A stretch of DNA of 64,000 nt from Planctomycetota bacterium (GTDB lineage Bacteria > Planctomycetota > Phycisphaerae > Phycisphaerales > UBA1924): NCBI GenBank assembly GCA_018242625.1, contig JAFEBO010000001.1, positions 170,681-234,680 of the forward strand, in the 5' to 3' direction. Positions 1-64,000 of the stretch are shown piece after piece. The translations under genes and the position numbers were made by a program. Within the stretch, counting starts at the first letter, position 1. Each line of letters begins with the position of its first letter. Below the pieces are notes generated by a model. The model was not told the origin of the DNA, did not search any database, and saw nothing but the letters and a program-made list of their open reading frames with translations.

Positions 1-1
1 A

Positions 2-994
2 TGGCCCAAGACTCTTGATCGCGTCATCGAAGTTGATCAGTCTCCGATCGGACGCACGCCGCGTTCGAATCCGGCAACGTACGTCGGAATTTTCGACGAC
101 ATACGCAAGGTCTTTGTCGCGACCAAAGAAGCGAAGGTCCGCGGGTACAAGCCGGGGCGTTTTTCCTTTAACGTGCGCGCAGAGTCGGGGGGCGGGCGAT
201 GCGAGGCGTGCGAGGGACAGGGGCTCAAACGCATCGAGATGCACTTCCTGCCGGATGTTTTCGTGGAGTGCGAGGTCTGCCGCGGCAAGCGGTATAACAG
301 AGAAACGCTCGAGATTCTGTATCGCGGCAAGTCGATCGCGGACGTTCTTGACATGACGATCGAGCAGTCGCTCTCGTTCTTCGAGAATCATCCGAAGATC
401 CTTCGATTCCTGAAGTGCCTGCACGACGTCGGGCTCGACTATCTCACGCTGGGTCAACCGAGCACGCAGCTGTCGGGCGGCGAGGCGCAGCGCATCAAGC
501 TGGCAACCGAGCTGGGCAAGACGTTCGGCGCACTCGAGCAGGCGGAGATTCTGGCCGCGGGCAGCCCGTCGGCCAGGGAAGATTCCGGGGCGGACGATGC
601 GGACGAGCAGTCCGATGCTCTTGATGAGCTGAGTGACGCATCCAAGGGCAGGAAGAAATCCAAGTGGGCGGACCGCTTCGAAGCGATGCGAGCGCGGGCG
701 GCAAATCCGTACGGTAAGACGCTGTACATTCTCGACGAACCAACAACGGGACTTCACTTTGAGGACATCCGCAAACTGGTGCACGTGATGGACCGTCTCG
801 CCAAGGCTGGGCACACGCTCGTCGTGATCGAGCACAACCTGGACGTGATCAAGTGCGCGGACTGGATCATCGACCTGGGTCCGGAGGGAGGCGCCAAGGG
901 CGGCACCATCATCGCTCAAGGAACTCCCGAGCAGGTTGCCAGGGTGGAAAAGAGCTACACGGGGCAGTATCTCAAAGGGATGCTGCGGGCCTGA
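2..994 (+). CDS. uvrA: UvrABC excinuclease subunit A, C-terminal part (5' truncated by window)
   Basis: UvrA is the DNA-damage-sensing ATPase of nucleotide excision repair; it acts in the cytoplasm with UvrB. The reading frame is open from base 2, so the gene starts upstream of the window. The visible 330 residues begin in the segment before the zinc module ([17 protein letters not shown]), then a CxxC...CxxC zinc finger (CEAC and CEVC), the ABC signature [11 protein letters not shown] and a Walker B box [12 protein letters not shown] near the C-terminus. Unusual: about 50 extra acidic/lysine-rich residues lie between the signature and Walker B (roughly 540-710), where most UvrA proteins have only a short linker. 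Function is certain; the effect of the insert is unknown. Confidence 0.97.
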
Positions 995-1059
995 AATTCC
1001 CGGGAGCGCTGTCGTCCAGCCCGGGGGCCTGTCCGTTTGATAAGGACAGGAGACATGCG

Positions 1060-2070
1060 ATGCTCTCAAAGACCATGAATTGCCGCACGACGACGGGCGC
1101 ACTGTTCGCCGCGGCCATCGCCCTTGGTGGATGCCTCGACCGCGACGAGAAGATTGTTGTAAAAAGCGACGGCTCGGCGGATATCACGGTTCACATCACC
1201 GGCGACACAAGCGACTATGAGCATGGTGATGCGATGCCATCCGAGGCCGGCGGCTGGGTTCTCACGACAAAGCCGGCCGACAAGGCCGACAAGGTGGACG
1301 TCACGGCAAGGCTCACGGCCGCGGCGGGCAAGTTCCCGGCCAGCTACGCAACGACGCCCGGGGCGGCATCGCTCTCGCTCCGCATGCCCACCGAGATCTG
1401 GATCGAGGACCGACCGGACGGGCGCTATTACCAGTTCAAGCGGATCTACCAGCGGCGTGCGGATGCCCGCTACACGCTCGTGAAGCGTGAAGCCGAGCGG
1501 GATCCCAAACGCGCGAAGCTGCTCGAGACGCCGCCGGAAAAACTGACCCCGGGCGAACGCGCACAGCTGCTGGCAGAGTTTCGAGATGCCGAGATCGAGA
1601 AACAGCATCAGTTTGTGTACGCGGGTATCGCCGCGGTGCCGGATCGGCCGCAGGACACGGGGCTGAGGATCCTGAGGGCGGTGGCGAAAGGGGCCGACGC
1701 GTTCAACCTGGAACGCGCGCTGGAGCTCCTGGCCCGGCCACCGAGCCCGGATCGCGATGCGGCGATTGAACAGGCGGCGAAGGACTTTCTGGCGGGAATC
1801 GACGCCGCGGTGAACACGGCGATTATCGCGGAGAAGCTCGGAGCGAAGGATGAGGCCGCATTCCGCGAGGCCATGGCGCATGAACGGTCGATGCGGGAAG
1901 TCACGGAAGATATCGGCGACGAGAGTTTCAAGGTGGAACTGATACTGCCGGGGGAGATCGTCGCGAGCAACGGGACGGCTTCCGGGAATGCGGTAACCTG
2001 GTCCTTTGACGGCTATGCCCTGATGGACCGCGACCAGCCGCTCATGGCGACCAGCCGCGTCCGCAAATGA
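1060..2070 (+). CDS. Hypothetical lipoprotein preceding sigma factor
   Basis: A 336-residue protein of unknown function. The start at 1060 is supported by an AGGAGA ribosome site six bases upstream. The N-terminus is a signal peptide with a lipobox (ALGGC), so it is probably exported and lipidated. The mature part begins with a beta-rich stretch (DGSADITVHITGD) and later has charged helical regions; I recognise no catalytic motif. Its stop codon overlaps the ATG of the ECF sigma gene (ATGA), which suggests co-transcription with the sigma/anti-sigma pair, so it may be a partner of that envelope regulon. Family not recognised. Confidence 0.75.
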   Translation: MLSKTMNCRTTTGALFAAAIALGGCLDRDEKIVVKSDGSADITVHITGDTSDYEHGDAMPSEAGGWVLTTKPADKADKVDVTARLTAAAGKFPASYATTPGAASLSLRMPTEIWIEDRPDGRYYQFKRIYQRRADARYTLVKREAERDPKRAKLLETPPEKLTPGERAQLLAEFRDAEIEKQHQFVYAGIAAVPDRPQDTGLRILRAVAKGADAFNLERALELLARPPSPDRDAAIEQAAKDFLAGIDAAVNTAIIAEKLGAKDEAAFREAMAHERSMREVTEDIGDESFKVELILPGEIVASNGTASGNAVTWSFDGYALMDRDQPLMATSRVRK

Positions 2071-2603
2071 GCAGAGCGATGATCGCTTCGACCCCGCAAG
2101 CCGCGGTTCCTTCGCCTCCGCTTCTGCCGGAGACTTCGTATCTGCAGGACCGGGCTCTGGTTCTTGCCTGGGCACGGGCCCACGGAATCAGGGAAGACCG
2201 CTGCGCCGACGTGATGCAGGAGACTTTTCTGCGGCTGACCTCGACGTCGCCGGCCTTCCCCACTCGCGCGGCCCAGGTGGCGTGGCTCCGACGCGTGTCG
2301 TCGAACCTCTGCGTCGACTGGCTCCGCCAGAACCCGGTCCTGACGCTCACATTCGATCGGGCCGCGCTCCAGAGGGAAGAAATCACCGAAGATGAGCGGC
2401 GGGGTTTAATCGAAGCGATGCGGGACCTTTCCGAGATGCAGCGTCTGGTCGTGATCGCGAAGACCGTCGAATCCCTGACTTTTGCCCGGATCGCGGCCGA
2501 TCTCGAGGTCTCGATCCCTACCGCCAAGACCCACTACAGGCGTGCAATCGACACGCTTCGCGCACGTCTGGCGGGGACCCCGAATCAGGAGAATGCTTCA
2601 TGA
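2067..2603 (+). CDS. ECF-type RNA polymerase sigma factor
   Basis: A 178-residue extracytoplasmic-function sigma factor that should direct RNA polymerase to alternative promoters. Region 2 is visible in the first half (DVMQETFLRL, AWLRRVSSNLCVDWLR) and region 4 with its helix-turn-helix near the C-terminus (LTFARIAADLEVSIPTAKTHYRRAI). The length fits the family. It overlaps the upstream lipoprotein gene by 4 nt and the downstream anti-sigma gene by 4 nt, so the three genes are translationally coupled. The subfamily and target promoters cannot be told from sequence alone. Confidence 0.92.
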   Translation: MSRAMIASTPQAAVPSPPLLPETSYLQDRALVLAWARAHGIREDRCADVMQETFLRLTSTSPAFPTRAAQVAWLRRVSSNLCVDWLRQNPVLTLTFDRAALQREEITEDERRGLIEAMRDLSEMQRLVVIAKTVESLTFARIAADLEVSIPTAKTHYRRAIDTLRARLAGTPNQENAS

Positions 2604-3031
2604 AGAACCTGACATGCCAGGAAGTTGATGAGCTGTTGCCCGACTACTGCACCGGGGAATCCGATCCGGAAACCGCGCGCGCGATCGAATTGCACGCGGC
2701 GGATTGTGCGGCCTGCTCCCGGGAGATCGCACAGTGGCGGGCGGCGGCAGGCGTTCTCAGGCGTGCATCCATGCAATCGCCCGCGCGGGATATTCCCCGG
2801 ATCGCGGTGGCCCGACAGAAACCATCTCGCCTTTTCGCGGTGGCCGCATCCCTCGCGATCGTTTTTTTCCTGGGCACCGCGGCGGGAAGGTGGTCGGCCC
2901 GGCCAGCCTCGCCAGGCGAGAATCAGCCGAGCGGCGACTCGCTGGTTGCGCGCTACAAGAACGCCGCGATCGCATCGCCCGGCACAAGTTCGTTGGGATT
3001 GGCGCTTCTCAGCCTTGCCCGCCGCGAATAG
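2600..3031 (+). CDS. Anti-sigma factor with zinc-finger (zf-HC2) domain
   Basis: A 143-residue probable membrane anti-sigma factor. The N-terminal 45 residues form a zf-HC2/ASD fold with the HxxxCxxC motif (HAADCAAC), which in characterised members sequesters the cognate sigma factor. A hydrophobic segment near residues 75-95 (LFAVAASLAIVFFLG) is a single transmembrane helix, leaving a short C-terminal extracytoplasmic tail. It overlaps the sigma gene by 4 nt, the usual arrangement of ECF sigma/anti-sigma pairs. The short outer domain makes it a minimal sensor. Confidence 0.88.
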   Translation: MKNLTCQEVDELLPDYCTGESDPETARAIELHAADCAACSREIAQWRAAAGVLRRASMQSPARDIPRIAVARQKPSRLFAVAASLAIVFFLGTAAGRWSARPASPGENQPSGDSLVARYKNAAIASPGTSSLGLALLSLARRE

Positions 3032-3050
3032 GAACACGTCGAGCGCGGAG

Positions 3051-3458
3051 TCAGCCCGCATGACGCACGGCGGCGTCGATTCCGGGCACCAGCCTGCGGG
3101 CGAGGGAGAGATCGAACTTCTGGGGCAGCTCAACCAGCCTCGGATCTGCGAGGTCGCGGCTGATGGCGGACAACAGTTCCGAGACGACTCGCTCCACGGT
3201 CGCGCTTGGAGCCTGCGTGCCGCCGCACCAGTAATTGTGATCAACCCAGGAGAGCGTGATGCGGAACTCCCGGAGCTCGCACCCTTCGCCGCAGAGAGCA
3301 ACGACGCGATAACTCCACCCGCGCGAGGTTTCGCACTCTTCCAGAACCGAAATCTCGGGAATCGGGCCGTTCATCCGGAAGACAATATCGGCCGGCCGAC
3401 GCAACCGGCTCAGCCGGATCCGATACGATCCGGCGGTGATTTTTCTGTTCGAGACCAT
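3051..3458 (-). CDS. Hypothetical protein, 135 aa
   Basis: A plausible coding region on the minus strand between the anti-sigma gene and the permease gene. ATG at 3458 gives 135 residues; an internal ATG at 3374 would give 107. The protein has several beta-like stretches with Trp/Cys residues (WSYRVVALCGEGC, RITLSWVDHNYWC) and no recognised motif. With the longer start its first 23 nt overlap the start of the divergent permease gene. No family assignment; coding status is judged from smooth composition and lack of a better frame. Confidence 0.55.
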   Translation of the reverse strand: MVSNRKITAGSYRIRLSRLRRPADIVFRMNGPIPEISVLEECETSRGWSYRVVALCGEGCELREFRITLSWVDHNYWCGGTQAPSATVERVVSELLSAISRDLADPRLVELPQKFDLSLARRLVPGIDAAVRHAG

Positions 3459-4767
3459 CCGACTGGGCCTGTCCAACCTGCGGCTGCACATGCTGCGGTC
3501 GTTTCTGACGGCCCTGGGAATCATCCTCGGCGTGGCCGCGGTGATCGCAATGGTCTCGCTCGGAGAGGGATCCAAGCGCCAGGCGATGCTGCAGATCGAG
3601 CAGCTCGGGGCGAAGAACATCATCCTGCGGTCCCAGCGGCCGGCCGAAAGCCAGAGCAATCAGAAAAAGAACTCCAACAGCTGGATCAGCAGGTACGGCC
3701 TGCGCCGCGACGACCTGGAAGTGATCAACTCCAACTTTCGCGATGCGGAAGCCATTGTGCCGCTGAAAGAAGTCGGCAGCAAGATGTCGCGGGCGGAACT
3801 TTCCCGTACGAGCCAGGCATTTGGCACCACCCCGGACTTTCTGGAAGTATCGAAGATCAAGGTCGCCCGCGGGCGTTACCTCACGCAGGCCGACCTGGAC
3901 AACCAGGCGATGGTGTGCGTGATCGGCTCAGAGGTCGCGCGGGAGCTTTTCAAATTCGATGATCCTCTCGGCGATTCGCTCCGCATCGACTCCAAGGCGT
4001 TCACGATCGTGGGCGTGCTCGCGCCCGTTGGCCTGGCGGGCGGCGCCGGCTCGGCGCTTGTCGGAAGGGACCTCAACCTCGATGTGCACGTCCCCATCAC
4101 AACGGCGAGGTCCGTCATGGGCGACATGGTGTTCCGCGGCAGCGGAGGCTCCTTCCAGAACAGCCAGGTGGAGCTTTCGGAGATCTACGTCGGCTGTCCG
4201 GATCGCGAGCGTGTGCTGCCCGATGCCAAACGCCTCAAACGGATCATCGACTCGCGTCACACCGACAGCGCTGATGTTTCCATGATCGTGCCGTTCGAAC
4301 TGCTTGAGAACGCCAAGAAAAGCCAGCTCACGTGGAACCTGGTGCTCGGGTTCATCGCGGGAATATCGCTGCTGGTCGGCGGCATCGGCATCATGAACAT
4401 CATGCTCGCCACCGTTACCGAGCGCACGCGGGAGATCGGTATCCGACGGGCCCTCGGGGCCACGCGCCGTGCGATTCTCTATCAGTTCCTTGTCGAGACA
4501 TCGGTGCTCTCCACGGGGGGCGGGCTTCTCGGCGTGGCGCTTGGAATCGGCAGCAGCTGGGGGATCCAGTGGATCGCCCCGCGCCTGCCGCACACGCCGA
4601 TCATCGGGCAGTATTTCAGCCAGTCGGTGAGCCTGCCAACCTATGTCACGCTGGGCTCGGTCGTGCTGGCGTTCAGCGTGGCGGTCGCCGTGGGGCTGAT
4701 TTTCGGGATTTACCCCGCACGGCGTGCCGCCGCTCAGGACCCGATCGTGGCATTGCGCCACGATTAA
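3436..4767 (+). CDS. MacB/FtsX-type ABC transporter permease
   Basis: A 443-residue inner-membrane permease of the MacB type, which in this family couples cytoplasmic ATP hydrolysis to periplasmic transport or to lipoprotein/antibiotic export. An N-terminal helix (LRSFLTALGIILGVAAVIAM) is followed by a MacB periplasmic core domain (about residues 50-270) and three C-terminal FtsX-domain helices, including GGIGIMNIMLATVTERTREIG and the conserved REIGIRRALGA box. Start is a GTG with weak ribosome site. No ATPase gene lies directly beside it, so the partner must be encoded elsewhere. Confidence 0.9.
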   Translation: MIFLFETIRLGLSNLRLHMLRSFLTALGIILGVAAVIAMVSLGEGSKRQAMLQIEQLGAKNIILRSQRPAESQSNQKKNSNSWISRYGLRRDDLEVINSNFRDAEAIVPLKEVGSKMSRAELSRTSQAFGTTPDFLEVSKIKVARGRYLTQADLDNQAMVCVIGSEVARELFKFDDPLGDSLRIDSKAFTIVGVLAPVGLAGGAGSALVGRDLNLDVHVPITTARSVMGDMVFRGSGGSFQNSQVELSEIYVGCPDRERVLPDAKRLKRIIDSRHTDSADVSMIVPFELLENAKKSQLTWNLVLGFIAGISLLVGGIGIMNIMLATVTERTREIGIRRALGATRRAILYQFLVETSVLSTGGGLLGVALGIGSSWGIQWIAPRLPHTPIIGQYFSQSVSLPTYVTLGSVVLAFSVAVAVGLIFGIYPARRAAAQDPIVALRHD

Positions 4768-4879
4768 TGCCATTTCAGGCGCGGCAGGCCCGAAAATACC
4801 CGTGCTTGCCGTGCATCCGGACCTCCCCGCGAAACGAATTCGCGTCCGCGGAATCCTAAGATCCGCAACAGGAAATCCA

Positions 4880-5722
4880 GTGCCAAAGACCACGAAACAA
4901 CCCGTGCAGGTCCATGCCAAGGAGTCGCTGAGGCCCGAGGCGATGGTGGACGTGCAGTCCGCGCAGGACGAGCGCAAGGTCGCCATCGATCGCGTCGGCG
5001 TCAAGGAAGTTGTGTATCCCATCCGGCTGCGCGAGCCGGGCGGCGGCGAGCAGACCACCGTCGCCAACATCAACATGTACGTGTCGCTCCCCCACTACAA
5101 GAAGGGGACGCACATGAGCCGATTTCTTGAAGTCCTCAACGACCACACCTCCGAGCCGCTCACGCCCGACCGGATCCCCGCGCTGACCCGCGCGATCCGC
5201 GAGCGGCTCGACGCGGAGGAGGCGCACTTCGAGGCTCGCTTTACCTACTTCATCCGGAAACTCGCCCCCGTCACCAGGCAATCGGGGCTGATGGACTATC
5301 GGGTGACATTTGAGTGCAACGCCAATCACACCGACGACTTTGTCATGGGTGTGGCCGCGCCCGCTACCAGCCTCTGCCCCTGCTCGAAGGAAATCTCCGA
5401 ATACGGCGCGCACAACCAGCGCTGCGTGATCGAAGCGAAAGTGCGGTTCAAGGGCAATCTCTGGATCGAAGAGGTTGTAAAGCACCTCGAAGCCGCGGCG
5501 AGCAGCCCCGTGTACGCCGTGCTCAAGCGGCCCGACGAGAAGTATGTGACGGAGAAGGCCTTCGAGAATCCGAAGTTCGTCGAAGACATCGTGCGGGATC
5601 TGGCGGTCGGACTGAATAAGGACGACCGGATCACCTGGTACCAGATCAACTCGGAAAACTTCGAGTCGATCCACAGCCACAACGCGTATGCCCAGATCAC
5701 ACGCGACAAGTCGGCGAAGTAA
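4880..5722 (+). CDS. folE2: GTP cyclohydrolase IB (FolE2)
   Basis: FolE2 converts GTP to 7,8-dihydroneopterin triphosphate, the first step of folate (and queuosine precursor) synthesis, in the cytoplasm. The 280-residue protein shows the family signatures DVQ..QDER near residue 24, VGVKEVVYPI, KGTHMSRF and the metal-site motif LCPCSKEISEYGAHNQR around residues 165-182. I chose the GTG at 4880, preceded by AGGAAA, over longer in-frame starts because the conserved N-terminus begins shortly after it. FolE2 replaces FolE and can use other metals than zinc. It was considered as QueF but the LCPCSK/AHNQR signature is FolE2. Confidence 0.93.
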   Translation: MPKTTKQPVQVHAKESLRPEAMVDVQSAQDERKVAIDRVGVKEVVYPIRLREPGGGEQTTVANINMYVSLPHYKKGTHMSRFLEVLNDHTSEPLTPDRIPALTRAIRERLDAEEAHFEARFTYFIRKLAPVTRQSGLMDYRVTFECNANHTDDFVMGVAAPATSLCPCSKEISEYGAHNQRCVIEAKVRFKGNLWIEEVVKHLEAAASSPVYAVLKRPDEKYVTEKAFENPKFVEDIVRDLAVGLNKDDRITWYQINSENFESIHSHNAYAQITRDKSAK

Positions 5723-5751
5723 CACCCGATCCAAACGAACTACCCTCGGGC

Positions 5752-6174
5752 ATGCCTACTGCCTCTGCATCCGGCTCCTCCACCGTCCGCGTCCGCTACT
5801 GCGAATGCGATCCGATGGGCGTGGCGCACCACGCCTCGTACATCCCCTGGCTCGAGATCGGGCGCACCGACCTGCTGCGTGAGACGGGCCTCTCCTACAA
5901 GACGCTGGAGGAGCAGGGCTTTTTCCTCGTCATCGTCAGGCTCGATGTGAAGTATCGGCGTCCGGTTCGGTATGACGACATCGTCGAAATCCGGACGAAC
6001 TGGATCGGCGGCAGCCGCATCAAGATCGAGCACACGTACGAAGTCGTGGTGACCCGGCGCGAAAACGCCCGGGAAACCCTCCCGCTCACCGCGGCGGTCG
6101 GCGCCACCACGCTCGCGTGCGTCAACCGCGAAGGGCGCCCGATGGAACTCCCGGACTGGCTGGTCAGCCGGTAG
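5752..6174 (+). CDS. Acyl-CoA thioesterase, 4HBT hot-dog fold (YbgC-like)
   Basis: A 140-residue single hot-dog-fold thioesterase. The N-terminal motif YCECDPMGVAHHASYIPWLE contains the family Asp (DPMGVAHH) used for thioester hydrolysis in 4-hydroxybenzoyl-CoA thioesterase/YbgC-type enzymes. Length matches the family. It lies 30 nt after folE2 and converges with radA. The acyl substrate cannot be predicted. Confidence 0.88.
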   Translation: MPTASASGSSTVRVRYCECDPMGVAHHASYIPWLEIGRTDLLRETGLSYKTLEEQGFFLVIVRLDVKYRRPVRYDDIVEIRTNWIGGSRIKIEHTYEVVVTRRENARETLPLTAAVGATTLACVNREGRPMELPDWLVSR

Positions 6175-6178
6175 GGAC

Positions 6179-7636
6179 CTAGCCCAGCTGCTCGAGCGCC
6201 TGGTCGACGTTTTTCACGCCGACAATCTCGATCTTGGCGCCCTTGGGAACGGGCGATTTTCCCTTCGCGACGATGACTCGCTGGAAGCCCAGGCGGGCCG
6301 CCTCCAGCACACGCGGTTCCATCTGCTGCGCCGGACGGATTTCGCCGCCCAGCCCGACCTCACCGAGTGCGCACGTACGCGGATCGAGCGGCTTGCGGAC
6401 CTGGGCCGAGGCGATGGCCATAAGCAGCGCAAGGTCGCTCGCGGGGTCGACCACTTTCAGACCCCCCACGCTGCTGGCGAAGATATCGCGATCCGCGAGC
6501 CGCAGGCCGGCGTGCTGCTCCAATACCGCGATCAGCATTGCCAGGCGGCTGGAATCCAGCCCGCTGGACTTGCGCTTCGCGGCACCGAGAAATCCGGTAG
6601 CTGTCAGGGCCTGGATTTCAACCAGCACACAGCGGGAGCCGGTCATGACGGGGCAAACGACACTGCCGATCCTGGCTTCTCCGCCGGCAACGGGCGAGAC
6701 GCCGGCGCTGTCGGGAATCTCCCGAAGCCCGTCGCCGGTCATCTCGAAAAGCCCGATCTCGAGCGTCGTGCCGAAGCGGTTTTTCACCGCCCTCACCACG
6801 CGGTGCTGGTGGTAGCGTTCCCCTTCAAAGCTGATCACCGTGTCGACGAGGTGCTCGAGCAGCCTTGGTCCGGCCAGCTGTCCGTCCTTTGTCACGTGGC
6901 CGACGAGCAGCACAGCAATCCCGCTCTTTTTCGCCAGGTAAACCAGCTCCGAAGCGCACCGGCGCAGCTGCGTGATGCTTCCGGGCGCCGCTGGCACGTC
7001 GCTCCGGTAAATCATCTGGATGGAGTCGATCACAAGCACGCGCGGGAGGACGCGGCGGGCCTGTTCGACGATTCGCGCGAGATTCGTGTCGCTCAGCAGG
7101 AACAGCTCATTCTCGCCCTGCGAACCGAGCCGGACGGCGCGCTGGCGCACCTGGGATCCGGATTCTTCGCTGGTGACATAAAGAACCCGGGTGCCGGAGC
7201 GTGCAAGGCTCGCGGCGGCCTGGAGCAACAGCGTGCTTTTTCCGATGCCGGGCTCCCCGCCCACGAGCACCGCGGATCCTGGAACAATCCCCGCTCGTGC
7301 GACCGCCCCACGCGAGAACCCCAGCACCCGGTCAAACTCATGGATCCCGGTGCTCAGCCGCTCGACGGCCGAGTCTTCGTCTCCGATCTCCGAGATCGGG
7401 CGGGCACGCTGGGAATTTTCGGTCGGTTCGCCCTCATTGGGCGCAGCGTTGCCTTTGGGCTCGCCCAGTTCGGACCAGGCGCTCACGATCGCCGCCTGAG
7501 GATCTCGAGCGGCGCTGGGATCGTGCGTTTCCTCGTCGAGACTGTCCCAGGTTCCGCAGTCCGGGCATTTGCCCATCCAGCGGTTCTGAACGGCACCGCA
7601 CGACCGGCACACAAAGAGAGTCTTGAGCTTGGCCAC
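6179..7636 (-). CDS. radA: DNA repair protein RadA
   Basis: RadA (Sms) is a RecA-like ATPase that promotes branch migration in recombination repair. The 485-residue protein starts with the diagnostic zinc finger (CRSCG...GKCPDCG, residues about 9-27), then Walker A GEPGIGKST, Walker B VLVIDSIQ, the RadA-specific KNRFG motif, and a C-terminal Lon-protease-like domain (SSVGGLKVVDPASDLALL). I chose the GTG at 7636, giving VAKLKTLFVCRSC, because RadA normally begins just before the zinc finger; an in-frame ATG at 7673 would add 12 residues. Confidence 0.95.
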   Translation of the reverse strand: MAKLKTLFVCRSCGAVQNRWMGKCPDCGTWDSLDEETHDPSAARDPQAAIVSAWSELGEPKGNAAPNEGEPTENSQRARPISEIGDEDSAVERLSTGIHEFDRVLGFSRGAVARAGIVPGSAVLVGGEPGIGKSTLLLQAAASLARSGTRVLYVTSEESGSQVRQRAVRLGSQGENELFLLSDTNLARIVEQARRVLPRVLVIDSIQMIYRSDVPAAPGSITQLRRCASELVYLAKKSGIAVLLVGHVTKDGQLAGPRLLEHLVDTVISFEGERYHQHRVVRAVKNRFGTTLEIGLFEMTGDGLREIPDSAGVSPVAGGEARIGSVVCPVMTGSRCVLVEIQALTATGFLGAAKRKSSGLDSSRLAMLIAVLEQHAGLRLADRDIFASSVGGLKVVDPASDLALLMAIASAQVRKPLDPRTCALGEVGLGGEIRPAQQMEPRVLEAARLGFQRVIVAKGKSPVPKGAKIEIVGVKNVDQALEQLG

Positions 7637-7758
7637 GGGTGACAATGTAGCCCAAAGGGACTCGGGCATCAGCGAAATGGGCACAAAGAACCAGTCCCCA
7701 CCGAGCGGCTGGTTGCCGTAAAATGAGACCCACCGCGGGTCGGACACCCCGGAAATTG

Positions 7759-10700
7759 ATGACCAACGCCGCCCCCGTCAAATCGCCCAGACACCGAGGA
7801 CGCAAGGTCATCCTGCTCCTTTTGCTGCTTCTGACGCTTTCGGTCGGCGGCTTTTACAGCCTGACAAGAGGATTTCTGGGCCGGTGGATTATCGAATCGA
7901 TCCTGTCGGCCCAGGTTGGTGCAAGGGCGACGCTCGGGGGAATTCACATTCACAGGACGGGGCGGACCGAGCTTTACAACCTGCGATTCAGCACGCCGGA
8001 GGTGCACGGCCCGGCCGGGACTTTTTTCCAGGCGGACAGGCTCGAGGTCGATCTCGACACCCGCAACTGGAAGTTGGGAGAAATCGGCCTTCAGGCCGTC
8101 GCGGCGGATGGGATCGTGGCCCGGATCAGCCAGGACACCTCGTCGGGCTTCATGAACATCCAGAGCTGGCGTCCCCCGTCACAGAGCTCGACCGGAAAGC
8201 TGCCGCGTGTGGTCGTGCGATCGGGACGGATCGAACTGTGTGAGCACACGGGCGATCGGCTGACAGTGCTCAAGGCGATCACTGTGAAGGGCGATGTGTC
8301 GCCTGCGGCGGACAACGCTGTTGACATCAATTTTCACGAGATCATCAAGAAGGCGAACCAGCCCGACGTGATCGGTATGGCGGTGGGTGGAAAACTCAAC
8401 CCCTTCGGCCTCGAGCTGGTACTCACCAATTTCACGCTTTCGGATTGGCCACCCGAAACGATCCCTTCGCTGGTCCGGCCGATCTACGTTGACCTGCAGT
8501 TGTCGGGCGAGATTTCGAGGGCACGCCTGCAATGGTCGTTCCAGTCGCCGGCCGATCTTCGACCCGAGAACCCGACGCAGGGCGTCGCGGCAACGCTTGA
8601 GCTCAAGAGCGTTGGAGTTTCGCTTCCCGGGATCGTCGAGCGCGCGAACCTGGTGGGTCCTCTGGCGGTTCATCAGGTGGGGGCGCCAGAAACGCCCTCA
8701 AAGCCAAGGCTTATGCGGGTGCAGGCCGAGCAGGGGACGCTCACTTTCGCCGACGGACGCACCAACGCAAAGCTCTCGGGGACTGTTGAAGGAATCCCCT
8801 ACACCGTCCGGGCGATCTACCAGGGGACGACATCCGACGCTCCGTACGAGGCGGTGTTCTCCTTCGGTGAATTCGCCCTTAAGAAGGACTCGCCCGTCCT
8901 TCGCTTCGCGACTCCGCTGGTGCTGGAGCGCCTGTCGGACTTCGGTTTTCCCGAGGGCAATGTTCGAGCGGAGGTCACGCTGAGCCGTGAGGCCAAGAAG
9001 GACATGAAGTTCAGGGGCGAGGTGCGTCTGAGCGACGGCACGGCCGCCTTTCACCGCTTTCCCTACCGCTTTCACAAGCTGAGGGCCCGCGTTCTTTTCA
9101 ACGATGAAGAGGTCATCATCCAGCGCGTCGAGGGCGAGGCGCCGAGCGGCGCGACCATCATCGCCGACGGGCGGATCGCGCCCCCCGTGGACGAGGCGGG
9201 CGTCGATGTGCATGTTGTCGCCAAGCGCGTGCCGATCGATACGCTCGTCGAGGAGGCTCTTGGCCCCAAACGCTCCAAGCTCATCCACAGGATTTTCAAT
9301 ACCGACCGATACAACGAACTGATCGCCCGGGGTGAAATCAGGCGTCCGCCCGCTCCCGGACAGCCTCCCATGAACGATCCCGATGCTCCGCCGGTTTTCG
9401 CGCTTGGCGGTGTTGCAGACATCGATGTCAAGGTGACCCGGGATGTAGGTCCGGGTGAAGATCCCTGGCACGATATCGAGACGATCGATATCTCAAAGGC
9501 CGGCCTGCTCCCGGAGCGATTCCCGTTCCCGCTCGTTGCCGACAACGTCCGCGCCGTCATCAACGACGGCATTCTGAGGCTCGACAAAGTGCCGCTCCAG
9601 GGCCTGCGGGGCGGAACGGCGATGGTGACGGCGGAAATGGACGCCCGCCGGCGGCCGGACGGTGTCCCCGATCCGGACCCAACCATCCACATTGAAGCAG
9701 AGGACTTCCCGATCGACCGGACCCTCATCCAGGCGCTTCCTTCGCGAGAGATGGACGGCCGCTCCGCCCGTTCCATCGTTTCGGCCCTGGGGCTGACCGG
9801 ATCGATCGATGCCATTGCGGACATTTCGCCCGGTCCCAACGACGACATCACGGTCCGGGTGGAAGTAAAGCCAAGGAAGCTCGAGGCCATACCGCTGCTC
9901 CGCGGCAAGCACGCCGTCGCCGGCGAGGTCATGCTGCGCGATCTGGCCGGGAAGATCGTCGTCCAGGACGATCAGCTTTCAGTCGACCTTCGTGGCGTGG
10001 CGCTCTCGGAGCGTGCGCTGCCCCCACCGGTCTCGGACGGGGGTAAGGTGCAAAGCGATCCGACGAACTTTGAACTCCGGGCGGACGTCGACCTGACGCT
10101 TGCGAAGAGGTCCGATGTCCGGTTTCATGCCGCCGCGCTCGATCTCTCTCTGCCACTCGAGGGTGTTCTGGGGATTTTTGCTTCGGGTGCCGGGGGAACC
10201 GTCGATTCGCTCAGGACGACATACCAGCCTTTCGGTGTCGTGGACGTTTCCGCGGACGCTGCTCTTTTCAAGGATCGCACGGAGGCGGAGGTCTCTGTTT
10301 CCTCGTTTCGCAATGTTCGCTTTACCCTGCCGGAAATTGGTGGGGCGCCAAGCGCCGAGGTCTCAACTTCGGAAGTTCGAGGGACCATCCTGATCCGCCC
10401 GGGCGATGGCGGGCTTCCAACTTCGGTTGAATTCAAAGACTTCGCGGCCAAGGTGAATAGCGGCCCCTTCCCGGACGGGCAGATTCATCTGGATGGGTTG
10501 GCGGCCATGCGCATGGGTGTTCTCACGCACCCGCCAGGAAAGCCGAGCTCGCTCACGCTTGACTGGAAGGATGCGCAGGTTGGCTCACCTCTTTGCCGCT
10601 GGATCGGTGCCGCCGTGCTGGGCGATCTTGCCGGCCAGCTGCACGACCGCCATGACCCGGAGGGTGCTTTCGATCTTGCGCTGCGTATCACGCCGGGTGG

Positions 10701-12123
10701 CCCGGTCCCTGATGTTCGCGGCGAGATTTTTCCGAAGTCTCTCAAGCTCACGATGAGCGACGGGACCGTTTCCTTCAATCACATAACCGGCAGAGCGAGC
10801 TTTGACCGCCATTCGATCCGGTTCGAGAAGGCCGTGCTCAACGCGGAAAAGTGGTCGGTGACTGCCAGCGGCGACTGGAATCGAGATGCGTCCGGCCGCA
10901 GCGAGGGGACGGCCCATCTGGCGATCGACAGCTTGGGGATTCCGGCCGACCTGGTCGCGGCCGCGCCCGCAGGAGTGTGTGATGCGCTCCGCGACCTCAA
11001 GGCGGATGCAACGGGCAAAGTTGTCATTCCCGCTCTTGAAGTACAGGCCTGGTGGGACGGCTCCAGCGATGCGGGGGGAAAGCCCGATCGCCTTCGCGCT
11101 TCCGGCAAGCTGGAGATAGCCGGCGGCAGGGCCGACGCCGGTGTTGAAGTCACCAACGCCGACGGCGAGATTGATTTCACCGCCCAGAGAGAAGGACGCG
11201 AGGCGCCGCTCCGCTACGACCTGTCGGGCGCTTTCTCGCGTCTGCAACTCTCCGGCATTCAGATCACGGACGGAAGGGTCCGTGTCGTCGGGGGCGAAAA
11301 GCCGGGGGAGACGTACGTGCCGCTCATCAGCGGCGACTGCCACGGCGGGCGTATCGCGGGTTACGTCTCACTTTTCCCGACGCGTGGCGAGACGGACACG
11401 GACAGTCGCGACTTTGAAACACGCATCTCGTTCTCAGGCGTCAAGCTTGGTCCGCTTGTTGATGAACTCCGGAAGAAGCTCTCGGCGGATAAGGCTGTTC
11501 AGGGCCCCGCGGCGCCGTCGGCCGCCTCGGAAGACTCAACCGCCGCGTCCGCCGCGAAGAGCGACGCACGCCTGGATGTCGGCATAACGCTCGCCGGGAC
11601 GATCGGGAAGCCGGAAACCCGGCGTGGGCGCGGGTCTGCCTCAGCGGGGCAGGGCAAGCTGGTGAGCCTTCCGCTTCTCACCCGTCTGGCCGAGGCGAGC
11701 AACCTGGTCCTTCCACTGGGAGAACCCCTCGACCTGCTGCAGGCATCTTTCTTCGTTCATGACCGTACGGTCTCGTTTGAAGAACTCTCGATCTTCTCAT
11801 CCAGCGTCGAATTTCTTGGCTTCGGCACGCTGAAATGGCCGGACATGAACCTGGACATGGTTTTCACCAGCCGCGCGACCAACCGGATGCCCATTGTCGG
11901 GCACATAGTCGAAGGCCTCCGGAACGAGCTCGTGACCACAACCGTCGGCGGCACGATCGCAAGCCCGGAATTCGGTGTCGCGACTATGCGGGGCACGCGG
12001 GACTTTTTCGGGCTGATCTTCGGTGGATCGAACGACCCGCGCGACCGGCAGATGCGTGAGCTTGAGCGTCGCGGTCAGCGCGGCTCCGAACGCATCCGTA
12101 TCGAGTCTCAGGGGGCCCGCTGA
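7759..12123 (+). CDS. Very large AsmA-like envelope protein
   Basis: A 1454-residue protein with a basic N-terminus, one transmembrane helix (VILLLLLLLTLSVGGFY, about residues 15-35) and a very long, beta-rich remainder. The repeated pattern of short amphipathic strands and the C-terminal segment (SLPLLTRLAEASNLVLP, then LDMVFTSRATNRMPIVGHI) match AsmA/DUF3971-type proteins, relatives of TamB and YhdP that bridge the envelope and are thought to move lipids or help outer-membrane assembly. It should be anchored in the inner membrane with the bulk outside. ATG at 7723 would add 12 residues. The presence of such a protein argues for a diderm envelope. Confidence 0.82.
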   Translation: MTNAAPVKSPRHRGRKVILLLLLLLTLSVGGFYSLTRGFLGRWIIESILSAQVGARATLGGIHIHRTGRTELYNLRFSTPEVHGPAGTFFQADRLEVDLDTRNWKLGEIGLQAVAADGIVARISQDTSSGFMNIQSWRPPSQSSTGKLPRVVVRSGRIELCEHTGDRLTVLKAITVKGDVSPAADNAVDINFHEIIKKANQPDVIGMAVGGKLNPFGLELVLTNFTLSDWPPETIPSLVRPIYVDLQLSGEISRARLQWSFQSPADLRPENPTQGVAATLELKSVGVSLPGIVERANLVGPLAVHQVGAPETPSKPRLMRVQAEQGTLTFADGRTNAKLSGTVEGIPYTVRAIYQGTTSDAPYEAVFSFGEFALKKDSPVLRFATPLVLERLSDFGFPEGNVRAEVTLSREAKKDMKFRGEVRLSDGTAAFHRFPYRFHKLRARVLFNDEEVIIQRVEGEAPSGATIIADGRIAPPVDEAGVDVHVVAKRVPIDTLVEEALGPKRSKLIHRIFNTDRYNELIARGEIRRPPAPGQPPMNDPDAPPVFALGGVADIDVKVTRDVGPGEDPWHDIETIDISKAGLLPERFPFPLVADNVRAVINDGILRLDKVPLQGLRGGTAMVTAEMDARRRPDGVPDPDPTIHIEAEDFPIDRTLIQALPSREMDGRSARSIVSALGLTGSIDAIADISPGPNDDITVRVEVKPRKLEAIPLLRGKHAVAGEVMLRDLAGKIVVQDDQLSVDLRGVALSERALPPPVSDGGKVQSDPTNFELRADVDLTLAKRSDVRFHAAALDLSLPLEGVLGIFASGAGGTVDSLRTTYQPFGVVDVSADAALFKDRTEAEVSVSSFRNVRFTLPEIGGAPSAEVSTSEVRGTILIRPGDGGLPTSVEFKDFAAKVNSGPFPDGQIHLDGLAAMRMGVLTHPPGKPSSLTLDWKDAQVGSPLCRWIGAAVLGDLAGQLHDRHDPEGAFDLALRITPGGPVPDVRGEIFPKSLKLTMSDGTVSFNHITGRASFDRHSIRFEKAVLNAEKWSVTASGDWNRDASGRSEGTAHLAIDSLGIPADLVAAAPAGVCDALRDLKADATGKVVIPALEVQAWWDGSSDAGGKPDRLRASGKLEIAGGRADAGVEVTNADGEIDFTAQREGREAPLRYDLSGAFSRLQLSGIQITDGRVRVVGGEKPGETYVPLISGDCHGGRIAGYVSLFPTRGETDTDSRDFETRISFSGVKLGPLVDELRKKLSADKAVQGPAAPSAASEDSTAASAAKSDARLDVGITLAGTIGKPETRRGRGSASAGQGKLVSLPLLTRLAEASNLVLPLGEPLDLLQASFFVHDRTVSFEELSIFSSSVEFLGFGTLKWPDMNLDMVFTSRATNRMPIVGHIVEGLRNELVTTTVGGTIASPEFGVATMRGTRDFFGLIFGGSNDPRDRQMRELERRGQRGSERIRIESQGAR

Positions 12124-12255
12124 CAACCCGGATGCGGCAGGCAACAGGCCCGAGATCAAGAACCGTCTTCCGGGCTGGTACAGGCCGCTTCGTCTTCCCG
12201 CCGTTTCCCCGCCAAGAATAGAAGTTCCTGACAATTCCTTCAGAAGGCAACAACA

Positions 12256-13371
12256 TTGAACCCTGAAAAAAATAACCTCAACGTCGAACTCACCGGCCTG
12301 GTCGACACAGCCGCCGCCGCTTCTTCCGCCAAGTCCCGCCTCACCACGACATCCACCGAAGATCCGGTGGTTGGCGAACTGGTCGACAAGATTCTGGAAG
12401 CGGTCGGCGGCAAGCCCGGCTCTGCTGAGTACCGGATGGTGCGCGACCTGCTCATCACCGGCTCGAAGCTGATCCCAGACGGGCGGCACACCGGCGAACT
12501 CAAGCTCATCACCGCAGCCGTCAAGGAAATGCGGTACGCCTATCGAGTCTTCGCTCGCTATGCCGATCCGCACAAGATCACGATCTTCGGCAGCGCCCGC
12601 ACCCCCGAGCATCACCCCGACTACAAGGCGGCCGTTGAGTTCAGCAAGCTGATGAGCCAGGCCGGATGGATGGCCATCACGGGCGCTGGTGACGGAATCA
12701 TGAAGGCCGGGCACGAGGGCCCCGGGCGTGCCGCCTCGTTTGGCGTGGCAATCCGCCTGCCCTTCGAGCAGCAGACCAACACCGTCATCGCCGGCGACGA
12801 GAAGCTCATTCACTTCCGGTATTTCTTTACCCGCAAGCTGATGTTCATCAGCCAGGCCGAGGGGGTGGCGCTCTTCCCGGGCGGGTTTGGCACGATGGAC
12901 GAGGCCTACGAAACGCTGACGCTGGTCCAGACAGGCAAAGCCGCCCCGATGCCGATCGTCTGCATCGAGGGCGCCGGAGGCAACTACTGGAAGAGCTGGG
13001 ATGCCTGGGTCAAGTCGGATCTGCTCAAGAACGGCTGGATCAGCCACGAAGATCTGTCGCTCTACTACCTCGCCAAGGACCCACAGGACGCCATGGAGCA
13101 CGTCCTGGCGTTTTACCGGAATTACCACTCATCGCGATATGTCAAGGATGACCTTGTCATCCGCATGAAAAAGCCGCTGACGCCGGCGCAGGTCGCATCG
13201 CTCAACGACGAGTTCAAGGTGCTTGTGAAGGAAGGCGAAATCACGCAGCGCGGGGCCTACGACGTGGAAACAGACGCCCGCGACCTGCCCCGCCTTGTCT
13301 TCACGCACACCAAGCACAAGATGGGCGTCGTGCGAAAACTGATCGACCGCATCAACGAAATGGGAGCTTGA
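12256..13371 (+). CDS. LOG-family Rossmann-fold nucleotide-binding protein (PpnN-like)
   Basis: A 371-residue protein with the LOG (misnamed lysine decarboxylase) domain in its middle. The signature PGGFGTMDE sits at about residue 209, preceded by SARTPEHHPDYKAA and GAGDGIMKAGHEG, which bind a nucleotide phosphate. Family members hydrolyse nucleoside 5'-monophosphates to base and ribose 5-phosphate. Extra N- and C-terminal domains make it longer than plain LOG proteins (about 190 residues) and closer to PpnN-type enzymes. Start is TTG at 12256, eight bases after AGAAGG. Confidence 0.85.
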   Translation: MNPEKNNLNVELTGLVDTAAAASSAKSRLTTTSTEDPVVGELVDKILEAVGGKPGSAEYRMVRDLLITGSKLIPDGRHTGELKLITAAVKEMRYAYRVFARYADPHKITIFGSARTPEHHPDYKAAVEFSKLMSQAGWMAITGAGDGIMKAGHEGPGRAASFGVAIRLPFEQQTNTVIAGDEKLIHFRYFFTRKLMFISQAEGVALFPGGFGTMDEAYETLTLVQTGKAAPMPIVCIEGAGGNYWKSWDAWVKSDLLKNGWISHEDLSLYYLAKDPQDAMEHVLAFYRNYHSSRYVKDDLVIRMKKPLTPAQVASLNDEFKVLVKEGEITQRGAYDVETDARDLPRLVFTHTKHKMGVVRKLIDRINEMGA

Positions 13372-13403
13372 CCCTGGGCGCCGCGCGCCCGGGGATATCC
13401 GGC

Positions 13404-14309
13404 ATGCCGCCCCGATTTCCGCTCCATCTCTGGCTGAGCATCGTCTGCCTGCTGCTGACGGCCTGTTCGCCAGCAAAGAAGGCGGTCACTGTGCAGACCG
13501 AGGTGGAATCGCCGGGCGCCTACGGCCTTGAGCTGCGCCTCTGGCCCATCGACAATCCGCCCGCATCGCTGGCGAGAGCCCTGACCGGCTTCGATCAGTC
13601 CGCTTCTCCGATCGACCGCAAATCCTTCGAGCGGCTGAGCGCTTCGGGCCTCCGGGCGCTGGTGGTGCCGGCTTCGGACCTCGATGAGATTGCATCGCGA
13701 CTTCACTTCGACGGCAAGATCGAAAAGCAGAGTGCCCGGGAACGGTCGGACTGGAGCGTCTTTGTCGCGGGGAAAGCCTGGTCGGGCTACGTCACCCTCC
13801 GGACCGCCGACGGAAACCTCGCGCTTCGTGCCGGACAGTTGCGCCTGGTGGGGCGCGCGTGGATCGCTCCGGGGGCGATGGGAGAAGACAAGATTCCCGC
13901 GGTACTCCGGATCGAACTGGCGGGGCGGCATGTTGAATCCCGAGACAGCTACGGCAAGCTCGAAGAGATCCTGAATCCGGCCGTGCAAAGGCCCGGAGAT
14001 CTTCAGGGATTGGCCCTGCCCTCTCTGGGGCTATCGATCGAACTGCAGGCGGGCCAGGCGCTCCTGCTCATCCCGGAAGACCCGGACCTTGACTGGGACA
14101 AGGCCGCCAGACTTCCCAATTACATCGAGAAGGAGCCCGAAAAAAACGAACAGGAGGCTCAGTCTCAGCTCGTCGGGCCGGCAATCCCGAAAACCGCCAC
14201 GCTGGGCCAGGCTCTCCTCTCCGATGCGCTCACAGAATTCGAGCCGCGTCACCGCGCGATTCTGGTGCTGGTGCCGCGCCTGCCCGCCGAATTCCGCCTT
14301 GTAAAGTGA
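13404..14309 (+). CDS. Hypothetical lipoprotein
   Basis: A 301-residue protein with a clear lipoprotein signal peptide: hydrophobic helix LWLSIVCLLLTAC ending in the lipobox LTAC at about residue 20. The mature part is beta-rich with a charged insert near residues 235-260 (EKEPEKNEQEAQ). No known domain is recognised. A TTG at 13368 would overlap the LOG gene stop by 4 nt and extend the N-terminus by 12 residues, so the two genes may be coupled. Exported, probably membrane-anchored; role unknown. Confidence 0.72.
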   Translation: MPPRFPLHLWLSIVCLLLTACSPAKKAVTVQTEVESPGAYGLELRLWPIDNPPASLARALTGFDQSASPIDRKSFERLSASGLRALVVPASDLDEIASRLHFDGKIEKQSARERSDWSVFVAGKAWSGYVTLRTADGNLALRAGQLRLVGRAWIAPGAMGEDKIPAVLRIELAGRHVESRDSYGKLEEILNPAVQRPGDLQGLALPSLGLSIELQAGQALLLIPEDPDLDWDKAARLPNYIEKEPEKNEQEAQSQLVGPAIPKTATLGQALLSDALTEFEPRHRAILVLVPRLPAEFRLVK

Positions 14310-14334
14310 CGTCCGCTGCAGCGGCTTTCGATCC

Positions 14335-15213
14335 TCAGGACGCGGTCGCGGTGGCGTGCTCTTTCACCATGCCGGCAACCCATCCAAGGCCCCACGGCAC
14401 TCCCAGGAACATGCCGGCAAGCCAGTCCATCGGGATGAGCCGGGCGGGCGGGATGAGTTCGCCCGTGACCGATGCCTGCGTAATGCCGGTGCCGTAAGAG
14501 ACAGCCGCATAGACAGGAGCGCCGATCGCGACCACGAGCACCCCGATATAAGGAGCCAGCGCCGGGCGGGGTTCTGTGCCCGCCATGAGCAGCCCTCCGG
14601 CACAACCCGCCCCGATCCCAGCTAGAACACCGGAAAAGACGCATTGACCTTTCAGCAGTGAAATCGATCCGAGCCAGCAGCCAAACACCGCTCCGGCGGC
14701 CGCGCCGACAATGACAATCCAGGCGCGCCCCGAGAACAGCGAGTCTGTCAGGCCTTTCCGCAGCGAGCCGCGATATTCGGCCAGTGGATGGGTTGTGTCG
14801 TCCTGATCCATGGGGCGGAGCCTCTGTGCCAGCACCACCACGCACAATGCCGGAACGGCGAGCAGAGCGGCTTCGATGGCCATGCGCCACGATGCCCCGG
14901 TGCCCGCCAGGGAATTGCGATAGATCATTTCTGCCGTGCCCGAACGACAGGCCACCCAGACCAGAGTCATCCCCGCGCACACCATGCCCATGGGCCGCCC
15001 CACCGTCTTTGAGCCCACGGCCCCGGCAACAGTCGCCAGAGCGAGTGCCACGAGCGAATAGGCGATCCCCAGTGCGGGGCTCGTGCAGTTAAGGGCTGTC
15101 CGTTGCGTGGAGCCATCGGCAACCTGGAGGGTCGAAAAGAGCCATCCGGCGAGAGGGCCGAGCACCAGAACCGCAAGAATCAGGCTGACCCACTCGAAAA
15201 CGGCTTTTCGCAT
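14335..15213 (-). CDS. Hypothetical multi-pass membrane protein
   Basis: A 292-residue protein with about seven to eight hydrophobic helices, for example WVSLILAVLVLGPLAGWLF at the N-terminus and YIGVLVVAIGAPVYAAVSY near the C-terminus. Start is ATG at 15213 (MRKAVFEW); the frame remains open further upstream but that part loses hydrophobic character and overlaps the divergent gene. No transporter or enzyme motif is seen. It is convergent with the lipoprotein gene to its left. Confidence 0.7.
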   Translation of the reverse strand: MRKAVFEWVSLILAVLVLGPLAGWLFSTLQVADGSTQRTALNCTSPALGIAYSLVALALATVAGAVGSKTVGRPMGMVCAGMTLVWVACRSGTAEMIYRNSLAGTGASWRMAIEAALLAVPALCVVVLAQRLRPMDQDDTTHPLAEYRGSLRKGLTDSLFSGRAWIVIVGAAAGAVFGCWLGSISLLKGQCVFSGVLAGIGAGCAGGLLMAGTEPRPALAPYIGVLVVAIGAPVYAAVSYGTGITQASVTGELIPPARLIPMDWLAGMFLGVPWGLGWVAGMVKEHATATAS

Positions 15214-15309
15214 GCCATCATCATCGGCACTCCCGGGCCTCAGGGCAAGAACGAAGTTCGCGCGGTAGCATCCCCGTTCCCAAACGTCGCACGCTTGAGA
15301 TTTCAACCT

Positions 15310-16524
15310 ATGACCACCCCCCCCTCTCCCCCCCAATCCGACTCTGAATGGAGCGCAGGGGCCCGATTGAGCCGCCCCGTCGCCCTTGCCGACCTCGCCG
15401 AAGACCTGCTTTGGCCGCGCCTCCTGCTCATTCCCACCATCGCGCTGCGGCCCGCCAGCATCACGATTGGCTTCTTTGCCCTGCTTCTGGCGGGGCTGAT
15501 AGGTGATCTCACCCGTCTTTGGCAGAGCCCGGAGGTTCTCCCCATGTCCTCGCTCGTCTGGGCTCAGCTGAGCCGGGCCGTGCCGGGGTTCTTCAGTTTG
15601 CTCTGGCAGGGGATCGTCTCGGCGGATCCTGATCGGATACGGGATGCGTTTTCGATGCTCGGGCGCATCCCCCAGATCTTGTGGTACGCCCACAAATGGG
15701 GCACGCTGCTCGCCATTCCGATGGCCACCGTTCTGCTGATCGCCGGGGGAGCAATCTCCCGCATCGCGGCCTGCGACTTTGCGCACGGAGTGCGGCTGCC
15801 CTGGGTGGATGCGCTGGGGTTCGCCGTGAAACGGTGGCATTCCCTGATTCTGTGCTTCCTTGGGCCGGTGCTGCTCGCGCTGCTCGCGTACTCGTTCATC
15901 GCCGCGGGGGGATGGGCGCTTTTCAGCATGAATTGGACCCAGTGGGCGGGCGCGATTCTCTTCCCGGTGGCTCTGGTGGCCGCCGCCTTTGCCGTGGCAC
16001 TTTTGACGCTCACGACGCTGGGTGCCCCGCTCATGGTTCCGGCGGTTGCATGCGAAAATGCGGACGCGATCGAGGCGATGCAGCGGGCGTTCGCGTACGT
16101 TCCCGCGCGGCCGATTCGCTCGTTCTGGTACGCCGTGGTGGCTCTTGCGACGGGATGCGTGGCGACGGCGGTGGCGGTGGCTCTCTGTGTCGCGGTCGCC
16201 AAGTTCGCCGAGTCTGCCTCCGTCGCATGGATCAAACAGCCGCCCCCGGGCCTTGGCGGAAACAACGAAACTGGATTTACGTCGTTTGTCCTGAGGCTGT
16301 GGATCGGTGTGCCGCTGCTGATCGGCGCGGCGTACGGGATGAGCCTCATTTTCTCGGGTTGCACCGTCTTTTATCTGCTCTTGCGCCGCGTGATCGACGG
16401 CCAGGCGATCAGCGATATCTGGATGCCGGGCATGGCCAGGGGCACCCTCGCCCCGCTCGAGGAGCCTTCGGGCTCTCCGGTTGATGCAAGCGTCTCGGTG
16501 CCCAAAGACGAGTCCGAGGACTAA
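15310..16524 (+). CDS. Hypothetical polytopic membrane protein
   Basis: A 404-residue membrane protein with several hydrophobic segments (LLIPTIALRPASITIGFFALL, FPVALVAAAFAVALLTLTTL, LWIGVPLLIGAAYGMSLIFSG). The mix of long amphipathic helices and the segment GAPLMVPAVACENADAIEAMQRAFAY resembles DUF975/YIP1-like proteins found in planctomycetes, but the match is only by general pattern. Start ATG at 15310. Divergent from the membrane protein on its left; the 96-nt gap probably holds both promoters. Confidence 0.72.
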   Translation: MTTPPSPPQSDSEWSAGARLSRPVALADLAEDLLWPRLLLIPTIALRPASITIGFFALLLAGLIGDLTRLWQSPEVLPMSSLVWAQLSRAVPGFFSLLWQGIVSADPDRIRDAFSMLGRIPQILWYAHKWGTLLAIPMATVLLIAGGAISRIAACDFAHGVRLPWVDALGFAVKRWHSLILCFLGPVLLALLAYSFIAAGGWALFSMNWTQWAGAILFPVALVAAAFAVALLTLTTLGAPLMVPAVACENADAIEAMQRAFAYVPARPIRSFWYAVVALATGCVATAVAVALCVAVAKFAESASVAWIKQPPPGLGGNNETGFTSFVLRLWIGVPLLIGAAYGMSLIFSGCTVFYLLLRRVIDGQAISDIWMPGMARGTLAPLEEPSGSPVDASVSVPKDESED

Positions 16525-16533
16525 CGGTGTGCC

Positions 16534-16830
16534 TTGGAATCGAGCAACTCCCCCACTTTCCTCTTGGAGGCCCTCGCCGGATTTCTGGCAGAAAAGGGAG
16601 TCGGCTCGATGACTCTGGCGACCGGCAGCGGACGGAAAGAGCTGCTGGCTCGGCGGACCGACCTGCCGAGCGAGCTTGAATCTGCCTTAAGCGCCGGCGG
16701 CTTCACTCTCGAGGTGCACGCCCTGCACGCAACGATACGGGTCACCCCCGAATCCGCATCCTGGGACTGTGACGATCCTCGCACCTCGATCGAAATCGCA
16801 AAGTTATTCTCACTCGGCCGGAAGAGCTAA
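16534..16830 (+). CDS. Small hypothetical protein, 98 aa
   Basis: A possible small gene starting with TTG 9 nt after the stop of the membrane protein gene, perhaps translationally reinitiated. The 98 residues are mixed alpha/beta and soluble, with no motif. Its last 21 nt overlap the convergent end of truB. Composition is consistent with coding but support is limited to frame and spacing. Confidence 0.4.
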   Translation: MESSNSPTFLLEALAGFLAEKGVGSMTLATGSGRKELLARRTDLPSELESALSAGGFTLEVHALHATIRVTPESASWDCDDPRTSIEIAKLFSLGRKS

Positions 16831-17547
16831 GTCGAGCGGGCGAAGATGTTCCTGCCCCATCACGTGCGGCAGTTGATCCAGCGTTGTGCTCATGGCAAGG
16901 TCGAACAGGCCCACGCGGGTGCGCCGGAGCGCGGCCAGCATGCCGCCCGTTTGCAGAACCGAGCCAAGGTCTCTGGCAAGACTGCGTATATAGACGCCCT
17001 TTCCGCAGTGAACACGCACGCGGACGAGGGGCCACTCGAACTCGAGCAGATTGATCGAGTGCACGACAACAGGGCGCGGCTGGAGCTGCACCTGCTCGCC
17101 CTCGCGCGCAATCGCGTACGCCCGCCTGCCCCCGACACGCATCGCGGAAAACTGCGGCGGGGTCTGCATGATCCGGCCCGTGAGCGAGGCGATCGCATTC
17201 AACAGCGAATCGTGGTCCGGACGTGCGGCGACTTGCACATCGCTCACTTCGCCGCCCAGATCGTCGCTCGTGGAGCGCCTTGAGAGATCAATCGAAGCCT
17301 CGTATTCCTTGTCGGCGGCCATGACCTGAGAGACCAGCCGCGTCGCCTTACCGATGAGCACAACCAGCACGCCGGTCGCCAGTGGGTCGAGCGTTCCGGC
17401 GTGGCCGACCTTGATTCGCTTGGGTGCGCCGCCCCGGCGCAGGCGTGTGCGGATAATCGCGCACACGTCCATTGAGGTGAATCCCGGCTGCTTGTCGATC
17501 ACGAGCAACCCGGCAGGACTCGGTTTGGCTTGGCCCGGATCGTTCAT
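16810..17547 (-). CDS. truB: tRNA pseudouridine(55) synthase TruB
   Basis: TruB isomerises U55 in the T-loop of most tRNAs. The 245-residue protein has the N-terminal GLLVIDKQPGFTSMDV motif and the catalytic loop GHAGTLDPLATGVL with the nucleophilic Asp at about residue 54, then KEYEASIDLS and the C-terminal RVHCGKGVYIRSLARDLG motif. Length is typical of a TruB without a full PUA domain. Its ATG overlaps the stop of the upstream glycosyltransferase gene (ATGA), so the two are co-transcribed. Confidence 0.95.
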   Translation of the reverse strand: MNDPGQAKPSPAGLLVIDKQPGFTSMDVCAIIRTRLRRGGAPKRIKVGHAGTLDPLATGVLVVLIGKATRLVSQVMAADKEYEASIDLSRRSTSDDLGGEVSDVQVAARPDHDSLLNAIASLTGRIMQTPPQFSAMRVGGRRAYAIAREGEQVQLQPRPVVVHSINLLEFEWPLVRVRVHCGKGVYIRSLARDLGSVLQTGGMLAALRRTRVGLFDLAMSTTLDQLPHVMGQEHLRPLDLALPAE

Positions 17548-19316
17548 GGCGTTTGTGAAGGCGAGAGAACAAAGACCGTCTGGCACTTTCCCTTGGCGAT
17601 ATTCAGCCCCCGAAACTCTGTCGTCTTCCTGCCGGTCGTCCACTCGGGGGGAACCATGCCGGTGGTCACCAGAGTCGCGTCCGGCAGGATGTTCGCGGAC
17701 GACTGAGCCGATGGATCGATGCGCCTGACTTTCCCCCGGAGGAGAAACACGAGGCTGTCTTCCTGGTATCCGCTCAGGACCACTCCGCCCGAACCTGCGG
17801 GCAAATTCGCCGCGATCCGGCTGGAGAGCGAGAGAGCCTGCGGCGCGACAAACGCCAGCAGTACCGCGTAGCCGGCGATCAGTGCCGCCCAGCAGAATCC
17901 CAGCGCCGCCATCCAGTTCGATTGCTCGAGTTCCCGACCTCCCCGGATCATCAGGAACACGGCAAGGAGAATGAGAGGCACGGCCTCGAACGGAGTGCGG
18001 AGCGACCCCGGCCCACGAAACCATCCAAAGTCGCCCCACCATCGAAGACTCAGACAGAGCGCCGCGATTCCTGTCAGCACCGTAATACCAATTCCAAACC
18101 ACACGCGGGTCAGGTGCTTTTCGAATCCAGCCACAGGCGCGGGGCGGCGTCTGGATGCTGCCGCGAGGACCCTGCCCGCCGCGATGGCAATCGCCGGGTA
18201 CAACGGAAGTGTGTAGTGCGGCAGTTTGGTGCTGATACACTCAAAGATCACCCAAGATGGCACCACCCATGCGATGAGGAAAGCATCGACAGGACGGTGC
18301 GCCAATCCGGATCGGAAGCGCCGGAGCCAGCCTCCCCCGCCTGATCGGGCTCTCTTCCAGATGATCCTCAGGGTCGCCGGGAGTGCCAGACCAACCGGCC
18401 ACAGGAGGAAGAACACAAGCAGCAGGTGATATCCGGGCGGACCCCAATGGCCCTCCTTGCCGTCGATGCTGCGCCCGATCGTCTCATCCCAGATCGTGTT
18501 GAGATAGAGGCTCCACCCGACATGCCTCCCAACAAGGTAGACCCAGGGCGCAACTAACAGGACAACCGTCAAGAAGCCGGCAACCGGACGAAGATTCCAG
18601 AGCCAGCGGTAGTTTCCTCGCAGAAAACTGAAACCCGCGGCGGTCAGGCCGGCGATCATCGGGGTGATCGGGCCCTTCGAAAGCACACCGACCGCGAGAG
18701 CGGCCCAGAACCCGAGGCACGTCGCCACAGACACATCGCCCCGGGCGATCCGGTAGAGCATCCACTGCGTGACAATGACCGTGAAAACAAGCAACTGATC
18801 CGCCCTCGCCTGGTGCGCATCCAGCACGACCACCGGAGAAAGCGCGAGGGCCGCGGCGGCCAGCCACGCCGCCAGACGACCTGTCAGTTGCTTTGCAAAC
18901 GCCCAAGTTGCAAGAACCGAGCCGATCGCGCACAGCACCCCGGGGATGCGGTACATCCAGACGGCGTCCCGCATGGGGTCGCCCGCGGAAAAGGCGGCGG
19001 CGCTCGCGGCCTGCAGCCAGTAGACCAGCGGAGGCTTGTTGAGGCGCGGGCGATCCCCCACAAACGGAACGGCCAGCCCCCCGGCGTGCAGCTTCGGATC
19101 ACGGCTTTGCGCTGGGAGCGCCGCCGACTCGAACATCTGACGGCTCGCCTGAGCGAACCTCGATTCGTCACGGTCGATCGGCGGAATCGAGAAAAGACCG
19201 GGCACAAACGCCGCGATGCAGATGATGATGAGGGACAACGCGGCGAATTTCGATCGGGCGATGGTTGGGACCACCCAAAGGCGGCGGCCGGAAGGGGATT
19301 GTGGCGACGCGTTCAA
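17544..19316 (-). CDS. Family 39 glycosyltransferase (ArnT/PMT-like), membrane
   Basis: A 590-residue multi-pass membrane glycosyltransferase of the GT39/ArnT superfamily, which transfers a sugar from a polyprenyl-phosphate donor to lipid or protein acceptors on the outer face of the inner membrane. The first extracytoplasmic loop carries the catalytic PPIDRDESRFAQASRQM motif (Asp-Glu), and there are about a dozen hydrophobic helices. Its 3' end overlaps truB by 4 nt. Acceptor and sugar unknown. Confidence 0.85.
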   Translation of the reverse strand: MNASPQSPSGRRLWVVPTIARSKFAALSLIIICIAAFVPGLFSIPPIDRDESRFAQASRQMFESAALPAQSRDPKLHAGGLAVPFVGDRPRLNKPPLVYWLQAASAAAFSAGDPMRDAVWMYRIPGVLCAIGSVLATWAFAKQLTGRLAAWLAAAALALSPVVVLDAHQARADQLLVFTVIVTQWMLYRIARGDVSVATCLGFWAALAVGVLSKGPITPMIAGLTAAGFSFLRGNYRWLWNLRPVAGFLTVVLLVAPWVYLVGRHVGWSLYLNTIWDETIGRSIDGKEGHWGPPGYHLLLVFFLLWPVGLALPATLRIIWKRARSGGGGWLRRFRSGLAHRPVDAFLIAWVVPSWVIFECISTKLPHYTLPLYPAIAIAAGRVLAAASRRRPAPVAGFEKHLTRVWFGIGITVLTGIAALCLSLRWWGDFGWFRGPGSLRTPFEAVPLILLAVFLMIRGGRELEQSNWMAALGFCWAALIAGYAVLLAFVAPQALSLSSRIAANLPAGSGGVVLSGYQEDSLVFLLRGKVRRIDPSAQSSANILPDATLVTTGMVPPEWTTGRKTTEFRGLNIAKGKCQTVFVLSPSQTP

Positions 19317-19368
19317 GGCTCAATCCAAGGCGCGGAATCGGGCTGGCGTGCGGTCAACAATCCGAGAG

Positions 19369-20103
19369 ATGCGGAATGAAACTGAGAAAGCAACCGTTTC
19401 TCCCTGGCGTCCGCTGGGGCTGATCGCCCTTGGGTTCTGCCTCATCCCGCTGGACGGGACGATCCGACAGTTTTTTTCGTCGGTCCGTCTGGGGGGCGAC
19501 GTCCTTCGAGAACTCGAGTTGCTGCAGCAGTTCGGCGACCTCGCCACGACTGTGCTGGCGATGGTCATCATCCTGATGCTGGACCCGCTGTCGCTTCGCG
19601 ACAAAGCTCGCCGACTCGCCGACTGGGGGCTCGCGTACGGCGTGGTTTCAGCGGCGGCGCACGCGATCAAAGTGCTGGTTGGCAGACCCCGCCCGCGCTT
19701 TGAAGATCCGCTGCACGCCGCCGGGCCCCTCGGGCAGTACCCCGTCGTGCTCAAGAACGGACGAACCGCACTGATCCACTCGTGGGACTATTCGAGCGGC
19801 GTGGCGAGCGATCTGTGGTCGATGCCCAGCAGCCACGCGGCGGCCGCCGGTTGCATGGCGGCGGCGCTGGCCATCCTCTATCCACGCCTGGGCTGGTTTT
19901 GTGCCGCGATGGCAACCATCGTCTGCATCGCGCGGGTCGTGCTGGGGGCCCATTATGCGAGCGATGTTCTGGTCGGCGTCGGGCTCGGCTGGTGGATCGG
20001 GGGCACGGTCGTTTCCGCCCGCTGGGGCTCCGGGCTGATCGACTTTTTGAGACACCCCAGGGCCGGATCGGTCGGGGCGGAAAGCCGCCCCGTCGGTTCC
20101 TAG
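19369..20103 (+). CDS. PAP2-family membrane phosphatase
   Basis: A 244-residue phosphatidic-acid-phosphatase-type-2 enzyme. All three catalytic motifs are present: KVLVGRPRP (motif C1), MPSSHAAA (C2) and RVVLGAHYASDV (C3 with the nucleophilic His). Five to six hydrophobic helices place it in the inner membrane, where relatives dephosphorylate undecaprenyl pyrophosphate, phosphatidate or lipid A. The ATG at 19369 was chosen because the frame before it overlaps the divergent glycosyltransferase gene. Confidence 0.87.
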   Translation: MRNETEKATVSPWRPLGLIALGFCLIPLDGTIRQFFSSVRLGGDVLRELELLQQFGDLATTVLAMVIILMLDPLSLRDKARRLADWGLAYGVVSAAAHAIKVLVGRPRPRFEDPLHAAGPLGQYPVVLKNGRTALIHSWDYSSGVASDLWSMPSSHAAAAGCMAAALAILYPRLGWFCAAMATIVCIARVVLGAHYASDVLVGVGLGWWIGGTVVSARWGSGLIDFLRHPRAGSVGAESRPVGS

Positions 20104-20119
20104 ACTTGGCCCCTTCTCC

Positions 20120-20206
20120 GGAGAGGTGTCCGAGCGGCTGAAGGAGCAGCACTGGAAATGCTGTATACGCGCAAGTGTATCGGGGGTTCGAATCCCCCCC
20201 TCTCCG
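20120..20206 (+). tRNA. tRNA-Ser (anticodon GGA)
   Basis: An 87-nt class II tRNA. Acceptor stem GGAGAGG pairs with CCTCTCC; anticodon stem CAGCA/TGCTG encloses loop CTGGAAA with anticodon GGA (reads UCC/UCU); a long variable arm is typical of serine tRNAs; T-arm is GGGGG TTCGAAT CCCCC; discriminator base G, as in serine tRNAs. CCA is not encoded. It is the last backbone feature before the accessory region and so a likely integration site. Confidence 0.97.
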
Positions 20207-20260
20207 CTTTAATCTTTGAAGCACCCGCGTGGTGCATCGTCTATCGCTGGATTGTCGCGA

Positions 20261-20287
20261 AACCACGCGTGTGAGGCGTGGTTTTTT
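20261..20287 (+). terminator. Rho-independent terminator after tRNA-Ser
   Basis: Perfect 8-bp stem AACCACGC / GCGTGGTT with a 7-nt loop, followed directly by a T-run (TTTTT at 20282-20286). It lies 55 nt after the tRNA end and would end its transcript. Confidence 0.8.
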
Positions 20288-20413
20288 GTTTGCTCAGACG
20301 ATTGGCGTTGTGGGTGGGGACGGGTATGTCGCGTTTTAGAGACGAGCGTCTAAAGGGCGACATATTGAAGTGCATTCGTTCAGCGCGGCTCTATTTCGCG
20401 GTAACATGCCGAT

Positions 20414-21391
20414 ATGGACGACGACGAGTTCGATTTCCGGGCCGCGCTGCAGGAAGTTGTAAACGAGTGCCGCAGAATCGGCTACAACCCCACCGGTTTT
20501 ATGGGCATGGTCACCAGCTCAAGTGCATTTGAAGCGGTGCGAACGCTTCTTGCGAAACGGGAACCATCTGACGGATTTACGACACTGTGGGGAAAGAAGC
20601 GGTTAGATCTCACGGTAGAAGCGATCGTGCTCAAACCCGAATGGCGCAGTTTTTTCACGCCACCAGAGCGCGAAACCGCACGGCGTCGATTGGCTGCTGC
20701 CGAATATCGAGCCCCTTGGGACAATGAAGAACAGCCTGTGATTGACAACGCTCAGATTGAATCGCTTTTGAAGGAATTGGTTGCATCCAAGGGCGACAGG
20801 AGCGCGGGCAAACGGGTTCGCACCCAGCTGCGAAAGCTTGGTTACCACGGCGGCCTGCGTTCCAGGGATATCGATATCGAGCGAGGAGGTGGGCACGCAG
20901 CAATCCCGAATGCGACGAGCGTGACCGCCGTGCCGACGATCTTGCCCCCAGTTTCAAATCCCGAAGGGCTCTTGGCGCGAATTCGGTCTGTTGCTGGCCT
21001 TCCCGAAAGGAATCACGAGGATGTCGTAAAGGACTTTCTCGTCGCTCTTGGATTTCAGGCCGATTCGATCGTTTTTCAGCAAGGCCGGATCGATCTATGC
21101 GTGCTTACGCAAAACCGGAAGACGGCAGCAGTATTCGAAGTAAAAAGAACGATCGCGCTGGAATCGGAACGCACGAGCGCTCGACGGCAAGGCATGGACT
21201 ACGCCATGCAAACTGGCGCCCTGATTGTCGTTGTTACTGACGGCGATCGATACGAGATCTATGACCGACGCAAAGGCCATGACTACGACACGATGCTGAG
21301 TGGTAAGTTCCAGCTATCCGCGTATCGAGAATCGGATACGCCGTTTCTCGATCTGCTTCGTCCGGAGCAGCTGTGCGGCACGCGAATGTAG
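20414..21391 (+). CDS. HsdR-N-like nuclease-domain protein with N-terminal helical module
   Basis: A 325-residue protein. The first 100 residues (PTGFMGMVTSSSAFEAVRTLL, then SDGFTTLWGKKRLDLTVEAIVL) match by eye a small helical module seen attached to restriction-type nucleases. The C-terminal 125 residues look like the N-terminal nuclease domain of type I restriction R subunits: RIDLCVLTQNRKTAAVFEVKR is a PD-(D/E)xK core (Asp...Glu-x-Lys), followed by QGMDYAMQTGALIVVVTDGDRYEIYD. No helicase motor is attached. Probably a stand-alone defence nuclease; substrate unknown. It stands alone between tRNA-Ser and the recombinase. Confidence 0.75.
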   Translation: MDDDEFDFRAALQEVVNECRRIGYNPTGFMGMVTSSSAFEAVRTLLAKREPSDGFTTLWGKKRLDLTVEAIVLKPEWRSFFTPPERETARRRLAAAEYRAPWDNEEQPVIDNAQIESLLKELVASKGDRSAGKRVRTQLRKLGYHGGLRSRDIDIERGGGHAAIPNATSVTAVPTILPPVSNPEGLLARIRSVAGLPERNHEDVVKDFLVALGFQADSIVFQQGRIDLCVLTQNRKTAAVFEVKRTIALESERTSARRQGMDYAMQTGALIVVVTDGDRYEIYDRRKGHDYDTMLSGKFQLSAYRESDTPFLDLLRPEQLCGTRM

Positions 21392-21415
21392 CATGGACAT
21401 GTTAAGGAAACGGCA

Positions 21416-23155
21416 TCAACGAATTTCGAGCATCTGTGCTTGGCGGCGCCAGTCAAGCTGCTCGGCTATTCCACTCACGTCGCTTAACTGCAAAGTCTGC
21501 CGAACGGCCCCCGTCAAGATGGCCTTTAGAGCGGCGGGGCTGAGCCGCGTTAAGTGGAGAAGATTGTGTACTCGCGATGCACTCAGCCTTTCCCCACGCG
21601 CGATGTCCCGCACCGACTTGCCATTCTCGATGATTTCCCGCAGCCAGTGGAAAGCTTGTCCAATCGCGCGAACTAAGTGTTCTCTCGGCAACGGTTGTCC
21701 TGCCACGTCGGCCTGCACGACAAGCTCGCGTCCATCCGGTGCCAGCAACATACGGCGGCCATCAAGTTTCTTGATTCGAACGGACAGATGCAGGATGGTC
21801 ACACCCTCTCGGCGAATCACCTTCGGCTTTATTGGACAGATCGGCATTAAACCCGCTGGTTGCTTTAGCAACATGTCCTTTCGCAATATCGCAGAAGGTC
21901 CCTCCGCACACGTTCGACTCTTCCTCTCGTTGAGTTGGATCTCGAGACGATCGGGCGCGACCACAACCTCTCGAATCACTTCTCGGATGAAGTGGTCTCG
22001 CTTTTCAGGCGTGAGGCTACTCCAGCTTGCCGAATGCTTTTCCGCAACGAAAGTCATCACTATGGCTCGCACCAATTCATCGATGTGAGCCGCATTCAGT
22101 GATCCGATCGGGCACGAGCGATATCCCTGCCGAATTGCCTGCTGGCTCACGTAGTAACGAACAAGCCGCGTCTGGTTTTCCTTCTTGAACATTCCCTTTG
22201 ATGCACGCCGCACGCTTGTCGGGCTCATCGCATGGCCCGCGTGGGTTCTGAGGAGGCCCTTGAGCAGGTGTGTATGGGTCCACCGATGCCGCCCGGCGCG
22301 ATCAACGGCTTTCATTTTGGACTGAACCGCATCCCATGTTCGACGATCAACGATTGCCTCGTGCAGCCCGTCCCACACTTCCGTGTTGCCCTGACGAGTA
22401 TGCGTGATCTTGCCCAGGTAAACCGGATTCGTCAGGACGCGATAAATATATTTAGCCGTTAGTGGCCGCCCGCCGTGCCAACGCGCCTTTGAACTCTGCC
22501 ACTTCCTTGTCGCGTGTCCCTTCGCGTTCAATCGCTCGGCAATTCCAACCAACTCGCCTGATTCGATGTAATGATGAAAGATGGTGCGAACCAGCGCGGC
22601 TTCGCTCGGAACGATCCACAGCCGCCGTTCCTCTTCCTTTTTTGGCAATCGATATCCCAGCGGCGGCTGACCACAGACCCAAATTCCCTTTTTCTTGGTC
22701 GCTGCAATCTTGTCGCGGATGCGTTCTCCCGATACTTCCCGTTCGAACTGCGCGAAAGACAACAGCATGTTGAGCGTGAGACGCCCCATCGAGGTCGTCG
22801 TGTTGAATTGCTGTGTAACCGAGACAAAGCTCACGTTATGCTCGTCGAAGATTTGCATGAGCCGTGCAAAGTCGACAAGCGAGCGCGACAACCGATCAAC
22901 CTTATATACCAACACGACGTCCACACGACGAGCACGAATGTCTTCAAGAAGCTTCTGAAGTCCGGGGCGTTCCGTGCTGCCGCCGGAATAGCCCCCGTCG
23001 TCGTATGACCCGCTGATCGCAATCCAGCCTTGATGCTTCTGGCTGCGAATGTAATCACGCCCGGCCTCTCGTTGAGCGTCCAGCGAGTTGAAGGCTTGTT
23101 CCAGGCCTTCCTCACTCGACTTGCGCGTGTAGACCGCGCACCGCACAATGCTCAT
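21416..23155 (-). CDS. Large serine recombinase
   Basis: A 579-residue site-specific recombinase. The N-terminal resolvase domain has the catalytic serine in YTRKSSEEG and the supporting arginines (VYKVDRLSRSLVDFARL, SFAQFEREVSGERIRDKI). It is followed by a Recombinase domain (GIWVCGQPPLGYRL), a zinc-ribbon-like region and a C-terminal DNA-binding part ending in a short HTH-like stretch (VRDIARGERLSASRVHNLL). It would integrate or excise DNA through a covalent Ser-DNA intermediate. It heads a three-gene minus-strand cassette with the DUF2924 and HARE-HTH-like genes, an arrangement typical of mobile units. Confidence 0.9.
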   Translation of the reverse strand: MSIVRCAVYTRKSSEEGLEQAFNSLDAQREAGRDYIRSQKHQGWIAISGSYDDGGYSGGSTERPGLQKLLEDIRARRVDVVLVYKVDRLSRSLVDFARLMQIFDEHNVSFVSVTQQFNTTTSMGRLTLNMLLSFAQFEREVSGERIRDKIAATKKKGIWVCGQPPLGYRLPKKEEERRLWIVPSEAALVRTIFHHYIESGELVGIAERLNAKGHATRKWQSSKARWHGGRPLTAKYIYRVLTNPVYLGKITHTRQGNTEVWDGLHEAIVDRRTWDAVQSKMKAVDRAGRHRWTHTHLLKGLLRTHAGHAMSPTSVRRASKGMFKKENQTRLVRYYVSQQAIRQGYRSCPIGSLNAAHIDELVRAIVMTFVAEKHSASWSSLTPEKRDHFIREVIREVVVAPDRLEIQLNERKSRTCAEGPSAILRKDMLLKQPAGLMPICPIKPKVIRREGVTILHLSVRIKKLDGRRMLLAPDGRELVVQADVAGQPLPREHLVRAIGQAFHWLREIIENGKSVRDIARGERLSASRVHNLLHLTRLSPAALKAILTGAVRQTLQLSDVSGIAEQLDWRRQAQMLEIR

Positions 23156-23221
23156 ATCTAACTCCTTTGCTTGAAGCGCTGACGAGTCGTTTCCGGCTGG
23201 CCAGCGCCAATCGCGTACCCG

Positions 23222-23725
23222 TTATGCGGCATGACTCTTTCGCCGCAGTCCGAAGAACCGCGGGCCAGACCATTGTGTGCCAGTAATTGCCATAGCAATT
23301 TGACTTAAGCTGGCAAACTCTCGCTCACGAAACCGGAATCCGCGTTCGAGCACGACGACCTCATAAGTGACGCCGCGCCATTTCCGAAGCAACCGTGTGC
23401 CTTGCTTGAGTTGGATAGAGGATTCATGCCGACGGATGACCGACTTTGTGCCAGGTTGACTTTCTCTGCCGCGTTGGTCATTCGGTTGAGCTCGATTCTG
23501 CGCGCTGCGCATGGCCGCATTCAAGAGTCGTTTAGTTAAGGGATCGAAACCACCCCACTGCTTCTCCTGAAGCCGCCACGCGATCTCTCGAACCAGCAAT
23601 CTTCTCTGAGACGGCGGCTTCGACTGATTCAAGTGGCGAGACCAGACTTTGCACAACTCGGAAAATGACATCGAGGGGAGTGTCGCCAAGTCAACTGCGC
23701 GCTTTGTTGTCTTGGCAGACTTCAT
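23222..23725 (-). CDS. DUF2924 family protein
   Basis: A 167-residue basic protein matching DUF2924: SELCKVWSRHLNQSKPPSQRRLLVREIAWRLQE in the first half and the C-terminal LRKWRGVTYEVVVLERGFRFREREFASLSQIAMAITG-type module, which looks like a small beta-rich nucleic-acid-binding domain. Such proteins commonly sit beside large serine recombinases and may assist recombination directionality, but this is unproven. It overlaps the upstream gene by 4 nt (ATGA) and precedes the recombinase by 66 nt. Confidence 0.85.
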   Translation of the reverse strand: MKSAKTTKRAVDLATLPSMSFSELCKVWSRHLNQSKPPSQRRLLVREIAWRLQEKQWGGFDPLTKRLLNAAMRSAQNRAQPNDQRGRESQPGTKSVIRRHESSIQLKQGTRLLRKWRGVTYEVVVLERGFRFREREFASLSQIAMAITGTQWSGPRFFGLRRKSHAA

Positions 23726-24177
23726 CGCTTCGACTCCGAATTGTTCGAATAACGTTTCTTATTCGCGTTAGCAGCCAGCGTGAATTTTCCCGGAGAAACG
23801 CGACGGAATCGCGACTCAGAACCACGGGCCTTGATTTCGCGAATGAGAGCCGAATACAAGGTAGCACACGGTGTCTTGCCGCCGGGACTCTTCCAAAGGC
23901 GTGTTCTTGCCATGTGCCCAATCAAGTCTTTCACCTCCAGACCGGCTGCCGCGTCTGTGGTTGACAGACCCCCAAGGATTTTGGCGGCTGCATCGAGGGC
24001 GCTTATGCGCGACCGCGTGGTGGCCTTTACGGAGGCTTTGGCAAGCGGTTTGGTCGCGGGTCTGGGGGAGGCGACCCTTAGCGCTTGTTCAGGCCGATTC
24101 TCGCCGATCGACACGGCGATGCGACCGCGGCGAGACTTCTTGTTGGTTGTTCCTGCGATCTGCTTGGTGTCTGTCAT
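23722..24177 (-). CDS. HARE-HTH/DUF3489-like DNA-binding protein
   Basis: A 151-residue very basic protein. The C-terminal half (SALDAAAKILGGLSTTDAAAGLEVKDLI, then TPCATLYSALIREI and FRRVSPGKFTL) fits a HARE-HTH winged helix, a domain that links DNA binding to restriction or chromatin enzymes. The N-terminal half is a disordered Lys/Arg/Ala tail. ATG at 24177 is chosen because AGGAG lies seven bases upstream; the open frame continues upstream without a ribosome site. First gene of the recombinase cassette. Confidence 0.78.
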   Translation of the reverse strand: MTDTKQIAGTTNKKSRRGRIAVSIGENRPEQALRVASPRPATKPLAKASVKATTRSRISALDAAAKILGGLSTTDAAAGLEVKDLIGHMARTRLWKSPGGKTPCATLYSALIREIKARGSESRFRRVSPGKFTLAANANKKRYSNNSESKR

Positions 24178-24559
24178 GACGCGACTCCTGGCATCGCGCC
24201 TGGTCGCTGGTGACGCCCGCACGGGGGCGTTGTATAACCGGCGGTCCGGTCGCGGTGCAGCCACATGAGGGCAAGCCGTGCGCCATATGGCAAGGGAATC
24301 ACCACGGAATTCCCCCCTCGCCGGCCTTTCGATGTGCGCGCACGTCGCCATTGTGGGCGTTCGCCCACTTCGCACGCACTACATCCTGTCGCATAACCCA
24401 CAATCGGCATGTCACATAGCCAGACGCGCGTTTGCGAACGACGGTTCGCTGGAGTGATTTCCCGGACATCGCGTTTCGTTTACACTTCGGTATTAACAAA
24501 AGGACGTTAACATCGCACCTACTCCCCCATCTTCGCTTACCACGTATCCGCGCGTCGGG
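24178..24559. promoter_or_regulatory. Divergent control region with hairpin leader
   Basis: This 382-nt gap separates the minus-strand recombinase cassette from the plus-strand DISARM-like operon and must hold both promoters. Close to the cassette it contains a hairpin at 24213-24230 (ACGCCC/GGGCGT) and a second at 24237-24250 (ACCGG/CCGGT), which would lie in the 5' leader of the cassette mRNA. On the plus strand AAAAGGA at 24498-24504 is followed seven bases later by an in-frame ATC at 24512. No gene is supported here. Confidence 0.45.
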
Positions 24560-27500
24560 ATGCTCGCGACGATTCGCAATCGTCGTGGAATCCTAACCGC
24601 CGTTGATCCGTTCGATGCTGGAGTTGGGGGACGCTTCCATCGCGTGCGCATCGAGTTTGCCGACGGCGACGGCGAATCAGATCAGGAGATCATCTGGGAA
24701 CTTGAGCCCAACCGCTGGCTTGTCGAACCTGCCGCACTACCGCTGGTGCGGTCAACGGTACCGATGTCGCACCGGCAGTTCGATGCCGTCGTGAGGGCCG
24801 CCAGGTGGGGAGCGGTTGCGCCCTTCGTGGATCCTGATGGCGAGCACGGAGCGGCCGTCGCCAGTCCGATTGTCGCGCCCTTCCATAGCGCGGTTCAAGT
24901 GGAGGATTTCCAGCTCGTACCGCTGATCAAAGCGCTGCGGATGCCTCGTATCGCGCTTTTGCTCGCGGACGACGTCGGATTGGGAAAGACCGTTGAAGCG
25001 GGGCTGATTCTGTCCGAACTGCTCGTGCGCCGGCGTGTTCAGCGTGTGCTTGTGTTGTGTCCAGCCTCGCTGCAGACCCAGTGGCAGAGTGAACTGCGGG
25101 ACAAGTTCTCGCTGGACTGCGAAATCGTTGATCGGGATCGCACGCACCAGCTGAGGCGGAAGCTCGGCATGGATGCCAATCCGTGGCGGTCCTCGCCGCG
25201 GCTGATCTCTTCCTACCACTATTTCAAGCAGCCCGATGTCCTCACGGAGTTTAACGCAGCGTTCAAACTCGACCCGGTGTCCGGTCAGCTCCCCTGGGAC
25301 CTTCTCATCGTCGACGAGGCGCACAACCTGTCGCCGGCGGCGTTCGGTGAGGACAGCGATCTGGTGAAGATGCTCCGCCAGGTTTCTCAGAAGTTTGAGC
25401 ACCGGCTATTTCTGACCGCAACGCCGCACAACGGTCACACCCGATGCTTCTCGGGAATGCTCGAGATGCTGGACCCTGTGCGATTCACGCAGACCGACGA
25501 GTTCAGCCCTTCCGAACGGCAGCGCGTCGAGGATGTCCTCGTTCGAAGGCTCAAGCGTGAGATTAATCAGCGGACCAACCCGCCCCGATTTGCCGATCGC
25601 CTACCACCGGAAGCGATCAACCTTCAATTCGGCAGCGCCGAAAGCACGCTCATGGCTGCCTTCGACGCGTTTCGCACGCGCGTTCGTTCCGTGATTGCAT
25701 CGTCCTCTCGTAGCAGCAGGCTGGCCGGCTGGTTTGCCGTCGAGATCCTGGGGAAACGACTCCTCTCTTGCCCCGTTGCGTTTAGTGGGTCCTGGGCTCG
25801 GGTCCGCATGGGACTTGAGGCCGCGGACATTCAAGTTTCCGATTCTGAAGTCCTGGCCGCAGAGCGTTCCTCTCGCGACGAGATCGGCGACGACCGAGAG
25901 GCCGAAGGGCGGCTCGCGCATGCGTCATCCACGGTTGGCTCCTGGCTGAGGCCGCTTGCCCCTCGTCTCGCCGGAGAAATCGCTGCAATCGATTCAGCTG
26001 TGGCGGGCCTGGGACTCTCCGGTCAACAGCCAGTAGATCCCAAGAGCGATGCCAGGATTGCCGCGCTGCTCGCAACCATCGAGGTCAAGCTTCGTCAGAA
26101 AGGAGCTTGGCGCGACGACGAGCGCATGGTGGTGTTCACCGAGTACAAGACCACGCTGGACTATCTCCACCGCACACTGCTTCAGAAGTTTGGCGACCAA
26201 TCTCGGCTGGTCACGCTCTATGGCGGCATGGAGTCCGCGGACCGAGAGGCCGTCAAGGCGGCATTCAACGATCCACGATCGCCTGTTCGCCTGCTCCTGG
26301 CCACAGACGCTGCATCCGAAGGTCTGAACCTTCAAGAGACCGCGAGGTACGTGCTGCACTTCGATGTGCCGTGGAACCCGGCGAGGCTTGAGCAGCGGAA
26401 CGGCCGTCTCGACCGACACGGACAGGCGCGTGACGTGAGCGTCTTCCACTTTGCCAGCGACGACGATGCCGACCTGAAGTTTCTCGCTCATGTCGTCCGA
26501 AAGGTCGATGCCATCCGCGAGGACCTCGGAGCGACGGGCGAGGTGTTCGACGAGGCGATCAAGCGCCGGCTCATCGAAGGTGAATCATCTGCGAGCGTCC
26601 AACGAGACCTCGATTTGCGAATTGATCGGGCGAAGGGCCGCTCCGATGTACCTCGCGACAGCCGCGTTCGCGTGGACGGAGACCTCGCTGAGCAAGAGGC
26701 CGTTCAGCTTGATGCGCTGGCCGGCGAGTTGGATCTCGATCCTGAAAGTCTCCGCGACACCTTGGAGGTCTCACTTGGTGTCGGAACACCCGGATACCAG
26801 TTCGATGCGGATGACCGTCCTGGTCGGGTGCGATTCCGCGTCCCGTTGCCGAGCCAGTGGGAGCCCACCATCGACGGCACAGTGCGCCGTCCCGGCATCG
26901 GCCGGGAACGTGGACCGCTTCCAGGGCTCATATTCGACGCCAATCGTCTCGTCGAAAACGTCGGTGGCCGCCCCGTATTTCGGCCGCGCAAGGACACAGT
27001 CCTGATGCACTTGTCGCATCCGCTGTTTCAGCGGGCAATTGCGACTCTGGCCCGAGCGAGATTCCCTGGCGACGAAGCTGGAAAGGCAAGCCGCTGGTGC
27101 GTGAGACGCACCGCTCTGCCCAAGGGGCACACCGCACACATTCTGCTGACGATTGAGGAACTCGCAATCAATGAGCTTCGTGAGCCCTTCCATCAATGGA
27201 CGCGCACGCTCGTCATTCCGGTTGAGAGTGATCAGCTAGCGGCTGCCCTTCCACATCAGTCCGCGATTGCGCTCCGCCTCGAACCCGCGGCGTGGGATGA
27301 TCGCACCGTTGAGGAAGCTCGGTCCGTTTGGTCCGAGGTCGAGGGCGACATCCGCAAACTCCTCCGCGAGCGAGCCACGGATCTGACCAAGACGATCAAG
27401 GAAGCTCTTCGCGCCGCCGTCGCCGACGCCACCAAGCGTGAAAACGACCGCTTCGCTAGCCGCCAGGGCGAGATCTCAGTTCTCATTCAACGCCAGAGCC

Positions 27501-27784
27501 TTCAGTCGCTCGAAGCTGAGATTGGACGCCTGAAGAAGGAAAAGGAGCAGGGGCTGCTCTTCGACGGCTCGCTCATGCTTGACGAGCTCGACCGTTCGAT
27601 TCAGGCCAAGGAAGAGGAGCTGCGCCGCCGTCGCGGTCACTATGAAGAACTCCGCGAGCAGCTCAAGAACGAGCGCGACCGCGTGATTAACCGCATCATC
27701 CCCCGACGGTTTGCGCTACGCGGCGATGCACAGGTGTTCCCAGTCGCTGTCGAGATTCGTCTGCCGGGAGGGAAGCATGCCTAA
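24560..27784 (+). CDS. drmD: SNF2-family helicase, DrmD-like
   Basis: A 1074-residue SNF2/RapA-type helicase. Motif I LADDVGLGKTVEAGL is near residue 140, motif II DEAH near 242, LFLTATPHNGH near 283, and the second RecA-like domain has VVFTEYKTTLDYL through EGLNLQET and the motif VI region RNGRLDRHGQ (about 520-640). A long coiled coil (965-1045) lies near the C-terminus. In class 1 DISARM, DrmD is encoded next to the adenine methylase DrmMI exactly as here. The next gene overlaps by 8 nt. The start is uncertain: ATG at 24560 has no ribosome site, whereas an in-frame ATC at 24512 has a good one. Confidence 0.85.
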   Translation: MLATIRNRRGILTAVDPFDAGVGGRFHRVRIEFADGDGESDQEIIWELEPNRWLVEPAALPLVRSTVPMSHRQFDAVVRAARWGAVAPFVDPDGEHGAAVASPIVAPFHSAVQVEDFQLVPLIKALRMPRIALLLADDVGLGKTVEAGLILSELLVRRRVQRVLVLCPASLQTQWQSELRDKFSLDCEIVDRDRTHQLRRKLGMDANPWRSSPRLISSYHYFKQPDVLTEFNAAFKLDPVSGQLPWDLLIVDEAHNLSPAAFGEDSDLVKMLRQVSQKFEHRLFLTATPHNGHTRCFSGMLEMLDPVRFTQTDEFSPSERQRVEDVLVRRLKREINQRTNPPRFADRLPPEAINLQFGSAESTLMAAFDAFRTRVRSVIASSSRSSRLAGWFAVEILGKRLLSCPVAFSGSWARVRMGLEAADIQVSDSEVLAAERSSRDEIGDDREAEGRLAHASSTVGSWLRPLAPRLAGEIAAIDSAVAGLGLSGQQPVDPKSDARIAALLATIEVKLRQKGAWRDDERMVVFTEYKTTLDYLHRTLLQKFGDQSRLVTLYGGMESADREAVKAAFNDPRSPVRLLLATDAASEGLNLQETARYVLHFDVPWNPARLEQRNGRLDRHGQARDVSVFHFASDDDADLKFLAHVVRKVDAIREDLGATGEVFDEAIKRRLIEGESSASVQRDLDLRIDRAKGRSDVPRDSRVRVDGDLAEQEAVQLDALAGELDLDPESLRDTLEVSLGVGTPGYQFDADDRPGRVRFRVPLPSQWEPTIDGTVRRPGIGRERGPLPGLIFDANRLVENVGGRPVFRPRKDTVLMHLSHPLFQRAIATLARARFPGDEAGKASRWCVRRTALPKGHTAHILLTIEELAINELREPFHQWTRTLVIPVESDQLAAALPHQSAIALRLEPAAWDDRTVEEARSVWSEVEGDIRKLLRERATDLTKTIKEALRAAVADATKRENDRFASRQGEISVLIQRQSLQSLEAEIGRLKKEKEQGLLFDGSLMLDELDRSIQAKEEELRRRRGHYEELREQLKNERDRVINRIIPRRFALRGDAQVFPVAVEIRLPGGKHA

Positions 27785-30700
27785 CCCCTCCGATTCCTCG
27801 CCGATCGCATGGTGGGAAAGCCTGAAGCACGGCGGCATGTTGATCGCGCCGGCGCGAGTGGCGGCCGCGTTCGCCGATGCGCCAGACCCACTCTCGCCCT
27901 GGCACGCCGATCGGCTTCGTAGGGAGATTGTTCGGGCGGAGAACCAACAGTCCGACCTGGCGGACCTGCTCGACGTGGTGCTCGAGCAGGTGTGCGGGTT
28001 CACAGTCGGCTGGTTCAAAGGCACGCGCGTGGGCTCGGAGTGGTCCACCCGCACCCCGGCAGGCGAGAACATCAAGCCCCGGCGCGTGTGGCAGCATGAG
28101 GGCGGAACGCTGCCCGTCTTCGTCGATGAGGAACCCCGGCTCGGCATCGGCCGTGGCCGTCGCTCCGTTGCCCGCGTGATCGAATGGCTCCGCGCCCGTT
28201 CCCTGAATCTCGCTCTGCTCACAAACGGTCGGCAGTGGCGACTGATCTACGCTGGCATCGATCACGACGCCTTCAGCGAGTGGGACACGCAGCTTTGGTT
28301 CGCGGAGGGTGAGCCCGGTCTGCAGGTGGATGCCCTGCGTCGCCTTATCTCACCCGCGGCGTGGAAGGCACCGCCGCCAGCCCACGGCGAGACCAAGCAC
28401 TGCCCGCTGCTCCAAGCAATCCTCGACAGCCGAAAGGGCCAGAACGAACTCTCCGCCGTGCTCGGCGAGCGCGTCCGCCAGGCCGTGGAACTGCTCATCC
28501 GCTCACACGGTCCCGCCCTCGATCGGCTCACAGCACCGGCTCAGAGCGATCTGCCCGCCGTCGACGGCCGCGATATCTACGCCGCCGCCGTCCGCACCGT
28601 GATGCGGATGGTCGTGCTGATGTTCGCCGAGTCGCGGCTGCTCATGCCGATCGACCGGAGCCCGCTCTACTTCAACGCATACTCGCTCACCGGCCTTCGC
28701 GAGTCGCTCGAGTCAGCACACGCACGTGGGCCAGCGCTCCTGCATTCCCGTCGGTCCGCCTGGCCCCGCGTGCTCGCCTTGTTCGCGCTCGTCCGCGACG
28801 GCTGCGGCTACCCCGACCTCTCTGTGCCCAAGTACGGCGGCGACCTGTTCACCACAGGCCAGGCCGATCCCAACTCGGGCATGTCCCGAGCGCTGGCGGT
28901 CTTCGAGTCGGCGTGCTTCCAGTCCGACTTCGCAGGGGTCATGTCCGACGCCGATGTGCGCGACATCCTCGAGAAGCTCTCGTACAGCGAGATGACGATC
29001 CGCCAGGGGCGCGGCAGCATCCGCACCCGCGTGCCGGTGGACTTCTCCGATCTTCAATCCGAGTACATCGGCATCCTCTATGAGGGCCTGCTCGACTTCG
29101 AGCTTCGCCGCGCCGGCCCGGATGAGCCCATCGTGTTCCTCGCCATCGGCGATGAGCCCGCACTCCCGCTCTCGCGGCTCGAAGCGATGGACGACGCCGC
29201 CATCAAGAACCTCGTCGAGAAGTTCAAAGTCAAGGGCGGGAGCGATGAGGACGAGGCCGGTGACGACGCCGACGATGCGGATGCCGACGCGGAGGACGAC
29301 GAGCCCACCGCTGATGAACCGCTGCTATCGGGCGAGGTTCTCGAAGAGGATCCCGCGGCAGAAGCAGCCACACCCGATGCTTCTGGTCAGGACCCCATCC
29401 AGCAGGCTCGCGAGCGTGCGTGGACCTGGGCCCGCCGCGCCGTATCCGTCGGCGGCATGGTGCGCAAACCCAAGTCGAAGAAGGCCGAGGCGATCGCGCA
29501 GTACGAGCGAGAAGTCGAAGCCGCGGGCCGCAAGCTCGTCCGCACGGCCATCTTGCCGGGCCAGTGGTACCTAGTCCGCTGGGGCGGCACGCGTAAGGGC
29601 TCGGGCACGTTCTACACCCGCCCCCAACTCTCCGTGCCCACCGTCCACCGCACACTGCGGCCATTGGCCTATATCGCGCCCGCGGATAGCGCCGATGCGC
29701 CCACGGCTGCGTGGACGCCCAAGAAACCGGAAGAAATCCTCGCGCTGAAGGTCTGTGACCCCGCCGTCGGCTCTGGATCGTTCCCCGTCGCGGCGCTGCG
29801 GTTCCTGACCGACGCGCTCTACCGCTCACTCGAGCACCACGGCCGCCTGCGCGATGAGGGGAACAAGACCGTGATCGCGTTGGCCGAGGGGCGCGAGAGC
29901 GCCGGGCGGCTGGATGAGGACCTGCTTCCGTGCCGCCCAACCGATCCGGACTTCGAGCCGCGGCTCAAGGCCCGCCTTCGCCGCTACGTCGTCGAGCGCT
30001 GCCTCTACGGCGTCGATCTCGACCCGCTGGCCATCGAGCTCGCCAAGATCGCGCTGTGGATCGAGACGATGGACCGCGAACTCCCGTTCTCGTTCCTTGA
30101 CCACAAGTTCAAGTGCGGCAACGCCCTCGTCGGCTGCTGGTTCGACCGCTTCAGGCACTACCCCATCATGGCCTGGCTCCGCGAAGGAGGGGACAAGAGT
30201 CATACCACCGGCGTGAACTACCCGAAAGAGGCACGCACCAAGGCCATCGCCAAACACCTCAAGGAGGTGATCAAGCCGGACCTGGTCGCCATGATCGACC
30301 GAATGCGCGGGCAGGGGGACCTCTTCACCGCCGAGGGGAAGACCGCGGAGCAGGTGCACGACGAGGCTCTAGGCATTCTCGAACAGATGCACCGCCTTGC
30401 GCCCGGCGAGGACGGCGAGCACCGCCGCGCCGAACTTCACCGCCAACTGCGTGAGAGCCCGGCGTATGTCGCGCTCAAGCGGGCCTTTGATTGCTGGTGC
30501 GCCCTGTGGTTCTGGCCAGCCGATCAACTCGCCGCCGCGCCCAAGCCCAGCACGTTCACGACGCTCTCGACCGAGGCCGTCATAGTTGCCGAGCGCATCG
30601 CCCGCGAGCGGCGGTTTTTCCACTGGGAACTAGAGTTCCCCGATGTCTTCGCGGCCAAGGCCGCTGGCGATGCGCAAAGCTCCGCCGCGCCCGGCTTCGA

Positions 30701-33119
30701 TGCTGTCTTGGGCAACCCGCCGTGGGACACGCTCCAGCCCAACAGCAAAGAGTGGTTCAGCAACGTCGATCCACTCTTCCGCACCTACGGCAAGCAGGAT
30801 GCGCTCGCCAAGCAGAAGGCTTACTTCGCCGCCAGCGAGAAGGTCGAGCGCGAGTGGCTGGAGTTCATTGCCTACTTCAAGGACACGGCCAACTTCGTCA
30901 AGGCGGGCGCATCACCCTTCGGCGATCGGGTGACGACCGACGATGAGGGCAAGCAAACCCACGACTTCCCGCTCGGCGAGCGGGGCCGGGCTTCGCTGGA
31001 ATCCTCCAAAGCGCGCCACAGCGCGTGGGCCAAGCGCCGCGCTGTCGATGTGGGCTACGCCGATCGCGAGCATCCATTCGCGCTCCAGGGCGACGGCAAG
31101 CCGTACACCTACAAACTCTTCACTGAGTTGGCCTTGTCTCTGCTCAAGACCGATGGGCGGCTGGGTTTCATCGTTCCCAGCGGCTTGTACACCGATCACG
31201 GATCCACGGAGTTGCGGGCCCGGCTGCTGGGCAAGTGTCGCTGGGAGTGGCTCTTCGGCTTCGAGAACCGCGACGGCATCTTCGACATCCACCGCTCCTT
31301 CAAGTTCAACCCCGTCCTGATCGTCAAGGGGGGCCTGACCGCCGTCATCCGCACTGCCTTCATGCGGCGCGATCCCGACGACTGGGCCTTGGGCGTCGCC
31401 GAGGCCCTCGCGGTGCCCTACGCCCGCGCCCAGGTCGAGCGGTTCAGTCCGCTCAGCAAGGCGATCCTCGAGATCCGCTCCGCCCGCGACCTCGCCGTGC
31501 TGGAGAAGATCTACGCGAACTCGGTTCTGCTCGGCGACAGCGGCCCCGAAGGCTGGGGCATCCGCTACGCGCAGGGTGACTTCAACATGACGTCCGACTC
31601 GGCTCTCTTCCCACCGCGGCCCAAGTGGGAGGAGCGCGGCTACAAGCCCGACGAGTACAGCCGCTGGCTCAAGGGCGCATGGAAGCCGCGAGAAGCCGGG
31701 CGTTCTTGTCCCGCGCCCCTGGGCGCGACCCGCGCAACAATCGCCCCCGGCATCATCATCTCGCGAGACGGGCTGGAGTACATCCGCGAGGATGAGATCG
31801 ACTGGGAGATCGAGACCACTGAAAACGAGGACGGCAAGGAGATCGAGGTCCGCCACCGGGCGGTGGCTCTTCCGCTGTACGAGGGGCGGATGATCGGGCA
31901 GTTTGATTTCAGCGAGAAGGGCTGGGTGAGCGGAAAGGGACGCGGTGCGGTGTGGCGCGAGATTGAATGGACCCATCGCGTCATCGAACCGCAGTTCTTG
32001 ATGGGCGTCAAGGATTTTCCGCAGTCCATCGCTGCACACTCGAAGGTCGGACAGATGCGGGTCACATCGGCGACGAACCGCCGCACGTTGATTACCACTT
32101 GCGTCGTCGGCTTTCCATGCGGCGATAAGGTCGCGAATCTGATCCCCGACTCGTTCGGTCCTGAACTCTGGCTCCCGACAGTGCTCAACTCCTATGCCTG
32201 CGACTGGCAGGCTCGCTCTCGTGTGGGCGCTCTCCAGGTGGATCAGCACATCTTGTTCGCGTTTGCTGTGCCACCCCCAGTGAAGATCGTGGAGCTCAAC
32301 CGGGTGCTCGCGCTCGCCGGCGGCATGACGCTGCAAAGCCTTCACTGCGCAGGATCGTGGCTCAAACTCACCACGGTAACCTCGATTGAAGAGCGTTCCT
32401 GGCGCTCACGGTGGGCACTCACTCCCCACGAGCGTCTCCGCCAGCGCTGCATCCTCGATGCCGTGGTCGCCGCGCTCTACGGGCTGGACCTCGACGATCT
32501 GAAGTGGATCCTCAGGGACTGCGACCACCCGTTGGCTGACACGACGAACAAGGCTTTCACCCGTCGCCTCGACCCCAAGGGCTTCTGGAGGGTGGATAAG
32601 AACGAACCTCCCGAGCGGCGGCACCCTGTCTTGACCCTCGCCGCCTTCGCCGACCTCTCGGCCCTGATCGCCGCCGTCACAGCCGCGGGCGGCACACGCG
32701 ACGACGCTATCGCCGCATTCTGCGGTCAAGCCACCAATCCCTTGCCACGCGTCAATGGTCTCATTGGCTCGATTGACGCGTCGGAGGGTTGGATGCTCCC
32801 CGAGAATTTCCGTCTCGCCGACCTCGGCCTCGGCCACGACAACCGTGCCGAGCAGCCTCATCCTGTAGCAGCAACAGTCGGACCTCGGTTCTACGACTGG
32901 CAACTGTCACAGGATGCCGCCGAGAGCTGGCGCGAGTGCGCCCTGCACGCCCGGAATCTGCTCGGTGCGGATGGATTCGAGAAGTTGCAGGCGGAGTTAG
33001 AGGGGCGAGAAGCGCCGACATCCACTGAGGCCACCCTCGCCGCCAAGAGCGGCAAGGCTGACAGCAAACCAACACCGAAGGGAGGGAAGGCACCCGAGCC
33101 GAACTTGTTCGGCACCTAG
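27777..33119 (+). CDS. drmMI: Giant N6-adenine DNA methyltransferase, DrmMI/type IIG-like
   Basis: A 1780-residue class I SAM-dependent DNA methylase of the Eco57I/type IIG kind. Motif I (CDPAVGSGSFPVAAL) is near residue 660 and the catalytic motif IV NPPW near 980, with GFIVPSGLYTD later. The N-terminal third resembles type IIG/BREX methylase N-termini (PRLGIGRGRRS, LALLTNGRQWRLIY). Residues about 485-540 form a strongly acidic low-complexity linker. The C-terminal third probably recognises the target. In DISARM such methylases mark self DNA. ATG at 27777 has GGGAGGGAAG upstream. It overlaps drmD by 8 nt and ends 24 nt before the next helicase gene. Confidence 0.85.
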   Translation: MPNPSDSSPIAWWESLKHGGMLIAPARVAAAFADAPDPLSPWHADRLRREIVRAENQQSDLADLLDVVLEQVCGFTVGWFKGTRVGSEWSTRTPAGENIKPRRVWQHEGGTLPVFVDEEPRLGIGRGRRSVARVIEWLRARSLNLALLTNGRQWRLIYAGIDHDAFSEWDTQLWFAEGEPGLQVDALRRLISPAAWKAPPPAHGETKHCPLLQAILDSRKGQNELSAVLGERVRQAVELLIRSHGPALDRLTAPAQSDLPAVDGRDIYAAAVRTVMRMVVLMFAESRLLMPIDRSPLYFNAYSLTGLRESLESAHARGPALLHSRRSAWPRVLALFALVRDGCGYPDLSVPKYGGDLFTTGQADPNSGMSRALAVFESACFQSDFAGVMSDADVRDILEKLSYSEMTIRQGRGSIRTRVPVDFSDLQSEYIGILYEGLLDFELRRAGPDEPIVFLAIGDEPALPLSRLEAMDDAAIKNLVEKFKVKGGSDEDEAGDDADDADADAEDDEPTADEPLLSGEVLEEDPAAEAATPDASGQDPIQQARERAWTWARRAVSVGGMVRKPKSKKAEAIAQYEREVEAAGRKLVRTAILPGQWYLVRWGGTRKGSGTFYTRPQLSVPTVHRTLRPLAYIAPADSADAPTAAWTPKKPEEILALKVCDPAVGSGSFPVAALRFLTDALYRSLEHHGRLRDEGNKTVIALAEGRESAGRLDEDLLPCRPTDPDFEPRLKARLRRYVVERCLYGVDLDPLAIELAKIALWIETMDRELPFSFLDHKFKCGNALVGCWFDRFRHYPIMAWLREGGDKSHTTGVNYPKEARTKAIAKHLKEVIKPDLVAMIDRMRGQGDLFTAEGKTAEQVHDEALGILEQMHRLAPGEDGEHRRAELHRQLRESPAYVALKRAFDCWCALWFWPADQLAAAPKPSTFTTLSTEAVIVAERIARERRFFHWELEFPDVFAAKAAGDAQSSAAPGFDAVLGNPPWDTLQPNSKEWFSNVDPLFRTYGKQDALAKQKAYFAASEKVEREWLEFIAYFKDTANFVKAGASPFGDRVTTDDEGKQTHDFPLGERGRASLESSKARHSAWAKRRAVDVGYADREHPFALQGDGKPYTYKLFTELALSLLKTDGRLGFIVPSGLYTDHGSTELRARLLGKCRWEWLFGFENRDGIFDIHRSFKFNPVLIVKGGLTAVIRTAFMRRDPDDWALGVAEALAVPYARAQVERFSPLSKAILEIRSARDLAVLEKIYANSVLLGDSGPEGWGIRYAQGDFNMTSDSALFPPRPKWEERGYKPDEYSRWLKGAWKPREAGRSCPAPLGATRATIAPGIIISRDGLEYIREDEIDWEIETTENEDGKEIEVRHRAVALPLYEGRMIGQFDFSEKGWVSGKGRGAVWREIEWTHRVIEPQFLMGVKDFPQSIAAHSKVGQMRVTSATNRRTLITTCVVGFPCGDKVANLIPDSFGPELWLPTVLNSYACDWQARSRVGALQVDQHILFAFAVPPPVKIVELNRVLALAGGMTLQSLHCAGSWLKLTTVTSIEERSWRSRWALTPHERLRQRCILDAVVAALYGLDLDDLKWILRDCDHPLADTTNKAFTRRLDPKGFWRVDKNEPPERRHPVLTLAAFADLSALIAAVTAAGGTRDDAIAAFCGQATNPLPRVNGLIGSIDASEGWMLPENFRLADLGLGHDNRAEQPHPVAATVGPRFYDWQLSQDAAESWRECALHARNLLGADGFEKLQAELEGREAPTSTEATLAAKSGKADSKPTPKGGKAPEPNLFGT

Positions 33120-33143
33120 AACGCCCGGGTACCTCACATCACT

Positions 33144-36100
33144 ATGGCACTTAATCCTGTCGCCTATACCGAGAAGGTCGTTCGGTCCTTCCTGAAGTAT
33201 CAGCTCTCGACGTACCCATTCGCCGATGCGAGTTTTCATTCGCAGATGCGAACGCTGCTGTCGCTGGACCACACGCGGCGCACGCCGCTGATGAAGGGGC
33301 CGTACGTCTCTCTCAGCCGTCCTTTCCGCGAGGGGTCTTCGATCGCCTCGCTCGCCGGGCAGGGCATCCTGCACCCTGCGATGTCTTCGCTCGTGTCACA
33401 TCCGACCCTCTACGGTCACCAGGAAGCGGCCGTCCGCGCGATCAACGATGGCAAGCACACGCTGGTGAGCACCGGCACCGGCTCGGGCAAGACCGAGTGC
33501 TTCCTGTACCCGATCATCAGCAAGTGCCTGGCGCTCAAGGACCAGAACGCCGCGCCGGGGATTTCTGCGGTCTTGGTCTATCCGATGAACGCGCTGGCCG
33601 AGGACCAGTTGGGACGTCTGCGTGAGCTGCTGGCGGGCACTGGCATCACGTTCGCCATGTACGTCGGCAAGACGCCGGAGAAGAAGGCGGACGTGGCGGG
33701 CCAGCGACTGCGGGCCGGCGCGAGCCGGGCGGATTATCGCGCCGCCCTGAAGAAGGCACAGGAACAAAGGCAAGAGGTCGCCGTCCACCCGGCCGAGGAA
33801 CGATGCAGCCGCGAGGAACTGCGTGAGCCCGGTAGCCAGCCGCGGATCTTGCTGACGAACGTCAAGATGCTCGAGCTGCTGCTGACGCGGCAGAAGGACG
33901 TGGAACTCTTCGATAACGCCCGGCTCGACTTCCTGGTTTTCGATGAGGCGCACACATTCGCGGGGGCGCAGGGCGCGGAGACGGCGTGCCTGATCCGACG
34001 CCTTCGTGCGTTCTGCGAAGCGAGCAGCGCCGCGAGCGGAGCAAAGACTGTGTGCGTGGCAACCTCCGCCACGATCGCCGATCCCAGTGGTGGCGGCGAG
34101 GCCCCCAGGGACTTTGCCCGCCGCTTCTTTGGGGTGCCCAAAGAGGATGTCGCCATCGTCGGCGAGGTGTATGAGGCACAGGGCTGGGGGCAGAACCGTC
34201 GCGACCCCAGCGCGCCAACCGGCAAGGGCGGAGCCGCGGAAGTGTTGAAGGCGGTGCTGAAGGCAGTGGATGTCGGCGACTCTGGCGGCGCGATGGTGAG
34301 TGATGCACTCAAAGCCCTCACCGGCATTGGCCTTGCGCCGGAACGCCAGGGCGACTGGCGGGATGCGCTGTACGACGCGCTCCTGGAGAATGAGGTCGCG
34401 TACCGCCTGACGGCGGAACTGCTGCAGCCTCGCCCCCTCGACACGGTGGTTCACGTCCTTGATGGCGTGCTCAAGCGCGGCGTGAACGAGGAGGAGGTGC
34501 TGGCGTACCTCGCACTGGGTGCTGCGGCCCGCAAGCAGGGTCGAGCCCTCCTGCGGCCGGTCATCCATTCCTTCATTCGCGGTGTCGGCGGCGCGGTGGT
34601 GACATTCCCCGAAACCCAGGATCGCCCGAAGCTTTGGCTGTCGGCGGAAGACGCCACCGCCCAACAACCCGCGCTCGCAAAGTTCCCGGTGCTGACCTGC
34701 TCAACGTGCGGACAACACTACTTCGAGCACCACGCCGCGGATTGGGAGTTCACTGCCAAGGCACCAGGCGGAGGCGAGGCCGTAGATGATCGCTGCGTCT
34801 GGCGTCCGCAGGACGCTTCGACCGGCGGCAAGCGCCTAGTCGTAACGGACACGGTGATCTCCGCCGACGATGGCGATGATGATCCACCTAAGACAGCGCG
34901 GGTGCACTTCTGCCGGGCGTGCGGGGCAGTGCATCCACAGGGTCGCGATCGCTGTGACGCGTGCGCTGCACAGGGGCAGATGGTGGAACTGCTCGCTGTG
35001 CAAGAAAAGGACGAGCGTCCTGGGCAGTTGACTCGCTGCGTTTCGTGTGGACAGGGCGGGCGTGTCTGGAACGCTTGGTATCGCGAGCCCGCGCGCCCGG
35101 TGAAGGCCGTGCCAGTCGCCGATGTGCACGTGCTCGCCCAGGACATGGTGCAGCACGCCGAGCGCCGACGACTTCTGATCTTTGCCGACAACCGCCAGGA
35201 GGCCGCGTTCCAGGCCGGTTGGATGCGTGACCACGCCCGGCGATTCCGTCTTCGTTCGCTCATGTACGAGCGCATCACCCAAGGCCCCGTGTCTGTTGGT
35301 GATCTGACGAAGTTCCTCGACGATCGGATGGAGCAGGACGACGACCTGTCACGAATGCTGGTGCCCGAGGTCTGGCAGGTTGCAGCGAAAGAAGCGGCGG
35401 GAACGGCCCATGTCGAAGAGCGAAAGTACTTCCTGCGGATCCAGGTGCTTCGGGAGATCGTCACCGGCATCAAGCAGCGAGTCGGCCTGGAGCCGTGGGG
35501 ACGGCTGCGCATTGATTACCTCAACCTCTCAGGTGAACATCCCTGGGTCAAGCACGAAGCTGCCGCGCTCGGTATAGATCCGTCTTTGCTGGCCGACGGC
35601 ATCTCTGACCTGCTGGATCGGGCGCGACGGGCGTACCAGCTTCACGATTCCCAGAAGCGGATCTTCGGGAAGTTCTGGGGTGACGGCGACTTCGAACTTC
35701 AGCGTGGGTATCTGCCGGACATGGCGGGCATTCCCAAGGCTGTCAAACTCAGCCGCGATCCGGGCGATGAGCCGGGACGCGTCGCACAGTGGCTTAGCGC
35801 TAAGGGCGAAACAACCGCACGGGCTGCGGTCAAGAAGTGGGGAGTTGCTCCCGACAAGGCCGCAGAGTTCCTCGAGCGACTTTGGGCATTCCTCGCGGAT
35901 GACTTGAAACTCCTAGTGCCGGTGACGCTGGTCGGCCAGCGCGGGAACGCACTGCCGGGCTGCGCTGGAGCACGCCAGGTCGATGGCGACAAAGTCCGAC
36001 TGGTGCCGTCGCACGGTTTGTGGCGTTGCCGCACGTGCCGCCGTGCCCAGACTCGCACAACGCCCCACGGACTGTGCCAAGCATTCCGCTGCGACGGCGT

Positions 36101-38603
36101 CCTCGTTCGTGAGGAGGAGAACCCCGACAGCTACGACCTTGATCTCCTCGATAACGGATCGCACATGGTCAGGGCACGTGAGCACTCGGCGATGGTCCCG
36201 GCCTTTGATCGCGACCTGATCGAGCGTCAGTTCAAGGGCGATGGCGAACAGATCAACACGCTCGTTTGCACTCCCACGCTGGAGCTCGGCGTTGACATTG
36301 GTGCGCTCGACGCAGTGCTGATGCGCAACGTGCCTCCGTTGCCGGCCAACTACTGGCAGCGAGTCGGCCGGGCTGGCCGCCGCCAGCGCATGGCAGTGGA
36401 CCTCACCTACGCCAGACCGACTACTCACGATCGTTTCTACTTCAACGACCCTCAAAAGATGCTCGCGGGCCGCGTGGATCCGCCGCGCTTCAATCTGCGG
36501 AACCCGTTGATGGTGGGTCGCCACGTGAATGCGGCCGTGCTGACACGGTTGCGTCAGTTGGCACGCCCGGGCTCGCCCCTCTCAGAGGGAGATCGGACCG
36601 AGCTAACAGAGGCGCTGACGACGACGTTCCCTTCGATGGTCAAGAGTTTCCTGTTTGAGGCCGACGGCAGGCTTCGAACAACACCCTTCGACGCATCGCC
36701 ATTCCGAACCGTGGTGAGCAAGCATCGGGCGGATCTGCTCCAATCAGTCAAACGGAGCTTTGCCACAACCTGGCCGTCAGAGGACCGCGCGGTCATCGAT
36801 GATGCTGTGCTTGAGACTGCGACGGACAAGACCCCGGATGAATTGGAACGCGTCGTCGGCGTGCTTCGTCGTCGGCTCGCGTGGGCGCTAACCCAGCTTG
36901 ATCGGCTCGAAGCCAAGCGGAAAGCAAGCGGTACACTGGACGAAGAGGACAAGTCGCTGTATCAGCGGTGCGACCGGCTGGTCAGGCGCATGAAGGGGCA
37001 GGACACACGGGGAAGGGGCGATGCCGAAGGTTACGACGATGTCGAGACGTACGGCGTGCTCGCTGCAGAAGGGTTCTTGCCTGGCTACGGACTCGAGAGT
37101 GGATCCGTTCGGGCGGTCGCGCAACTGCCTCGCTGGCAGACGGGCAGCAGCGACTTCGTACTACCGCGTCCTCCGGCTGTGGCGCTGCGAGAGTACGTCC
37201 CTGGCAACCTCATCTATGCGAACGGCAATCGCTTCGTCGCGAGGTACTTCCAGCTTCAGCCTCAGGAGCCCGCGTTCTTTGATGTCAATGTGGAAAGCGA
37301 AACGGCGACGGAAGTCGCTGGCGCGGGCAACGCTGCCGGCAACCTCGGGGCTGCATCGCTCGCGGCAGTGCCCGTGTGCGATGTCCAACTGACCCACAGG
37401 TCCCACATCTCTGATGAGGAGGACTTCCGATTCCAAATGCCTGTCACGACGTTCGGCACCGAACGTGGTCGGCATGAAGCGGGCATGGCCTTCGCGTGGG
37501 ATGAGCGGACGGTCCACTTCAGAAAGGGTGTTCACCTTCGGCTGGTCAACGTCGGCCCAACCAGGAAGGTGGATCAGAACGAGCTCGGCTACCCAGTATG
37601 TCAGGTGTGCGGACAAAGCCGCACGCCATTCGCGTCCGGGGCAGAGCTCGACAAGTTTGGAAAGGACCACGCCCAGCGGTGCGGCAAACCTCCGGTGAAC
37701 GTCGGGTTCTACGCCGACATCGTCGCCGACGCTCTTTCGCTGCCGATGTGCGCCGACAAGACCGAGGCATACTCGCTCGCGGAGGCGATTCGTACGGGCG
37801 CGACGCGGGTTCTGGACATGGAGCGTGATGACCTGCAGGTTCTGGTTTTGGGCACAACTGGGAGCGATGAAGCGACGGCGATCCTGTTTGACCCGATGCC
37901 CGGTGGATCTGGGCTGCTCGAACAGCTTTGCGAGCGGTTCTCAGAGATCGTTCAGGCCGTCAAGCCGATTGTTTCGAATTGTCCGTCAGGCTGCGAGCGG
38001 AGCTGCAACGACTGCCTTCGCACGTTCCGCAATGCGTTCTACCACGCCTCGCTGGATCGGCACCTCGTTGAGAATGTTCTTGCCGCCAACGGTGACTCAC
38101 TGCGTGCGACGCATCCCATCCCCGCCAAGATGCCGGATGCGGCACCCAAGGGTGAACATCGTCCCGTGAACGTCGACGAAAATCGGCTCCGTGAACAATT
38201 GATGCGGGCCGGATTTCCTGAGGCCAAACGCCACGAGCCGATCGACCTTGGCCAACCCCTCGGTAAGACCTATCCCGACTGCCTGTGGCCAGGAACTGAT
38301 CCCTCAGAACCGGGCATTTGCCTGTACCTGGACGGATTGAGCGATCGATTGCATGGCAACCCGGTAACCGCTGAGCGGGACCGCGTTCTGCGTGAGGCGC
38401 TCAGAGCGAATGGGTATGAGGTGTTCGAACTGCCCGCAAGCTGCCTTGACGATCGAGGGCGAATGACGCAGCTGTTCTATGATCTTGGACTGAGGCTACT
38501 TGATCGCGAGCGTGCGAAGTTGCTCAAGTCAAATCCAACTGCGTGGTTTGGCGAGCAACTGCGGTTAGACGTTCAGGTGCAGAATACAACAGCACTTCAA
38601 TAG
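33144..38603 (+). CDS. DEAD-box helicase with DUF1998/MZB domain, DrmA-DrmB-like fusion with nuclease-like tail
   Basis: A 1819-residue helicase. Walker A (STGTGSGKTE) is at about 110, DEAH at 266, SATIADP follows, and the second motor domain contains CTPTLELGVDIG and RVGRAGRR near 1045-1075. Several CxxC pairs (CSTCG, CRACG with CDAC, CRTC) suggest zinc ribbons between motifs. The DUF1998-type four-Cys cluster CPSGCERSCNDC is near 1612. The last 110 residues (ICLYLDGLSDRLHGN, ERDRVLREALRANGYEVFELP) look like a Vsr/DUF559-type nuclease fold. DISARM has separate drmA (helicase) and drmB (DUF1998) genes; here both parts are in one chain and no PLD drmC follows. Last gene of the three-gene operon. 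Confidence 0.82.
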   Translation: MALNPVAYTEKVVRSFLKYQLSTYPFADASFHSQMRTLLSLDHTRRTPLMKGPYVSLSRPFREGSSIASLAGQGILHPAMSSLVSHPTLYGHQEAAVRAINDGKHTLVSTGTGSGKTECFLYPIISKCLALKDQNAAPGISAVLVYPMNALAEDQLGRLRELLAGTGITFAMYVGKTPEKKADVAGQRLRAGASRADYRAALKKAQEQRQEVAVHPAEERCSREELREPGSQPRILLTNVKMLELLLTRQKDVELFDNARLDFLVFDEAHTFAGAQGAETACLIRRLRAFCEASSAASGAKTVCVATSATIADPSGGGEAPRDFARRFFGVPKEDVAIVGEVYEAQGWGQNRRDPSAPTGKGGAAEVLKAVLKAVDVGDSGGAMVSDALKALTGIGLAPERQGDWRDALYDALLENEVAYRLTAELLQPRPLDTVVHVLDGVLKRGVNEEEVLAYLALGAAARKQGRALLRPVIHSFIRGVGGAVVTFPETQDRPKLWLSAEDATAQQPALAKFPVLTCSTCGQHYFEHHAADWEFTAKAPGGGEAVDDRCVWRPQDASTGGKRLVVTDTVISADDGDDDPPKTARVHFCRACGAVHPQGRDRCDACAAQGQMVELLAVQEKDERPGQLTRCVSCGQGGRVWNAWYREPARPVKAVPVADVHVLAQDMVQHAERRRLLIFADNRQEAAFQAGWMRDHARRFRLRSLMYERITQGPVSVGDLTKFLDDRMEQDDDLSRMLVPEVWQVAAKEAAGTAHVEERKYFLRIQVLREIVTGIKQRVGLEPWGRLRIDYLNLSGEHPWVKHEAAALGIDPSLLADGISDLLDRARRAYQLHDSQKRIFGKFWGDGDFELQRGYLPDMAGIPKAVKLSRDPGDEPGRVAQWLSAKGETTARAAVKKWGVAPDKAAEFLERLWAFLADDLKLLVPVTLVGQRGNALPGCAGARQVDGDKVRLVPSHGLWRCRTCRRAQTRTTPHGLCQAFRCDGVLVREEENPDSYDLDLLDNGSHMVRAREHSAMVPAFDRDLIERQFKGDGEQINTLVCTPTLELGVDIGALDAVLMRNVPPLPANYWQRVGRAGRRQRMAVDLTYARPTTHDRFYFNDPQKMLAGRVDPPRFNLRNPLMVGRHVNAAVLTRLRQLARPGSPLSEGDRTELTEALTTTFPSMVKSFLFEADGRLRTTPFDASPFRTVVSKHRADLLQSVKRSFATTWPSEDRAVIDDAVLETATDKTPDELERVVGVLRRRLAWALTQLDRLEAKRKASGTLDEEDKSLYQRCDRLVRRMKGQDTRGRGDAEGYDDVETYGVLAAEGFLPGYGLESGSVRAVAQLPRWQTGSSDFVLPRPPAVALREYVPGNLIYANGNRFVARYFQLQPQEPAFFDVNVESETATEVAGAGNAAGNLGAASLAAVPVCDVQLTHRSHISDEEDFRFQMPVTTFGTERGRHEAGMAFAWDERTVHFRKGVHLRLVNVGPTRKVDQNELGYPVCQVCGQSRTPFASGAELDKFGKDHAQRCGKPPVNVGFYADIVADALSLPMCADKTEAYSLAEAIRTGATRVLDMERDDLQVLVLGTTGSDEATAILFDPMPGGSGLLEQLCERFSEIVQAVKPIVSNCPSGCERSCNDCLRTFRNAFYHASLDRHLVENVLAANGDSLRATHPIPAKMPDAAPKGEHRPVNVDENRLREQLMRAGFPEAKRHEPIDLGQPLGKTYPDCLWPGTDPSEPGICLYLDGLSDRLHGNPVTAERDRVLREALRANGYEVFELPASCLDDRGRMTQLFYDLGLRLLDRERAKLLKSNPTAWFGEQLRLDVQVQNTTALQ

Positions 38604-38644
38604 CAGCGACTCTACCAGCAGCTTCTGCGATTTGCAGGCGTTAT

Positions 38645-39544
38645 TTAGGCTATCGACTTCAAGTCCGGAGCATCCGCAAGTTTTTGAAACTCCCCCAGGA
38701 TGTCCGGGCATCGCTGAGACAGGTATTTCACGACGCCCGCGTTGTCGAGCAGTTTCCGAAGGTACGCGACTGCGAGCACAAGGTTGAGAGTGTTCTTCCC
38801 ATGCGACTCCTCGATCAAGAGGAAGTCCTTTCCTAAGAGCTCCATTTCCCGTTCCATCCGCGATAGGTCCTCGGGCTTCATGCCGGGCAACACCTTGGTC
38901 TTATCGGTGCCCACAAGGTCCTTCTCTGACGTCGCCGCGATCAGACACATGGCGTAGTCGGTCGAGAAGTTGTTCGCTGCGATCATCAACTCCGCCATCT
39001 CGATCTGACGCATAGGAGACGCGCGTTTGATCTCTCGCAATCCCTTCGCGGTGACGTTTTTGTCTTTAAGCAGCACCACGGCTTCGGGGCAAATCCCCGT
39101 CAGTAAGTCCCGTTTGTTTCGGATCGCCTTTGCATCGACGCTGAGAGTTGAGGCAATTCGTTCTTCGGAAACTCCGTTCTCCAGCGCACGCATGATCATG
39201 AAGTGCTCCTGGATCGGAGCCATGCGATTCACTTTGTGGTTGTAGGTGAACGCTTCGTCGTCCTTGGCGATCAGACAGAAGGCGTCCGAGCGCCCGAGTT
39301 CTTTCAGGACATCCAAGCGGAAATGCCCGTCCAGAAGCGTGAACCGGCGCTCTCGGGCGCCGGGTGCCTCTTGCGGGTAAACGATCAATGGTTCGATCAA
39401 CCCAATCTCCCGGATCGACGCGAATAACCTGAGATACTGCTGTCCCTTCCGCATCTCGGGGCGCACCGTGCGAACGGGAAGGATCTGACCGATCGGGACC
39501 ATCACGCCGTTCGGATCAAACGCCATCTGGACAGCCTCTGGCAT
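38645..39544 (-). CDS. ParB/RepB-like nuclease-domain protein (second)
   Basis: A 299-residue ParB-superfamily protein. The N-terminal ParB/Srx fold is visible in VPIGQILPVRTVRP, GLIEPLIVYPQ and TLLDGHFRLDVLKELG (the GHxR-type CTP/nucleotide motif). A helical HTH part follows (SEERIASTLSVDAKAIRNKRDLL). Unlike chromosomal ParB it has no parS or parA neighbour; it sits in a three-gene minus-strand unit with another ParB-like gene and a serine recombinase, spaced by 1 nt. Likely DNA-binding cofactor of the recombinase element; inference only. Confidence 0.82.
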   Translation of the reverse strand: MPEAVQMAFDPNGVMVPIGQILPVRTVRPEMRKGQQYLRLFASIREIGLIEPLIVYPQEAPGARERRFTLLDGHFRLDVLKELGRSDAFCLIAKDDEAFTYNHKVNRMAPIQEHFMIMRALENGVSEERIASTLSVDAKAIRNKRDLLTGICPEAVVLLKDKNVTAKGLREIKRASPMRQIEMAELMIAANNFSTDYAMCLIAATSEKDLVGTDKTKVLPGMKPEDLSRMEREMELLGKDFLLIEESHGKNTLNLVLAVAYLRKLLDNAGVVKYLSQRCPDILGEFQKLADAPDLKSIA

Positions 39545-39545
39545 G

Positions 39546-40436
39546 TCAACCTTCCTTCCGACCGATCTGATCCGCGAGGAACTGCGGCAATGTCGCCAAC
39601 TTCGCCGACTGAAGAATCGCAACAAGCTCCGGATCTGCGAGGAGTTGTTTGAGAGCGCTCGCAACGAAGAGCAGACGGGTTTCGCAAACCTTTGCCTTGT
39701 GCACGAGCAACCGCTGCTTGGCGCTTTCCCGCTTGTACGCCTGCATGAGCGTGTCGCTATTCAACAGTTTCTTGGGATTCTTTCGTCCTGCGTACCTCAT
39801 CGACTTGCCAACAACACGCCGCACCTCGATCAACCGGCGTGCTTTTAGCAGCTGCTTCCCGCGGAGACTCTTTGATTCATAAGCCTCCGCGAGCGCTCGC
39901 TGGACCTCTTGATCTTCCGATGTGGCGATCGTGACGGCAATGTTGATGGGGATTTGACCGCCCTCCACCGCTTCGATCAGCCGGGTCTCGCCTTGCCTCA
40001 ACAAACGGAGGATTCCCTTCACGTAGGATTGATTGAGGTCAGTCTTCTGGGCAATCTCGGCAATGCTGTACCCTCGTTCCTTCAGATTCCCAATTTCCCG
40101 GAGCATCTCGACCGAGGTCTGACGTCGACGGGCGAGGTTCTCGGCAAGACTCATGAGTAACAAGTCCTCCCGAGACGCATCAATTACAAGGGCCGGCACC
40201 GTGGTATCGCCGAGTTGCCGACATGCCTCAAGCCGCCCCTGACCGCACACCAGTTCATAAAGAGATTTGCCCTCGCGCGACCCCCGCTGGACCACCGTGA
40301 TTGGTTTCTTGAGGCCGAGGTTCGAAATGTTGGTCACGATCTGCCTGAACTTCACCTTTCCCCGTTCGCGCGGATTCATGATCGTGATCTGATCGATCGG
40401 GATACGAACCACGTTTGTTTCTCGATGGTCGATCAC
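39546..40436 (-). CDS. ParB/RepB-like protein (first)
   Basis: A 296-residue ParB-like protein with N-terminal IPIDQITIMNPRERG, ELVCGQGRLEACRQLG and SLAENLARRRQT, the three boxes of the ParB CTPase fold, followed by an HTH (YSIAEIAQKTDLNQSYVKGIL). The C-terminal region resembles RepB plasmid partition proteins. Its start overlaps the recombinase stop by 4 nt. Together with its downstream paralogue it forms a recombinase-ParB-ParB set. Confidence 0.85.
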   Translation of the reverse strand: MIDHRETNVVRIPIDQITIMNPRERGKVKFRQIVTNISNLGLKKPITVVQRGSREGKSLYELVCGQGRLEACRQLGDTTVPALVIDASREDLLLMSLAENLARRRQTSVEMLREIGNLKERGYSIAEIAQKTDLNQSYVKGILRLLRQGETRLIEAVEGGQIPINIAVTIATSEDQEVQRALAEAYESKSLRGKQLLKARRLIEVRRVVGKSMRYAGRKNPKKLLNSDTLMQAYKRESAKQRLLVHKAKVCETRLLFVASALKQLLADPELVAILQSAKLATLPQFLADQIGRKEG

Positions 40437-42001
40437 GCGGCCCCCTCGATCTGAATGACCTTGGCCATCCCAAAGAAGAACTCGAGAGATTCGAACCGAA
40501 ACGTGTCGATCGAGGCGCCGTTGAACTCCGTAAGACGGAATTCAGGCATTTCCAAGTCGATGGCGGGGAGCAAGTAGTAGTCGGTGGGCAGCTCGTTGTC
40601 CGCGTCCATTCGAGCCACGATGTGGATGTCGGTATTTTTTTGTTGAGGAACGCGGAATCGCCATCGCAGCGAGCCGTTGGGCGCGGCTTTGCAGCGCGCA
40701 AGATAGAGCGATGCACTGTAAAGCCCGTTGATGACGAAAACATCCGAAGTCTCACCTTTCTGCACCGTCGCACCCATCGTCTGCAGGTCCTGAATCATGT
40801 CCCCGAGGAGCCGCGGATGTGTCTGGTTGAGGTGCCGATTGATTTCGATGTACTCAAAGTTCCGCTCCGGAACATAACCAGCCAAGCGGTAGGCATTGAT
40901 GAGACTTCCAAAGCGGCTGCGGTAGACAGAACTTGACGGCATTCCATCCGTTTCGTCAATCAAGGCACCGGTCAGTTCGGGGTGGACGGCGAGCAACGTC
41001 CTCAGGCGGGCGAGCATTTCGTCGTCCGTGAAGTGACGGTTGCGCTCCTGAATGATTCCGCGAGCGATGAAGAATGACTCGGGGTCAACGATGCCGCCAA
41101 ACGCACCGTCGCACCGAACCCACATATCAGGCGGGTTTATGACACGTTTCTTCTTCAGCTTGAACGAAACGCGGTTGTAGACGTTGTTTCCGATGTACTT
41201 TTCATTGGCGAGGATCTGGTGGACCATGCTGCGCGTCCAGGGGCGTCCGCAGCCGGAAGCGATACCCGCGCTGTTGAGGGCTTCGGCGATCGTCCGCTCG
41301 GTCTTGTTGTGCTTCACGAATTGGTCATAGATTGAACGGACAACCTCGATCTCATCGTCCGGCCCGGGAACGAGTTTGACTCGGTCCGTTTGAAGGCTCT
41401 TCTGTTCGCCCCGTTTAAGCAGTCCTTTGGCCGCACCCGTCACATCGAGCAGCATCCTGCGCAGCCCATATCCGGCTGGGCCACCTTGCCGATATCCAAG
41501 CTGAATGAGCCGGCACTGTCCCTTGAAGACCTTGTTGGAGAGCTCCCGGCTGTACTCTCCCGCCATCGCCCGCTTGACTCCCTTGATGATGGTGGACACG
41601 GGGCTGCCATCGTTTGCGAATTGCTCCATGCAATACTCAACATGGATGCCCATTCGCTTGCAGGCGTACTCGTAGTATGCGCTCTCGTCAGCGTCCTGGA
41701 ATCGGCCCCAACGGCTGACGTCGTACACCAATATCGCCTTGTACTCGGCGTGACCACTCTGCACATCGTCCAACATTCGACGGAGCGACTCGCGCCCCTC
41801 GATACGAAGGCCGCTCTTCCCATCGTCCGCGTAGGTTTTCACGATCTCGTATCCGCGGGCCTTCGCGTACTCGGCGATGGCGTCACGCTGATTTTCGGTG
41901 GAGTATTGCTGGTGCTCCGTCGACATACGGACGTACTGCGCCGCCTTCACTCGTGGCGTAGCAGACTCGGTGACAATGGTCGGGGTCATCGGCGGCTCCA
42001 C
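40433..42001 (-). CDS. Serine recombinase with long C-terminal extension
   Basis: A 522-residue recombinase. The resolvase domain carries the catalytic serine in YVRMSTEHQQYS, with LVYDVSRWGRFQDADES and the ARG-rich region RAMAGEYSRELSNKVFKG. A Recombinase domain follows (GGPAGYGLRRML, AEALNSAGIASGCGRPWT). The last 200 residues replace the usual zinc ribbon with an HTH-like part (DDEMLARLRTLLAVHPELT) and a beta-rich tail of unknown role (RWRFRVPQQKNTDIHIVAR). First gene of a three-gene operon with two ParB-like genes. Confidence 0.88.
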   Translation of the reverse strand: MEPPMTPTIVTESATPRVKAAQYVRMSTEHQQYSTENQRDAIAEYAKARGYEIVKTYADDGKSGLRIEGRESLRRMLDDVQSGHAEYKAILVYDVSRWGRFQDADESAYYEYACKRMGIHVEYCMEQFANDGSPVSTIIKGVKRAMAGEYSRELSNKVFKGQCRLIQLGYRQGGPAGYGLRRMLLDVTGAAKGLLKRGEQKSLQTDRVKLVPGPDDEIEVVRSIYDQFVKHNKTERTIAEALNSAGIASGCGRPWTRSMVHQILANEKYIGNNVYNRVSFKLKKKRVINPPDMWVRCDGAFGGIVDPESFFIARGIIQERNRHFTDDEMLARLRTLLAVHPELTGALIDETDGMPSSSVYRSRFGSLINAYRLAGYVPERNFEYIEINRHLNQTHPRLLGDMIQDLQTMGATVQKGETSDVFVINGLYSASLYLARCKAAPNGSLRWRFRVPQQKNTDIHIVARMDADNELPTDYYLLPAIDLEMPEFRLTEFNGASIDTFRFESLEFFFGMAKVIQIEGAA

Positions 42002-42100
42002 AATTCAATCAATGTCGTGCGGGTCCTATCAGCCGATGACCGTACCTCTCTCGTTCAGATCACCTGTTCAACAGCGATTCAACCGCTGTTGAATTTCTGT

Positions 42101-42568
42101 TCAACGAGCGACTAGCTCCTTTCGCAGCATGAGTCCGTAGTGATTGGGGTTTCTACCGTCGATCATGTCTGCGAGGTCGGCCATCCGAGCATTGCGGAGC
42201 TTGGAACGAAGACCGCACACCGTGCTCCGAACCGTGGAAGCGGTTCGGGTTGCGGCCCAAAGCTCGTCCAGCAATCGCTCTGTGGAGACGTACTCGTTCG
42301 GCCGCCGCGCCAACCGCTCCAAGACACGAAACGACATGGTGTAACCGAGGAAGCAGGAACGCTGATTCCAACGCACCGTATACGTAGATCGATCCAGGCG
42401 AAGAACCATGTCATGGTCTTCAATCACGACGGCGCGAGGGGGCTGCGGAGTCGTAGGAAGCTGGTCGATGAGGTCGCTCAGTTCATCGACACGAGCCAGA
42501 ACCACGACAACACTGGCACGCAATGCGGCGGCGATCTTGAGAATCCGTTCGGTTTGCGCGGTACTCAT
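42101..42568 (-). CDS. OmpR-type winged-helix DNA-binding protein
   Basis: A 155-residue protein. The C-terminal 75 residues fit an OmpR/PhoB winged helix: FRVLERLARRPNEYVSTERLLDELW, then TVRSTVCGLRSKLR as recognition helix and NPNHYGLML as wing. The N-terminal 60 residues form a helix (IAAALRASVVVVLARVDELSDLI) without a receiver Asp pocket, so it is not a classic response regulator. It lies 100 nt upstream of the recombinase-ParB-ParB genes on the same strand and may control them. Confidence 0.75.
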   Translation of the reverse strand: MSTAQTERILKIAAALRASVVVVLARVDELSDLIDQLPTTPQPPRAVVIEDHDMVLRLDRSTYTVRWNQRSCFLGYTMSFRVLERLARRPNEYVSTERLLDELWAATRTASTVRSTVCGLRSKLRNARMADLADMIDGRNPNHYGLMLRKELVAR

Positions 42569-43027
42569 GCCGACCTCTGAAAATGGTCAGAAGGGGCTGG
42601 CGTGGGACGACGACGACGTCCTGACGGGAAGCCCAAACTGCCCTTGACTCTGCGTACGTGACCGCCCTCCTATAGACTGGAACTTGGCGGTATTCGAGCG
42701 GATGTGTGATCCGTCCGAATTCCGCCTTGCTAAGGAGAATTCGCCCCTCACGGCCCGCTCACCTATTCGAGCGTGCCGACATCCTGACGACGCGTGAGCG
42801 TTCGATGCTGTCTCACAGGAAACCGCCAGCCTGGGCTTCCAGCCCTTGTATCCGCATGGCAGCACATCGGACCGCGCCCCCGCAAGGGGGCGTCGGCCGA
42901 GTGCTGTGCTATGCGCCCCCTGGCGGGGGTCCTGTGGGCAGGCTTGGTTCGGCGCCCTCTTTTTGCGCGCCAATCAATCCGCCTCGCTCGCTCCTGCCGC
43001 TTCCGAAAGGGGGCATGGGGATATCGC
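42569..43027. other. 459-nt intergenic region with structured GC hairpins
   Basis: No gene is supported in this divergent gap between the winged-helix gene and the nuclease gene; open frames here have no ribosome site or recognisable motif. TTGACT at 42644 and TATAGA at 42671 are 21 nt apart, too far for a confident promoter. The second half holds a long hairpin (42861-42905) and a second GC hairpin (42914-42930), listed separately. GC content peaks in that part. Confidence 0.5.
42861..42930 (+). ncRNA. Candidate structured RNA leader: tandem GC hairpins
   Basis: The first element (42861-42905) folds as a nearly continuous stem: AGCAC/GTGCT outside, TCGG/CCGA next, CCG/CGG, then CGCCCCC/GGGGGCG closed by a GCAA (GNRA) tetraloop at 42882-42885. 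A second hairpin (CCCCC/GGGGG, loop TGGC) follows at 42916-42929. The structure is far stronger than expected for random leader sequence. It lies about 100 nt upstream of the plus-strand nuclease gene. Whether it acts as RNA or as folded single-stranded DNA cannot be told. Confidence 0.4.
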
Positions 43028-44182
43028 ATGGCGCTTTATCAGATCAAGAACGATGAGTTGGTCCCGGTGAGCGAAACATCCTTCGCCGAACAGGGAATCC
43101 GTGAGCGTGAGCATCTCCAACAGATGCTGCTCAAATCAATCGAGCTTGTTGCACCCGGCACAATGGTGATCGCGCAGGAGTTCGATGAATGGGACGGCAG
43201 CAAGCGGCGCACCGACATCCTCTGTATCGACAAGGATGCCAACCTCGTCGTGGTCGAACTCAAGCGAAACGACGATGGTGGCCACATGGAACTTCAGTCG
43301 CTCCGTTACGCCGCAATGGTGTCGCAAATGACATTCGAGCAACTCGTGGATATCCACGGGCGGTACCTCGCCAAGAACGGCGGGAGCGCTGCAGATGCAG
43401 AAGCTGCCATTCTCGATTTTCTCGGATGGGATCACCCCGACGAAGAACGGTTCGGGAATGATGTCCGGATCGTTCTTGTTTCCAAAGACTTTTCGCAGGA
43501 AATCACCACCACCGCTCTTTGGCTCAACGAGCGCGATCTTGACATCCGGTGCGTACGGATGCGCCCGCACGAGCTCGATGGCCGCGTCGTTGTCAATATC
43601 GAGCAGTGTCTGCCGTTGCCTTCGGCCGAGCAGTACCAGATCAAGGTGCGAGCGAAGTCCATCAACCGGCGCGAATCACTCCGTACGGCGGGAGAGCCGA
43701 CTGGATACTGGTTCGTCAATGTCGGCGATCACTTTGATGACGCTGGCCGCTCGTGGGATGACTGTAAGAAATACGGATATCTCAGCGCAGGAGGTGGCCC
43801 TCGTTGGATCGGCGCAATTCGCAGACTGCCTGTTGGCGAACACGTTTTTGCCTATGCCAGCGGCAGCGGTTATGTTGGCTACGGTCGCATTACTGCGGAA
43901 GCGGTTCCGCAGAGAGATTTCGTGGTCCCGAGCTTGCACCGAAAGCTCGTCGAGCTTCCGCTCGAAGCGAAGCCGAACCCCAAGACACTCGACGATCTCG
44001 GTATCTGCGATTGGTGTGCCGGGATCGAGTGGATTTCGACTCGCGATCGAAGCGACGGGGTCTTATCCGAACACGCGTATCGAAACACCGCCTGCCAGAT
44101 CAAGCAACCGGATGTGGTACGACGACTCCTTGAGGTGTTCGAGCCCGACGAGACGAACCGCCCCGCCAATGTTGTCAAGTAG
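43028..44182 (+). CDS. NucS/restriction-like nuclease-domain protein with EVE-like C-terminus
   Basis: A 384-residue protein. Residues 30-110 form a PD-(D/E)xK-type nuclease core: RRTDILCIDKDANLVVVELKRN has the Asp and the E-x-K pair, as in NucS/DUF91 domains. The C-terminal half (GYWFVNVGDHFDDAGRSWDDCKKYG, GEHVFAYASGSGYVGYGRI) resembles PUA/EVE-type modified-base readers. The combination of a nuclease and a reader suggests modification-dependent restriction. Start ATG 43028 with a GGGG-rich ribosome site. The single gene converges with the terminase gene, 6 nt apart. Confidence 0.75.
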   Translation: MALYQIKNDELVPVSETSFAEQGIREREHLQQMLLKSIELVAPGTMVIAQEFDEWDGSKRRTDILCIDKDANLVVVELKRNDDGGHMELQSLRYAAMVSQMTFEQLVDIHGRYLAKNGGSAADAEAAILDFLGWDHPDEERFGNDVRIVLVSKDFSQEITTTALWLNERDLDIRCVRMRPHELDGRVVVNIEQCLPLPSAEQYQIKVRAKSINRRESLRTAGEPTGYWFVNVGDHFDDAGRSWDDCKKYGYLSAGGGPRWIGAIRRLPVGEHVFAYASGSGYVGYGRITAEAVPQRDFVVPSLHRKLVELPLEAKPNPKTLDDLGICDWCAGIEWISTRDRSDGVLSEHAYRNTACQIKQPDVVRRLLEVFEPDETNRPANVVK

Positions 44183-44188
44183 GGCGCG

Positions 44189-45964
44189 CTAGCCCACGTA
44201 TACAAATGGTGCCGCCGTCCGGACTGCCCGCACCGCCATCTCCAGCGCATCTGGCCCGTCGTCGTGAGCGCCCAGCGGGAACTGCCGCAATTGCTCGATC
44301 AGCAGCTGCTGCCTCCTCGAAAAGATCAAATGGCCTTGGCTGATCAGTGGTTCGAGCGCCATGATCCTGGCCCGCTTGTCGGTGCTGTTCGTGACGGACG
44401 TCACGGTGAGCGATGTGCCCGACTCTCGGGCGCGAGCTTTGAGTTGATCCACGAGCAGCTGCTGGAATCCGTTCGCTTCCACATGGAAGTACCCGTATCG
44501 ATACAACTTGGCGCGATCGATGATTCTCGCGATCGTCCGATCCGGCGTGCAGATTTCAAGCGAGGCATCGAGCACATAAATGAGCTGGCTGTTGGTTGGC
44601 CGAAGAAGCGTGATGACGGCCGAATAGTCCCCCCGTCCGCTTCGGCTTCCAACGCTCGGATCGCATGCGCCCGCGATTCGGCACTTGCCCTTAAAGCGCT
44701 CGTACAGATCCGCCGCCGTGGGAAATTCCTTGTCCCAGTAGCGGATGTTCTCTTCGCGGAAGATGCACTGCTCGGGATCAACGGGCTGGTTCTGCTTCTC
44801 GGATTGGAAGCTCGTCCGGCCTTCCCGCACGCGCATCGTCATGAGCGAGTGATAGTCCTCGAGCTCGGGCCAAAGCACCCGTGTGCCTTCGAGCATGGCG
44901 CTCTGGTTTTGCTCGAAGTATCGCGCGGCGGCGGCGGGCCCGGAGCGGCTATCCGGCGTCGGGATCGGAGACGATTCGCTTGGCTGGATCACCGGAGGTT
45001 GAGGAGACTGAGCGGCGGGCCTGCCCGCGGGTCGACTTGACCCGGTGGTGACCGGCTGCTCGGGAGGGAATTGCTCGCGACCTGAGTAGATTGCTTCCCA
45101 TGTTTCCCAAAGCTCGCCGTGCACACTCCACTCCTCGACCGCTTGATACAAACGGCGCTGCCAACCGTTGGTTGGTTGACTTCCCGGTAGGCCCACGAGA
45201 GATGCCAGCAGCGAATCGTGATGCAGGATTGTCCCCACCACAACCACGTTGGTCTCGGGATTGCCCAGCTTGAGCAGCGTGCTATCGAACCACTGCCGAA
45301 GCTTGGCACGGCTCTCGGCCGTCTGAACCAAGGAATGATCTTCGAGATCGTCCGCGATGATGAGGCTGGGTCGATGCTGACGCTGGCGAAGACCACGCAT
45401 GCGCTGATGTGCACCTAGCGCCCGCACCGCCGTGTTATTGGGAAGGACAATCTGGTTGTCGCGAAACGGCTTCGGGCCCTTGGCGGTTCCCAAGGGTGCG
45501 CAGACTTCGGGAAAGTCCCGCTGAAGCAATGGGTTGTTCAGAAGCTCATCCTTAATGTGGCGCAGCATCTGGATCGCCTGCTCACTCGACGCCGACACGA
45601 TCACCGTCATCGGCTCGACCTGATAGAGCGCGGCCCAAAGGACATACGCCAACCCCACCACCGTCGTCTTCGCATGCCCACGGGGCGCGGCGACCGCCGC
45701 TCGCTGGCCGCGCTTGGTCTTCAATCCATCGAGTAGATGAAAAAGCTCTCGATGCATCCGAGACGGCGCAAGCTTGAAGTGGTGACGAAGATAGACTGCC
45801 GCGAATGCGGCTGGAGAATGCTCCGCCACCTTGCGCCGTTGCTGGGAAAGAAGTTCTTCCGCACGGCGTCCAGTTCGCGCGGCGACCAGCCGAAGCTGGG
45901 CGATTCCAAAATCCGTGCGAGCGGGCCAGACCGATGCAGTTCCAATTGGCTCAGCAATACTCAT
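44189..45964 (-). CDS. Phage terminase large subunit
   Basis: A 591-residue terminase, the ATP-driven DNA packaging motor and nuclease of tailed phages. The ATPase part has the Walker-A-like AAPRGHAKTTVV near residue 100, Walker B LIIADDLED, and a C-terminal RNase H-like nuclease with ACDPSVGSRSGRGDYSAVI and HDDGPDALEMAVRA (metal-binding Asp residues). A Pro/Ser-rich linker of about 50 residues (PEQPVTTGSSRPAG onwards) in the middle is unusual. ATG at 45964 has GGAGGG upstream. It is the last gene of a four-gene phage-like unit; no portal or capsid gene is present. Confidence 0.88.
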   Translation of the reverse strand: MSIAEPIGTASVWPARTDFGIAQLRLVAARTGRRAEELLSQQRRKVAEHSPAAFAAVYLRHHFKLAPSRMHRELFHLLDGLKTKRGQRAAVAAPRGHAKTTVVGLAYVLWAALYQVEPMTVIVSASSEQAIQMLRHIKDELLNNPLLQRDFPEVCAPLGTAKGPKPFRDNQIVLPNNTAVRALGAHQRMRGLRQRQHRPSLIIADDLEDHSLVQTAESRAKLRQWFDSTLLKLGNPETNVVVVGTILHHDSLLASLVGLPGSQPTNGWQRRLYQAVEEWSVHGELWETWEAIYSGREQFPPEQPVTTGSSRPAGRPAAQSPQPPVIQPSESSPIPTPDSRSGPAAAARYFEQNQSAMLEGTRVLWPELEDYHSLMTMRVREGRTSFQSEKQNQPVDPEQCIFREENIRYWDKEFPTAADLYERFKGKCRIAGACDPSVGSRSGRGDYSAVITLLRPTNSQLIYVLDASLEICTPDRTIARIIDRAKLYRYGYFHVEANGFQQLLVDQLKARARESGTSLTVTSVTNSTDKRARIMALEPLISQGHLIFSRRQQLLIEQLRQFPLGAHDDGPDALEMAVRAVRTAAPFVYVG

Positions 45965-46015
45965 TTCTTCCCTCCGTGGATTCTGTAAACGATTCGGCCG
46001 TCTCTGCTGGCCCAC

Positions 46016-46765
46016 TCACGCGTGGGTGGGCTTCGATGGTTCTGACGCAATAGGCTGCGGGCACGAAGAACTGTCCACCATCCGCTGTTTCACATCCGCG
46101 ACTCGCTCGGCGAGTAGCGCGTTGCTGGAGAGAGCCTGCAGTTTTTCGATATCCGGCACAAGGCCGGTCAGGCTCGGATCCTGCTGCACCACCGCGACCA
46201 ACTGGTTGATCTCGAGATTGAGGTCGAAGTTGTTCGGGCCATCCGGATCGCCCCGAAGGGAAACCTCGGTCCGGCGCAAGGCACTCGGCAAATACCCGAG
46301 CGACTGCAGTCGATCGACCATGTGGCACCGGATGTCGAAGCAGCTCTTCTCCGCGGCGATTCGATCCCCCGGCGTGGTTGCCGGATCACGCGTGGCTCTG
46401 CGGATACGAAAGATCGCTTGTTCTGCCTCGGCGTACAGATCGCCCGCGATTCGATCCGCGAATTTGGGGTCCGGCTTGAGAGCATGCGAGTCTCGTATCT
46501 CGCGACGGTCGCGCTCAATGGTTCGATCACTGCATTTGAGCAGGTGCGCCATCTCGGAATTCGATAATGCCTCGCCTATCAAATGCACCACGCACAGCCG
46601 TCGCTCGACCGCGCCGAGGGTCTTCGGGTCGAGGTCGTGCACTTTGATTCTTTGGAGGATTTCCATGGCCGAGCAGTTCTCGCCATCCGAACCCTCGTTC
46701 GTTGATTGCGGAGTTCGCGTGGGCGGCTGATCCGACTGGGGACTTGAGTCCGATCGAGAGCTCAT
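46016..46765 (-). CDS. Probable terminase small subunit / HTH protein
   Basis: A 249-residue protein with a disordered N-terminus (about 35 residues) and a helix-turn-helix at about 65-95 (LIGEALSNSEMAHLLKCSDRTIERDRREI). Its position directly upstream of the large terminase gene and the HTH point to a small terminase subunit, which recognises the packaging site. Sequence similarity to a known TerS family was not recognised, so this rests on context. It overlaps the upstream methylase gene by 4 nt. Confidence 0.6.
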   Translation of the reverse strand: MSSRSDSSPQSDQPPTRTPQSTNEGSDGENCSAMEILQRIKVHDLDPKTLGAVERRLCVVHLIGEALSNSEMAHLLKCSDRTIERDRREIRDSHALKPDPKFADRIAGDLYAEAEQAIFRIRRATRDPATTPGDRIAAEKSCFDIRCHMVDRLQSLGYLPSALRRTEVSLRGDPDGPNNFDLNLEINQLVAVVQQDPSLTGLVPDIEKLQALSSNALLAERVADVKQRMVDSSSCPQPIASEPSKPTHA

Positions 46766-48198
46766 GCCGCCTCCTTTCCGGAGGACCGATCGCGCGGCGG
46801 CTTCTTGTCACTGTGAATGGGCTCCGATTTGCGCATAGTCGAAGGCTTTTCGCGCCCGCGGAGGTGCGATCCTTCCGCGACCGATTGCGGTATCGCATAC
46901 TTGCGTGCTACCTCCGGCGCGACAGCACCCCGACCGGCAAATGCGATGAATCGCCGCACGATCAGGTCGCAGTACACCGGACTGATCTCGATGGCGCGGC
47001 AGCGCCGTTTGAGTTTCTGGGCCGCGATGATCTGCGTGCCTGATCCCGCAAACGGCTCGTAGCAGAGTTCGCCCGCCTTGGTGTGCTGAAGCATCGGGAT
47101 TTCGAATACGTCAAGGGGTTTTGGCGTCGGATGGTCCGGCCGATCCTCGCCGCTCGCGATCGTGTCGATCTGCCACACGCTCGATGCGTTCGGCGCATCC
47201 TTGTTGCGAGGCGGTCGGTTGCCCTCCAGCCACCCGTAGAAACACGGTTCGTGCTGCCACCCGTAGTGTGAGCGCGTCAGGATCGGACGGTTCTTCGCCC
47301 AGATGATCTGCTGATGGACGAAGGCCCCCGCGGCTTTCCATTCCGCTTCCAACATCGCCTGGCGGCGGGACGCATGCCAGCAATACCACGCGGCGTTCTC
47401 GGCAATTGCGTGTTCCACTGCTGTCGCGATGAACCGCTGGTACAGGTCGGCGTTCGCCTTCGCGTCATCCCAGGTCACGCCGTAGCTGCCCGACCAGTCC
47501 TTGTTCTTCTTCGCCAGAGCTCGCTTCTTCCCGGGGTGATTGGTGCCGTCATAGTCGACCAAATACGGCGGATCGGTAGCGAACAGGATCGCACGATCGT
47601 CTCCCATGAGCCGCTGCACGTCGGCTGGCTTTGTACAATCACCGCAGAGAAGGACATTCTGTAGTCGCGGGTCATTGCCGAGGACGATCAGATCCCCCGG
47701 CTTGGTCACGGTCTTGCCGACTTTCTGGATCCGCTCCAGCTCGGCGTCGACGTTGAAGTCCGAGTCGTTTCCGTTGTAACTCTGACGATCGAGAAACTCG
47801 GCGATGATGGCGTCGGCTTCAACTTGCGCAAAGCCGGTCAGGTCCACATCGACCGACGATTCCTTGGTGAGCTCATCCAGCAGCGCCGCCAGCTTGTCCT
47901 GGTCCCACTCACCCTGAATCTTGTTCAGCGCGAGGTTGAGTGCTTTTTCTTTTTCAAGCGGGAGGTCGACAACCGACACTTCAACGGTCTTGGCACCCTC
48001 GGCGAGCAGCACCGCAAAGCGCTGGTGGCCGCCGACAAGGTTGCCGGTTCGCTTGTTCCAGACCAGCGGCTCGACCAAGCCGAATTCGCCGAGACTTCGA
48101 CGGAGTTTTTCGAACTCCGGATCGCCCGGTGCGAGAGACTTACGGGGGTTGTAGGCGGCGGGCTTAATTCGGTGAACCGGGACGCTCTTTATTACCAC
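46762..48198 (-). CDS. ParB-domain DNA methyltransferase fusion (phage type)
   Basis: A 478-residue fusion. Residues 1-110 are a ParB-like domain (VPVHRIKPAAYNPRKSL, NLVGGHQRFAVLLAEG). The rest is a DNA (N4-cytosine or N6-adenine) methylase with the catalytic DPPY box (FATDPPYLVDYDG) near 210 and the SAM motif EPFAGSGTQIIAAQ near 400, so motif order is beta class. Such fusions are common in phages and plasmids and may protect their DNA from restriction. GTG start at 48198 has AAGGAG seven bases upstream. Confidence 0.9.
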   Translation of the reverse strand: MVIKSVPVHRIKPAAYNPRKSLAPGDPEFEKLRRSLGEFGLVEPLVWNKRTGNLVGGHQRFAVLLAEGAKTVEVSVVDLPLEKEKALNLALNKIQGEWDQDKLAALLDELTKESSVDVDLTGFAQVEADAIIAEFLDRQSYNGNDSDFNVDAELERIQKVGKTVTKPGDLIVLGNDPRLQNVLLCGDCTKPADVQRLMGDDRAILFATDPPYLVDYDGTNHPGKKRALAKKNKDWSGSYGVTWDDAKANADLYQRFIATAVEHAIAENAAWYCWHASRRQAMLEAEWKAAGAFVHQQIIWAKNRPILTRSHYGWQHEPCFYGWLEGNRPPRNKDAPNASSVWQIDTIASGEDRPDHPTPKPLDVFEIPMLQHTKAGELCYEPFAGSGTQIIAAQKLKRRCRAIEISPVYCDLIVRRFIAFAGRGAVAPEVARKYAIPQSVAEGSHLRGREKPSTMRKSEPIHSDKKPPRDRSSGKEAA

Positions 48199-48299
48199 AG
48201 CGGAACTCCTTCATGGAATGACCATAAAGGAAGCTACCGATGGTTCGCTGAAATCGCCTTTGGAAATCCCCCAGGTGAGTTGCTTTGTCGGGGGTGTCA

Positions 48300-48785
48300 C
48301 TACTTTGTCGCACCGCGCCTGGGCCAATTTTTCGCTACCTCTTGGAGATCGACAAGAAGCGGCGAGTTCGATGCTCTATTTTGCTGACGGAAATCCTCTA
48401 ACCGGCCATCCTTGATCGCTCGCTGGAGCGTCCTCTTGCTCGTCGAATACTGCGAGCACGCAACGGTCGCGGTAACCAACGAAGACGGACGGCCTTTCGG
48501 CTCAGCATTCTTGGAATCGTCCCGCTCCACTCGTCCGTGTTCAGCATCGTGATGCCGCCGCGCTTCTTGTGCGATCTCGTCAAGACGATGGGCACCCGCG
48601 ACCGCGGAAAACCCGCGTTCCGCCCCAATATTGGCTTCCCGCCCGATGCGAGTAATCGCGTTCGCAATCCGGTTGCAGTATTGGTGATATCGATCTATCG
48701 CTCCCACAAATGCCCCCAGAACCATTCCCACGTCCGCGACGGAAAGCTGCTGCGACGCCGAACCTACTGCATTCTTGGTGATCAT
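48300..48785 (-). CDS. Small phage-like hypothetical protein
   Basis: A 161-residue protein with AAGGAG six to seven bases before ATG 48785. Helical throughout; the segment TVACSQYSTSKRTLQRAIKDGRLEDF near residue 110 looks like a helix-turn-helix of the excisionase/terminase-small type. The first gene of the phage-like unit, about 100 nt upstream of the ParB-methylase gene. Function unknown, possibly a DNA-binding regulator. Confidence 0.6.
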   Translation of the reverse strand: MITKNAVGSASQQLSVADVGMVLGAFVGAIDRYHQYCNRIANAITRIGREANIGAERGFSAVAGAHRLDEIAQEARRHHDAEHGRVERDDSKNAEPKGRPSSLVTATVACSQYSTSKRTLQRAIKDGRLEDFRQQNRASNSPLLVDLQEVAKNWPRRGATK

Positions 48786-49563
48786 GACTTCTCCTTGCCA
48801 CCAATCTTATTGCAGCAGGTCACCAACGGTGTCAACGACGACCCCCGCTACTCTTGCGCCCTTGCCGTGAATTGCCGACGCAACACTTCGCGCGAAATGC
48901 CTTTCGATCGCCAGAGAATGTGGCGGCGTTAACCTGTTCAACTGAATTCAGACGGTCCGAGATGATGAATAAAACTAAAAGCGATAACTCGATCCGTCGC
49001 GAGTTCCTGATTAGAGAGAACGCTTGCCGCTGAGGCATGGTTTCGACGGATTCATGAATTCGAGCCTCTCAAAGCCCGCGGGCAGTCACGTCACAAAAGC
49101 CAACTATTCCATGAGTCGGTGCAAGCGCTGCTCTGCGGTCGCGAATAAGACTTTTTTGTCGAGCAGCGCGCAAAATCGCGACTCTCTGCAACTAGCTTCC
49201 AGTGCGCCGCGGCCAAAATCAGGGTTCGCGAACTCGGCGACGAGCGTGTGCGCGATGCGCCGCCGCCTCTGCTCCGAATAATTCAGATGATGAGCCACTA
49301 TGTCGGACGCCGAGACCTCATCGGTGGCTCGTGCAAATCGCCTCGGTCGTCTACTCGCGCGGATTTTTCAAATTTTCTGTAAGCGTATGAAACGGCGAGA
49401 GTTGCGCGCCATTTTTCCAGACGGATCCGTGCCAGTCAAGGCATATAATGTGTTGTTCACGAGTAGTTCGTTGCGCCGACATTTTTCCGCATTGCGGTTG
49501 GCTAGGCGACATGTTGTCGCTGCGTGGCCGCATTGCGCCTTTCTCCGACGGGAAGGAAGCCGC
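48786..49563. other. AT-richer 778-nt region with promoter candidate
   Basis: No convincing gene. A 64-codon minus-strand frame (49104-49298, GTG start) has no ribosome site. A perfect TATAAT at 49444-49449 lies 115 nt upstream of the helicase ATG at 49564, without a good -35 box; it could be the promoter of the helicase gene. The frame of the helicase stays open upstream to 49300, but that part has poor codon composition. The region separates the phage-like unit from the defence cluster. Confidence 0.45.
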
Positions 49564-52242
49564 ATGATCGCCTTTCGCTGCCGAGACCATCGCGCCGAGC
49601 ACATACAGCTCTTGCTCCAGGTCGCACCGACGGACGAGGGATCACTGGCTGCGCGGCCATTGGTGGGCTCGCACACTGGCGAGCAGAAACCTGGCGGATG
49701 GCTGGAGGAGAAGCGGCCGCTGGCTCCGGGTCTGTACTGTCAGCGCTGCCTCGCCGGAGGCGGGACGGTGCCGTTGCCGGACTACGACGAGGCGGACCTG
49801 CGCGACGCCGGCCTTCTTGAGCGCCCACACGTCGGGCTGAAAGCGAAGGACTTTGACGTCGACATCGTCTGGACGGGCATCAAACCCCGCGTTGCGCCCG
49901 CTGTCGTCGCTGAGAGCGAACGCGCGGAGCGGGATGCCCGCTACGACGCCCGACTTCGCCAGAAGGGATGGATCGAGGAGCCGGTCGCATCCGCACTGAG
50001 CCGTGCAGTCGGAGGCGGCGAGCTGTACAGCCATCAGGCCGCCGCCATCGACGCCGCCAACCGCGGCGCCGACGTCGTGATTGAAACCGCGACCGCCAGC
50101 GGAAAGAGCCTTTGCTACTGGGGCCCTGTTCTCAACCGCGTCGTCCGCGAGCCGGCGGCGACCGCGTTGTACTTGGCACCGCTCAACGCCTTAGCGGAGG
50201 ACCAACTGAACGGCCTGGACCGCTTGGGGGAAACGCCGACCGAGCACTACAGGTCTGGCACACTCGCCGAGTACACGAGGCCGCTCCGCCTCGGCACCCG
50301 CACCATCCGCGCGGCCCGGTACGAAGGGTCGATCAAAGACCCCGACGTCCGGAAGAGCATCCGTCTCGGCTCGCCCAACATCGTCATCACCAACCCCGAC
50401 ATGCTCCACCACGGCCTGCTGCCTCATCACGAGAAGCTGTGGCGACCGCTGTTCTCCAACCTCGCCTTCATCGTGCTCGACGAGCTGCACACGTACAAGG
50501 GGATGTTCGGGGCGAACGTCGCGAACATCGTGCGGCGTGTCCTGCGCATCGCGGGGCACTACGGCAAGCATCCCCAGATCATCGGTTGCTCCGCGAGCAT
50601 CGGCAACCCCGTCGAGCTGTTCACCGCGATCACCGGGCGCTCGGAGCCCGTGCTCATCGCGGCAAGCGACTCGGGGGCGCCGGTGCGCCGCCAGAAACGG
50701 GTGATCCTGGATGTCACCGCCGTGGAGGAGGCGATGCCGACCCTTGCGAAGAACATCGTCGTCGCCGCAGTGGGCGAGTACAAAGCCCGCACGATCACGT
50801 TCATGCACTCCATCCCCGAGGTTGACCAGGTCTACCGGTACGTCTCCGGCGAGCTCGGGCGGGCGCTCAAGGGGGTGGGGAAGCGTGTCGTGCGCGAGTA
50901 CAAGCGCGAGATCCCACCCGCGGAGAAGGCGCGTGTGACCTCCGACCTCCGGACCGGTGCCACGCTCGGCGTCATCTCCACCACCGCCCTTCAGCTCGGC
51001 ATCGACATCGGGGACCTCTCAGTCTGCGTCGTATGCAAGTTCCCGGGCAGCAAGGCCGCATTCCAGCAGCAGGCGGGCCGCGTCGGCCGGAACGGAGAGA
51101 GCCTGGTCCTGTTCGTGGCGGACGAGTCCCCCCTAGACCAGCATTACGTTGCACGCCCGGACGAGCTGCTGCACGGTTCGCCGGAGGTTGTCTACCTGAA
51201 CCCCGACCACCGCGAGACCGTCCTCAACCATCTTCGCTGCGCTGCGGAGGAGTTGCCCCTCGACCCGTCGACCGATTGCGAGTTCTGGGGACCCGCGATC
51301 TCTGACTTGGTCTCCGAACTGAAGAGCATGCCAGGCATGGCGCCCGACGGCCGCGAGGTCCTGGTCGTCAGGAGACGGGGCGAAGCGGCCTCCGAAGTGA
51401 ACATCCGATCGCTGGGCTTCGAGTGCGTCGTGCGGGACCAGCAGGACGAGGAGGTCGCCCGCCCGGATGTTCTCCGGGCGATGCGCCGCTTCCACAAGTA
51501 CGCCCGGTTCCAGATCCAGGAACAGTCGTACGAGGTCGCACGGCTCAGCATCAACTGGGGCAACCGCAAGGCGGAGGCGATCGCGCGGCAGATCGACAAG
51601 CTCGACTACACGACGGCTTCCGTCATCACCACCGACTGCGCGGCGCTCGACACCCTAGCCACGCGCGACCTCGGGGGCGGTCGCCGCGTGGAGCGCGGCA
51701 ACGTCCGGTTCACGGTGCACGTCGATGGGTACTACAAGGTCCCGGCCGGCTCGGGCAAACCCGAGTACCAGCCGCTGGGCGTTGCAGCTCCGCCGCAGCA
51801 CGAGCTTGATACCGAGGGGCTTTGGTTCTCCATCACCGATGCAGCCCTGACCGAACTCCCCGCGGATGACGTCGCTCCGTCGCTGACGTCCGCGCTTGAG
51901 GCCCTCCGTGTGTCCGCCGCCCTTCTCTGCTCCACCGACCCGGACGACATCGGAGTGCACTTGGGCGAACGGGATGCGGCAGGTGCCTGGCGTCTCTATC
52001 TTGCGGACAACGCGGCCGGCGGCAATGGCCTGACGGAGCAGGTCTACGGGAAGCTCGCAGAACTCACGGACGGTGCGCTGCGGATCCTGCGGGACTGCCC
52101 CCAGTGCAGCGGGAATCCCGAGAGTCGAGGGTGCGCCCGTTGTGTCACGACGCAGTGGGGAGACGACTCAGACGTGTGCCGCGCGGGCGGCATGCAGATC
52201 CTGGGCACGTTGAGCGCTTCGCTGAGCGGCCGTCCGGCTTGA
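49564..52242 (+). CDS. MrfA/YprA-like DEAD-box helicase with C-terminal zinc cluster
   Basis: A superfamily 2 helicase of about 892 residues. Motif I TATASGKSL is near residue 175, motif II DELH (LDELHTYKGMFG) near 305, SASIGNP follows; the second motor domain has STTALQLGIDIG near 475 and QQAGRVGRNG near 502. The C-terminal DUF1998/MZB-like part holds four cysteines (CPQC...GCARC, about 845-860). MrfA in Bacillus is a 3'-5' helicase in mitomycin repair. ATG 49564 is preceded by GGAAGGAAG; ATG 49387 is possible but lacks one. Followed by a same-strand gene after 80 nt. Confidence 0.85.
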   Translation: MIAFRCRDHRAEHIQLLLQVAPTDEGSLAARPLVGSHTGEQKPGGWLEEKRPLAPGLYCQRCLAGGGTVPLPDYDEADLRDAGLLERPHVGLKAKDFDVDIVWTGIKPRVAPAVVAESERAERDARYDARLRQKGWIEEPVASALSRAVGGGELYSHQAAAIDAANRGADVVIETATASGKSLCYWGPVLNRVVREPAATALYLAPLNALAEDQLNGLDRLGETPTEHYRSGTLAEYTRPLRLGTRTIRAARYEGSIKDPDVRKSIRLGSPNIVITNPDMLHHGLLPHHEKLWRPLFSNLAFIVLDELHTYKGMFGANVANIVRRVLRIAGHYGKHPQIIGCSASIGNPVELFTAITGRSEPVLIAASDSGAPVRRQKRVILDVTAVEEAMPTLAKNIVVAAVGEYKARTITFMHSIPEVDQVYRYVSGELGRALKGVGKRVVREYKREIPPAEKARVTSDLRTGATLGVISTTALQLGIDIGDLSVCVVCKFPGSKAAFQQQAGRVGRNGESLVLFVADESPLDQHYVARPDELLHGSPEVVYLNPDHRETVLNHLRCAAEELPLDPSTDCEFWGPAISDLVSELKSMPGMAPDGREVLVVRRRGEAASEVNIRSLGFECVVRDQQDEEVARPDVLRAMRRFHKYARFQIQEQSYEVARLSINWGNRKAEAIARQIDKLDYTTASVITTDCAALDTLATRDLGGGRRVERGNVRFTVHVDGYYKVPAGSGKPEYQPLGVAAPPQHELDTEGLWFSITDAALTELPADDVAPSLTSALEALRVSAALLCSTDPDDIGVHLGERDAAGAWRLYLADNAAGGNGLTEQVYGKLAELTDGALRILRDCPQCSGNPESRGCARCVTTQWGDDSDVCRAGGMQILGTLSASLSGRPA

Positions 52243-52322
52243 ATGAGATCGGAACCGCCAGAGAAAGCCCCACACGGCTAACACCGTCCCTTCCCGCCCC
52301 CCTTGTGACTGAGAGGTGCATC

Positions 52323-53360
52323 ATGGTCCCCACAACACCGAACGCGCCGTCGCCGACCACACTGGCCTACTACACGGACGGAATCGCGTGGAGCTCGAGC
52401 GAGTGGGCGAAGGCGATGCTCCTCTTTTTCGACGGCATCGGCATGCTCGTGCCGCCCCAGGAGGACCGGGCGTTCGAGGAATCGGACGAAGCGGTCATTG
52501 CGGGCATGCGTGACGCCAACTGCTTACGCGTGTTGAGACCCGACGAGCTAGTCGATCAGGTCACGGCCAAGGCCGTCGTGGACTCCGTGACCCGGGCCAT
52601 TGAAGAGCAAGACTGGCGCGGGGACGGCATCAATGGAACGCTCGATCTCCTCTATCTCGACAAGATGGGTTACCGGGCGAGCCGCGCCCCGTTCGAGCTG
52701 ATGGCCCAGCAGCTCCGCGAGCGCCGGTTGGCCGTCGACTGGGAACACGGGGCGTCGATGGCAGTCGACCGGCGCGTCGGGCTGCTGACGCTCTCCGTGA
52801 TCGCCGCCCACTCCAGGCGACGCGGTAACGACCTCGGTGTGCGCCTCACTCCCACGACCGACAATCTGAAGTGGGGCCGCCGTCAGCGCGAGCTTCGTGA
52901 GCACCCGGCCATGCACAGTCTCGCGCAAGTCATCCAAGCGGATGTCGATCAGCTCGCGATCGACGTGGGTCGAGTGCCCGTCAACGAGCTGGTTGATTTC
53001 CGGCGACGCAACATCGAGGCATTGGACCGGTATCGGCTCGGCGTCGCCCGTGTGGCAAGGGACCTCGACAGCCTTGACCCTGAGCACCACGTGACCGTCC
53101 TCAAAGAGCGGGCCGACAATCTGCAGGATGCGCGCCGGGCGGTCGAACGCGCGGGCCGCGACTTCTGGTCGACCGCGGGTTCGCTCACCTTCGCGGTTGG
53201 CGGCATCGCCTGGACTTGTGTTACCGGCGACCTGATGGGGGCCATCTTCGGCCTTGGTGAGCTTGGGCTCGAACTGCTCGGGGCTGAGTCCAAACCTGCC
53301 TGCCCGGCCGAGCTCTCCTACGTAGTTTCGACGACGCAGGAATATCGGCCTCGTTCCTGA
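52323..53360 (+). CDS. Hypothetical protein with hydrophobic C-terminus (DUF6236-like N-terminus)
   Basis: A 345-residue protein. The N-terminus (TLAYYTDGIAWSSSEWAKAMLLFFDGIGMLVP) weakly resembles DUF6236 proteins, which begin with a similar Tyr-Tyr...ALLYFD...VP pattern. The middle is helical and charged. Near residues 285-320 lie two hydrophobic glycine-rich stretches (SLTFAVGGIAWTCVTG and LMGAIFGLGELGLELLG) that could form a membrane hairpin. ATG 52323 with GAGAGG upstream. It lies between the helicase and the protease-ubiquitin-like operon; a membrane-acting effector is possible but speculative. Confidence 0.7.
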   Translation: MVPTTPNAPSPTTLAYYTDGIAWSSSEWAKAMLLFFDGIGMLVPPQEDRAFEESDEAVIAGMRDANCLRVLRPDELVDQVTAKAVVDSVTRAIEEQDWRGDGINGTLDLLYLDKMGYRASRAPFELMAQQLRERRLAVDWEHGASMAVDRRVGLLTLSVIAAHSRRRGNDLGVRLTPTTDNLKWGRRQRELREHPAMHSLAQVIQADVDQLAIDVGRVPVNELVDFRRRNIEALDRYRLGVARVARDLDSLDPEHHVTVLKERADNLQDARRAVERAGRDFWSTAGSLTFAVGGIAWTCVTGDLMGAIFGLGELGLELLGAESKPACPAELSYVVSTTQEYRPRS

Positions 53361-53362
53361 CG

Positions 53363-53434
53363 CCATAGAACGGGCCTTTCCGAGAAAAGGCGGCGTATTC
53401 GCCTCGTTTTGTGTGTTTGGATCGTGTTCTATGG
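53363..53434. repeat. Outer inverted repeat CCATAGAAC...GTTCTATGG
   Basis: Perfect 9-bp inverted repeat at 53363-53371 and 53426-53434, 54 nt apart. The right arm abuts and shares two bases with the left arm of the inner repeat at the promoter. Between the arms, AAAAGGCG...CGCCTCGTTTT (53384-53410) can form a weak terminator hairpin for the upstream gene. Two nested repeats suggest two protein-binding sites or DNA looping. Confidence 0.5.
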
Positions 53435-53482
53435 ACTAGTTTTGACGGAATACTTGACAACTAGTCCAGCATGCGGCATAAT
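53433..53482 (+). promoter_or_regulatory. Promoter with overlapping operator for the ATPase-protease-ubiquitin-like operon
   Basis: TTGACA at 53454-53459 and CATAAT at 53477-53482 are exactly 17 nt apart, a near-consensus sigma70 promoter; transcription would start near 53489, about 27 nt before the ATG at 53516. A perfect 9-bp inverted repeat, GGACTAGTT (53433-53441) and AACTAGTCC (53459-53467), brackets the -35 box, so a protein bound there would block RNA polymerase. The ATPase gene that follows encodes a C-terminal HTH, a candidate binder. Confidence 0.75.
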
Positions 53483-53515
53483 CCCATCTCATACGCGATT
53501 CAACGGGGTTCACGC

Positions 53516-54646
53516 ATGGAAGAAAAACAAACACAGGTAGATGAAATAGTCCACTTGGCCCGGCTCGCCCTTGCGGGGCGCAGCCAGGACGTGCTGCTCT
53601 TTCTCCGCCGGATGACCAAGCGGTGCAGGACGGAACGACCTGAGCTGGCCGCTCAGCTCGCCGAACTGCTCCGAACCAATCCAACTCGGCAAACGCCCCT
53701 GCGCCGGGAGGCCACCGCGGCGAGCCCGGCCCCCGTCGATCTCGACTCCCGCCTCCAACTCGTTCGCCACGAGGAGCCCGTGCAGCTGGAGGTCGAACCA
53801 ATCTGGGCGAAACAGGTCAAGGCCCTTCTCGCCCAGGTGATCTCCGAGCGCGAACGCGAGACCGAGCTCCACCACGCGGGGATATCGCCCACCCGCACCA
53901 TTCTCTTCACCGGCGCTCCCGGCGTCGGCAAATCGCTTGGGGCCCGCTGGCTCGCGCGGGAGCTGAAGCGTCCTCTGCTCACGCTGGACTTGTCGGCTGT
54001 GATGAGCAGCTTCCTCGGGCGCACCGGCACGAACCTCCGCTACGTCCTCGACTACGCGAAGAGCGTCGACTGCGTGCTCCTGCTCGACGAGCTCGACGCC
54101 GTCGCGAAGCGTCGCGACGACGCCACCGAAATCGGCGAGCTCAAGCGGTTGGTGACCGTGCTCCTGCAGGAGATCGACGACTGGCCGCCGACGGGTCTTC
54201 TCGTCGCCGCGACAAATCACCCCGACCTTCTCGACCCCGCCGTGTGGCGGCGCTTCGAGATGAGGGTCGAGTTTCCCATGCCTTCGGCCGACCAGGTTCG
54301 CCAGGCGATCGACACGTTCCTGGGGGCACCCAAGGACCGCTCCCGGGCGTGGCACGACGCCGTCGCGCTCACGCTTCAGGGGCTGTCATTCAGCGAGGTC
54401 GAACGCGAGTTGATGCAGGCACGCCGCGAGGCGATCATCCGCCAGCAGCCGTTGGAGGAGCGGCTCACCACGCTCGTGCAGTCTCGCGTCGGACCGCTGC
54501 CCCGCAAGGAGCGCGGCCGCATCGCTCTCTCATTGACCGAGGCCGGGCTCTCGCAGCGTCAGGTGCACGACGTCACCGGTGTCAGTAGGGACACGATCCG
54601 CAAAGCCGCGCGGCGACAAGCCGAGCAAAAGCCGGAGGAGTGCTGA
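53516..54646 (+). CDS. AAA+ ATPase with C-terminal HTH (IetA-like)
   Basis: A 376-residue classical AAA ATPase. Walker A GAPGVGKS is at about 133-140, Walker B VLLLDELDAV at 186-196, sensor 1 VAATNHPDLL near 232 and an arginine finger (WRRFEMRVEF) near 245. The N-terminal 90 residues are helical. Unusual: residues 341-366 (LTEAGLSQRQVHDVTGVSRDTIRK) form a helix-turn-helix. Partner of the subtilase gene 3 nt downstream, as in IetAS anti-phage pairs where an AAA ATPase accompanies an S8 protease. It may unfold or gate substrates for the protease and could bind the promoter repeat. Confidence 0.85.
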   Translation: MEEKQTQVDEIVHLARLALAGRSQDVLLFLRRMTKRCRTERPELAAQLAELLRTNPTRQTPLRREATAASPAPVDLDSRLQLVRHEEPVQLEVEPIWAKQVKALLAQVISERERETELHHAGISPTRTILFTGAPGVGKSLGARWLARELKRPLLTLDLSAVMSSFLGRTGTNLRYVLDYAKSVDCVLLLDELDAVAKRRDDATEIGELKRLVTVLLQEIDDWPPTGLLVAATNHPDLLDPAVWRRFEMRVEFPMPSADQVRQAIDTFLGAPKDRSRAWHDAVALTLQGLSFSEVERELMQARREAIIRQQPLEERLTTLVQSRVGPLPRKERGRIALSLTEAGLSQRQVHDVTGVSRDTIRKAARRQAEQKPEEC

Positions 54647-54649
54647 TCC

Positions 54650-56884
54650 ATGGCTGAGAAGCAGAACTACCTTCTCGGATACGGCGAGCGCCTGGTCGAG
54701 CGCATCGCGCCGCCACCGACCAATCCCTCGAAGGCCCACCCGTACAGCTTTGAGCAGGCTCGCTCCCGCCTGGAGCCCAAGATGCGGGCCGTCGCCGAAG
54801 ACGTCGCCGCCCTGCCCGCCGCCGCATGCCCTCACGATGAAGCGGTTGCGCTGCTAACGCTCCACCCGGCCTACCTCGCCAAGTCCTACTTTCCCAACGA
54901 CCTGCTCCGTAACACGGGCATGGAGGCGGTGGGGAGCCGCTCCCGCGAGGTGACGCCGGAGAAGTGGACGAAGAAGACGGAACCCAGGCCAACCGTCACC
55001 GCGGAGCTCTATGTCGCGGGGCCACGCAGGCGCTTCGCCGAACTGGCAAGCACGCTCGCGCAGGTTCGAGAGACCGCCCCGGGGGCCACGGACCTGATCA
55101 AGATCGAGGACTTCCGCACCCTGACCCCTGAGGAGCGGCTCAAGCCGCTCCAGTCGGATGCGAAGAACCCGCTCCTCGAGGTCGTGCTGCACGCCCAGCC
55201 CACCTCGGCGTTCGACTTCGTGATCGAGGGGTTCAAGGAATACCTCGACGACTTCGACGTGCATCCGGACCTGGACCGCCGGATCTACGCAGAGGGCCTC
55301 TGCTTCATGCCCGTGCGGGTGCCGCGCGATGTCGTCAACGAGGTCGTGAAGTTCGCCTTTCTCCGCGTGGCCCGCGAGATGCCGCGGCTGCGGCAGTTCC
55401 GCCCCATGACCCGCACCGTGCCTGGGTTCACCCCGTTCTCCTGCGAACTGCCCACCCTCGGCCCTGTGGATCGTGAGACCCGCGTTGCGGTCTTCGACGG
55501 CGGCGTCGCCCCGAACATGGCGCTAGACCTCTGGGTCAACCGGCGGCGGCCTTCCAGCATCGCGAAAGCCGTGCCCGAGTTTCAGAATCACGGCACCGCC
55601 GTCACGTCCGCCCTGCTCTTCGGGCCGCTCCAGGATGGGCAGACCGCCCCGCAGCCCTACGCCTCGGTCGACCACTACCGCGTGCTCGACGACCAGACCG
55701 AAAAGGACGACCAGAACGAGCTCTACTCCGTCCTCCACCGGATCACCGACGTGCTCCAGTCTCGCGCCTACGAGTTCGTCAACCTCAGCATCGGCCCGGA
55801 CCTGCCCATCGAGGACAACGAGGTCCACGCCTGGACCTCGGTCCTCGACCAGTTGCTCGCGAGCGGCAGGACGCTTGCGTCCATCGCGGTGGGCAACGGC
55901 GGAGAGCGCGACAAGGCCCTCGGATATCACCGCATCCAGACGCCGGCCGACTGTGTGAACGGCATGTCGATCGGCGCCAGCGACCGCACCGGCAAGAAGT
56001 GGCGGCGCGCCAGCTACAGCTGCCCGGGGCCCGGCCGCAGCCCCGGTGTCGTGAAGCCCGACGCCCTGGCCTTCGGAGGCTCCAGCCATGAACCCTTCTG
56101 GGTGCTCGGCACCAAGAAGCCCGGGCACGCGGTCCCGGTCACGGGCACGAGCTTCGCCTCCCCCAGCGCGCTCCGCACCGCGCTCGGAGTACGCGCCCAC
56201 TTCGGCCAGGTGCTCACGCCCCTGGCCCTGAAGGCGCTGCTCCTCCACAACTGCGAGGACGGCGGCCACGACCGCGCGGACATAGGGTGGGGCCGGATCC
56301 CCGAGGAGATCGAGGACATCGTGCTCAGCGACGAACACACGGCGCACGTGGTCTACCAGGGCGAACTCGCGCCCGCCCAGTGGCTGCGCGTCCCGGTTCC
56401 TCTACCCACCGAACAGCTCGCCGGCATGGTGACCCTATGCGCGACCTTCTGCTTCGCCACACCCACCGACCCGCAGGACCCGATCCACTACACCAGGAGC
56501 GGCCTCGAGGTACGGTTTCGGCCTCACGACGGGAAGCGCAAGTCCGCCGACCAGGAGCACGCCAATACCAGCGCCTTTTTCCAAGCGGGCGAGTTCTACA
56601 TCGACGAGGCGGAGCTCCGGGCCGACGCGCACAAATGGGAGACAACCCTTCACCGATCGCGCCGCGTGCGTGGCTCGACCCTGAAGAACCCGGTGTTCGA
56701 CGTGCACTACAACGCGCGCGCCGGCGGCCGCAACGCGACGGCCGCCTCGAAAATCCCCTACGCCCTCGTCGTCACCGTCCACTCGCCGAAGACCACCAAG
56801 CTCTACGACAAGGTCGTCCAGCGATACCGCACGATCCTCGAACCGCTACAGCCCACCATCAAGATCCCGATCCGCCGCAGCTAA
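54650..56884 (+). CDS. S8 subtilisin-like serine protease (IetS-like)
   Basis: A 744-residue cytoplasmic subtilase without signal peptide. The catalytic triad is visible: Asp in VAVFDGGV (about 283), His in NHGTAVTS (about 313) and Ser in GTSFASPS (about 501). The first 270 residues are a non-catalytic domain that may bind the ATPase or keep the protease inactive; the last 200 are beta-rich. GGAGGAG in the end of the ATPase gene serves as ribosome site. Followed after 22 nt by the ubiquitin-like gene, which suggests the protease acts on, or is activated by, conjugated proteins. Confidence 0.9.
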   Translation: MAEKQNYLLGYGERLVERIAPPPTNPSKAHPYSFEQARSRLEPKMRAVAEDVAALPAAACPHDEAVALLTLHPAYLAKSYFPNDLLRNTGMEAVGSRSREVTPEKWTKKTEPRPTVTAELYVAGPRRRFAELASTLAQVRETAPGATDLIKIEDFRTLTPEERLKPLQSDAKNPLLEVVLHAQPTSAFDFVIEGFKEYLDDFDVHPDLDRRIYAEGLCFMPVRVPRDVVNEVVKFAFLRVAREMPRLRQFRPMTRTVPGFTPFSCELPTLGPVDRETRVAVFDGGVAPNMALDLWVNRRRPSSIAKAVPEFQNHGTAVTSALLFGPLQDGQTAPQPYASVDHYRVLDDQTEKDDQNELYSVLHRITDVLQSRAYEFVNLSIGPDLPIEDNEVHAWTSVLDQLLASGRTLASIAVGNGGERDKALGYHRIQTPADCVNGMSIGASDRTGKKWRRASYSCPGPGRSPGVVKPDALAFGGSSHEPFWVLGTKKPGHAVPVTGTSFASPSALRTALGVRAHFGQVLTPLALKALLLHNCEDGGHDRADIGWGRIPEEIEDIVLSDEHTAHVVYQGELAPAQWLRVPVPLPTEQLAGMVTLCATFCFATPTDPQDPIHYTRSGLEVRFRPHDGKRKSADQEHANTSAFFQAGEFYIDEAELRADAHKWETTLHRSRRVRGSTLKNPVFDVHYNARAGGRNATAASKIPYALVVTVHSPKTTKLYDKVVQRYRTILEPLQPTIKIPIRRS

Positions 56885-56906
56885 CCAGACGCAAGGAGAC
56901 CCGAAC

Positions 56907-57224
56907 ATGTCGACCCAGTCCAACGACCCGGCAGCAGTGAAAGAACTCATCGACCTCGAGCAGTTCGCGAAAGCGGACCGCCGCCCGCCCTCCCACCAGC
57001 GCTATCGCATCCGCATCGACAAGACCCATTACGAGGTTGATGTGTCCGCGATGACAGGCCGCGAGATCCTCGCCCTCGCGGGGAAGACCCCCGAATCGCA
57101 CATGCTGTCGCAGAAGCTGCGCGGGGGCCAGTCCATCCCCATCGAGGCAAACCAGACGGTGGACTTCACGACGCCCGGGATCGAGCGTTTTCAGACACTC
57201 GCTCTGGACCCGACGGAGGGCTAA
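56907..57224 (+). CDS. Ubiquitin-like beta-grasp protein (multiubiquitin family, single domain)
   Basis: A 105-residue protein with one Multiubiquitin-type beta-grasp domain after a 30-residue helical lead: YRIRIDKTHYEVDVSAMTGREILALAG forms the first strands and helix, followed by the characteristic SQKLRGG and VDFTTPGIERFQTL. It ends in Gly at residue 105 with no extension, so it appears ready for adenylation without processing. AAGGAG ribosome site. In related operons this protein is the tag attached by the E1 and E2 encoded next door, here 2 nt downstream. Confidence 0.85.
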   Translation: MSTQSNDPAAVKELIDLEQFAKADRRPPSHQRYRIRIDKTHYEVDVSAMTGREILALAGKTPESHMLSQKLRGGQSIPIEANQTVDFTTPGIERFQTLALDPTEG

Positions 57225-57226
57225 TA

Positions 57227-57616
57227 GTGCGGCGCGACTTCAAGCTACCGGAGGGCGATGAACGGTGCCTCAACGCCCGCGGCACCCCATGGGAGACCGT
57301 CCTGCACGGGAGCGTGCAGTGGCTCCTCGTCCAGGCCTTTCAGATCCCCGCCGGGTACAACTGCGACACCGCAACGGTCGCGCTGCGGATCCCGCCCAAC
57401 TATCCGACCGAGCAGATCGACATGGCGTACTTCGAGCCACACCTGAGCCTCAAGAGCGGCAAGGCCATCGGGGCTCTCACCTCGACCACGATCGATGGAC
57501 GTTCGTTTCAGCAGTGGTCCCGTCACCGCACCGCGCAGAACCCGTGGCGTGTCGGTGAGGACGACGTGTGCTCGCACCTGTTGCAGGCGTCGTCTTGGCT
57601 GAAGAGGGAGCTGTAG
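57227..57616 (+). CDS. Prokaryotic E2-like (UBC-fold) protein, Prok-E2_E type
   Basis: A 129-residue E2-like protein. Family features are DFKLPEGDE at the start, WLLVQAFQIPAGYN, the UBC-like IPPNYPTEQIDMAYFEPHL and the C-terminal WSRHR...WRVGEDDVCSHLL. These match Prok-E2_E proteins found beside ubiquitin-like genes. Cysteines are at 14, 46 and 115; which, if any, carries the thioester is unclear, because the usual E2 position after the YP motif is occupied by WSRHR. GTG start 2 nt after the ubiquitin-like gene. It should transfer the tag from the E1 to targets. Confidence 0.82.
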   Translation: MRRDFKLPEGDERCLNARGTPWETVLHGSVQWLLVQAFQIPAGYNCDTATVALRIPPNYPTEQIDMAYFEPHLSLKSGKAIGALTSTTIDGRSFQQWSRHRTAQNPWRVGEDDVCSHLLQASSWLKREL

Positions 57617-57618
57617 CC

Positions 57619-59022
57619 GTGACCGCCAAGTGTCTCAAGATCCGGCTGACCGAGCTTCAGCACGGCGAACTGCGCCGACACCTCTTTCCCGGCGACGGCC
57701 TGGAGGCCGTCGCCGTCGCCCTGTGCGGCATGCGCAATGGCACGTCGTCCCAGGTGCTCTCCATTCACCGCGTCGTGCCGATCCCGTACGACGAGTGCCA
57801 GGTTCGCCGCGTCGACAGGGTGACGTGGTCCACAAAGCGCCTGGTGCCGCTCCTGGACGAGGCGGCCAAGCGCGGCATGGGGATTCTCAAGGTTCACTGC
57901 CACCCGACCGGCTATCCACTGTTTTCCGAAGCAGATGACGCGTCCGACCACGACCTCTTCGAATCGATCTCCGCCTGGACCGACTCCGACCTGCACGCCA
58001 GCGCCATCATGCTTCCCGACGGGGAGGTGTTCGCCCGGCGCCTGCTCACGGGCGGTCTGTTTGAGGCCGCGGAGTCGGTCAGCGTGGCGGGCAGCGACAT
58101 CAAGTTCTGGTCGGAGGCCGCTCGCACAGGGCGCACGGCCGAGTTTGCGCGGCGGCATGCCCAGCTTTTCGGCTCGGGTACCACGGCGCGCCTGAGGGAG
58201 ATGACGGTCGGCGTCGTCGGGTGCTCGGGCACCGGCAGCCCGGTGATTGAACAGCTTGCGCGGCTTGGGGTTGGCCGCCTGGTCTTGATCGACCCCGATC
58301 GCATCGAGGAGAAAAACCTGAACCGCATCCTCAACGCATCCCGTGAGGACGCGTACCTCAACCGGTACAAAGTTGACGTTATGGCCTCGGCCATTGCCCG
58401 GATGGGATTCTGCACCGAGCTGGTGCTGCTTCGGAAGAATCTGCACGACGCCGAGGCCGTTCGGGCCGTCGCAGAGTGTGACGCGGTCTTCGGGTGCATG
58501 GACGGGGTCGAGGGCCGGCATTTGCTCAACCGCATCGCCGCTTTTTACCTGATTCCCTACTTCGACGTCGGCGTGAAGCTCGTGGCCGATGGTAAGGGTG
58601 GGATCGACGAGGCCTGCGGTGCGGTGCACTATGTCAAGCCGGATGGGTCCAGCCTTTTCAGCCGCGGCGTCTATTCCATGGCGCAGGTCACATCGGAAGG
58701 CCTACGCCGCACGGACCCGGCGGCGTACCGCGCCCAGGTCAGCGCGGGGTACATCAAGGGAGTGCAGGAGGACCGGCCCGCCGTCATCAGCATTAACATG
58801 CAGCTTGCGTCGATGGCCGTGAACGAGTTTCTAGCCAGAGTCCACCCTTACCGCCTGGACGAGAATTCCGACTTCGCCGTGGTGCGTGCTAGCCTCATCC
58901 AGGGAGAGCTCTACCGCCAAAAAGACGGTGACCCCTGCCCGGCGCTCCGCAAGTATGTCGGCCGTGGCGACGTGGACCCTCTGCTCGACATGCCTTCTCT
59001 GAGCGGAGACCAACCCTCATGA
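57619..59022 (+). CDS. E1-like ThiF adenylyltransferase fused to N-terminal JAB/JAMM protease
   Basis: A 467-residue fusion. The N-terminal 150 residues are a JAB metalloprotease with the full zinc motif: His93 and His95 (HCHP), Ser103 and Asp106. Residues 190-440 are a ThiF/E1 domain with the Rossmann loop GVVGCSGTGSP near 200, DPDRIEEKNLNR and CMDG. It would adenylate the tag's C-terminal glycine, while the JAB part could cleave tags off. The stretch GSSLFSRG, where ThiF-type E1s often have CxxC, has Ser instead of Cys. GTG start at 57619, 2 nt after the E2-like gene. Confidence 0.88.
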   Translation: MTAKCLKIRLTELQHGELRRHLFPGDGLEAVAVALCGMRNGTSSQVLSIHRVVPIPYDECQVRRVDRVTWSTKRLVPLLDEAAKRGMGILKVHCHPTGYPLFSEADDASDHDLFESISAWTDSDLHASAIMLPDGEVFARRLLTGGLFEAAESVSVAGSDIKFWSEAARTGRTAEFARRHAQLFGSGTTARLREMTVGVVGCSGTGSPVIEQLARLGVGRLVLIDPDRIEEKNLNRILNASREDAYLNRYKVDVMASAIARMGFCTELVLLRKNLHDAEAVRAVAECDAVFGCMDGVEGRHLLNRIAAFYLIPYFDVGVKLVADGKGGIDEACGAVHYVKPDGSSLFSRGVYSMAQVTSEGLRRTDPAAYRAQVSAGYIKGVQEDRPAVISINMQLASMAVNEFLARVHPYRLDENSDFAVVRASLIQGELYRQKDGDPCPALRKYVGRGDVDPLLDMPSLSGDQPS

Positions 59023-59381
59023 TCACTTGGCTGCGGCGCATCTGGAATCGCATCCTCGGATGGTGGCGCGGGGCGCCGAAGCCATTTCGCACGCTCGCGG
59101 TCGATGAGTTGCCCGACGAGCTGGCCGCCAACACGCTGTACCTGGCCGGCGAGAACGAGCATTTTTGGTGCGCAGCCATGCTCTGCCCCTGCGGCTGCGG
59201 CGACTCGATTCAGCTAAACCTCTTGACCCAGGCTCGCCCGTGCTGGCGAACGTCTCGCCATGAAGATGGAACTGTGACTCTGCACCCCTCGGTCTGGCGC
59301 CGACAGGGCTGCAAGAGCCATTTTTGGTTTCGCCGTGGGTTCGTCGAGTGGTGCGGCGCGGACATTAGCAATGCCGGGTAG
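59019..59381 (+). CDS. DUF6527 family protein
   Basis: A 120-residue protein overlapping the E1-JAB gene by 4 nt (ATGA). It contains the DUF6527 features MLCPCGCGDSIQLNL, RPCW, VTLHPSVWRRQGCKSHFW and a final GFVEWC; the cysteines and histidine probably bind zinc. DUF6527 genes recur in ubiquitin-like operons, where a peptidase-like or substrate role has been suggested. An N-terminal Trp/Arg-rich helix (WLRRIWNRILGWWRG) could dock to a membrane or a partner. Last gene of the operon. Confidence 0.82.
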   Translation: MITWLRRIWNRILGWWRGAPKPFRTLAVDELPDELAANTLYLAGENEHFWCAAMLCPCGCGDSIQLNLLTQARPCWRTSRHEDGTVTLHPSVWRRQGCKSHFWFRRGFVEWCGADISNAG

Positions 59382-59455
59382 GCTGCCAAGACGCAAGGTT
59401 TGAATGCACGCAGTTCCGGGCTACGTCGGAGTTTCGCAAACCAGGAAACAACCAA

Positions 59456-60628
59456 ATGCTCTGCCCATATTGCGGCAAAGACCGACCGGATGGCGAGCGC
59501 TCGCGCGAGCACGTCGTCCCGCAGGCCATCGGTGGAGGTCTCGAGCCCGTCAATCCGTTCATTCTCGAAGGCGTCTGCAAGAGATGCAATTCCGCAGCGG
59601 GCCATTACATCGATGGGCCCTTTCTGCGGAGCTGGTTTATTCAGAACAGTCGGCACGCGAATGCGCTACGCCACGTGCAACTCAATCCCAACACAGTTCT
59701 GCCTCTCGGCTACAACGGCCAGTTGAAGCACGAAATCGTTCCTGGTCTCTTGTGCGATTATTGGAGAGGTCCAACGGGTGATTCGATTTTTCATTTCCAT
59801 GTGACATATCCCGAGTCAACCGGTATCGCGACCATCGGCCTTCCGACCAATGTGCCGCCCGAGCAAATGGACCCCGGATTCGCCTTTCTATTCCTTGCTG
59901 CCACGAATCCCGTGTGGCACCTACCAATTGTCAATTCTGTGATGGCCACGTTGCCAGGCGCCGAGCTCTATCTCGGCAACGGGCCACCGGGCGGGCCCCT
60001 CCAGCCAATTCCGGAGGCAAGGACCGGAATCCAACGCGAGTTACGACGCCTAGTGGAGGGCGACATTCCGACGGAAATCTCTGTGGCGAAAGACTATGGC
60101 GATCGGTTCCTGGCAAAGCTGGCCCTGGGAATCGGAGCTTTGCGTCTGGCACCGGAATTTGTAAGGAGCGACGATGCAAAGATCTTGCGTGACGCGATGT
60201 GGCAGCGAGATTCCACCGAGCGAGCCAAACTCCCAGTCGTGGGCACCGGGTTCCTCGAATCTTCGTCAAGTGGGATAACGGGGTTGCTTCATTGGCCACA
60301 GGGCCATTTGCTAGTTTTGAAACAGGTGGGGCGCTCGTTGTCACTGTGTCCAGTCTTTTTCGGTCAACTTTCCGCCGTCGTGCAGATCACGAGCACGCCA
60401 GCTTTTTGGCGGGACCGAATCGATGCCAACGGAGCTGTGTTTGCTATCGCACCGGGTCTGCGTCGTGTGGTGGGTCCAGTAGATTTGGCAACGTTTATCG
60501 CCGCGAGACAATTTCCAGATGAAGTGATCGATCAGCAACTTACGGATTTGTTCCGCGCCGTAGAGAGCAGTCCTCCACTTCCTAGATTTCATGCGAGTGA
60601 TGGCCTGACGGTTAGCGTTGTCAAATGA
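59456..60628 (+). CDS. HNH-type nuclease-domain protein
   Basis: A 390-residue protein. Residues 1-55 form an HNH fold: CPYCG, the catalytic EHVVPQAIGGG and the second zinc pair CKRCN. The remaining 330 residues are an alpha/beta domain of unknown kind. ATG at 59456 with AGGAAAC upstream. It follows the ubiquitin-like operon by 74 nt on the same strand and may be a separate defence nuclease or an effector of the operon; no overlap links them. Confidence 0.75.
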   Translation: MLCPYCGKDRPDGERSREHVVPQAIGGGLEPVNPFILEGVCKRCNSAAGHYIDGPFLRSWFIQNSRHANALRHVQLNPNTVLPLGYNGQLKHEIVPGLLCDYWRGPTGDSIFHFHVTYPESTGIATIGLPTNVPPEQMDPGFAFLFLAATNPVWHLPIVNSVMATLPGAELYLGNGPPGGPLQPIPEARTGIQRELRRLVEGDIPTEISVAKDYGDRFLAKLALGIGALRLAPEFVRSDDAKILRDAMWQRDSTERAKLPVVGTGFLESSSSGITGLLHWPQGHLLVLKQVGRSLSLCPVFFGQLSAVVQITSTPAFWRDRIDANGAVFAIAPGLRRVVGPVDLATFIAARQFPDEVIDQQLTDLFRAVESSPPLPRFHASDGLTVSVVK

Positions 60629-60800
60629 ATCGCTGCGCAATGGATCGATCGCAGACAACTTGGTCAGACACTTCAGCATTCGCGGCTAGATCACTGTTTC
60701 GTAGTCGCTTAGGAAAGAAGCTCGGTCACACTGAGCCTCCAATCATGCCATCGATGAAAGCAACCCGGTTGTACGGAACCGATGAGGCCAAGACTTGACG

Positions 60801-62324
60801 CTAGACGTAGAAACGGAACTGCGGGCGACGATCTTTCACCGAAGGGTTGGAAATCAAAATCTCGCCGACAGCATCGGAGAATCCAACTGTCACCGGCTGT
60901 GAATCACCGAGCTTGCATGTGTTGTAGTTAAGTTTCGTGAGGCCATAGATATCACGTGCAACTTGCTCGATGTCAGCTTCACCGTGCTGCACCTCAAGGG
61001 AAAGCGGCACCGGGACGTCCCATCCGTCATATGCGGCCAATTCGGGCTTGAATCCGGAGGTCCACAAAAACCCATTGCGATCGCCCGTTTTCAGGAATGT
61101 GCCTCGTAGCACGGGACGCGTTCCTTCCCGAAACAATCGCATGGACCGCGAGGCTGAGCGAACCCGAACTGCAACGAGCTTTGTGTCGCGAGGTACAGCC
61201 TCGGCATATCCGGCAAACTCCTCAGCATCGATCCCTGAACGGGCATGGAGAAAGACCTCCCGAAGTGGTTTGCCGTGTAAGTCGGTGTAGGTCTTGATGA
61301 TTCCGCTCAGAAGCGCCTTGGCGGCCTCGGGCTTAAGGTGAAATTGCTTGGTATCCGGTGCATACCACGGACCATACTCGCCCAGAAACACCACACCATC
61401 GCCGTCATCCAGGAACATCTGCGCGGCGCAACAGCCGTTTCGCGAGTCTTGACCTGGATTCTGCAGGCGGAAAGCGATCCCGACGTAGCAGACACCCTCA
61501 CGAGCCGTCGCCAACCGCCACGGTCGGCCTCCTGCCTTGTAATAGAGGGCGGTGCCGAGATTCCACATTCGATCTGAAAGCGGCGTCAGCCCACGATACG
61601 AAAACCGGGGGTCTTTGGTCAACGAGAGAGTCGATTCTCGAAGAATCTGGATAGGCGTGCCGAACCGCATGACGCGGGCTTTTAGTTGTCTCCGGAAGTC
61701 CGGAGCAAGTTGGTAGACGGAAGGGTCGAAGGTATCAAACAGACCGCGATCTCCGCGAATGCGGCTGCGAGTTTCTTTCGCCGACGGACTCTCGCCCGTG
61801 CCTTGGGCAACTGCCTGCTGAGGCCGACAATTCTTCCAGACTTCGTCAGGCACCACACATACAAGTAGCCGCGGTTGCTCGTCACGCTTCTGAGCTCGTT
61901 CAATCGGATCAAGGATTAGGTTCACAACTGCATTAACTCGTTGATAGCGATCGTTGAGATTCGCCGCCGCGAGGATTTTGTCCCGATCAACCTGCTCCTC
62001 CCATGCTGGCTGATTCGGCCAATCCATTCCGAACGCCACATCAAAGCCGGGAAACAGAGGCCAGAGGGATGCTTTCTTGTCCTCTGGCGATGGAACAGGA
62101 CCACTCATGCGATCAGCAAAGGCTCGAAAGAGATTGTTGCCTTCTTTGGTGCCGACAAGTGCGTAGGACATACCACGGGGACCGGCGCCGGTGTCGGCGT
62201 CCAAGGGGCCGAACAAGGACAGGCCGTCGTGCGGGCGTGTCATTCGCTGGCCAAATCGGAACTCAAGCTCGGGCTCCTCGAGAACAGTGACCTCACGGAA
62301 CTTCGTCGGCATCGGCATGGTCAT
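60801..62324 (-). CDS. Short prokaryotic Argonaute (MID-PIWI), SPARTA type
   Basis: A 507-residue short Argonaute with only MID and PIWI domains. PIWI features include LSDRMWNLGTALYYKAGGRPWRL, CYVGIAFR, FLGEYGPWY and the region VFLHARSGIDAEEF. The catalytic DEDX tetrad of slicing Argonautes is not apparent, as expected for short pAgos. It binds guide RNA and complementary DNA and, with TIR-APAZ, triggers NAD+ loss in infected cells. An AGGAGG ribosome site lies five bases before ATG 62324, inside the end of the TIR-APAZ gene, with which it overlaps by 32 nt. Confidence 0.9.
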   Translation of the reverse strand: MTMPMPTKFREVTVLEEPELEFRFGQRMTRPHDGLSLFGPLDADTGAGPRGMSYALVGTKEGNNLFRAFADRMSGPVPSPEDKKASLWPLFPGFDVAFGMDWPNQPAWEEQVDRDKILAAANLNDRYQRVNAVVNLILDPIERAQKRDEQPRLLVCVVPDEVWKNCRPQQAVAQGTGESPSAKETRSRIRGDRGLFDTFDPSVYQLAPDFRRQLKARVMRFGTPIQILRESTLSLTKDPRFSYRGLTPLSDRMWNLGTALYYKAGGRPWRLATAREGVCYVGIAFRLQNPGQDSRNGCCAAQMFLDDGDGVVFLGEYGPWYAPDTKQFHLKPEAAKALLSGIIKTYTDLHGKPLREVFLHARSGIDAEEFAGYAEAVPRDTKLVAVRVRSASRSMRLFREGTRPVLRGTFLKTGDRNGFLWTSGFKPELAAYDGWDVPVPLSLEVQHGEADIEQVARDIYGLTKLNYNTCKLGDSQPVTVGFSDAVGEILISNPSVKDRRPQFRFYV

Positions 62325-63753
62325 GGTCTACCTCCTCGGATTCCACAGGAACCTCATCTCCCGTTTCTTCAATAGCCTCCAGCTTCGCTTCGTCGATCCC
62401 AACTGATGCTTCAAATGACAGCGGCGCAGCGCCGATGACCACTTGCTGAGGCCCGGCTGAACCAATGCGCATCGTGCCGTCGGCACCCTCGAGAAACTGT
62501 ATGAGCGCCAAGTGGCGAACCAACCAATGCCGGTTGAACCAACTGCGTGTGACGTGCTTTCGACGCGACAACTGCTGTGTGGGAAGCAAAGGTTGATCGT
62601 TTACGTCTGTGAAGTAGAATCGCAGCCGCCACACCAAGGCGCAGTCACCAAACAGATCTCGTTCGACGATAGGCTTGGCCGCCAGGCGATAGCGGTATGG
62701 AACTTTGGGTTGACCGATGCGGAAGAATGTTCTCTGGCCTGAATGCTGCACAGTGGTCGTTTCGCCGGAAGGCAAGCGAACAGGCAACGTTTGTCCGAGC
62801 GGACCAGTGAAATGGAAGGCCTCAGTATCGCGCGACCATGCCATGCCGCGTCGGCGGCAATGTGTTTCCACCGCCGCTCGGAGCAGGGCGCTCACCACGT
62901 TCGCACTCTTGATGCCCTCAACGGTCGGCACGTTTCGCCAGTTGGTAGATTGGATCGGAGTAACGCGGAGCCAACTGGCCAGATCCGGATCAGGCGGACT
63001 GAAAGCGATGACATGGGTCGGAGACACCGTGTAGAACGGCCAGTCCCGTCCGGCGTCGCCAGCCACCTGCTTATCCAACTTGGGGTCCACTTTGAAGGTG
63101 ACTAGCTCCGCAGGTACCTGTGCGAACGGCTGCACATTGGATGTCAGCACTTCTGGTCGTTGCACGATGATGTCATGGTGGCCGTAAGCCGCACGTGCCA
63201 CAGAGCGGCCGTTGTCGGCAAACTTTGGACAACCCTCTCGCTCCAAGAGCTTCAAGAGTTGTGCAAAGCCTTTTCCCCAAGAGGCGGCGAAGGAGATAAA
63301 GGTGATGTCGGAAGTCAACCAATCGAGGTCAGCTGCGGCGAGTCCGTCCACGTTGAGAGGGATCAGAAAGCCGGCCAACTCCGGCTTCTTGGCGAGGGTG
63401 AGCGCCAGCGTGCGCTCCTTGAGCGGGTTTGGCTTCGCGATGGAGTGCTGCGACAGAAGGCCCAACATTCGGAAGGTTCTGGTCTTGATCGCGGCATCAA
63501 TGTCTTTCGGCCACGATTCACCTCCTAAGAGTTTCAACTGATCCATCCACACGCGATATCCCTCGGCGGTCAGCCGCAAGGCAAGCCAGCGTGCGAACGC
63601 CTGATCTTCCCAGGCGTAACTGATGAACAGGTGATCGCGTGACGGTGCGTCGGTAAGAGCCGCCGTGTGTGTCTTCTGTGGAACCAGAACTTCGACGGGC
63701 GCACGACCGGCGGCTGCTCGTGACTCGGGAGAGATCGGCCTTCCAATGGCCAT
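62293..63753 (-). CDS. TIR-APAZ protein, SPARTA effector
   Basis: A 486-residue protein. The TIR domain (about residues 42-170) shows HLFISYAWEDQAFARWLALRL and the catalytic Glu in GGESW near residue 79, typical of NADase TIRs. The rest is an APAZ domain, which pairs with short Argonautes in place of their N and PAZ parts (QRPEVLTSNVQPF, VIAFSPPDPDLASWLRV). ATG 63753 is chosen because AAGGAG lies seven bases upstream; an ATG at 63801 lacks one. Together with the Argonaute gene it forms a complete two-gene SPARTA-type unit. Confidence 0.9.
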   Translation of the reverse strand: MAIGRPISPESRAAAGRAPVEVLVPQKTHTAALTDAPSRDHLFISYAWEDQAFARWLALRLTAEGYRVWMDQLKLLGGESWPKDIDAAIKTRTFRMLGLLSQHSIAKPNPLKERTLALTLAKKPELAGFLIPLNVDGLAAADLDWLTSDITFISFAASWGKGFAQLLKLLEREGCPKFADNGRSVARAAYGHHDIIVQRPEVLTSNVQPFAQVPAELVTFKVDPKLDKQVAGDAGRDWPFYTVSPTHVIAFSPPDPDLASWLRVTPIQSTNWRNVPTVEGIKSANVVSALLRAAVETHCRRRGMAWSRDTEAFHFTGPLGQTLPVRLPSGETTTVQHSGQRTFFRIGQPKVPYRYRLAAKPIVERDLFGDCALVWRLRFYFTDVNDQPLLPTQQLSRRKHVTRSWFNRHWLVRHLALIQFLEGADGTMRIGSAGPQQVVIGAAPLSFEASVGIDEAKLEAIEETGDEVPVESEEVDHDHADADEVP

Positions 63754-63883
63754 ACTTGGCTCCTTGCGAAAACCAGGGCATCGCTGGACGACTTCGTGCA
63801 TTCGGCTGACAGGCTACGGCGCTTCTATGCGGTATGGCCTATCTATTTCTTACCGCGACCGGTGTCGCCGAATCCCTTCTTAG

Positions 63884-63952
63884 AGACTGTTTCAGAACAT
63901 GAGAGCTGACCGATAGAGAGCACCGCAGGCAGGAGCGCAAGGAGGCGCGAGG
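63884..63952 (+). mobile_element. Probable left end of an IS5-like insertion sequence
   Basis: The sequence GAGACTGTTTCAGAA at 63884-63898 resembles terminal inverted repeats of IS5-family elements. It is followed, after about 55 nt, by the transposase start. The right end is outside the window, so the match cannot be confirmed here. Confidence 0.45.
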
Positions 63953-64000
63953 ATGGCCGCGGAGCTGTTGCCGGAGGAATTGTGGGAGGAGATCGCGCCG
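63953..64000 (+). CDS. Transposase N-terminus (IS5-like), truncated by window
   Basis: The last 48 bases encode MAAELLPEELWEEIAP, the typical opening of IS5-family (DDE) transposases, which start with a LP(D/E)ELWE pattern. GGAGGCGCGAGG lies upstream as ribosome site. The rest of the gene is beyond the window. Confidence 0.65.
   Translation, partial: MAAELLPEELWEEIAP

What the first reader, a model, noticed from the sequence alone, without database searches (positions are those of the whole stretch)
53433..59381. AAA+ ATPase and subtilase joined to a complete ubiquitin-like conjugation operon
Six genes run without a break: AAA+ ATPase, S8 protease, ubiquitin-like protein, E2-like, E1-JAB fusion, DUF6527 (gaps 3, 22, 2 and 2 nt, then a 4-nt overlap). 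IetAS pairs (ATPase plus S8 protease) and Bub-type ubiquitin-like operons are each known as defence-type modules. Here they share one promoter and tight coupling. A reasonable model is a bacterial tag-and-degrade system: E1/E2 mark targets, JAB edits, and the ATPase feeds marked proteins to a cytoplasmic subtilase, in analogy to ubiquitin-proteasome. I do not know this six-gene combination as a described system.
Basis: partly seen in the sequence, partly recalled or inferred. Interest (0 to 1): 0.93.

Follow-up and report, generated by a model that had tools for sequence, protein, structure and literature searches.

The report
Bacterial ubiquitin-like operon with own protease
A bacterium carries, in one tightly packed gene cluster, genes predicted to attach a ubiquitin-like tag to proteins together with genes for a predicted ATP-driven protease pair; the same partnership turns up in at least four separate branches of the protease's family tree, so it likely forms a tag-and-destroy (or tag-controlled) defence that would resemble our own ubiquitin-proteasome system.

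Summary
The six genes exist as described: IetA-like AAA+ ATPase, IetS-like subtilase, one-domain Ubl, Prok-E2_E, JAB-E1, DUF6527; gaps 3/22/2/2 nt and a 4-nt overlap, one promoter-like site with a 10-nt dyad. The E2 and JAB-E1 match the solved BubB and BubCD; ATPase and subtilase match PADLOC IetAS models but fall below NCBIfam equivalog cut-offs. The joining is not local chance. The 120 nearest subtilases and 119 nearest E1-JABs share 17 exact contig lengths (control mean 0.53), so the joint system appears to be a widespread, co-inherited family. On plasmids 6 of 25 IetS places have a multi-ubiquitin/E1 module within 4.2 kb (uniform-density expectation 0.009). The linked label needs four changes on the subtilase tree; a single linked clade is rejected (p-AU 0.0002). 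Yet most IetAS pairs and Bub loci that I looked at stand alone. The likeliest mechanism, untested, is tag-and-degrade: Bub conjugates the Ubl, and the ATPase feeds conjugates to the subtilase. Ubl control of the protease is nearly as likely. I found no description of the combination, but the two key Bub papers were not readable here.

The parts
53388..53404 (+). terminator-like hairpin with T-rich tail, between the upstream gene (52104-53360) and this operon
   Evidence: consensus match only; 6 found in the region, shuffles mean 3.9
53432..53468 (.). operator-like perfect dyad, arms 53432-53441 TGGACTAGTT and 53459-53468 AACTAGTCCA, straddling the -35 hexamer
   Evidence: the pattern, written after seeing it, occurs once in the window and in 0 of 100 shuffles; operator role inferred
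53454..53482 (+). promoter-like site TTGACA-17-CATAAT, the only one found in 53000-59600
   Evidence: sequence read
53516..54646 (+). IetA-like AAA+ ATPase (ORF listed from 53471; start 53516 more likely) with Walker A/B, sensor and Arg-finger residues, pore-loop-like SFLG, C-terminal HTH-like stretch
   Evidence: AAA 4.4e-28; HTH_23 9.6e-05, under its cut-off; IetA 1.5e-82
54650..56884 (+). IetS-like S8 subtilase, 744 aa; triad D283/H314/S501; predicted subtilisin core plus C-terminal beta-rich part
   Evidence: 6.7e-15; IetS 9.8e-44
56907..57224 (+). Ubiquitin-like protein (Multi_ubiq, one domain), ends in Thr-Glu-Gly; BubA counterpart by position
   Evidence: 6.1e-14; solved BilA 1.2e-06; Citrobacter BubA only 0.11
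57227..57616 (+). Prok-E2_E protein (BubB homologue); no conserved Cys, invariant Q95, S98-R99-H100
   Evidence: 2.3e-33; 3e-21 to Citrobacter BubB
57619..59022 (+). JAB-E1 fusion (BubCD homologue); JAMM residues E29, H93, H95, S103, D106, and ThiF adenylation domain
   Evidence: family profile 2.1e-110 to Citrobacter BubCD
59019..59381 (+). DUF6527 protein, Cys/His-rich, predicted metal binding
   Evidence: 1.7e-22; no solved relative by sequence; an extra protein with a Zn-finger-like signature is described for type 6e operons (Iyer 2006; that DUF6527 is that protein is my inference)

Best explanation
A compact six-gene cluster joins an IetAS-type AAA+ ATPase-subtilase pair to a complete Bub-type ubiquitin-like module (Ubl, E2, JAB-E1, DUF6527), and it likely works as a bacterial tag-and-degrade defence in which the Ubl would mark proteins that the ATPase then would feed to the subtilase. 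Shown from sequence and comparison: gene order and a promoter-like site, conserved catalytic residues in ATPase, subtilase, JAB and E1 parts, homology of E2 and JAB-E1 to the solved BubB and BubCD, equal contig lengths of the nearest relatives of both modules, and repeated association of IetAS pairs with ubiquitin-like modules. Inferred steps: the E1 adenylates the C-terminal Gly of the Ubl; the cysteine-free E2 passes it to a target, perhaps through the invariant Ser-Arg-His segment; the JAB domain removes it; DUF6527 acts as an adaptor; the ATPase, as a hexamer, recognises conjugates, unfolds them and delivers them to the cytoplasmic subtilase. Targets (phage or host proteins) are unknown.
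For: Families and conserved motifs. 17 exact contig-length matches between 120 nearest subtilases and 119 nearest E1-JABs, against a mean of 0.53 (max 3) at shifted lengths; 14 against 0.05 for contigs of 10 kb or more; subtilase-E2 5 against 0.41; E1-E2 10 (one of them the window's own pair) against 0.56. Distances of the paired subtilases and E1s correlate: r 0.89 in 18 pairs with the window; r 0.37, p 0.001 in 16 pairs without the window and its nearest relative. 6 of 25 plasmid IetS places have E1 plus multi-ubiquitin at 0.35-4.1 kb, and the window's E1 alone, at the E-value limit and collection size, finds the same six; expectation 0.009. Four changes forced by starred branches on the subtilase tree; one clade rejected, p-AU 0.00017 and 0.0002. 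Same-strand and convergent arrangements and different Ub modules occur. The ATPase has an aromatic residue at the pore-loop-1 position in 15 of 20 aligned rows (the position is assigned from recalled AAA+ knowledge).
Against: No experiment. Many IetAS pairs have no Ub genes near: 16 of 25 plasmid places have no E1 in the flanks examined; ten class genomes with the pair and G978 have none by tblastn (L120 held only 4.3 kb); no Ub gene was found by tblastn with the window's proteins beside the pairs in viral contigs. So the pair does not need a tag in general. 19 of 20 other Prok-E2_E loci with extended DNA have no IetAS pair, some with short flanks, nor have L002, L050, L051, L052. Linked and unlinked subtilases overlap in length, so no added Ubl-binding domain is evident. 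In Rhizobiaceae the modules are convergent, hence not one transcript. The contig match rests on equal lengths, not on names. The window lies in a defence island, so plain co-location is possible, and caspase genes also occur beside the pair.
Confidence: 0.4

Rival explanations
1. Ubl conjugation controls the protease pair: Bub would attach the Ubl to the ATPase or subtilase to arm or restrain it, and JAB would reverse this, as conjugation primes CD-NTase in type II CBASS.
For: IetAS is found without Ub genes in most loci examined, so a Ub module looks like an add-on layer. Conjugation of the partner enzyme is the described mode in CBASS (PMC10097602, PMC10449767; titles and starts of abstracts seen, text not read). 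Sister subtilases use different Ub modules.
Against: No linked-only lysine or tail was looked for; the JAB domain and C-terminal Gly fit either model.
Confidence: 0.33
2. Two independent defence modules travel together without biochemical coupling, because defence genes cluster in islands.
For: The window looks like a defence island: type IIG-like methylase with helicases, N6/N4 methylase, TIR-APAZ-like plus short pAgo. In G022, G377 and G978 the pair stands alone.
Against: Four separate associations, adjacency at 0.35-4.1 kb against an expectation of 0.009, co-inheritance in the window's family. The expectation assumes uniform density, which islands break; an island effect would still not predict the same partner repeatedly, though caspase partners also occur.
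Confidence: 0.17
3. The subtilase is the Ubl's processing or deconjugating protease rather than a degrading one.
For: The subtilase gene directly precedes the Ubl gene.
Against: The window's Ubl already ends in Gly and a JAB domain is present; a AAA+ unfoldase would not be needed.
Confidence: 0.07

Closest known systems
Bub (bacterial ubiquitination-like) operons; Citrobacter BubA/BubB/BubCD, PDB 9ea4, 9ea5, 9ea8, 9eae, 9eav; Iyer 2006 operon type 6e
   Same: Multi_ubiq Ubl, E2-like protein without the Cys, JAB fused before E1; BubB 3e-21, BubCD 2.1e-110; an extra Cys/His protein as in type 6e (section 14 of PMC1779556)
   Different: Citrobacter BubA itself matches the Ubl only at E 0.11. What I read of Bub operons (PMC13373217 passages; Iyer 2006 section 14) names no ATPase-subtilase pair; here the pair precedes the Ubl in the same cluster
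IetAS (ATPase plus S8 protease anti-phage pair)
   Same: PADLOC IetA 1.5e-82 and IetS 9.8e-44, gene order ATPase-subtilase
   Different: Below NCBIfam equivalog cut-offs (240.7 against 510; 96.5 against 900), and joined to a Ub module
vWA-MoxR subsystem 3, FtsH ternary systems with Ubl conjugation (Kaur 2020, PMC7159879, passages seen)
   Same: A AAA+ protease gene set joined to E1, E2, JAB and Ubl in a predicted conflict system
   Different: FtsH, vWA/MoxR, RING E3 and EAD1-Ubl; no IetAS-type subtilase in the passages seen
Recurrently acquired nuclease-protease pairs (PMC12799240; start of abstract, two passages)
   Same: A two-gene cassette acquired repeatedly by unrelated immune systems
   Different: Trypsin-like protease with nuclease; 'ubiquitin' occurs once in its text, in the reference list, and 'subtilisin', 'Bub', 'Bil', 'IetAS' not at all
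Pup-proteasome of actinobacteria (recalled)
   Same: Protein tag plus AAA+ ATPase plus protease
   Different: Unrelated tag, ligase and protease

Membership tests
Bub / type 6e ubiquitin-like operon | Multi_ubiq Ubl with C-terminal Gly | tested here: met
   (ends TEG); solved Citrobacter BubA only at E 0.11
Bub / type 6e ubiquitin-like operon | Prok-E2_E protein related to BubB | tested here: met
   (3e-21 to Citrobacter BubB)
Bub / type 6e ubiquitin-like operon | JAB-E1 fusion related to BubCD | tested here: met
   (2.1e-110); JAMM residues
Bub / type 6e ubiquitin-like operon | Upstream CapW, CapH+CapP or CapK+CapS regulator (frequent, not defining: 219 and 59 of 544, PMC13373217 passages) | tested here: inconclusive
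   only the one ORF directly upstream (52104-53360) was scanned; weak DUF6236 match only; a dyad sits at the promoter
Bub / type 6e ubiquitin-like operon | Conjugation activity | not testable with these tools
   needs biochemistry
IetAS | AAA+ ATPase directly followed by S8 protease, PADLOC models | tested here: met
IetAS | NCBIfam equivalog cut-offs IteA/IteS | tested here: not met
   240.7 of 510 and 96.5 of 900 bits; hence called IetAS-like, not IetAS
IetAS | Anti-phage activity | not testable with these tools
   needs phage challenge
Ubiquitin-proteasome-like tag-and-degrade system | Protease acts on Ubl-tagged substrates | not testable with these tools
   needs biochemistry
Ubiquitin-proteasome-like tag-and-degrade system | Unfoldase with conserved ATPase motifs plus protease with conserved triad in one cluster with E1/E2/Ubl/JAB | tested here: met
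CBASS type II / E1-E2 fusion systems | E1-E2 fusion | tested here: not met
   E1 is fused to JAB and the E2 is a separate gene; PADLOC E1-E2 models match only the ThiF part

The most novel reading that the evidence does not exclude
Bacteria have repeatedly built self-contained ubiquitin-proteasome analogues: an IetAS-type AAA+ unfoldase and cytoplasmic subtilase serve as the degradative machine for proteins tagged by a linked Ubl conjugation module, and one such combination (this six-gene operon) is a stable, widespread defence family.
Probability: 0.36. Interest if true: 0.92.

Novelty: new variant of a known kind. Interest (0 to 1): 0.77.

Why it matters
What bacterial ubiquitin-like tagging is for is largely open; [quoted passage not shown] A family in which a conjugation module and a AAA+ protease are co-inherited and repeatedly re-associated makes a direct test possible: does the tag send proteins to the protease, or does it switch the protease? 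Either answer would give both modules a function and offer an independent bacterial case of coupling tagging to proteolysis.

Tried and rejected
Tried without use: a genome-contig scan with the E2 alone gave one locus (L002, a Bub operon without IetAS). Viral contigs with the subtilase alignment gave 15 loci; 12 hold a subtilase beside an IetA-like gene and 3 only subtilase fragments, none with a Ub gene found by tblastn with the window's proteins. Viral contigs with the E1 alignment gave nothing. The PADLOC IetA family search matched all 397 genomes through other AAA+ proteins, so 20 top places were fetched and only those with a subtilase were used. The N-terminal ~240 residues of the subtilase model were barely tested by the fold comparison, so nothing is claimed for them. 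No solved relative by sequence for the subtilase or DUF6527.

Considered and rejected: chance neighbour; a single origin of the linkage; an exported subtilase (starts MAEKQNYLLGYGE, no signal-like stretch; read by eye).

Limits. Tree (quick method): rows P0031, P0049, P0102, L120, L135 and L055 carried no label (context unknown or too short); L082 (Xanthomonas) counted as unlinked although a Ub-like operon lies 6.7 kb away; the linked label of the eight P rows rests on contig-length matches, that of P0024 on a 4.1-kb contig; the tool warned of long branches (L136, L066, L055, L118, L134, L078) and of joins that may be false around L134 and L055. The AU test assumes groups named before the tree was seen, which was not so. 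Contig matches rest on equal 'longest contig' lengths; the subtilase and E1 lists are cut at the best 120 of 1,844 and 4,858. The expectation of 0.009 assumes uniform density and the 162 E1 places. Flanks examined on plasmids were 6-10 kb a side, less for L081, L135 and L143. Phylum of the genome not determined.

Literature: searches showed no paper joining IetAS with Bub. Ye 2026 (PMC12885553), Gong 2025 (PMC12145246) and Chambers 2024 (PMC11476048) are not held, so a mention there cannot be excluded.


Full report
What is there. Six genes run on the + strand without a break. The first encodes an IetA-like AAA+ ATPase (PF00004 4.4e-28; PADLOC IetA 1.5e-82), the second an IetS-like subtilase of 744 aa (PF00082 6.7e-15; PADLOC IetS 9.8e-44), then a one-domain ubiquitin-like protein (Multi_ubiq 6.1e-14), a Prok-E2_E protein (2.3e-33), a JAB-ThiF fusion (ThiF 1.6e-30; JAB 2.3e-05, just under its cut-off) and a DUF6527 protein (1.7e-22). 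The ATPase start is very likely 53516: the single promoter-like site, TTGACA-17-CATAAT at 53454-53482, would leave the 53471 ATG untranscribed. A perfect 10-nt dyad straddles the -35 box, which suggests a repressor site; the ATPase itself ends in a helix-turn-helix-like stretch (under the curated cut-off), so self-control is possible but untested.

Active parts. The subtilase keeps D283, H314 and S501 invariant in 49 aligned rows. The ATPase keeps Walker A and B, the sensor Asn and both arginines in 20 of 20 aligned rows, with an aromatic residue at the pore-loop-1 position in 15 and leucine in 5. The JAB part keeps E29, H93, H95 and S103 in 20 of 20 rows and D106 in at least 90%, and the E1 part its nucleotide-binding motif. 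The E2 has no conserved cysteine; Q95, S98, R99 and H100 are invariant in 20 rows, in line with the Cys-less E2-like proteins of the type 6e operons (Iyer 2006, PMC1779556, section 14 read). The Ubl ends in Gly; in two Rhizobium loci it is fused to the E2 in one gene, past a Gly that would need cutting.

Is the joining real elsewhere? Four tests. First, contig fingerprints. The protein search gives, for each cluster, the length of its longest contig. Of the 120 listed subtilases (62-95% identical) and the 119 of 120 listed E1-JABs with a length, 17 pairs have exactly equal lengths, against a mean of 0.53 and at most 3 when one list is shifted by 1-200 bases; for contigs of 10 kb or more it is 14 against 0.05. 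Subtilase-E2 gives 5 against 0.41 and E1-E2 10, one of them the window's own pair, against 0.56; two contig lengths occur in all three lists. Paired distances correlate (r 0.89 in 18 pairs with the window; r 0.37, p 0.001 in 16 pairs without the window and its nearest relative). So nearest relatives of both modules very likely sit together and have been inherited together; for what share of the family this holds is unknown, as the lists are cut.

Second, plasmids. All 25 places where one stretch covers at least 80% of the subtilase were fetched. Six have a multi-ubiquitin protein and an E1 at 0.35-4.1 kb: R. leguminosarum, Rhizobium sp. 007 and A. pusense (convergent, with BubCD-type E1 and DUF6527), Methylovirgula and Bradyrhizobium (same strand, separate JAB-like and ThiF genes before the ATPase), and Mycolicibacterium crocinum (same strand: ATPase, subtilase, two unknown genes, an ImmA/IrrE protein, multi-ubiquitin, weak Prok-E2_E, ThiF). 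The first tally used E1 queries drawn partly from these loci; the window's E1 alone, at the limits, finds the same six. Three records of one Xanthomonas plasmid lineage have another JAB/ThiF operon 6.7 kb away, and 16 have no E1 in the flanks examined. Uniform density predicts 0.009. Komagataeibacter and A. tumefaciens carry a caspase operon beside the pair instead.

Third, genomes near this one. With this genome counted, Prok-E2_E occurs in 17 of 397 genomes of the class sample and 5 of 61 relatives. Of 22 other places found there, 20 were fetched with more DNA; one (G053) has the pair directly after the E1, and one (G056) has a subtilase remnant 4.8 kb from the E1. Of 20 top IetA places of the class (own and G053 aside), ten have a subtilase recognised beside them and none a Ub gene by tblastn, one with only 4.3 kb held. 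The subtilase is in 5 of 392 genomes of the phylum sample at E 0.001 (three of them weak) and 6 of 380 of the order sample at E 1e-30, this genome counted. Of the six, this genome and G053 are linked, G022, G377 and G978 are not, and G958's contig is too short. None of the seven congeners has it. The operon is therefore likely a sporadic, horizontally moved unit.

Fourth, phylogeny. On a 48-row subtilase tree the Ub-linked label needs four changes, all forced by well-supported branches: the window's clade, the alphaproteobacterial plasmid clade, G053 and Mycolicibacterium (the last has a long branch, and the tool warned of possible false joins). In a 29-row tree one linked clade is rejected with p-AU 0.00017, and so is a joint clade of the first two groups, 0.0002. 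Within the alphaproteobacterial clade, sister subtilases go with different Ub modules and orientations.

How it likely works. Tag-and-degrade is my choice at 0.4: the Ubl is put on targets and the ATPase threads them into the subtilase. The recurrence suggests that the modules benefit from each other; it does not show the direction. Because many IetAS pairs stand alone, a control role of the Ubl is almost as likely (0.33), by analogy with CBASS. Mere co-location (0.17) is weakened by adjacency and co-inheritance but not excluded, as the window looks like a defence island after tRNA-Ser.

Novelty. Both halves are known kinds; nine answered searches showed no paper joining them, but the defining Bub papers were not readable. 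The nearest described idea is an FtsH-type AAA+ protease system with a Ubl module (PMC7159879, passages), and the nearest evolutionary parallel is the repeated acquisition of nuclease-protease pairs (PMC12799240, start of abstract and passages).

Noticed in passing
window 60801-63801 (-): TIR-APAZ-like protein (62293-63801) and short pAgo (60801-62324) by PADLOC models, a SPARTA-like pair (name recalled), just beyond an HNH gene (59456-60628, +).
   Followed up: partly
window 20120-52242: Defence-island-like stretch after tRNA-Ser: two large serine recombinases (21416-23155, 40433-42001), helicases and a type IIG/DrmMI-like methylase (24560-38603), an N6/N4 methylase (46762-48198), a weak terminase-like match (44189-46015) and an HRQ1-like MZB helicase (49300-52242).
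   Followed up: partly
window 53432-53468: Perfect 10-nt dyad TGGACTAGTT/AACTAGTCCA over the -35 box; the ATPase's C-terminal HTH-like stretch is a candidate binder.
   Followed up: partly
L079 3394-6765 and L080 3396-6765: IetAS pair divergent from a caspase operon in Komagataeibacter (Peptidase_C14 by Pfam) and A. tumefaciens (by annotation): the pair seems to be a cassette with different partners.
   Followed up: partly
L025 13534-13737 (-): Remnant of a subtilase (residues 675-742, 59% identity) 4.8 kb from the E1 of a Bub operon in a genome of the same order, suggesting loss of a former link.
   Followed up: no
L136 11355-13221: Two genes without Pfam match lie between the subtilase and the ImmA/IrrE-multi-ubiquitin genes in Mycolicibacterium crocinum.
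   Followed up: no
L141 17462-20812: Xanthomonas euvesicatoria plasmid: small protein, DUF7665 protein, JAB-like, ThiF and a further gene form a Ub-like operon 6.7 kb downstream of an IetAS pair.
   Followed up: partly
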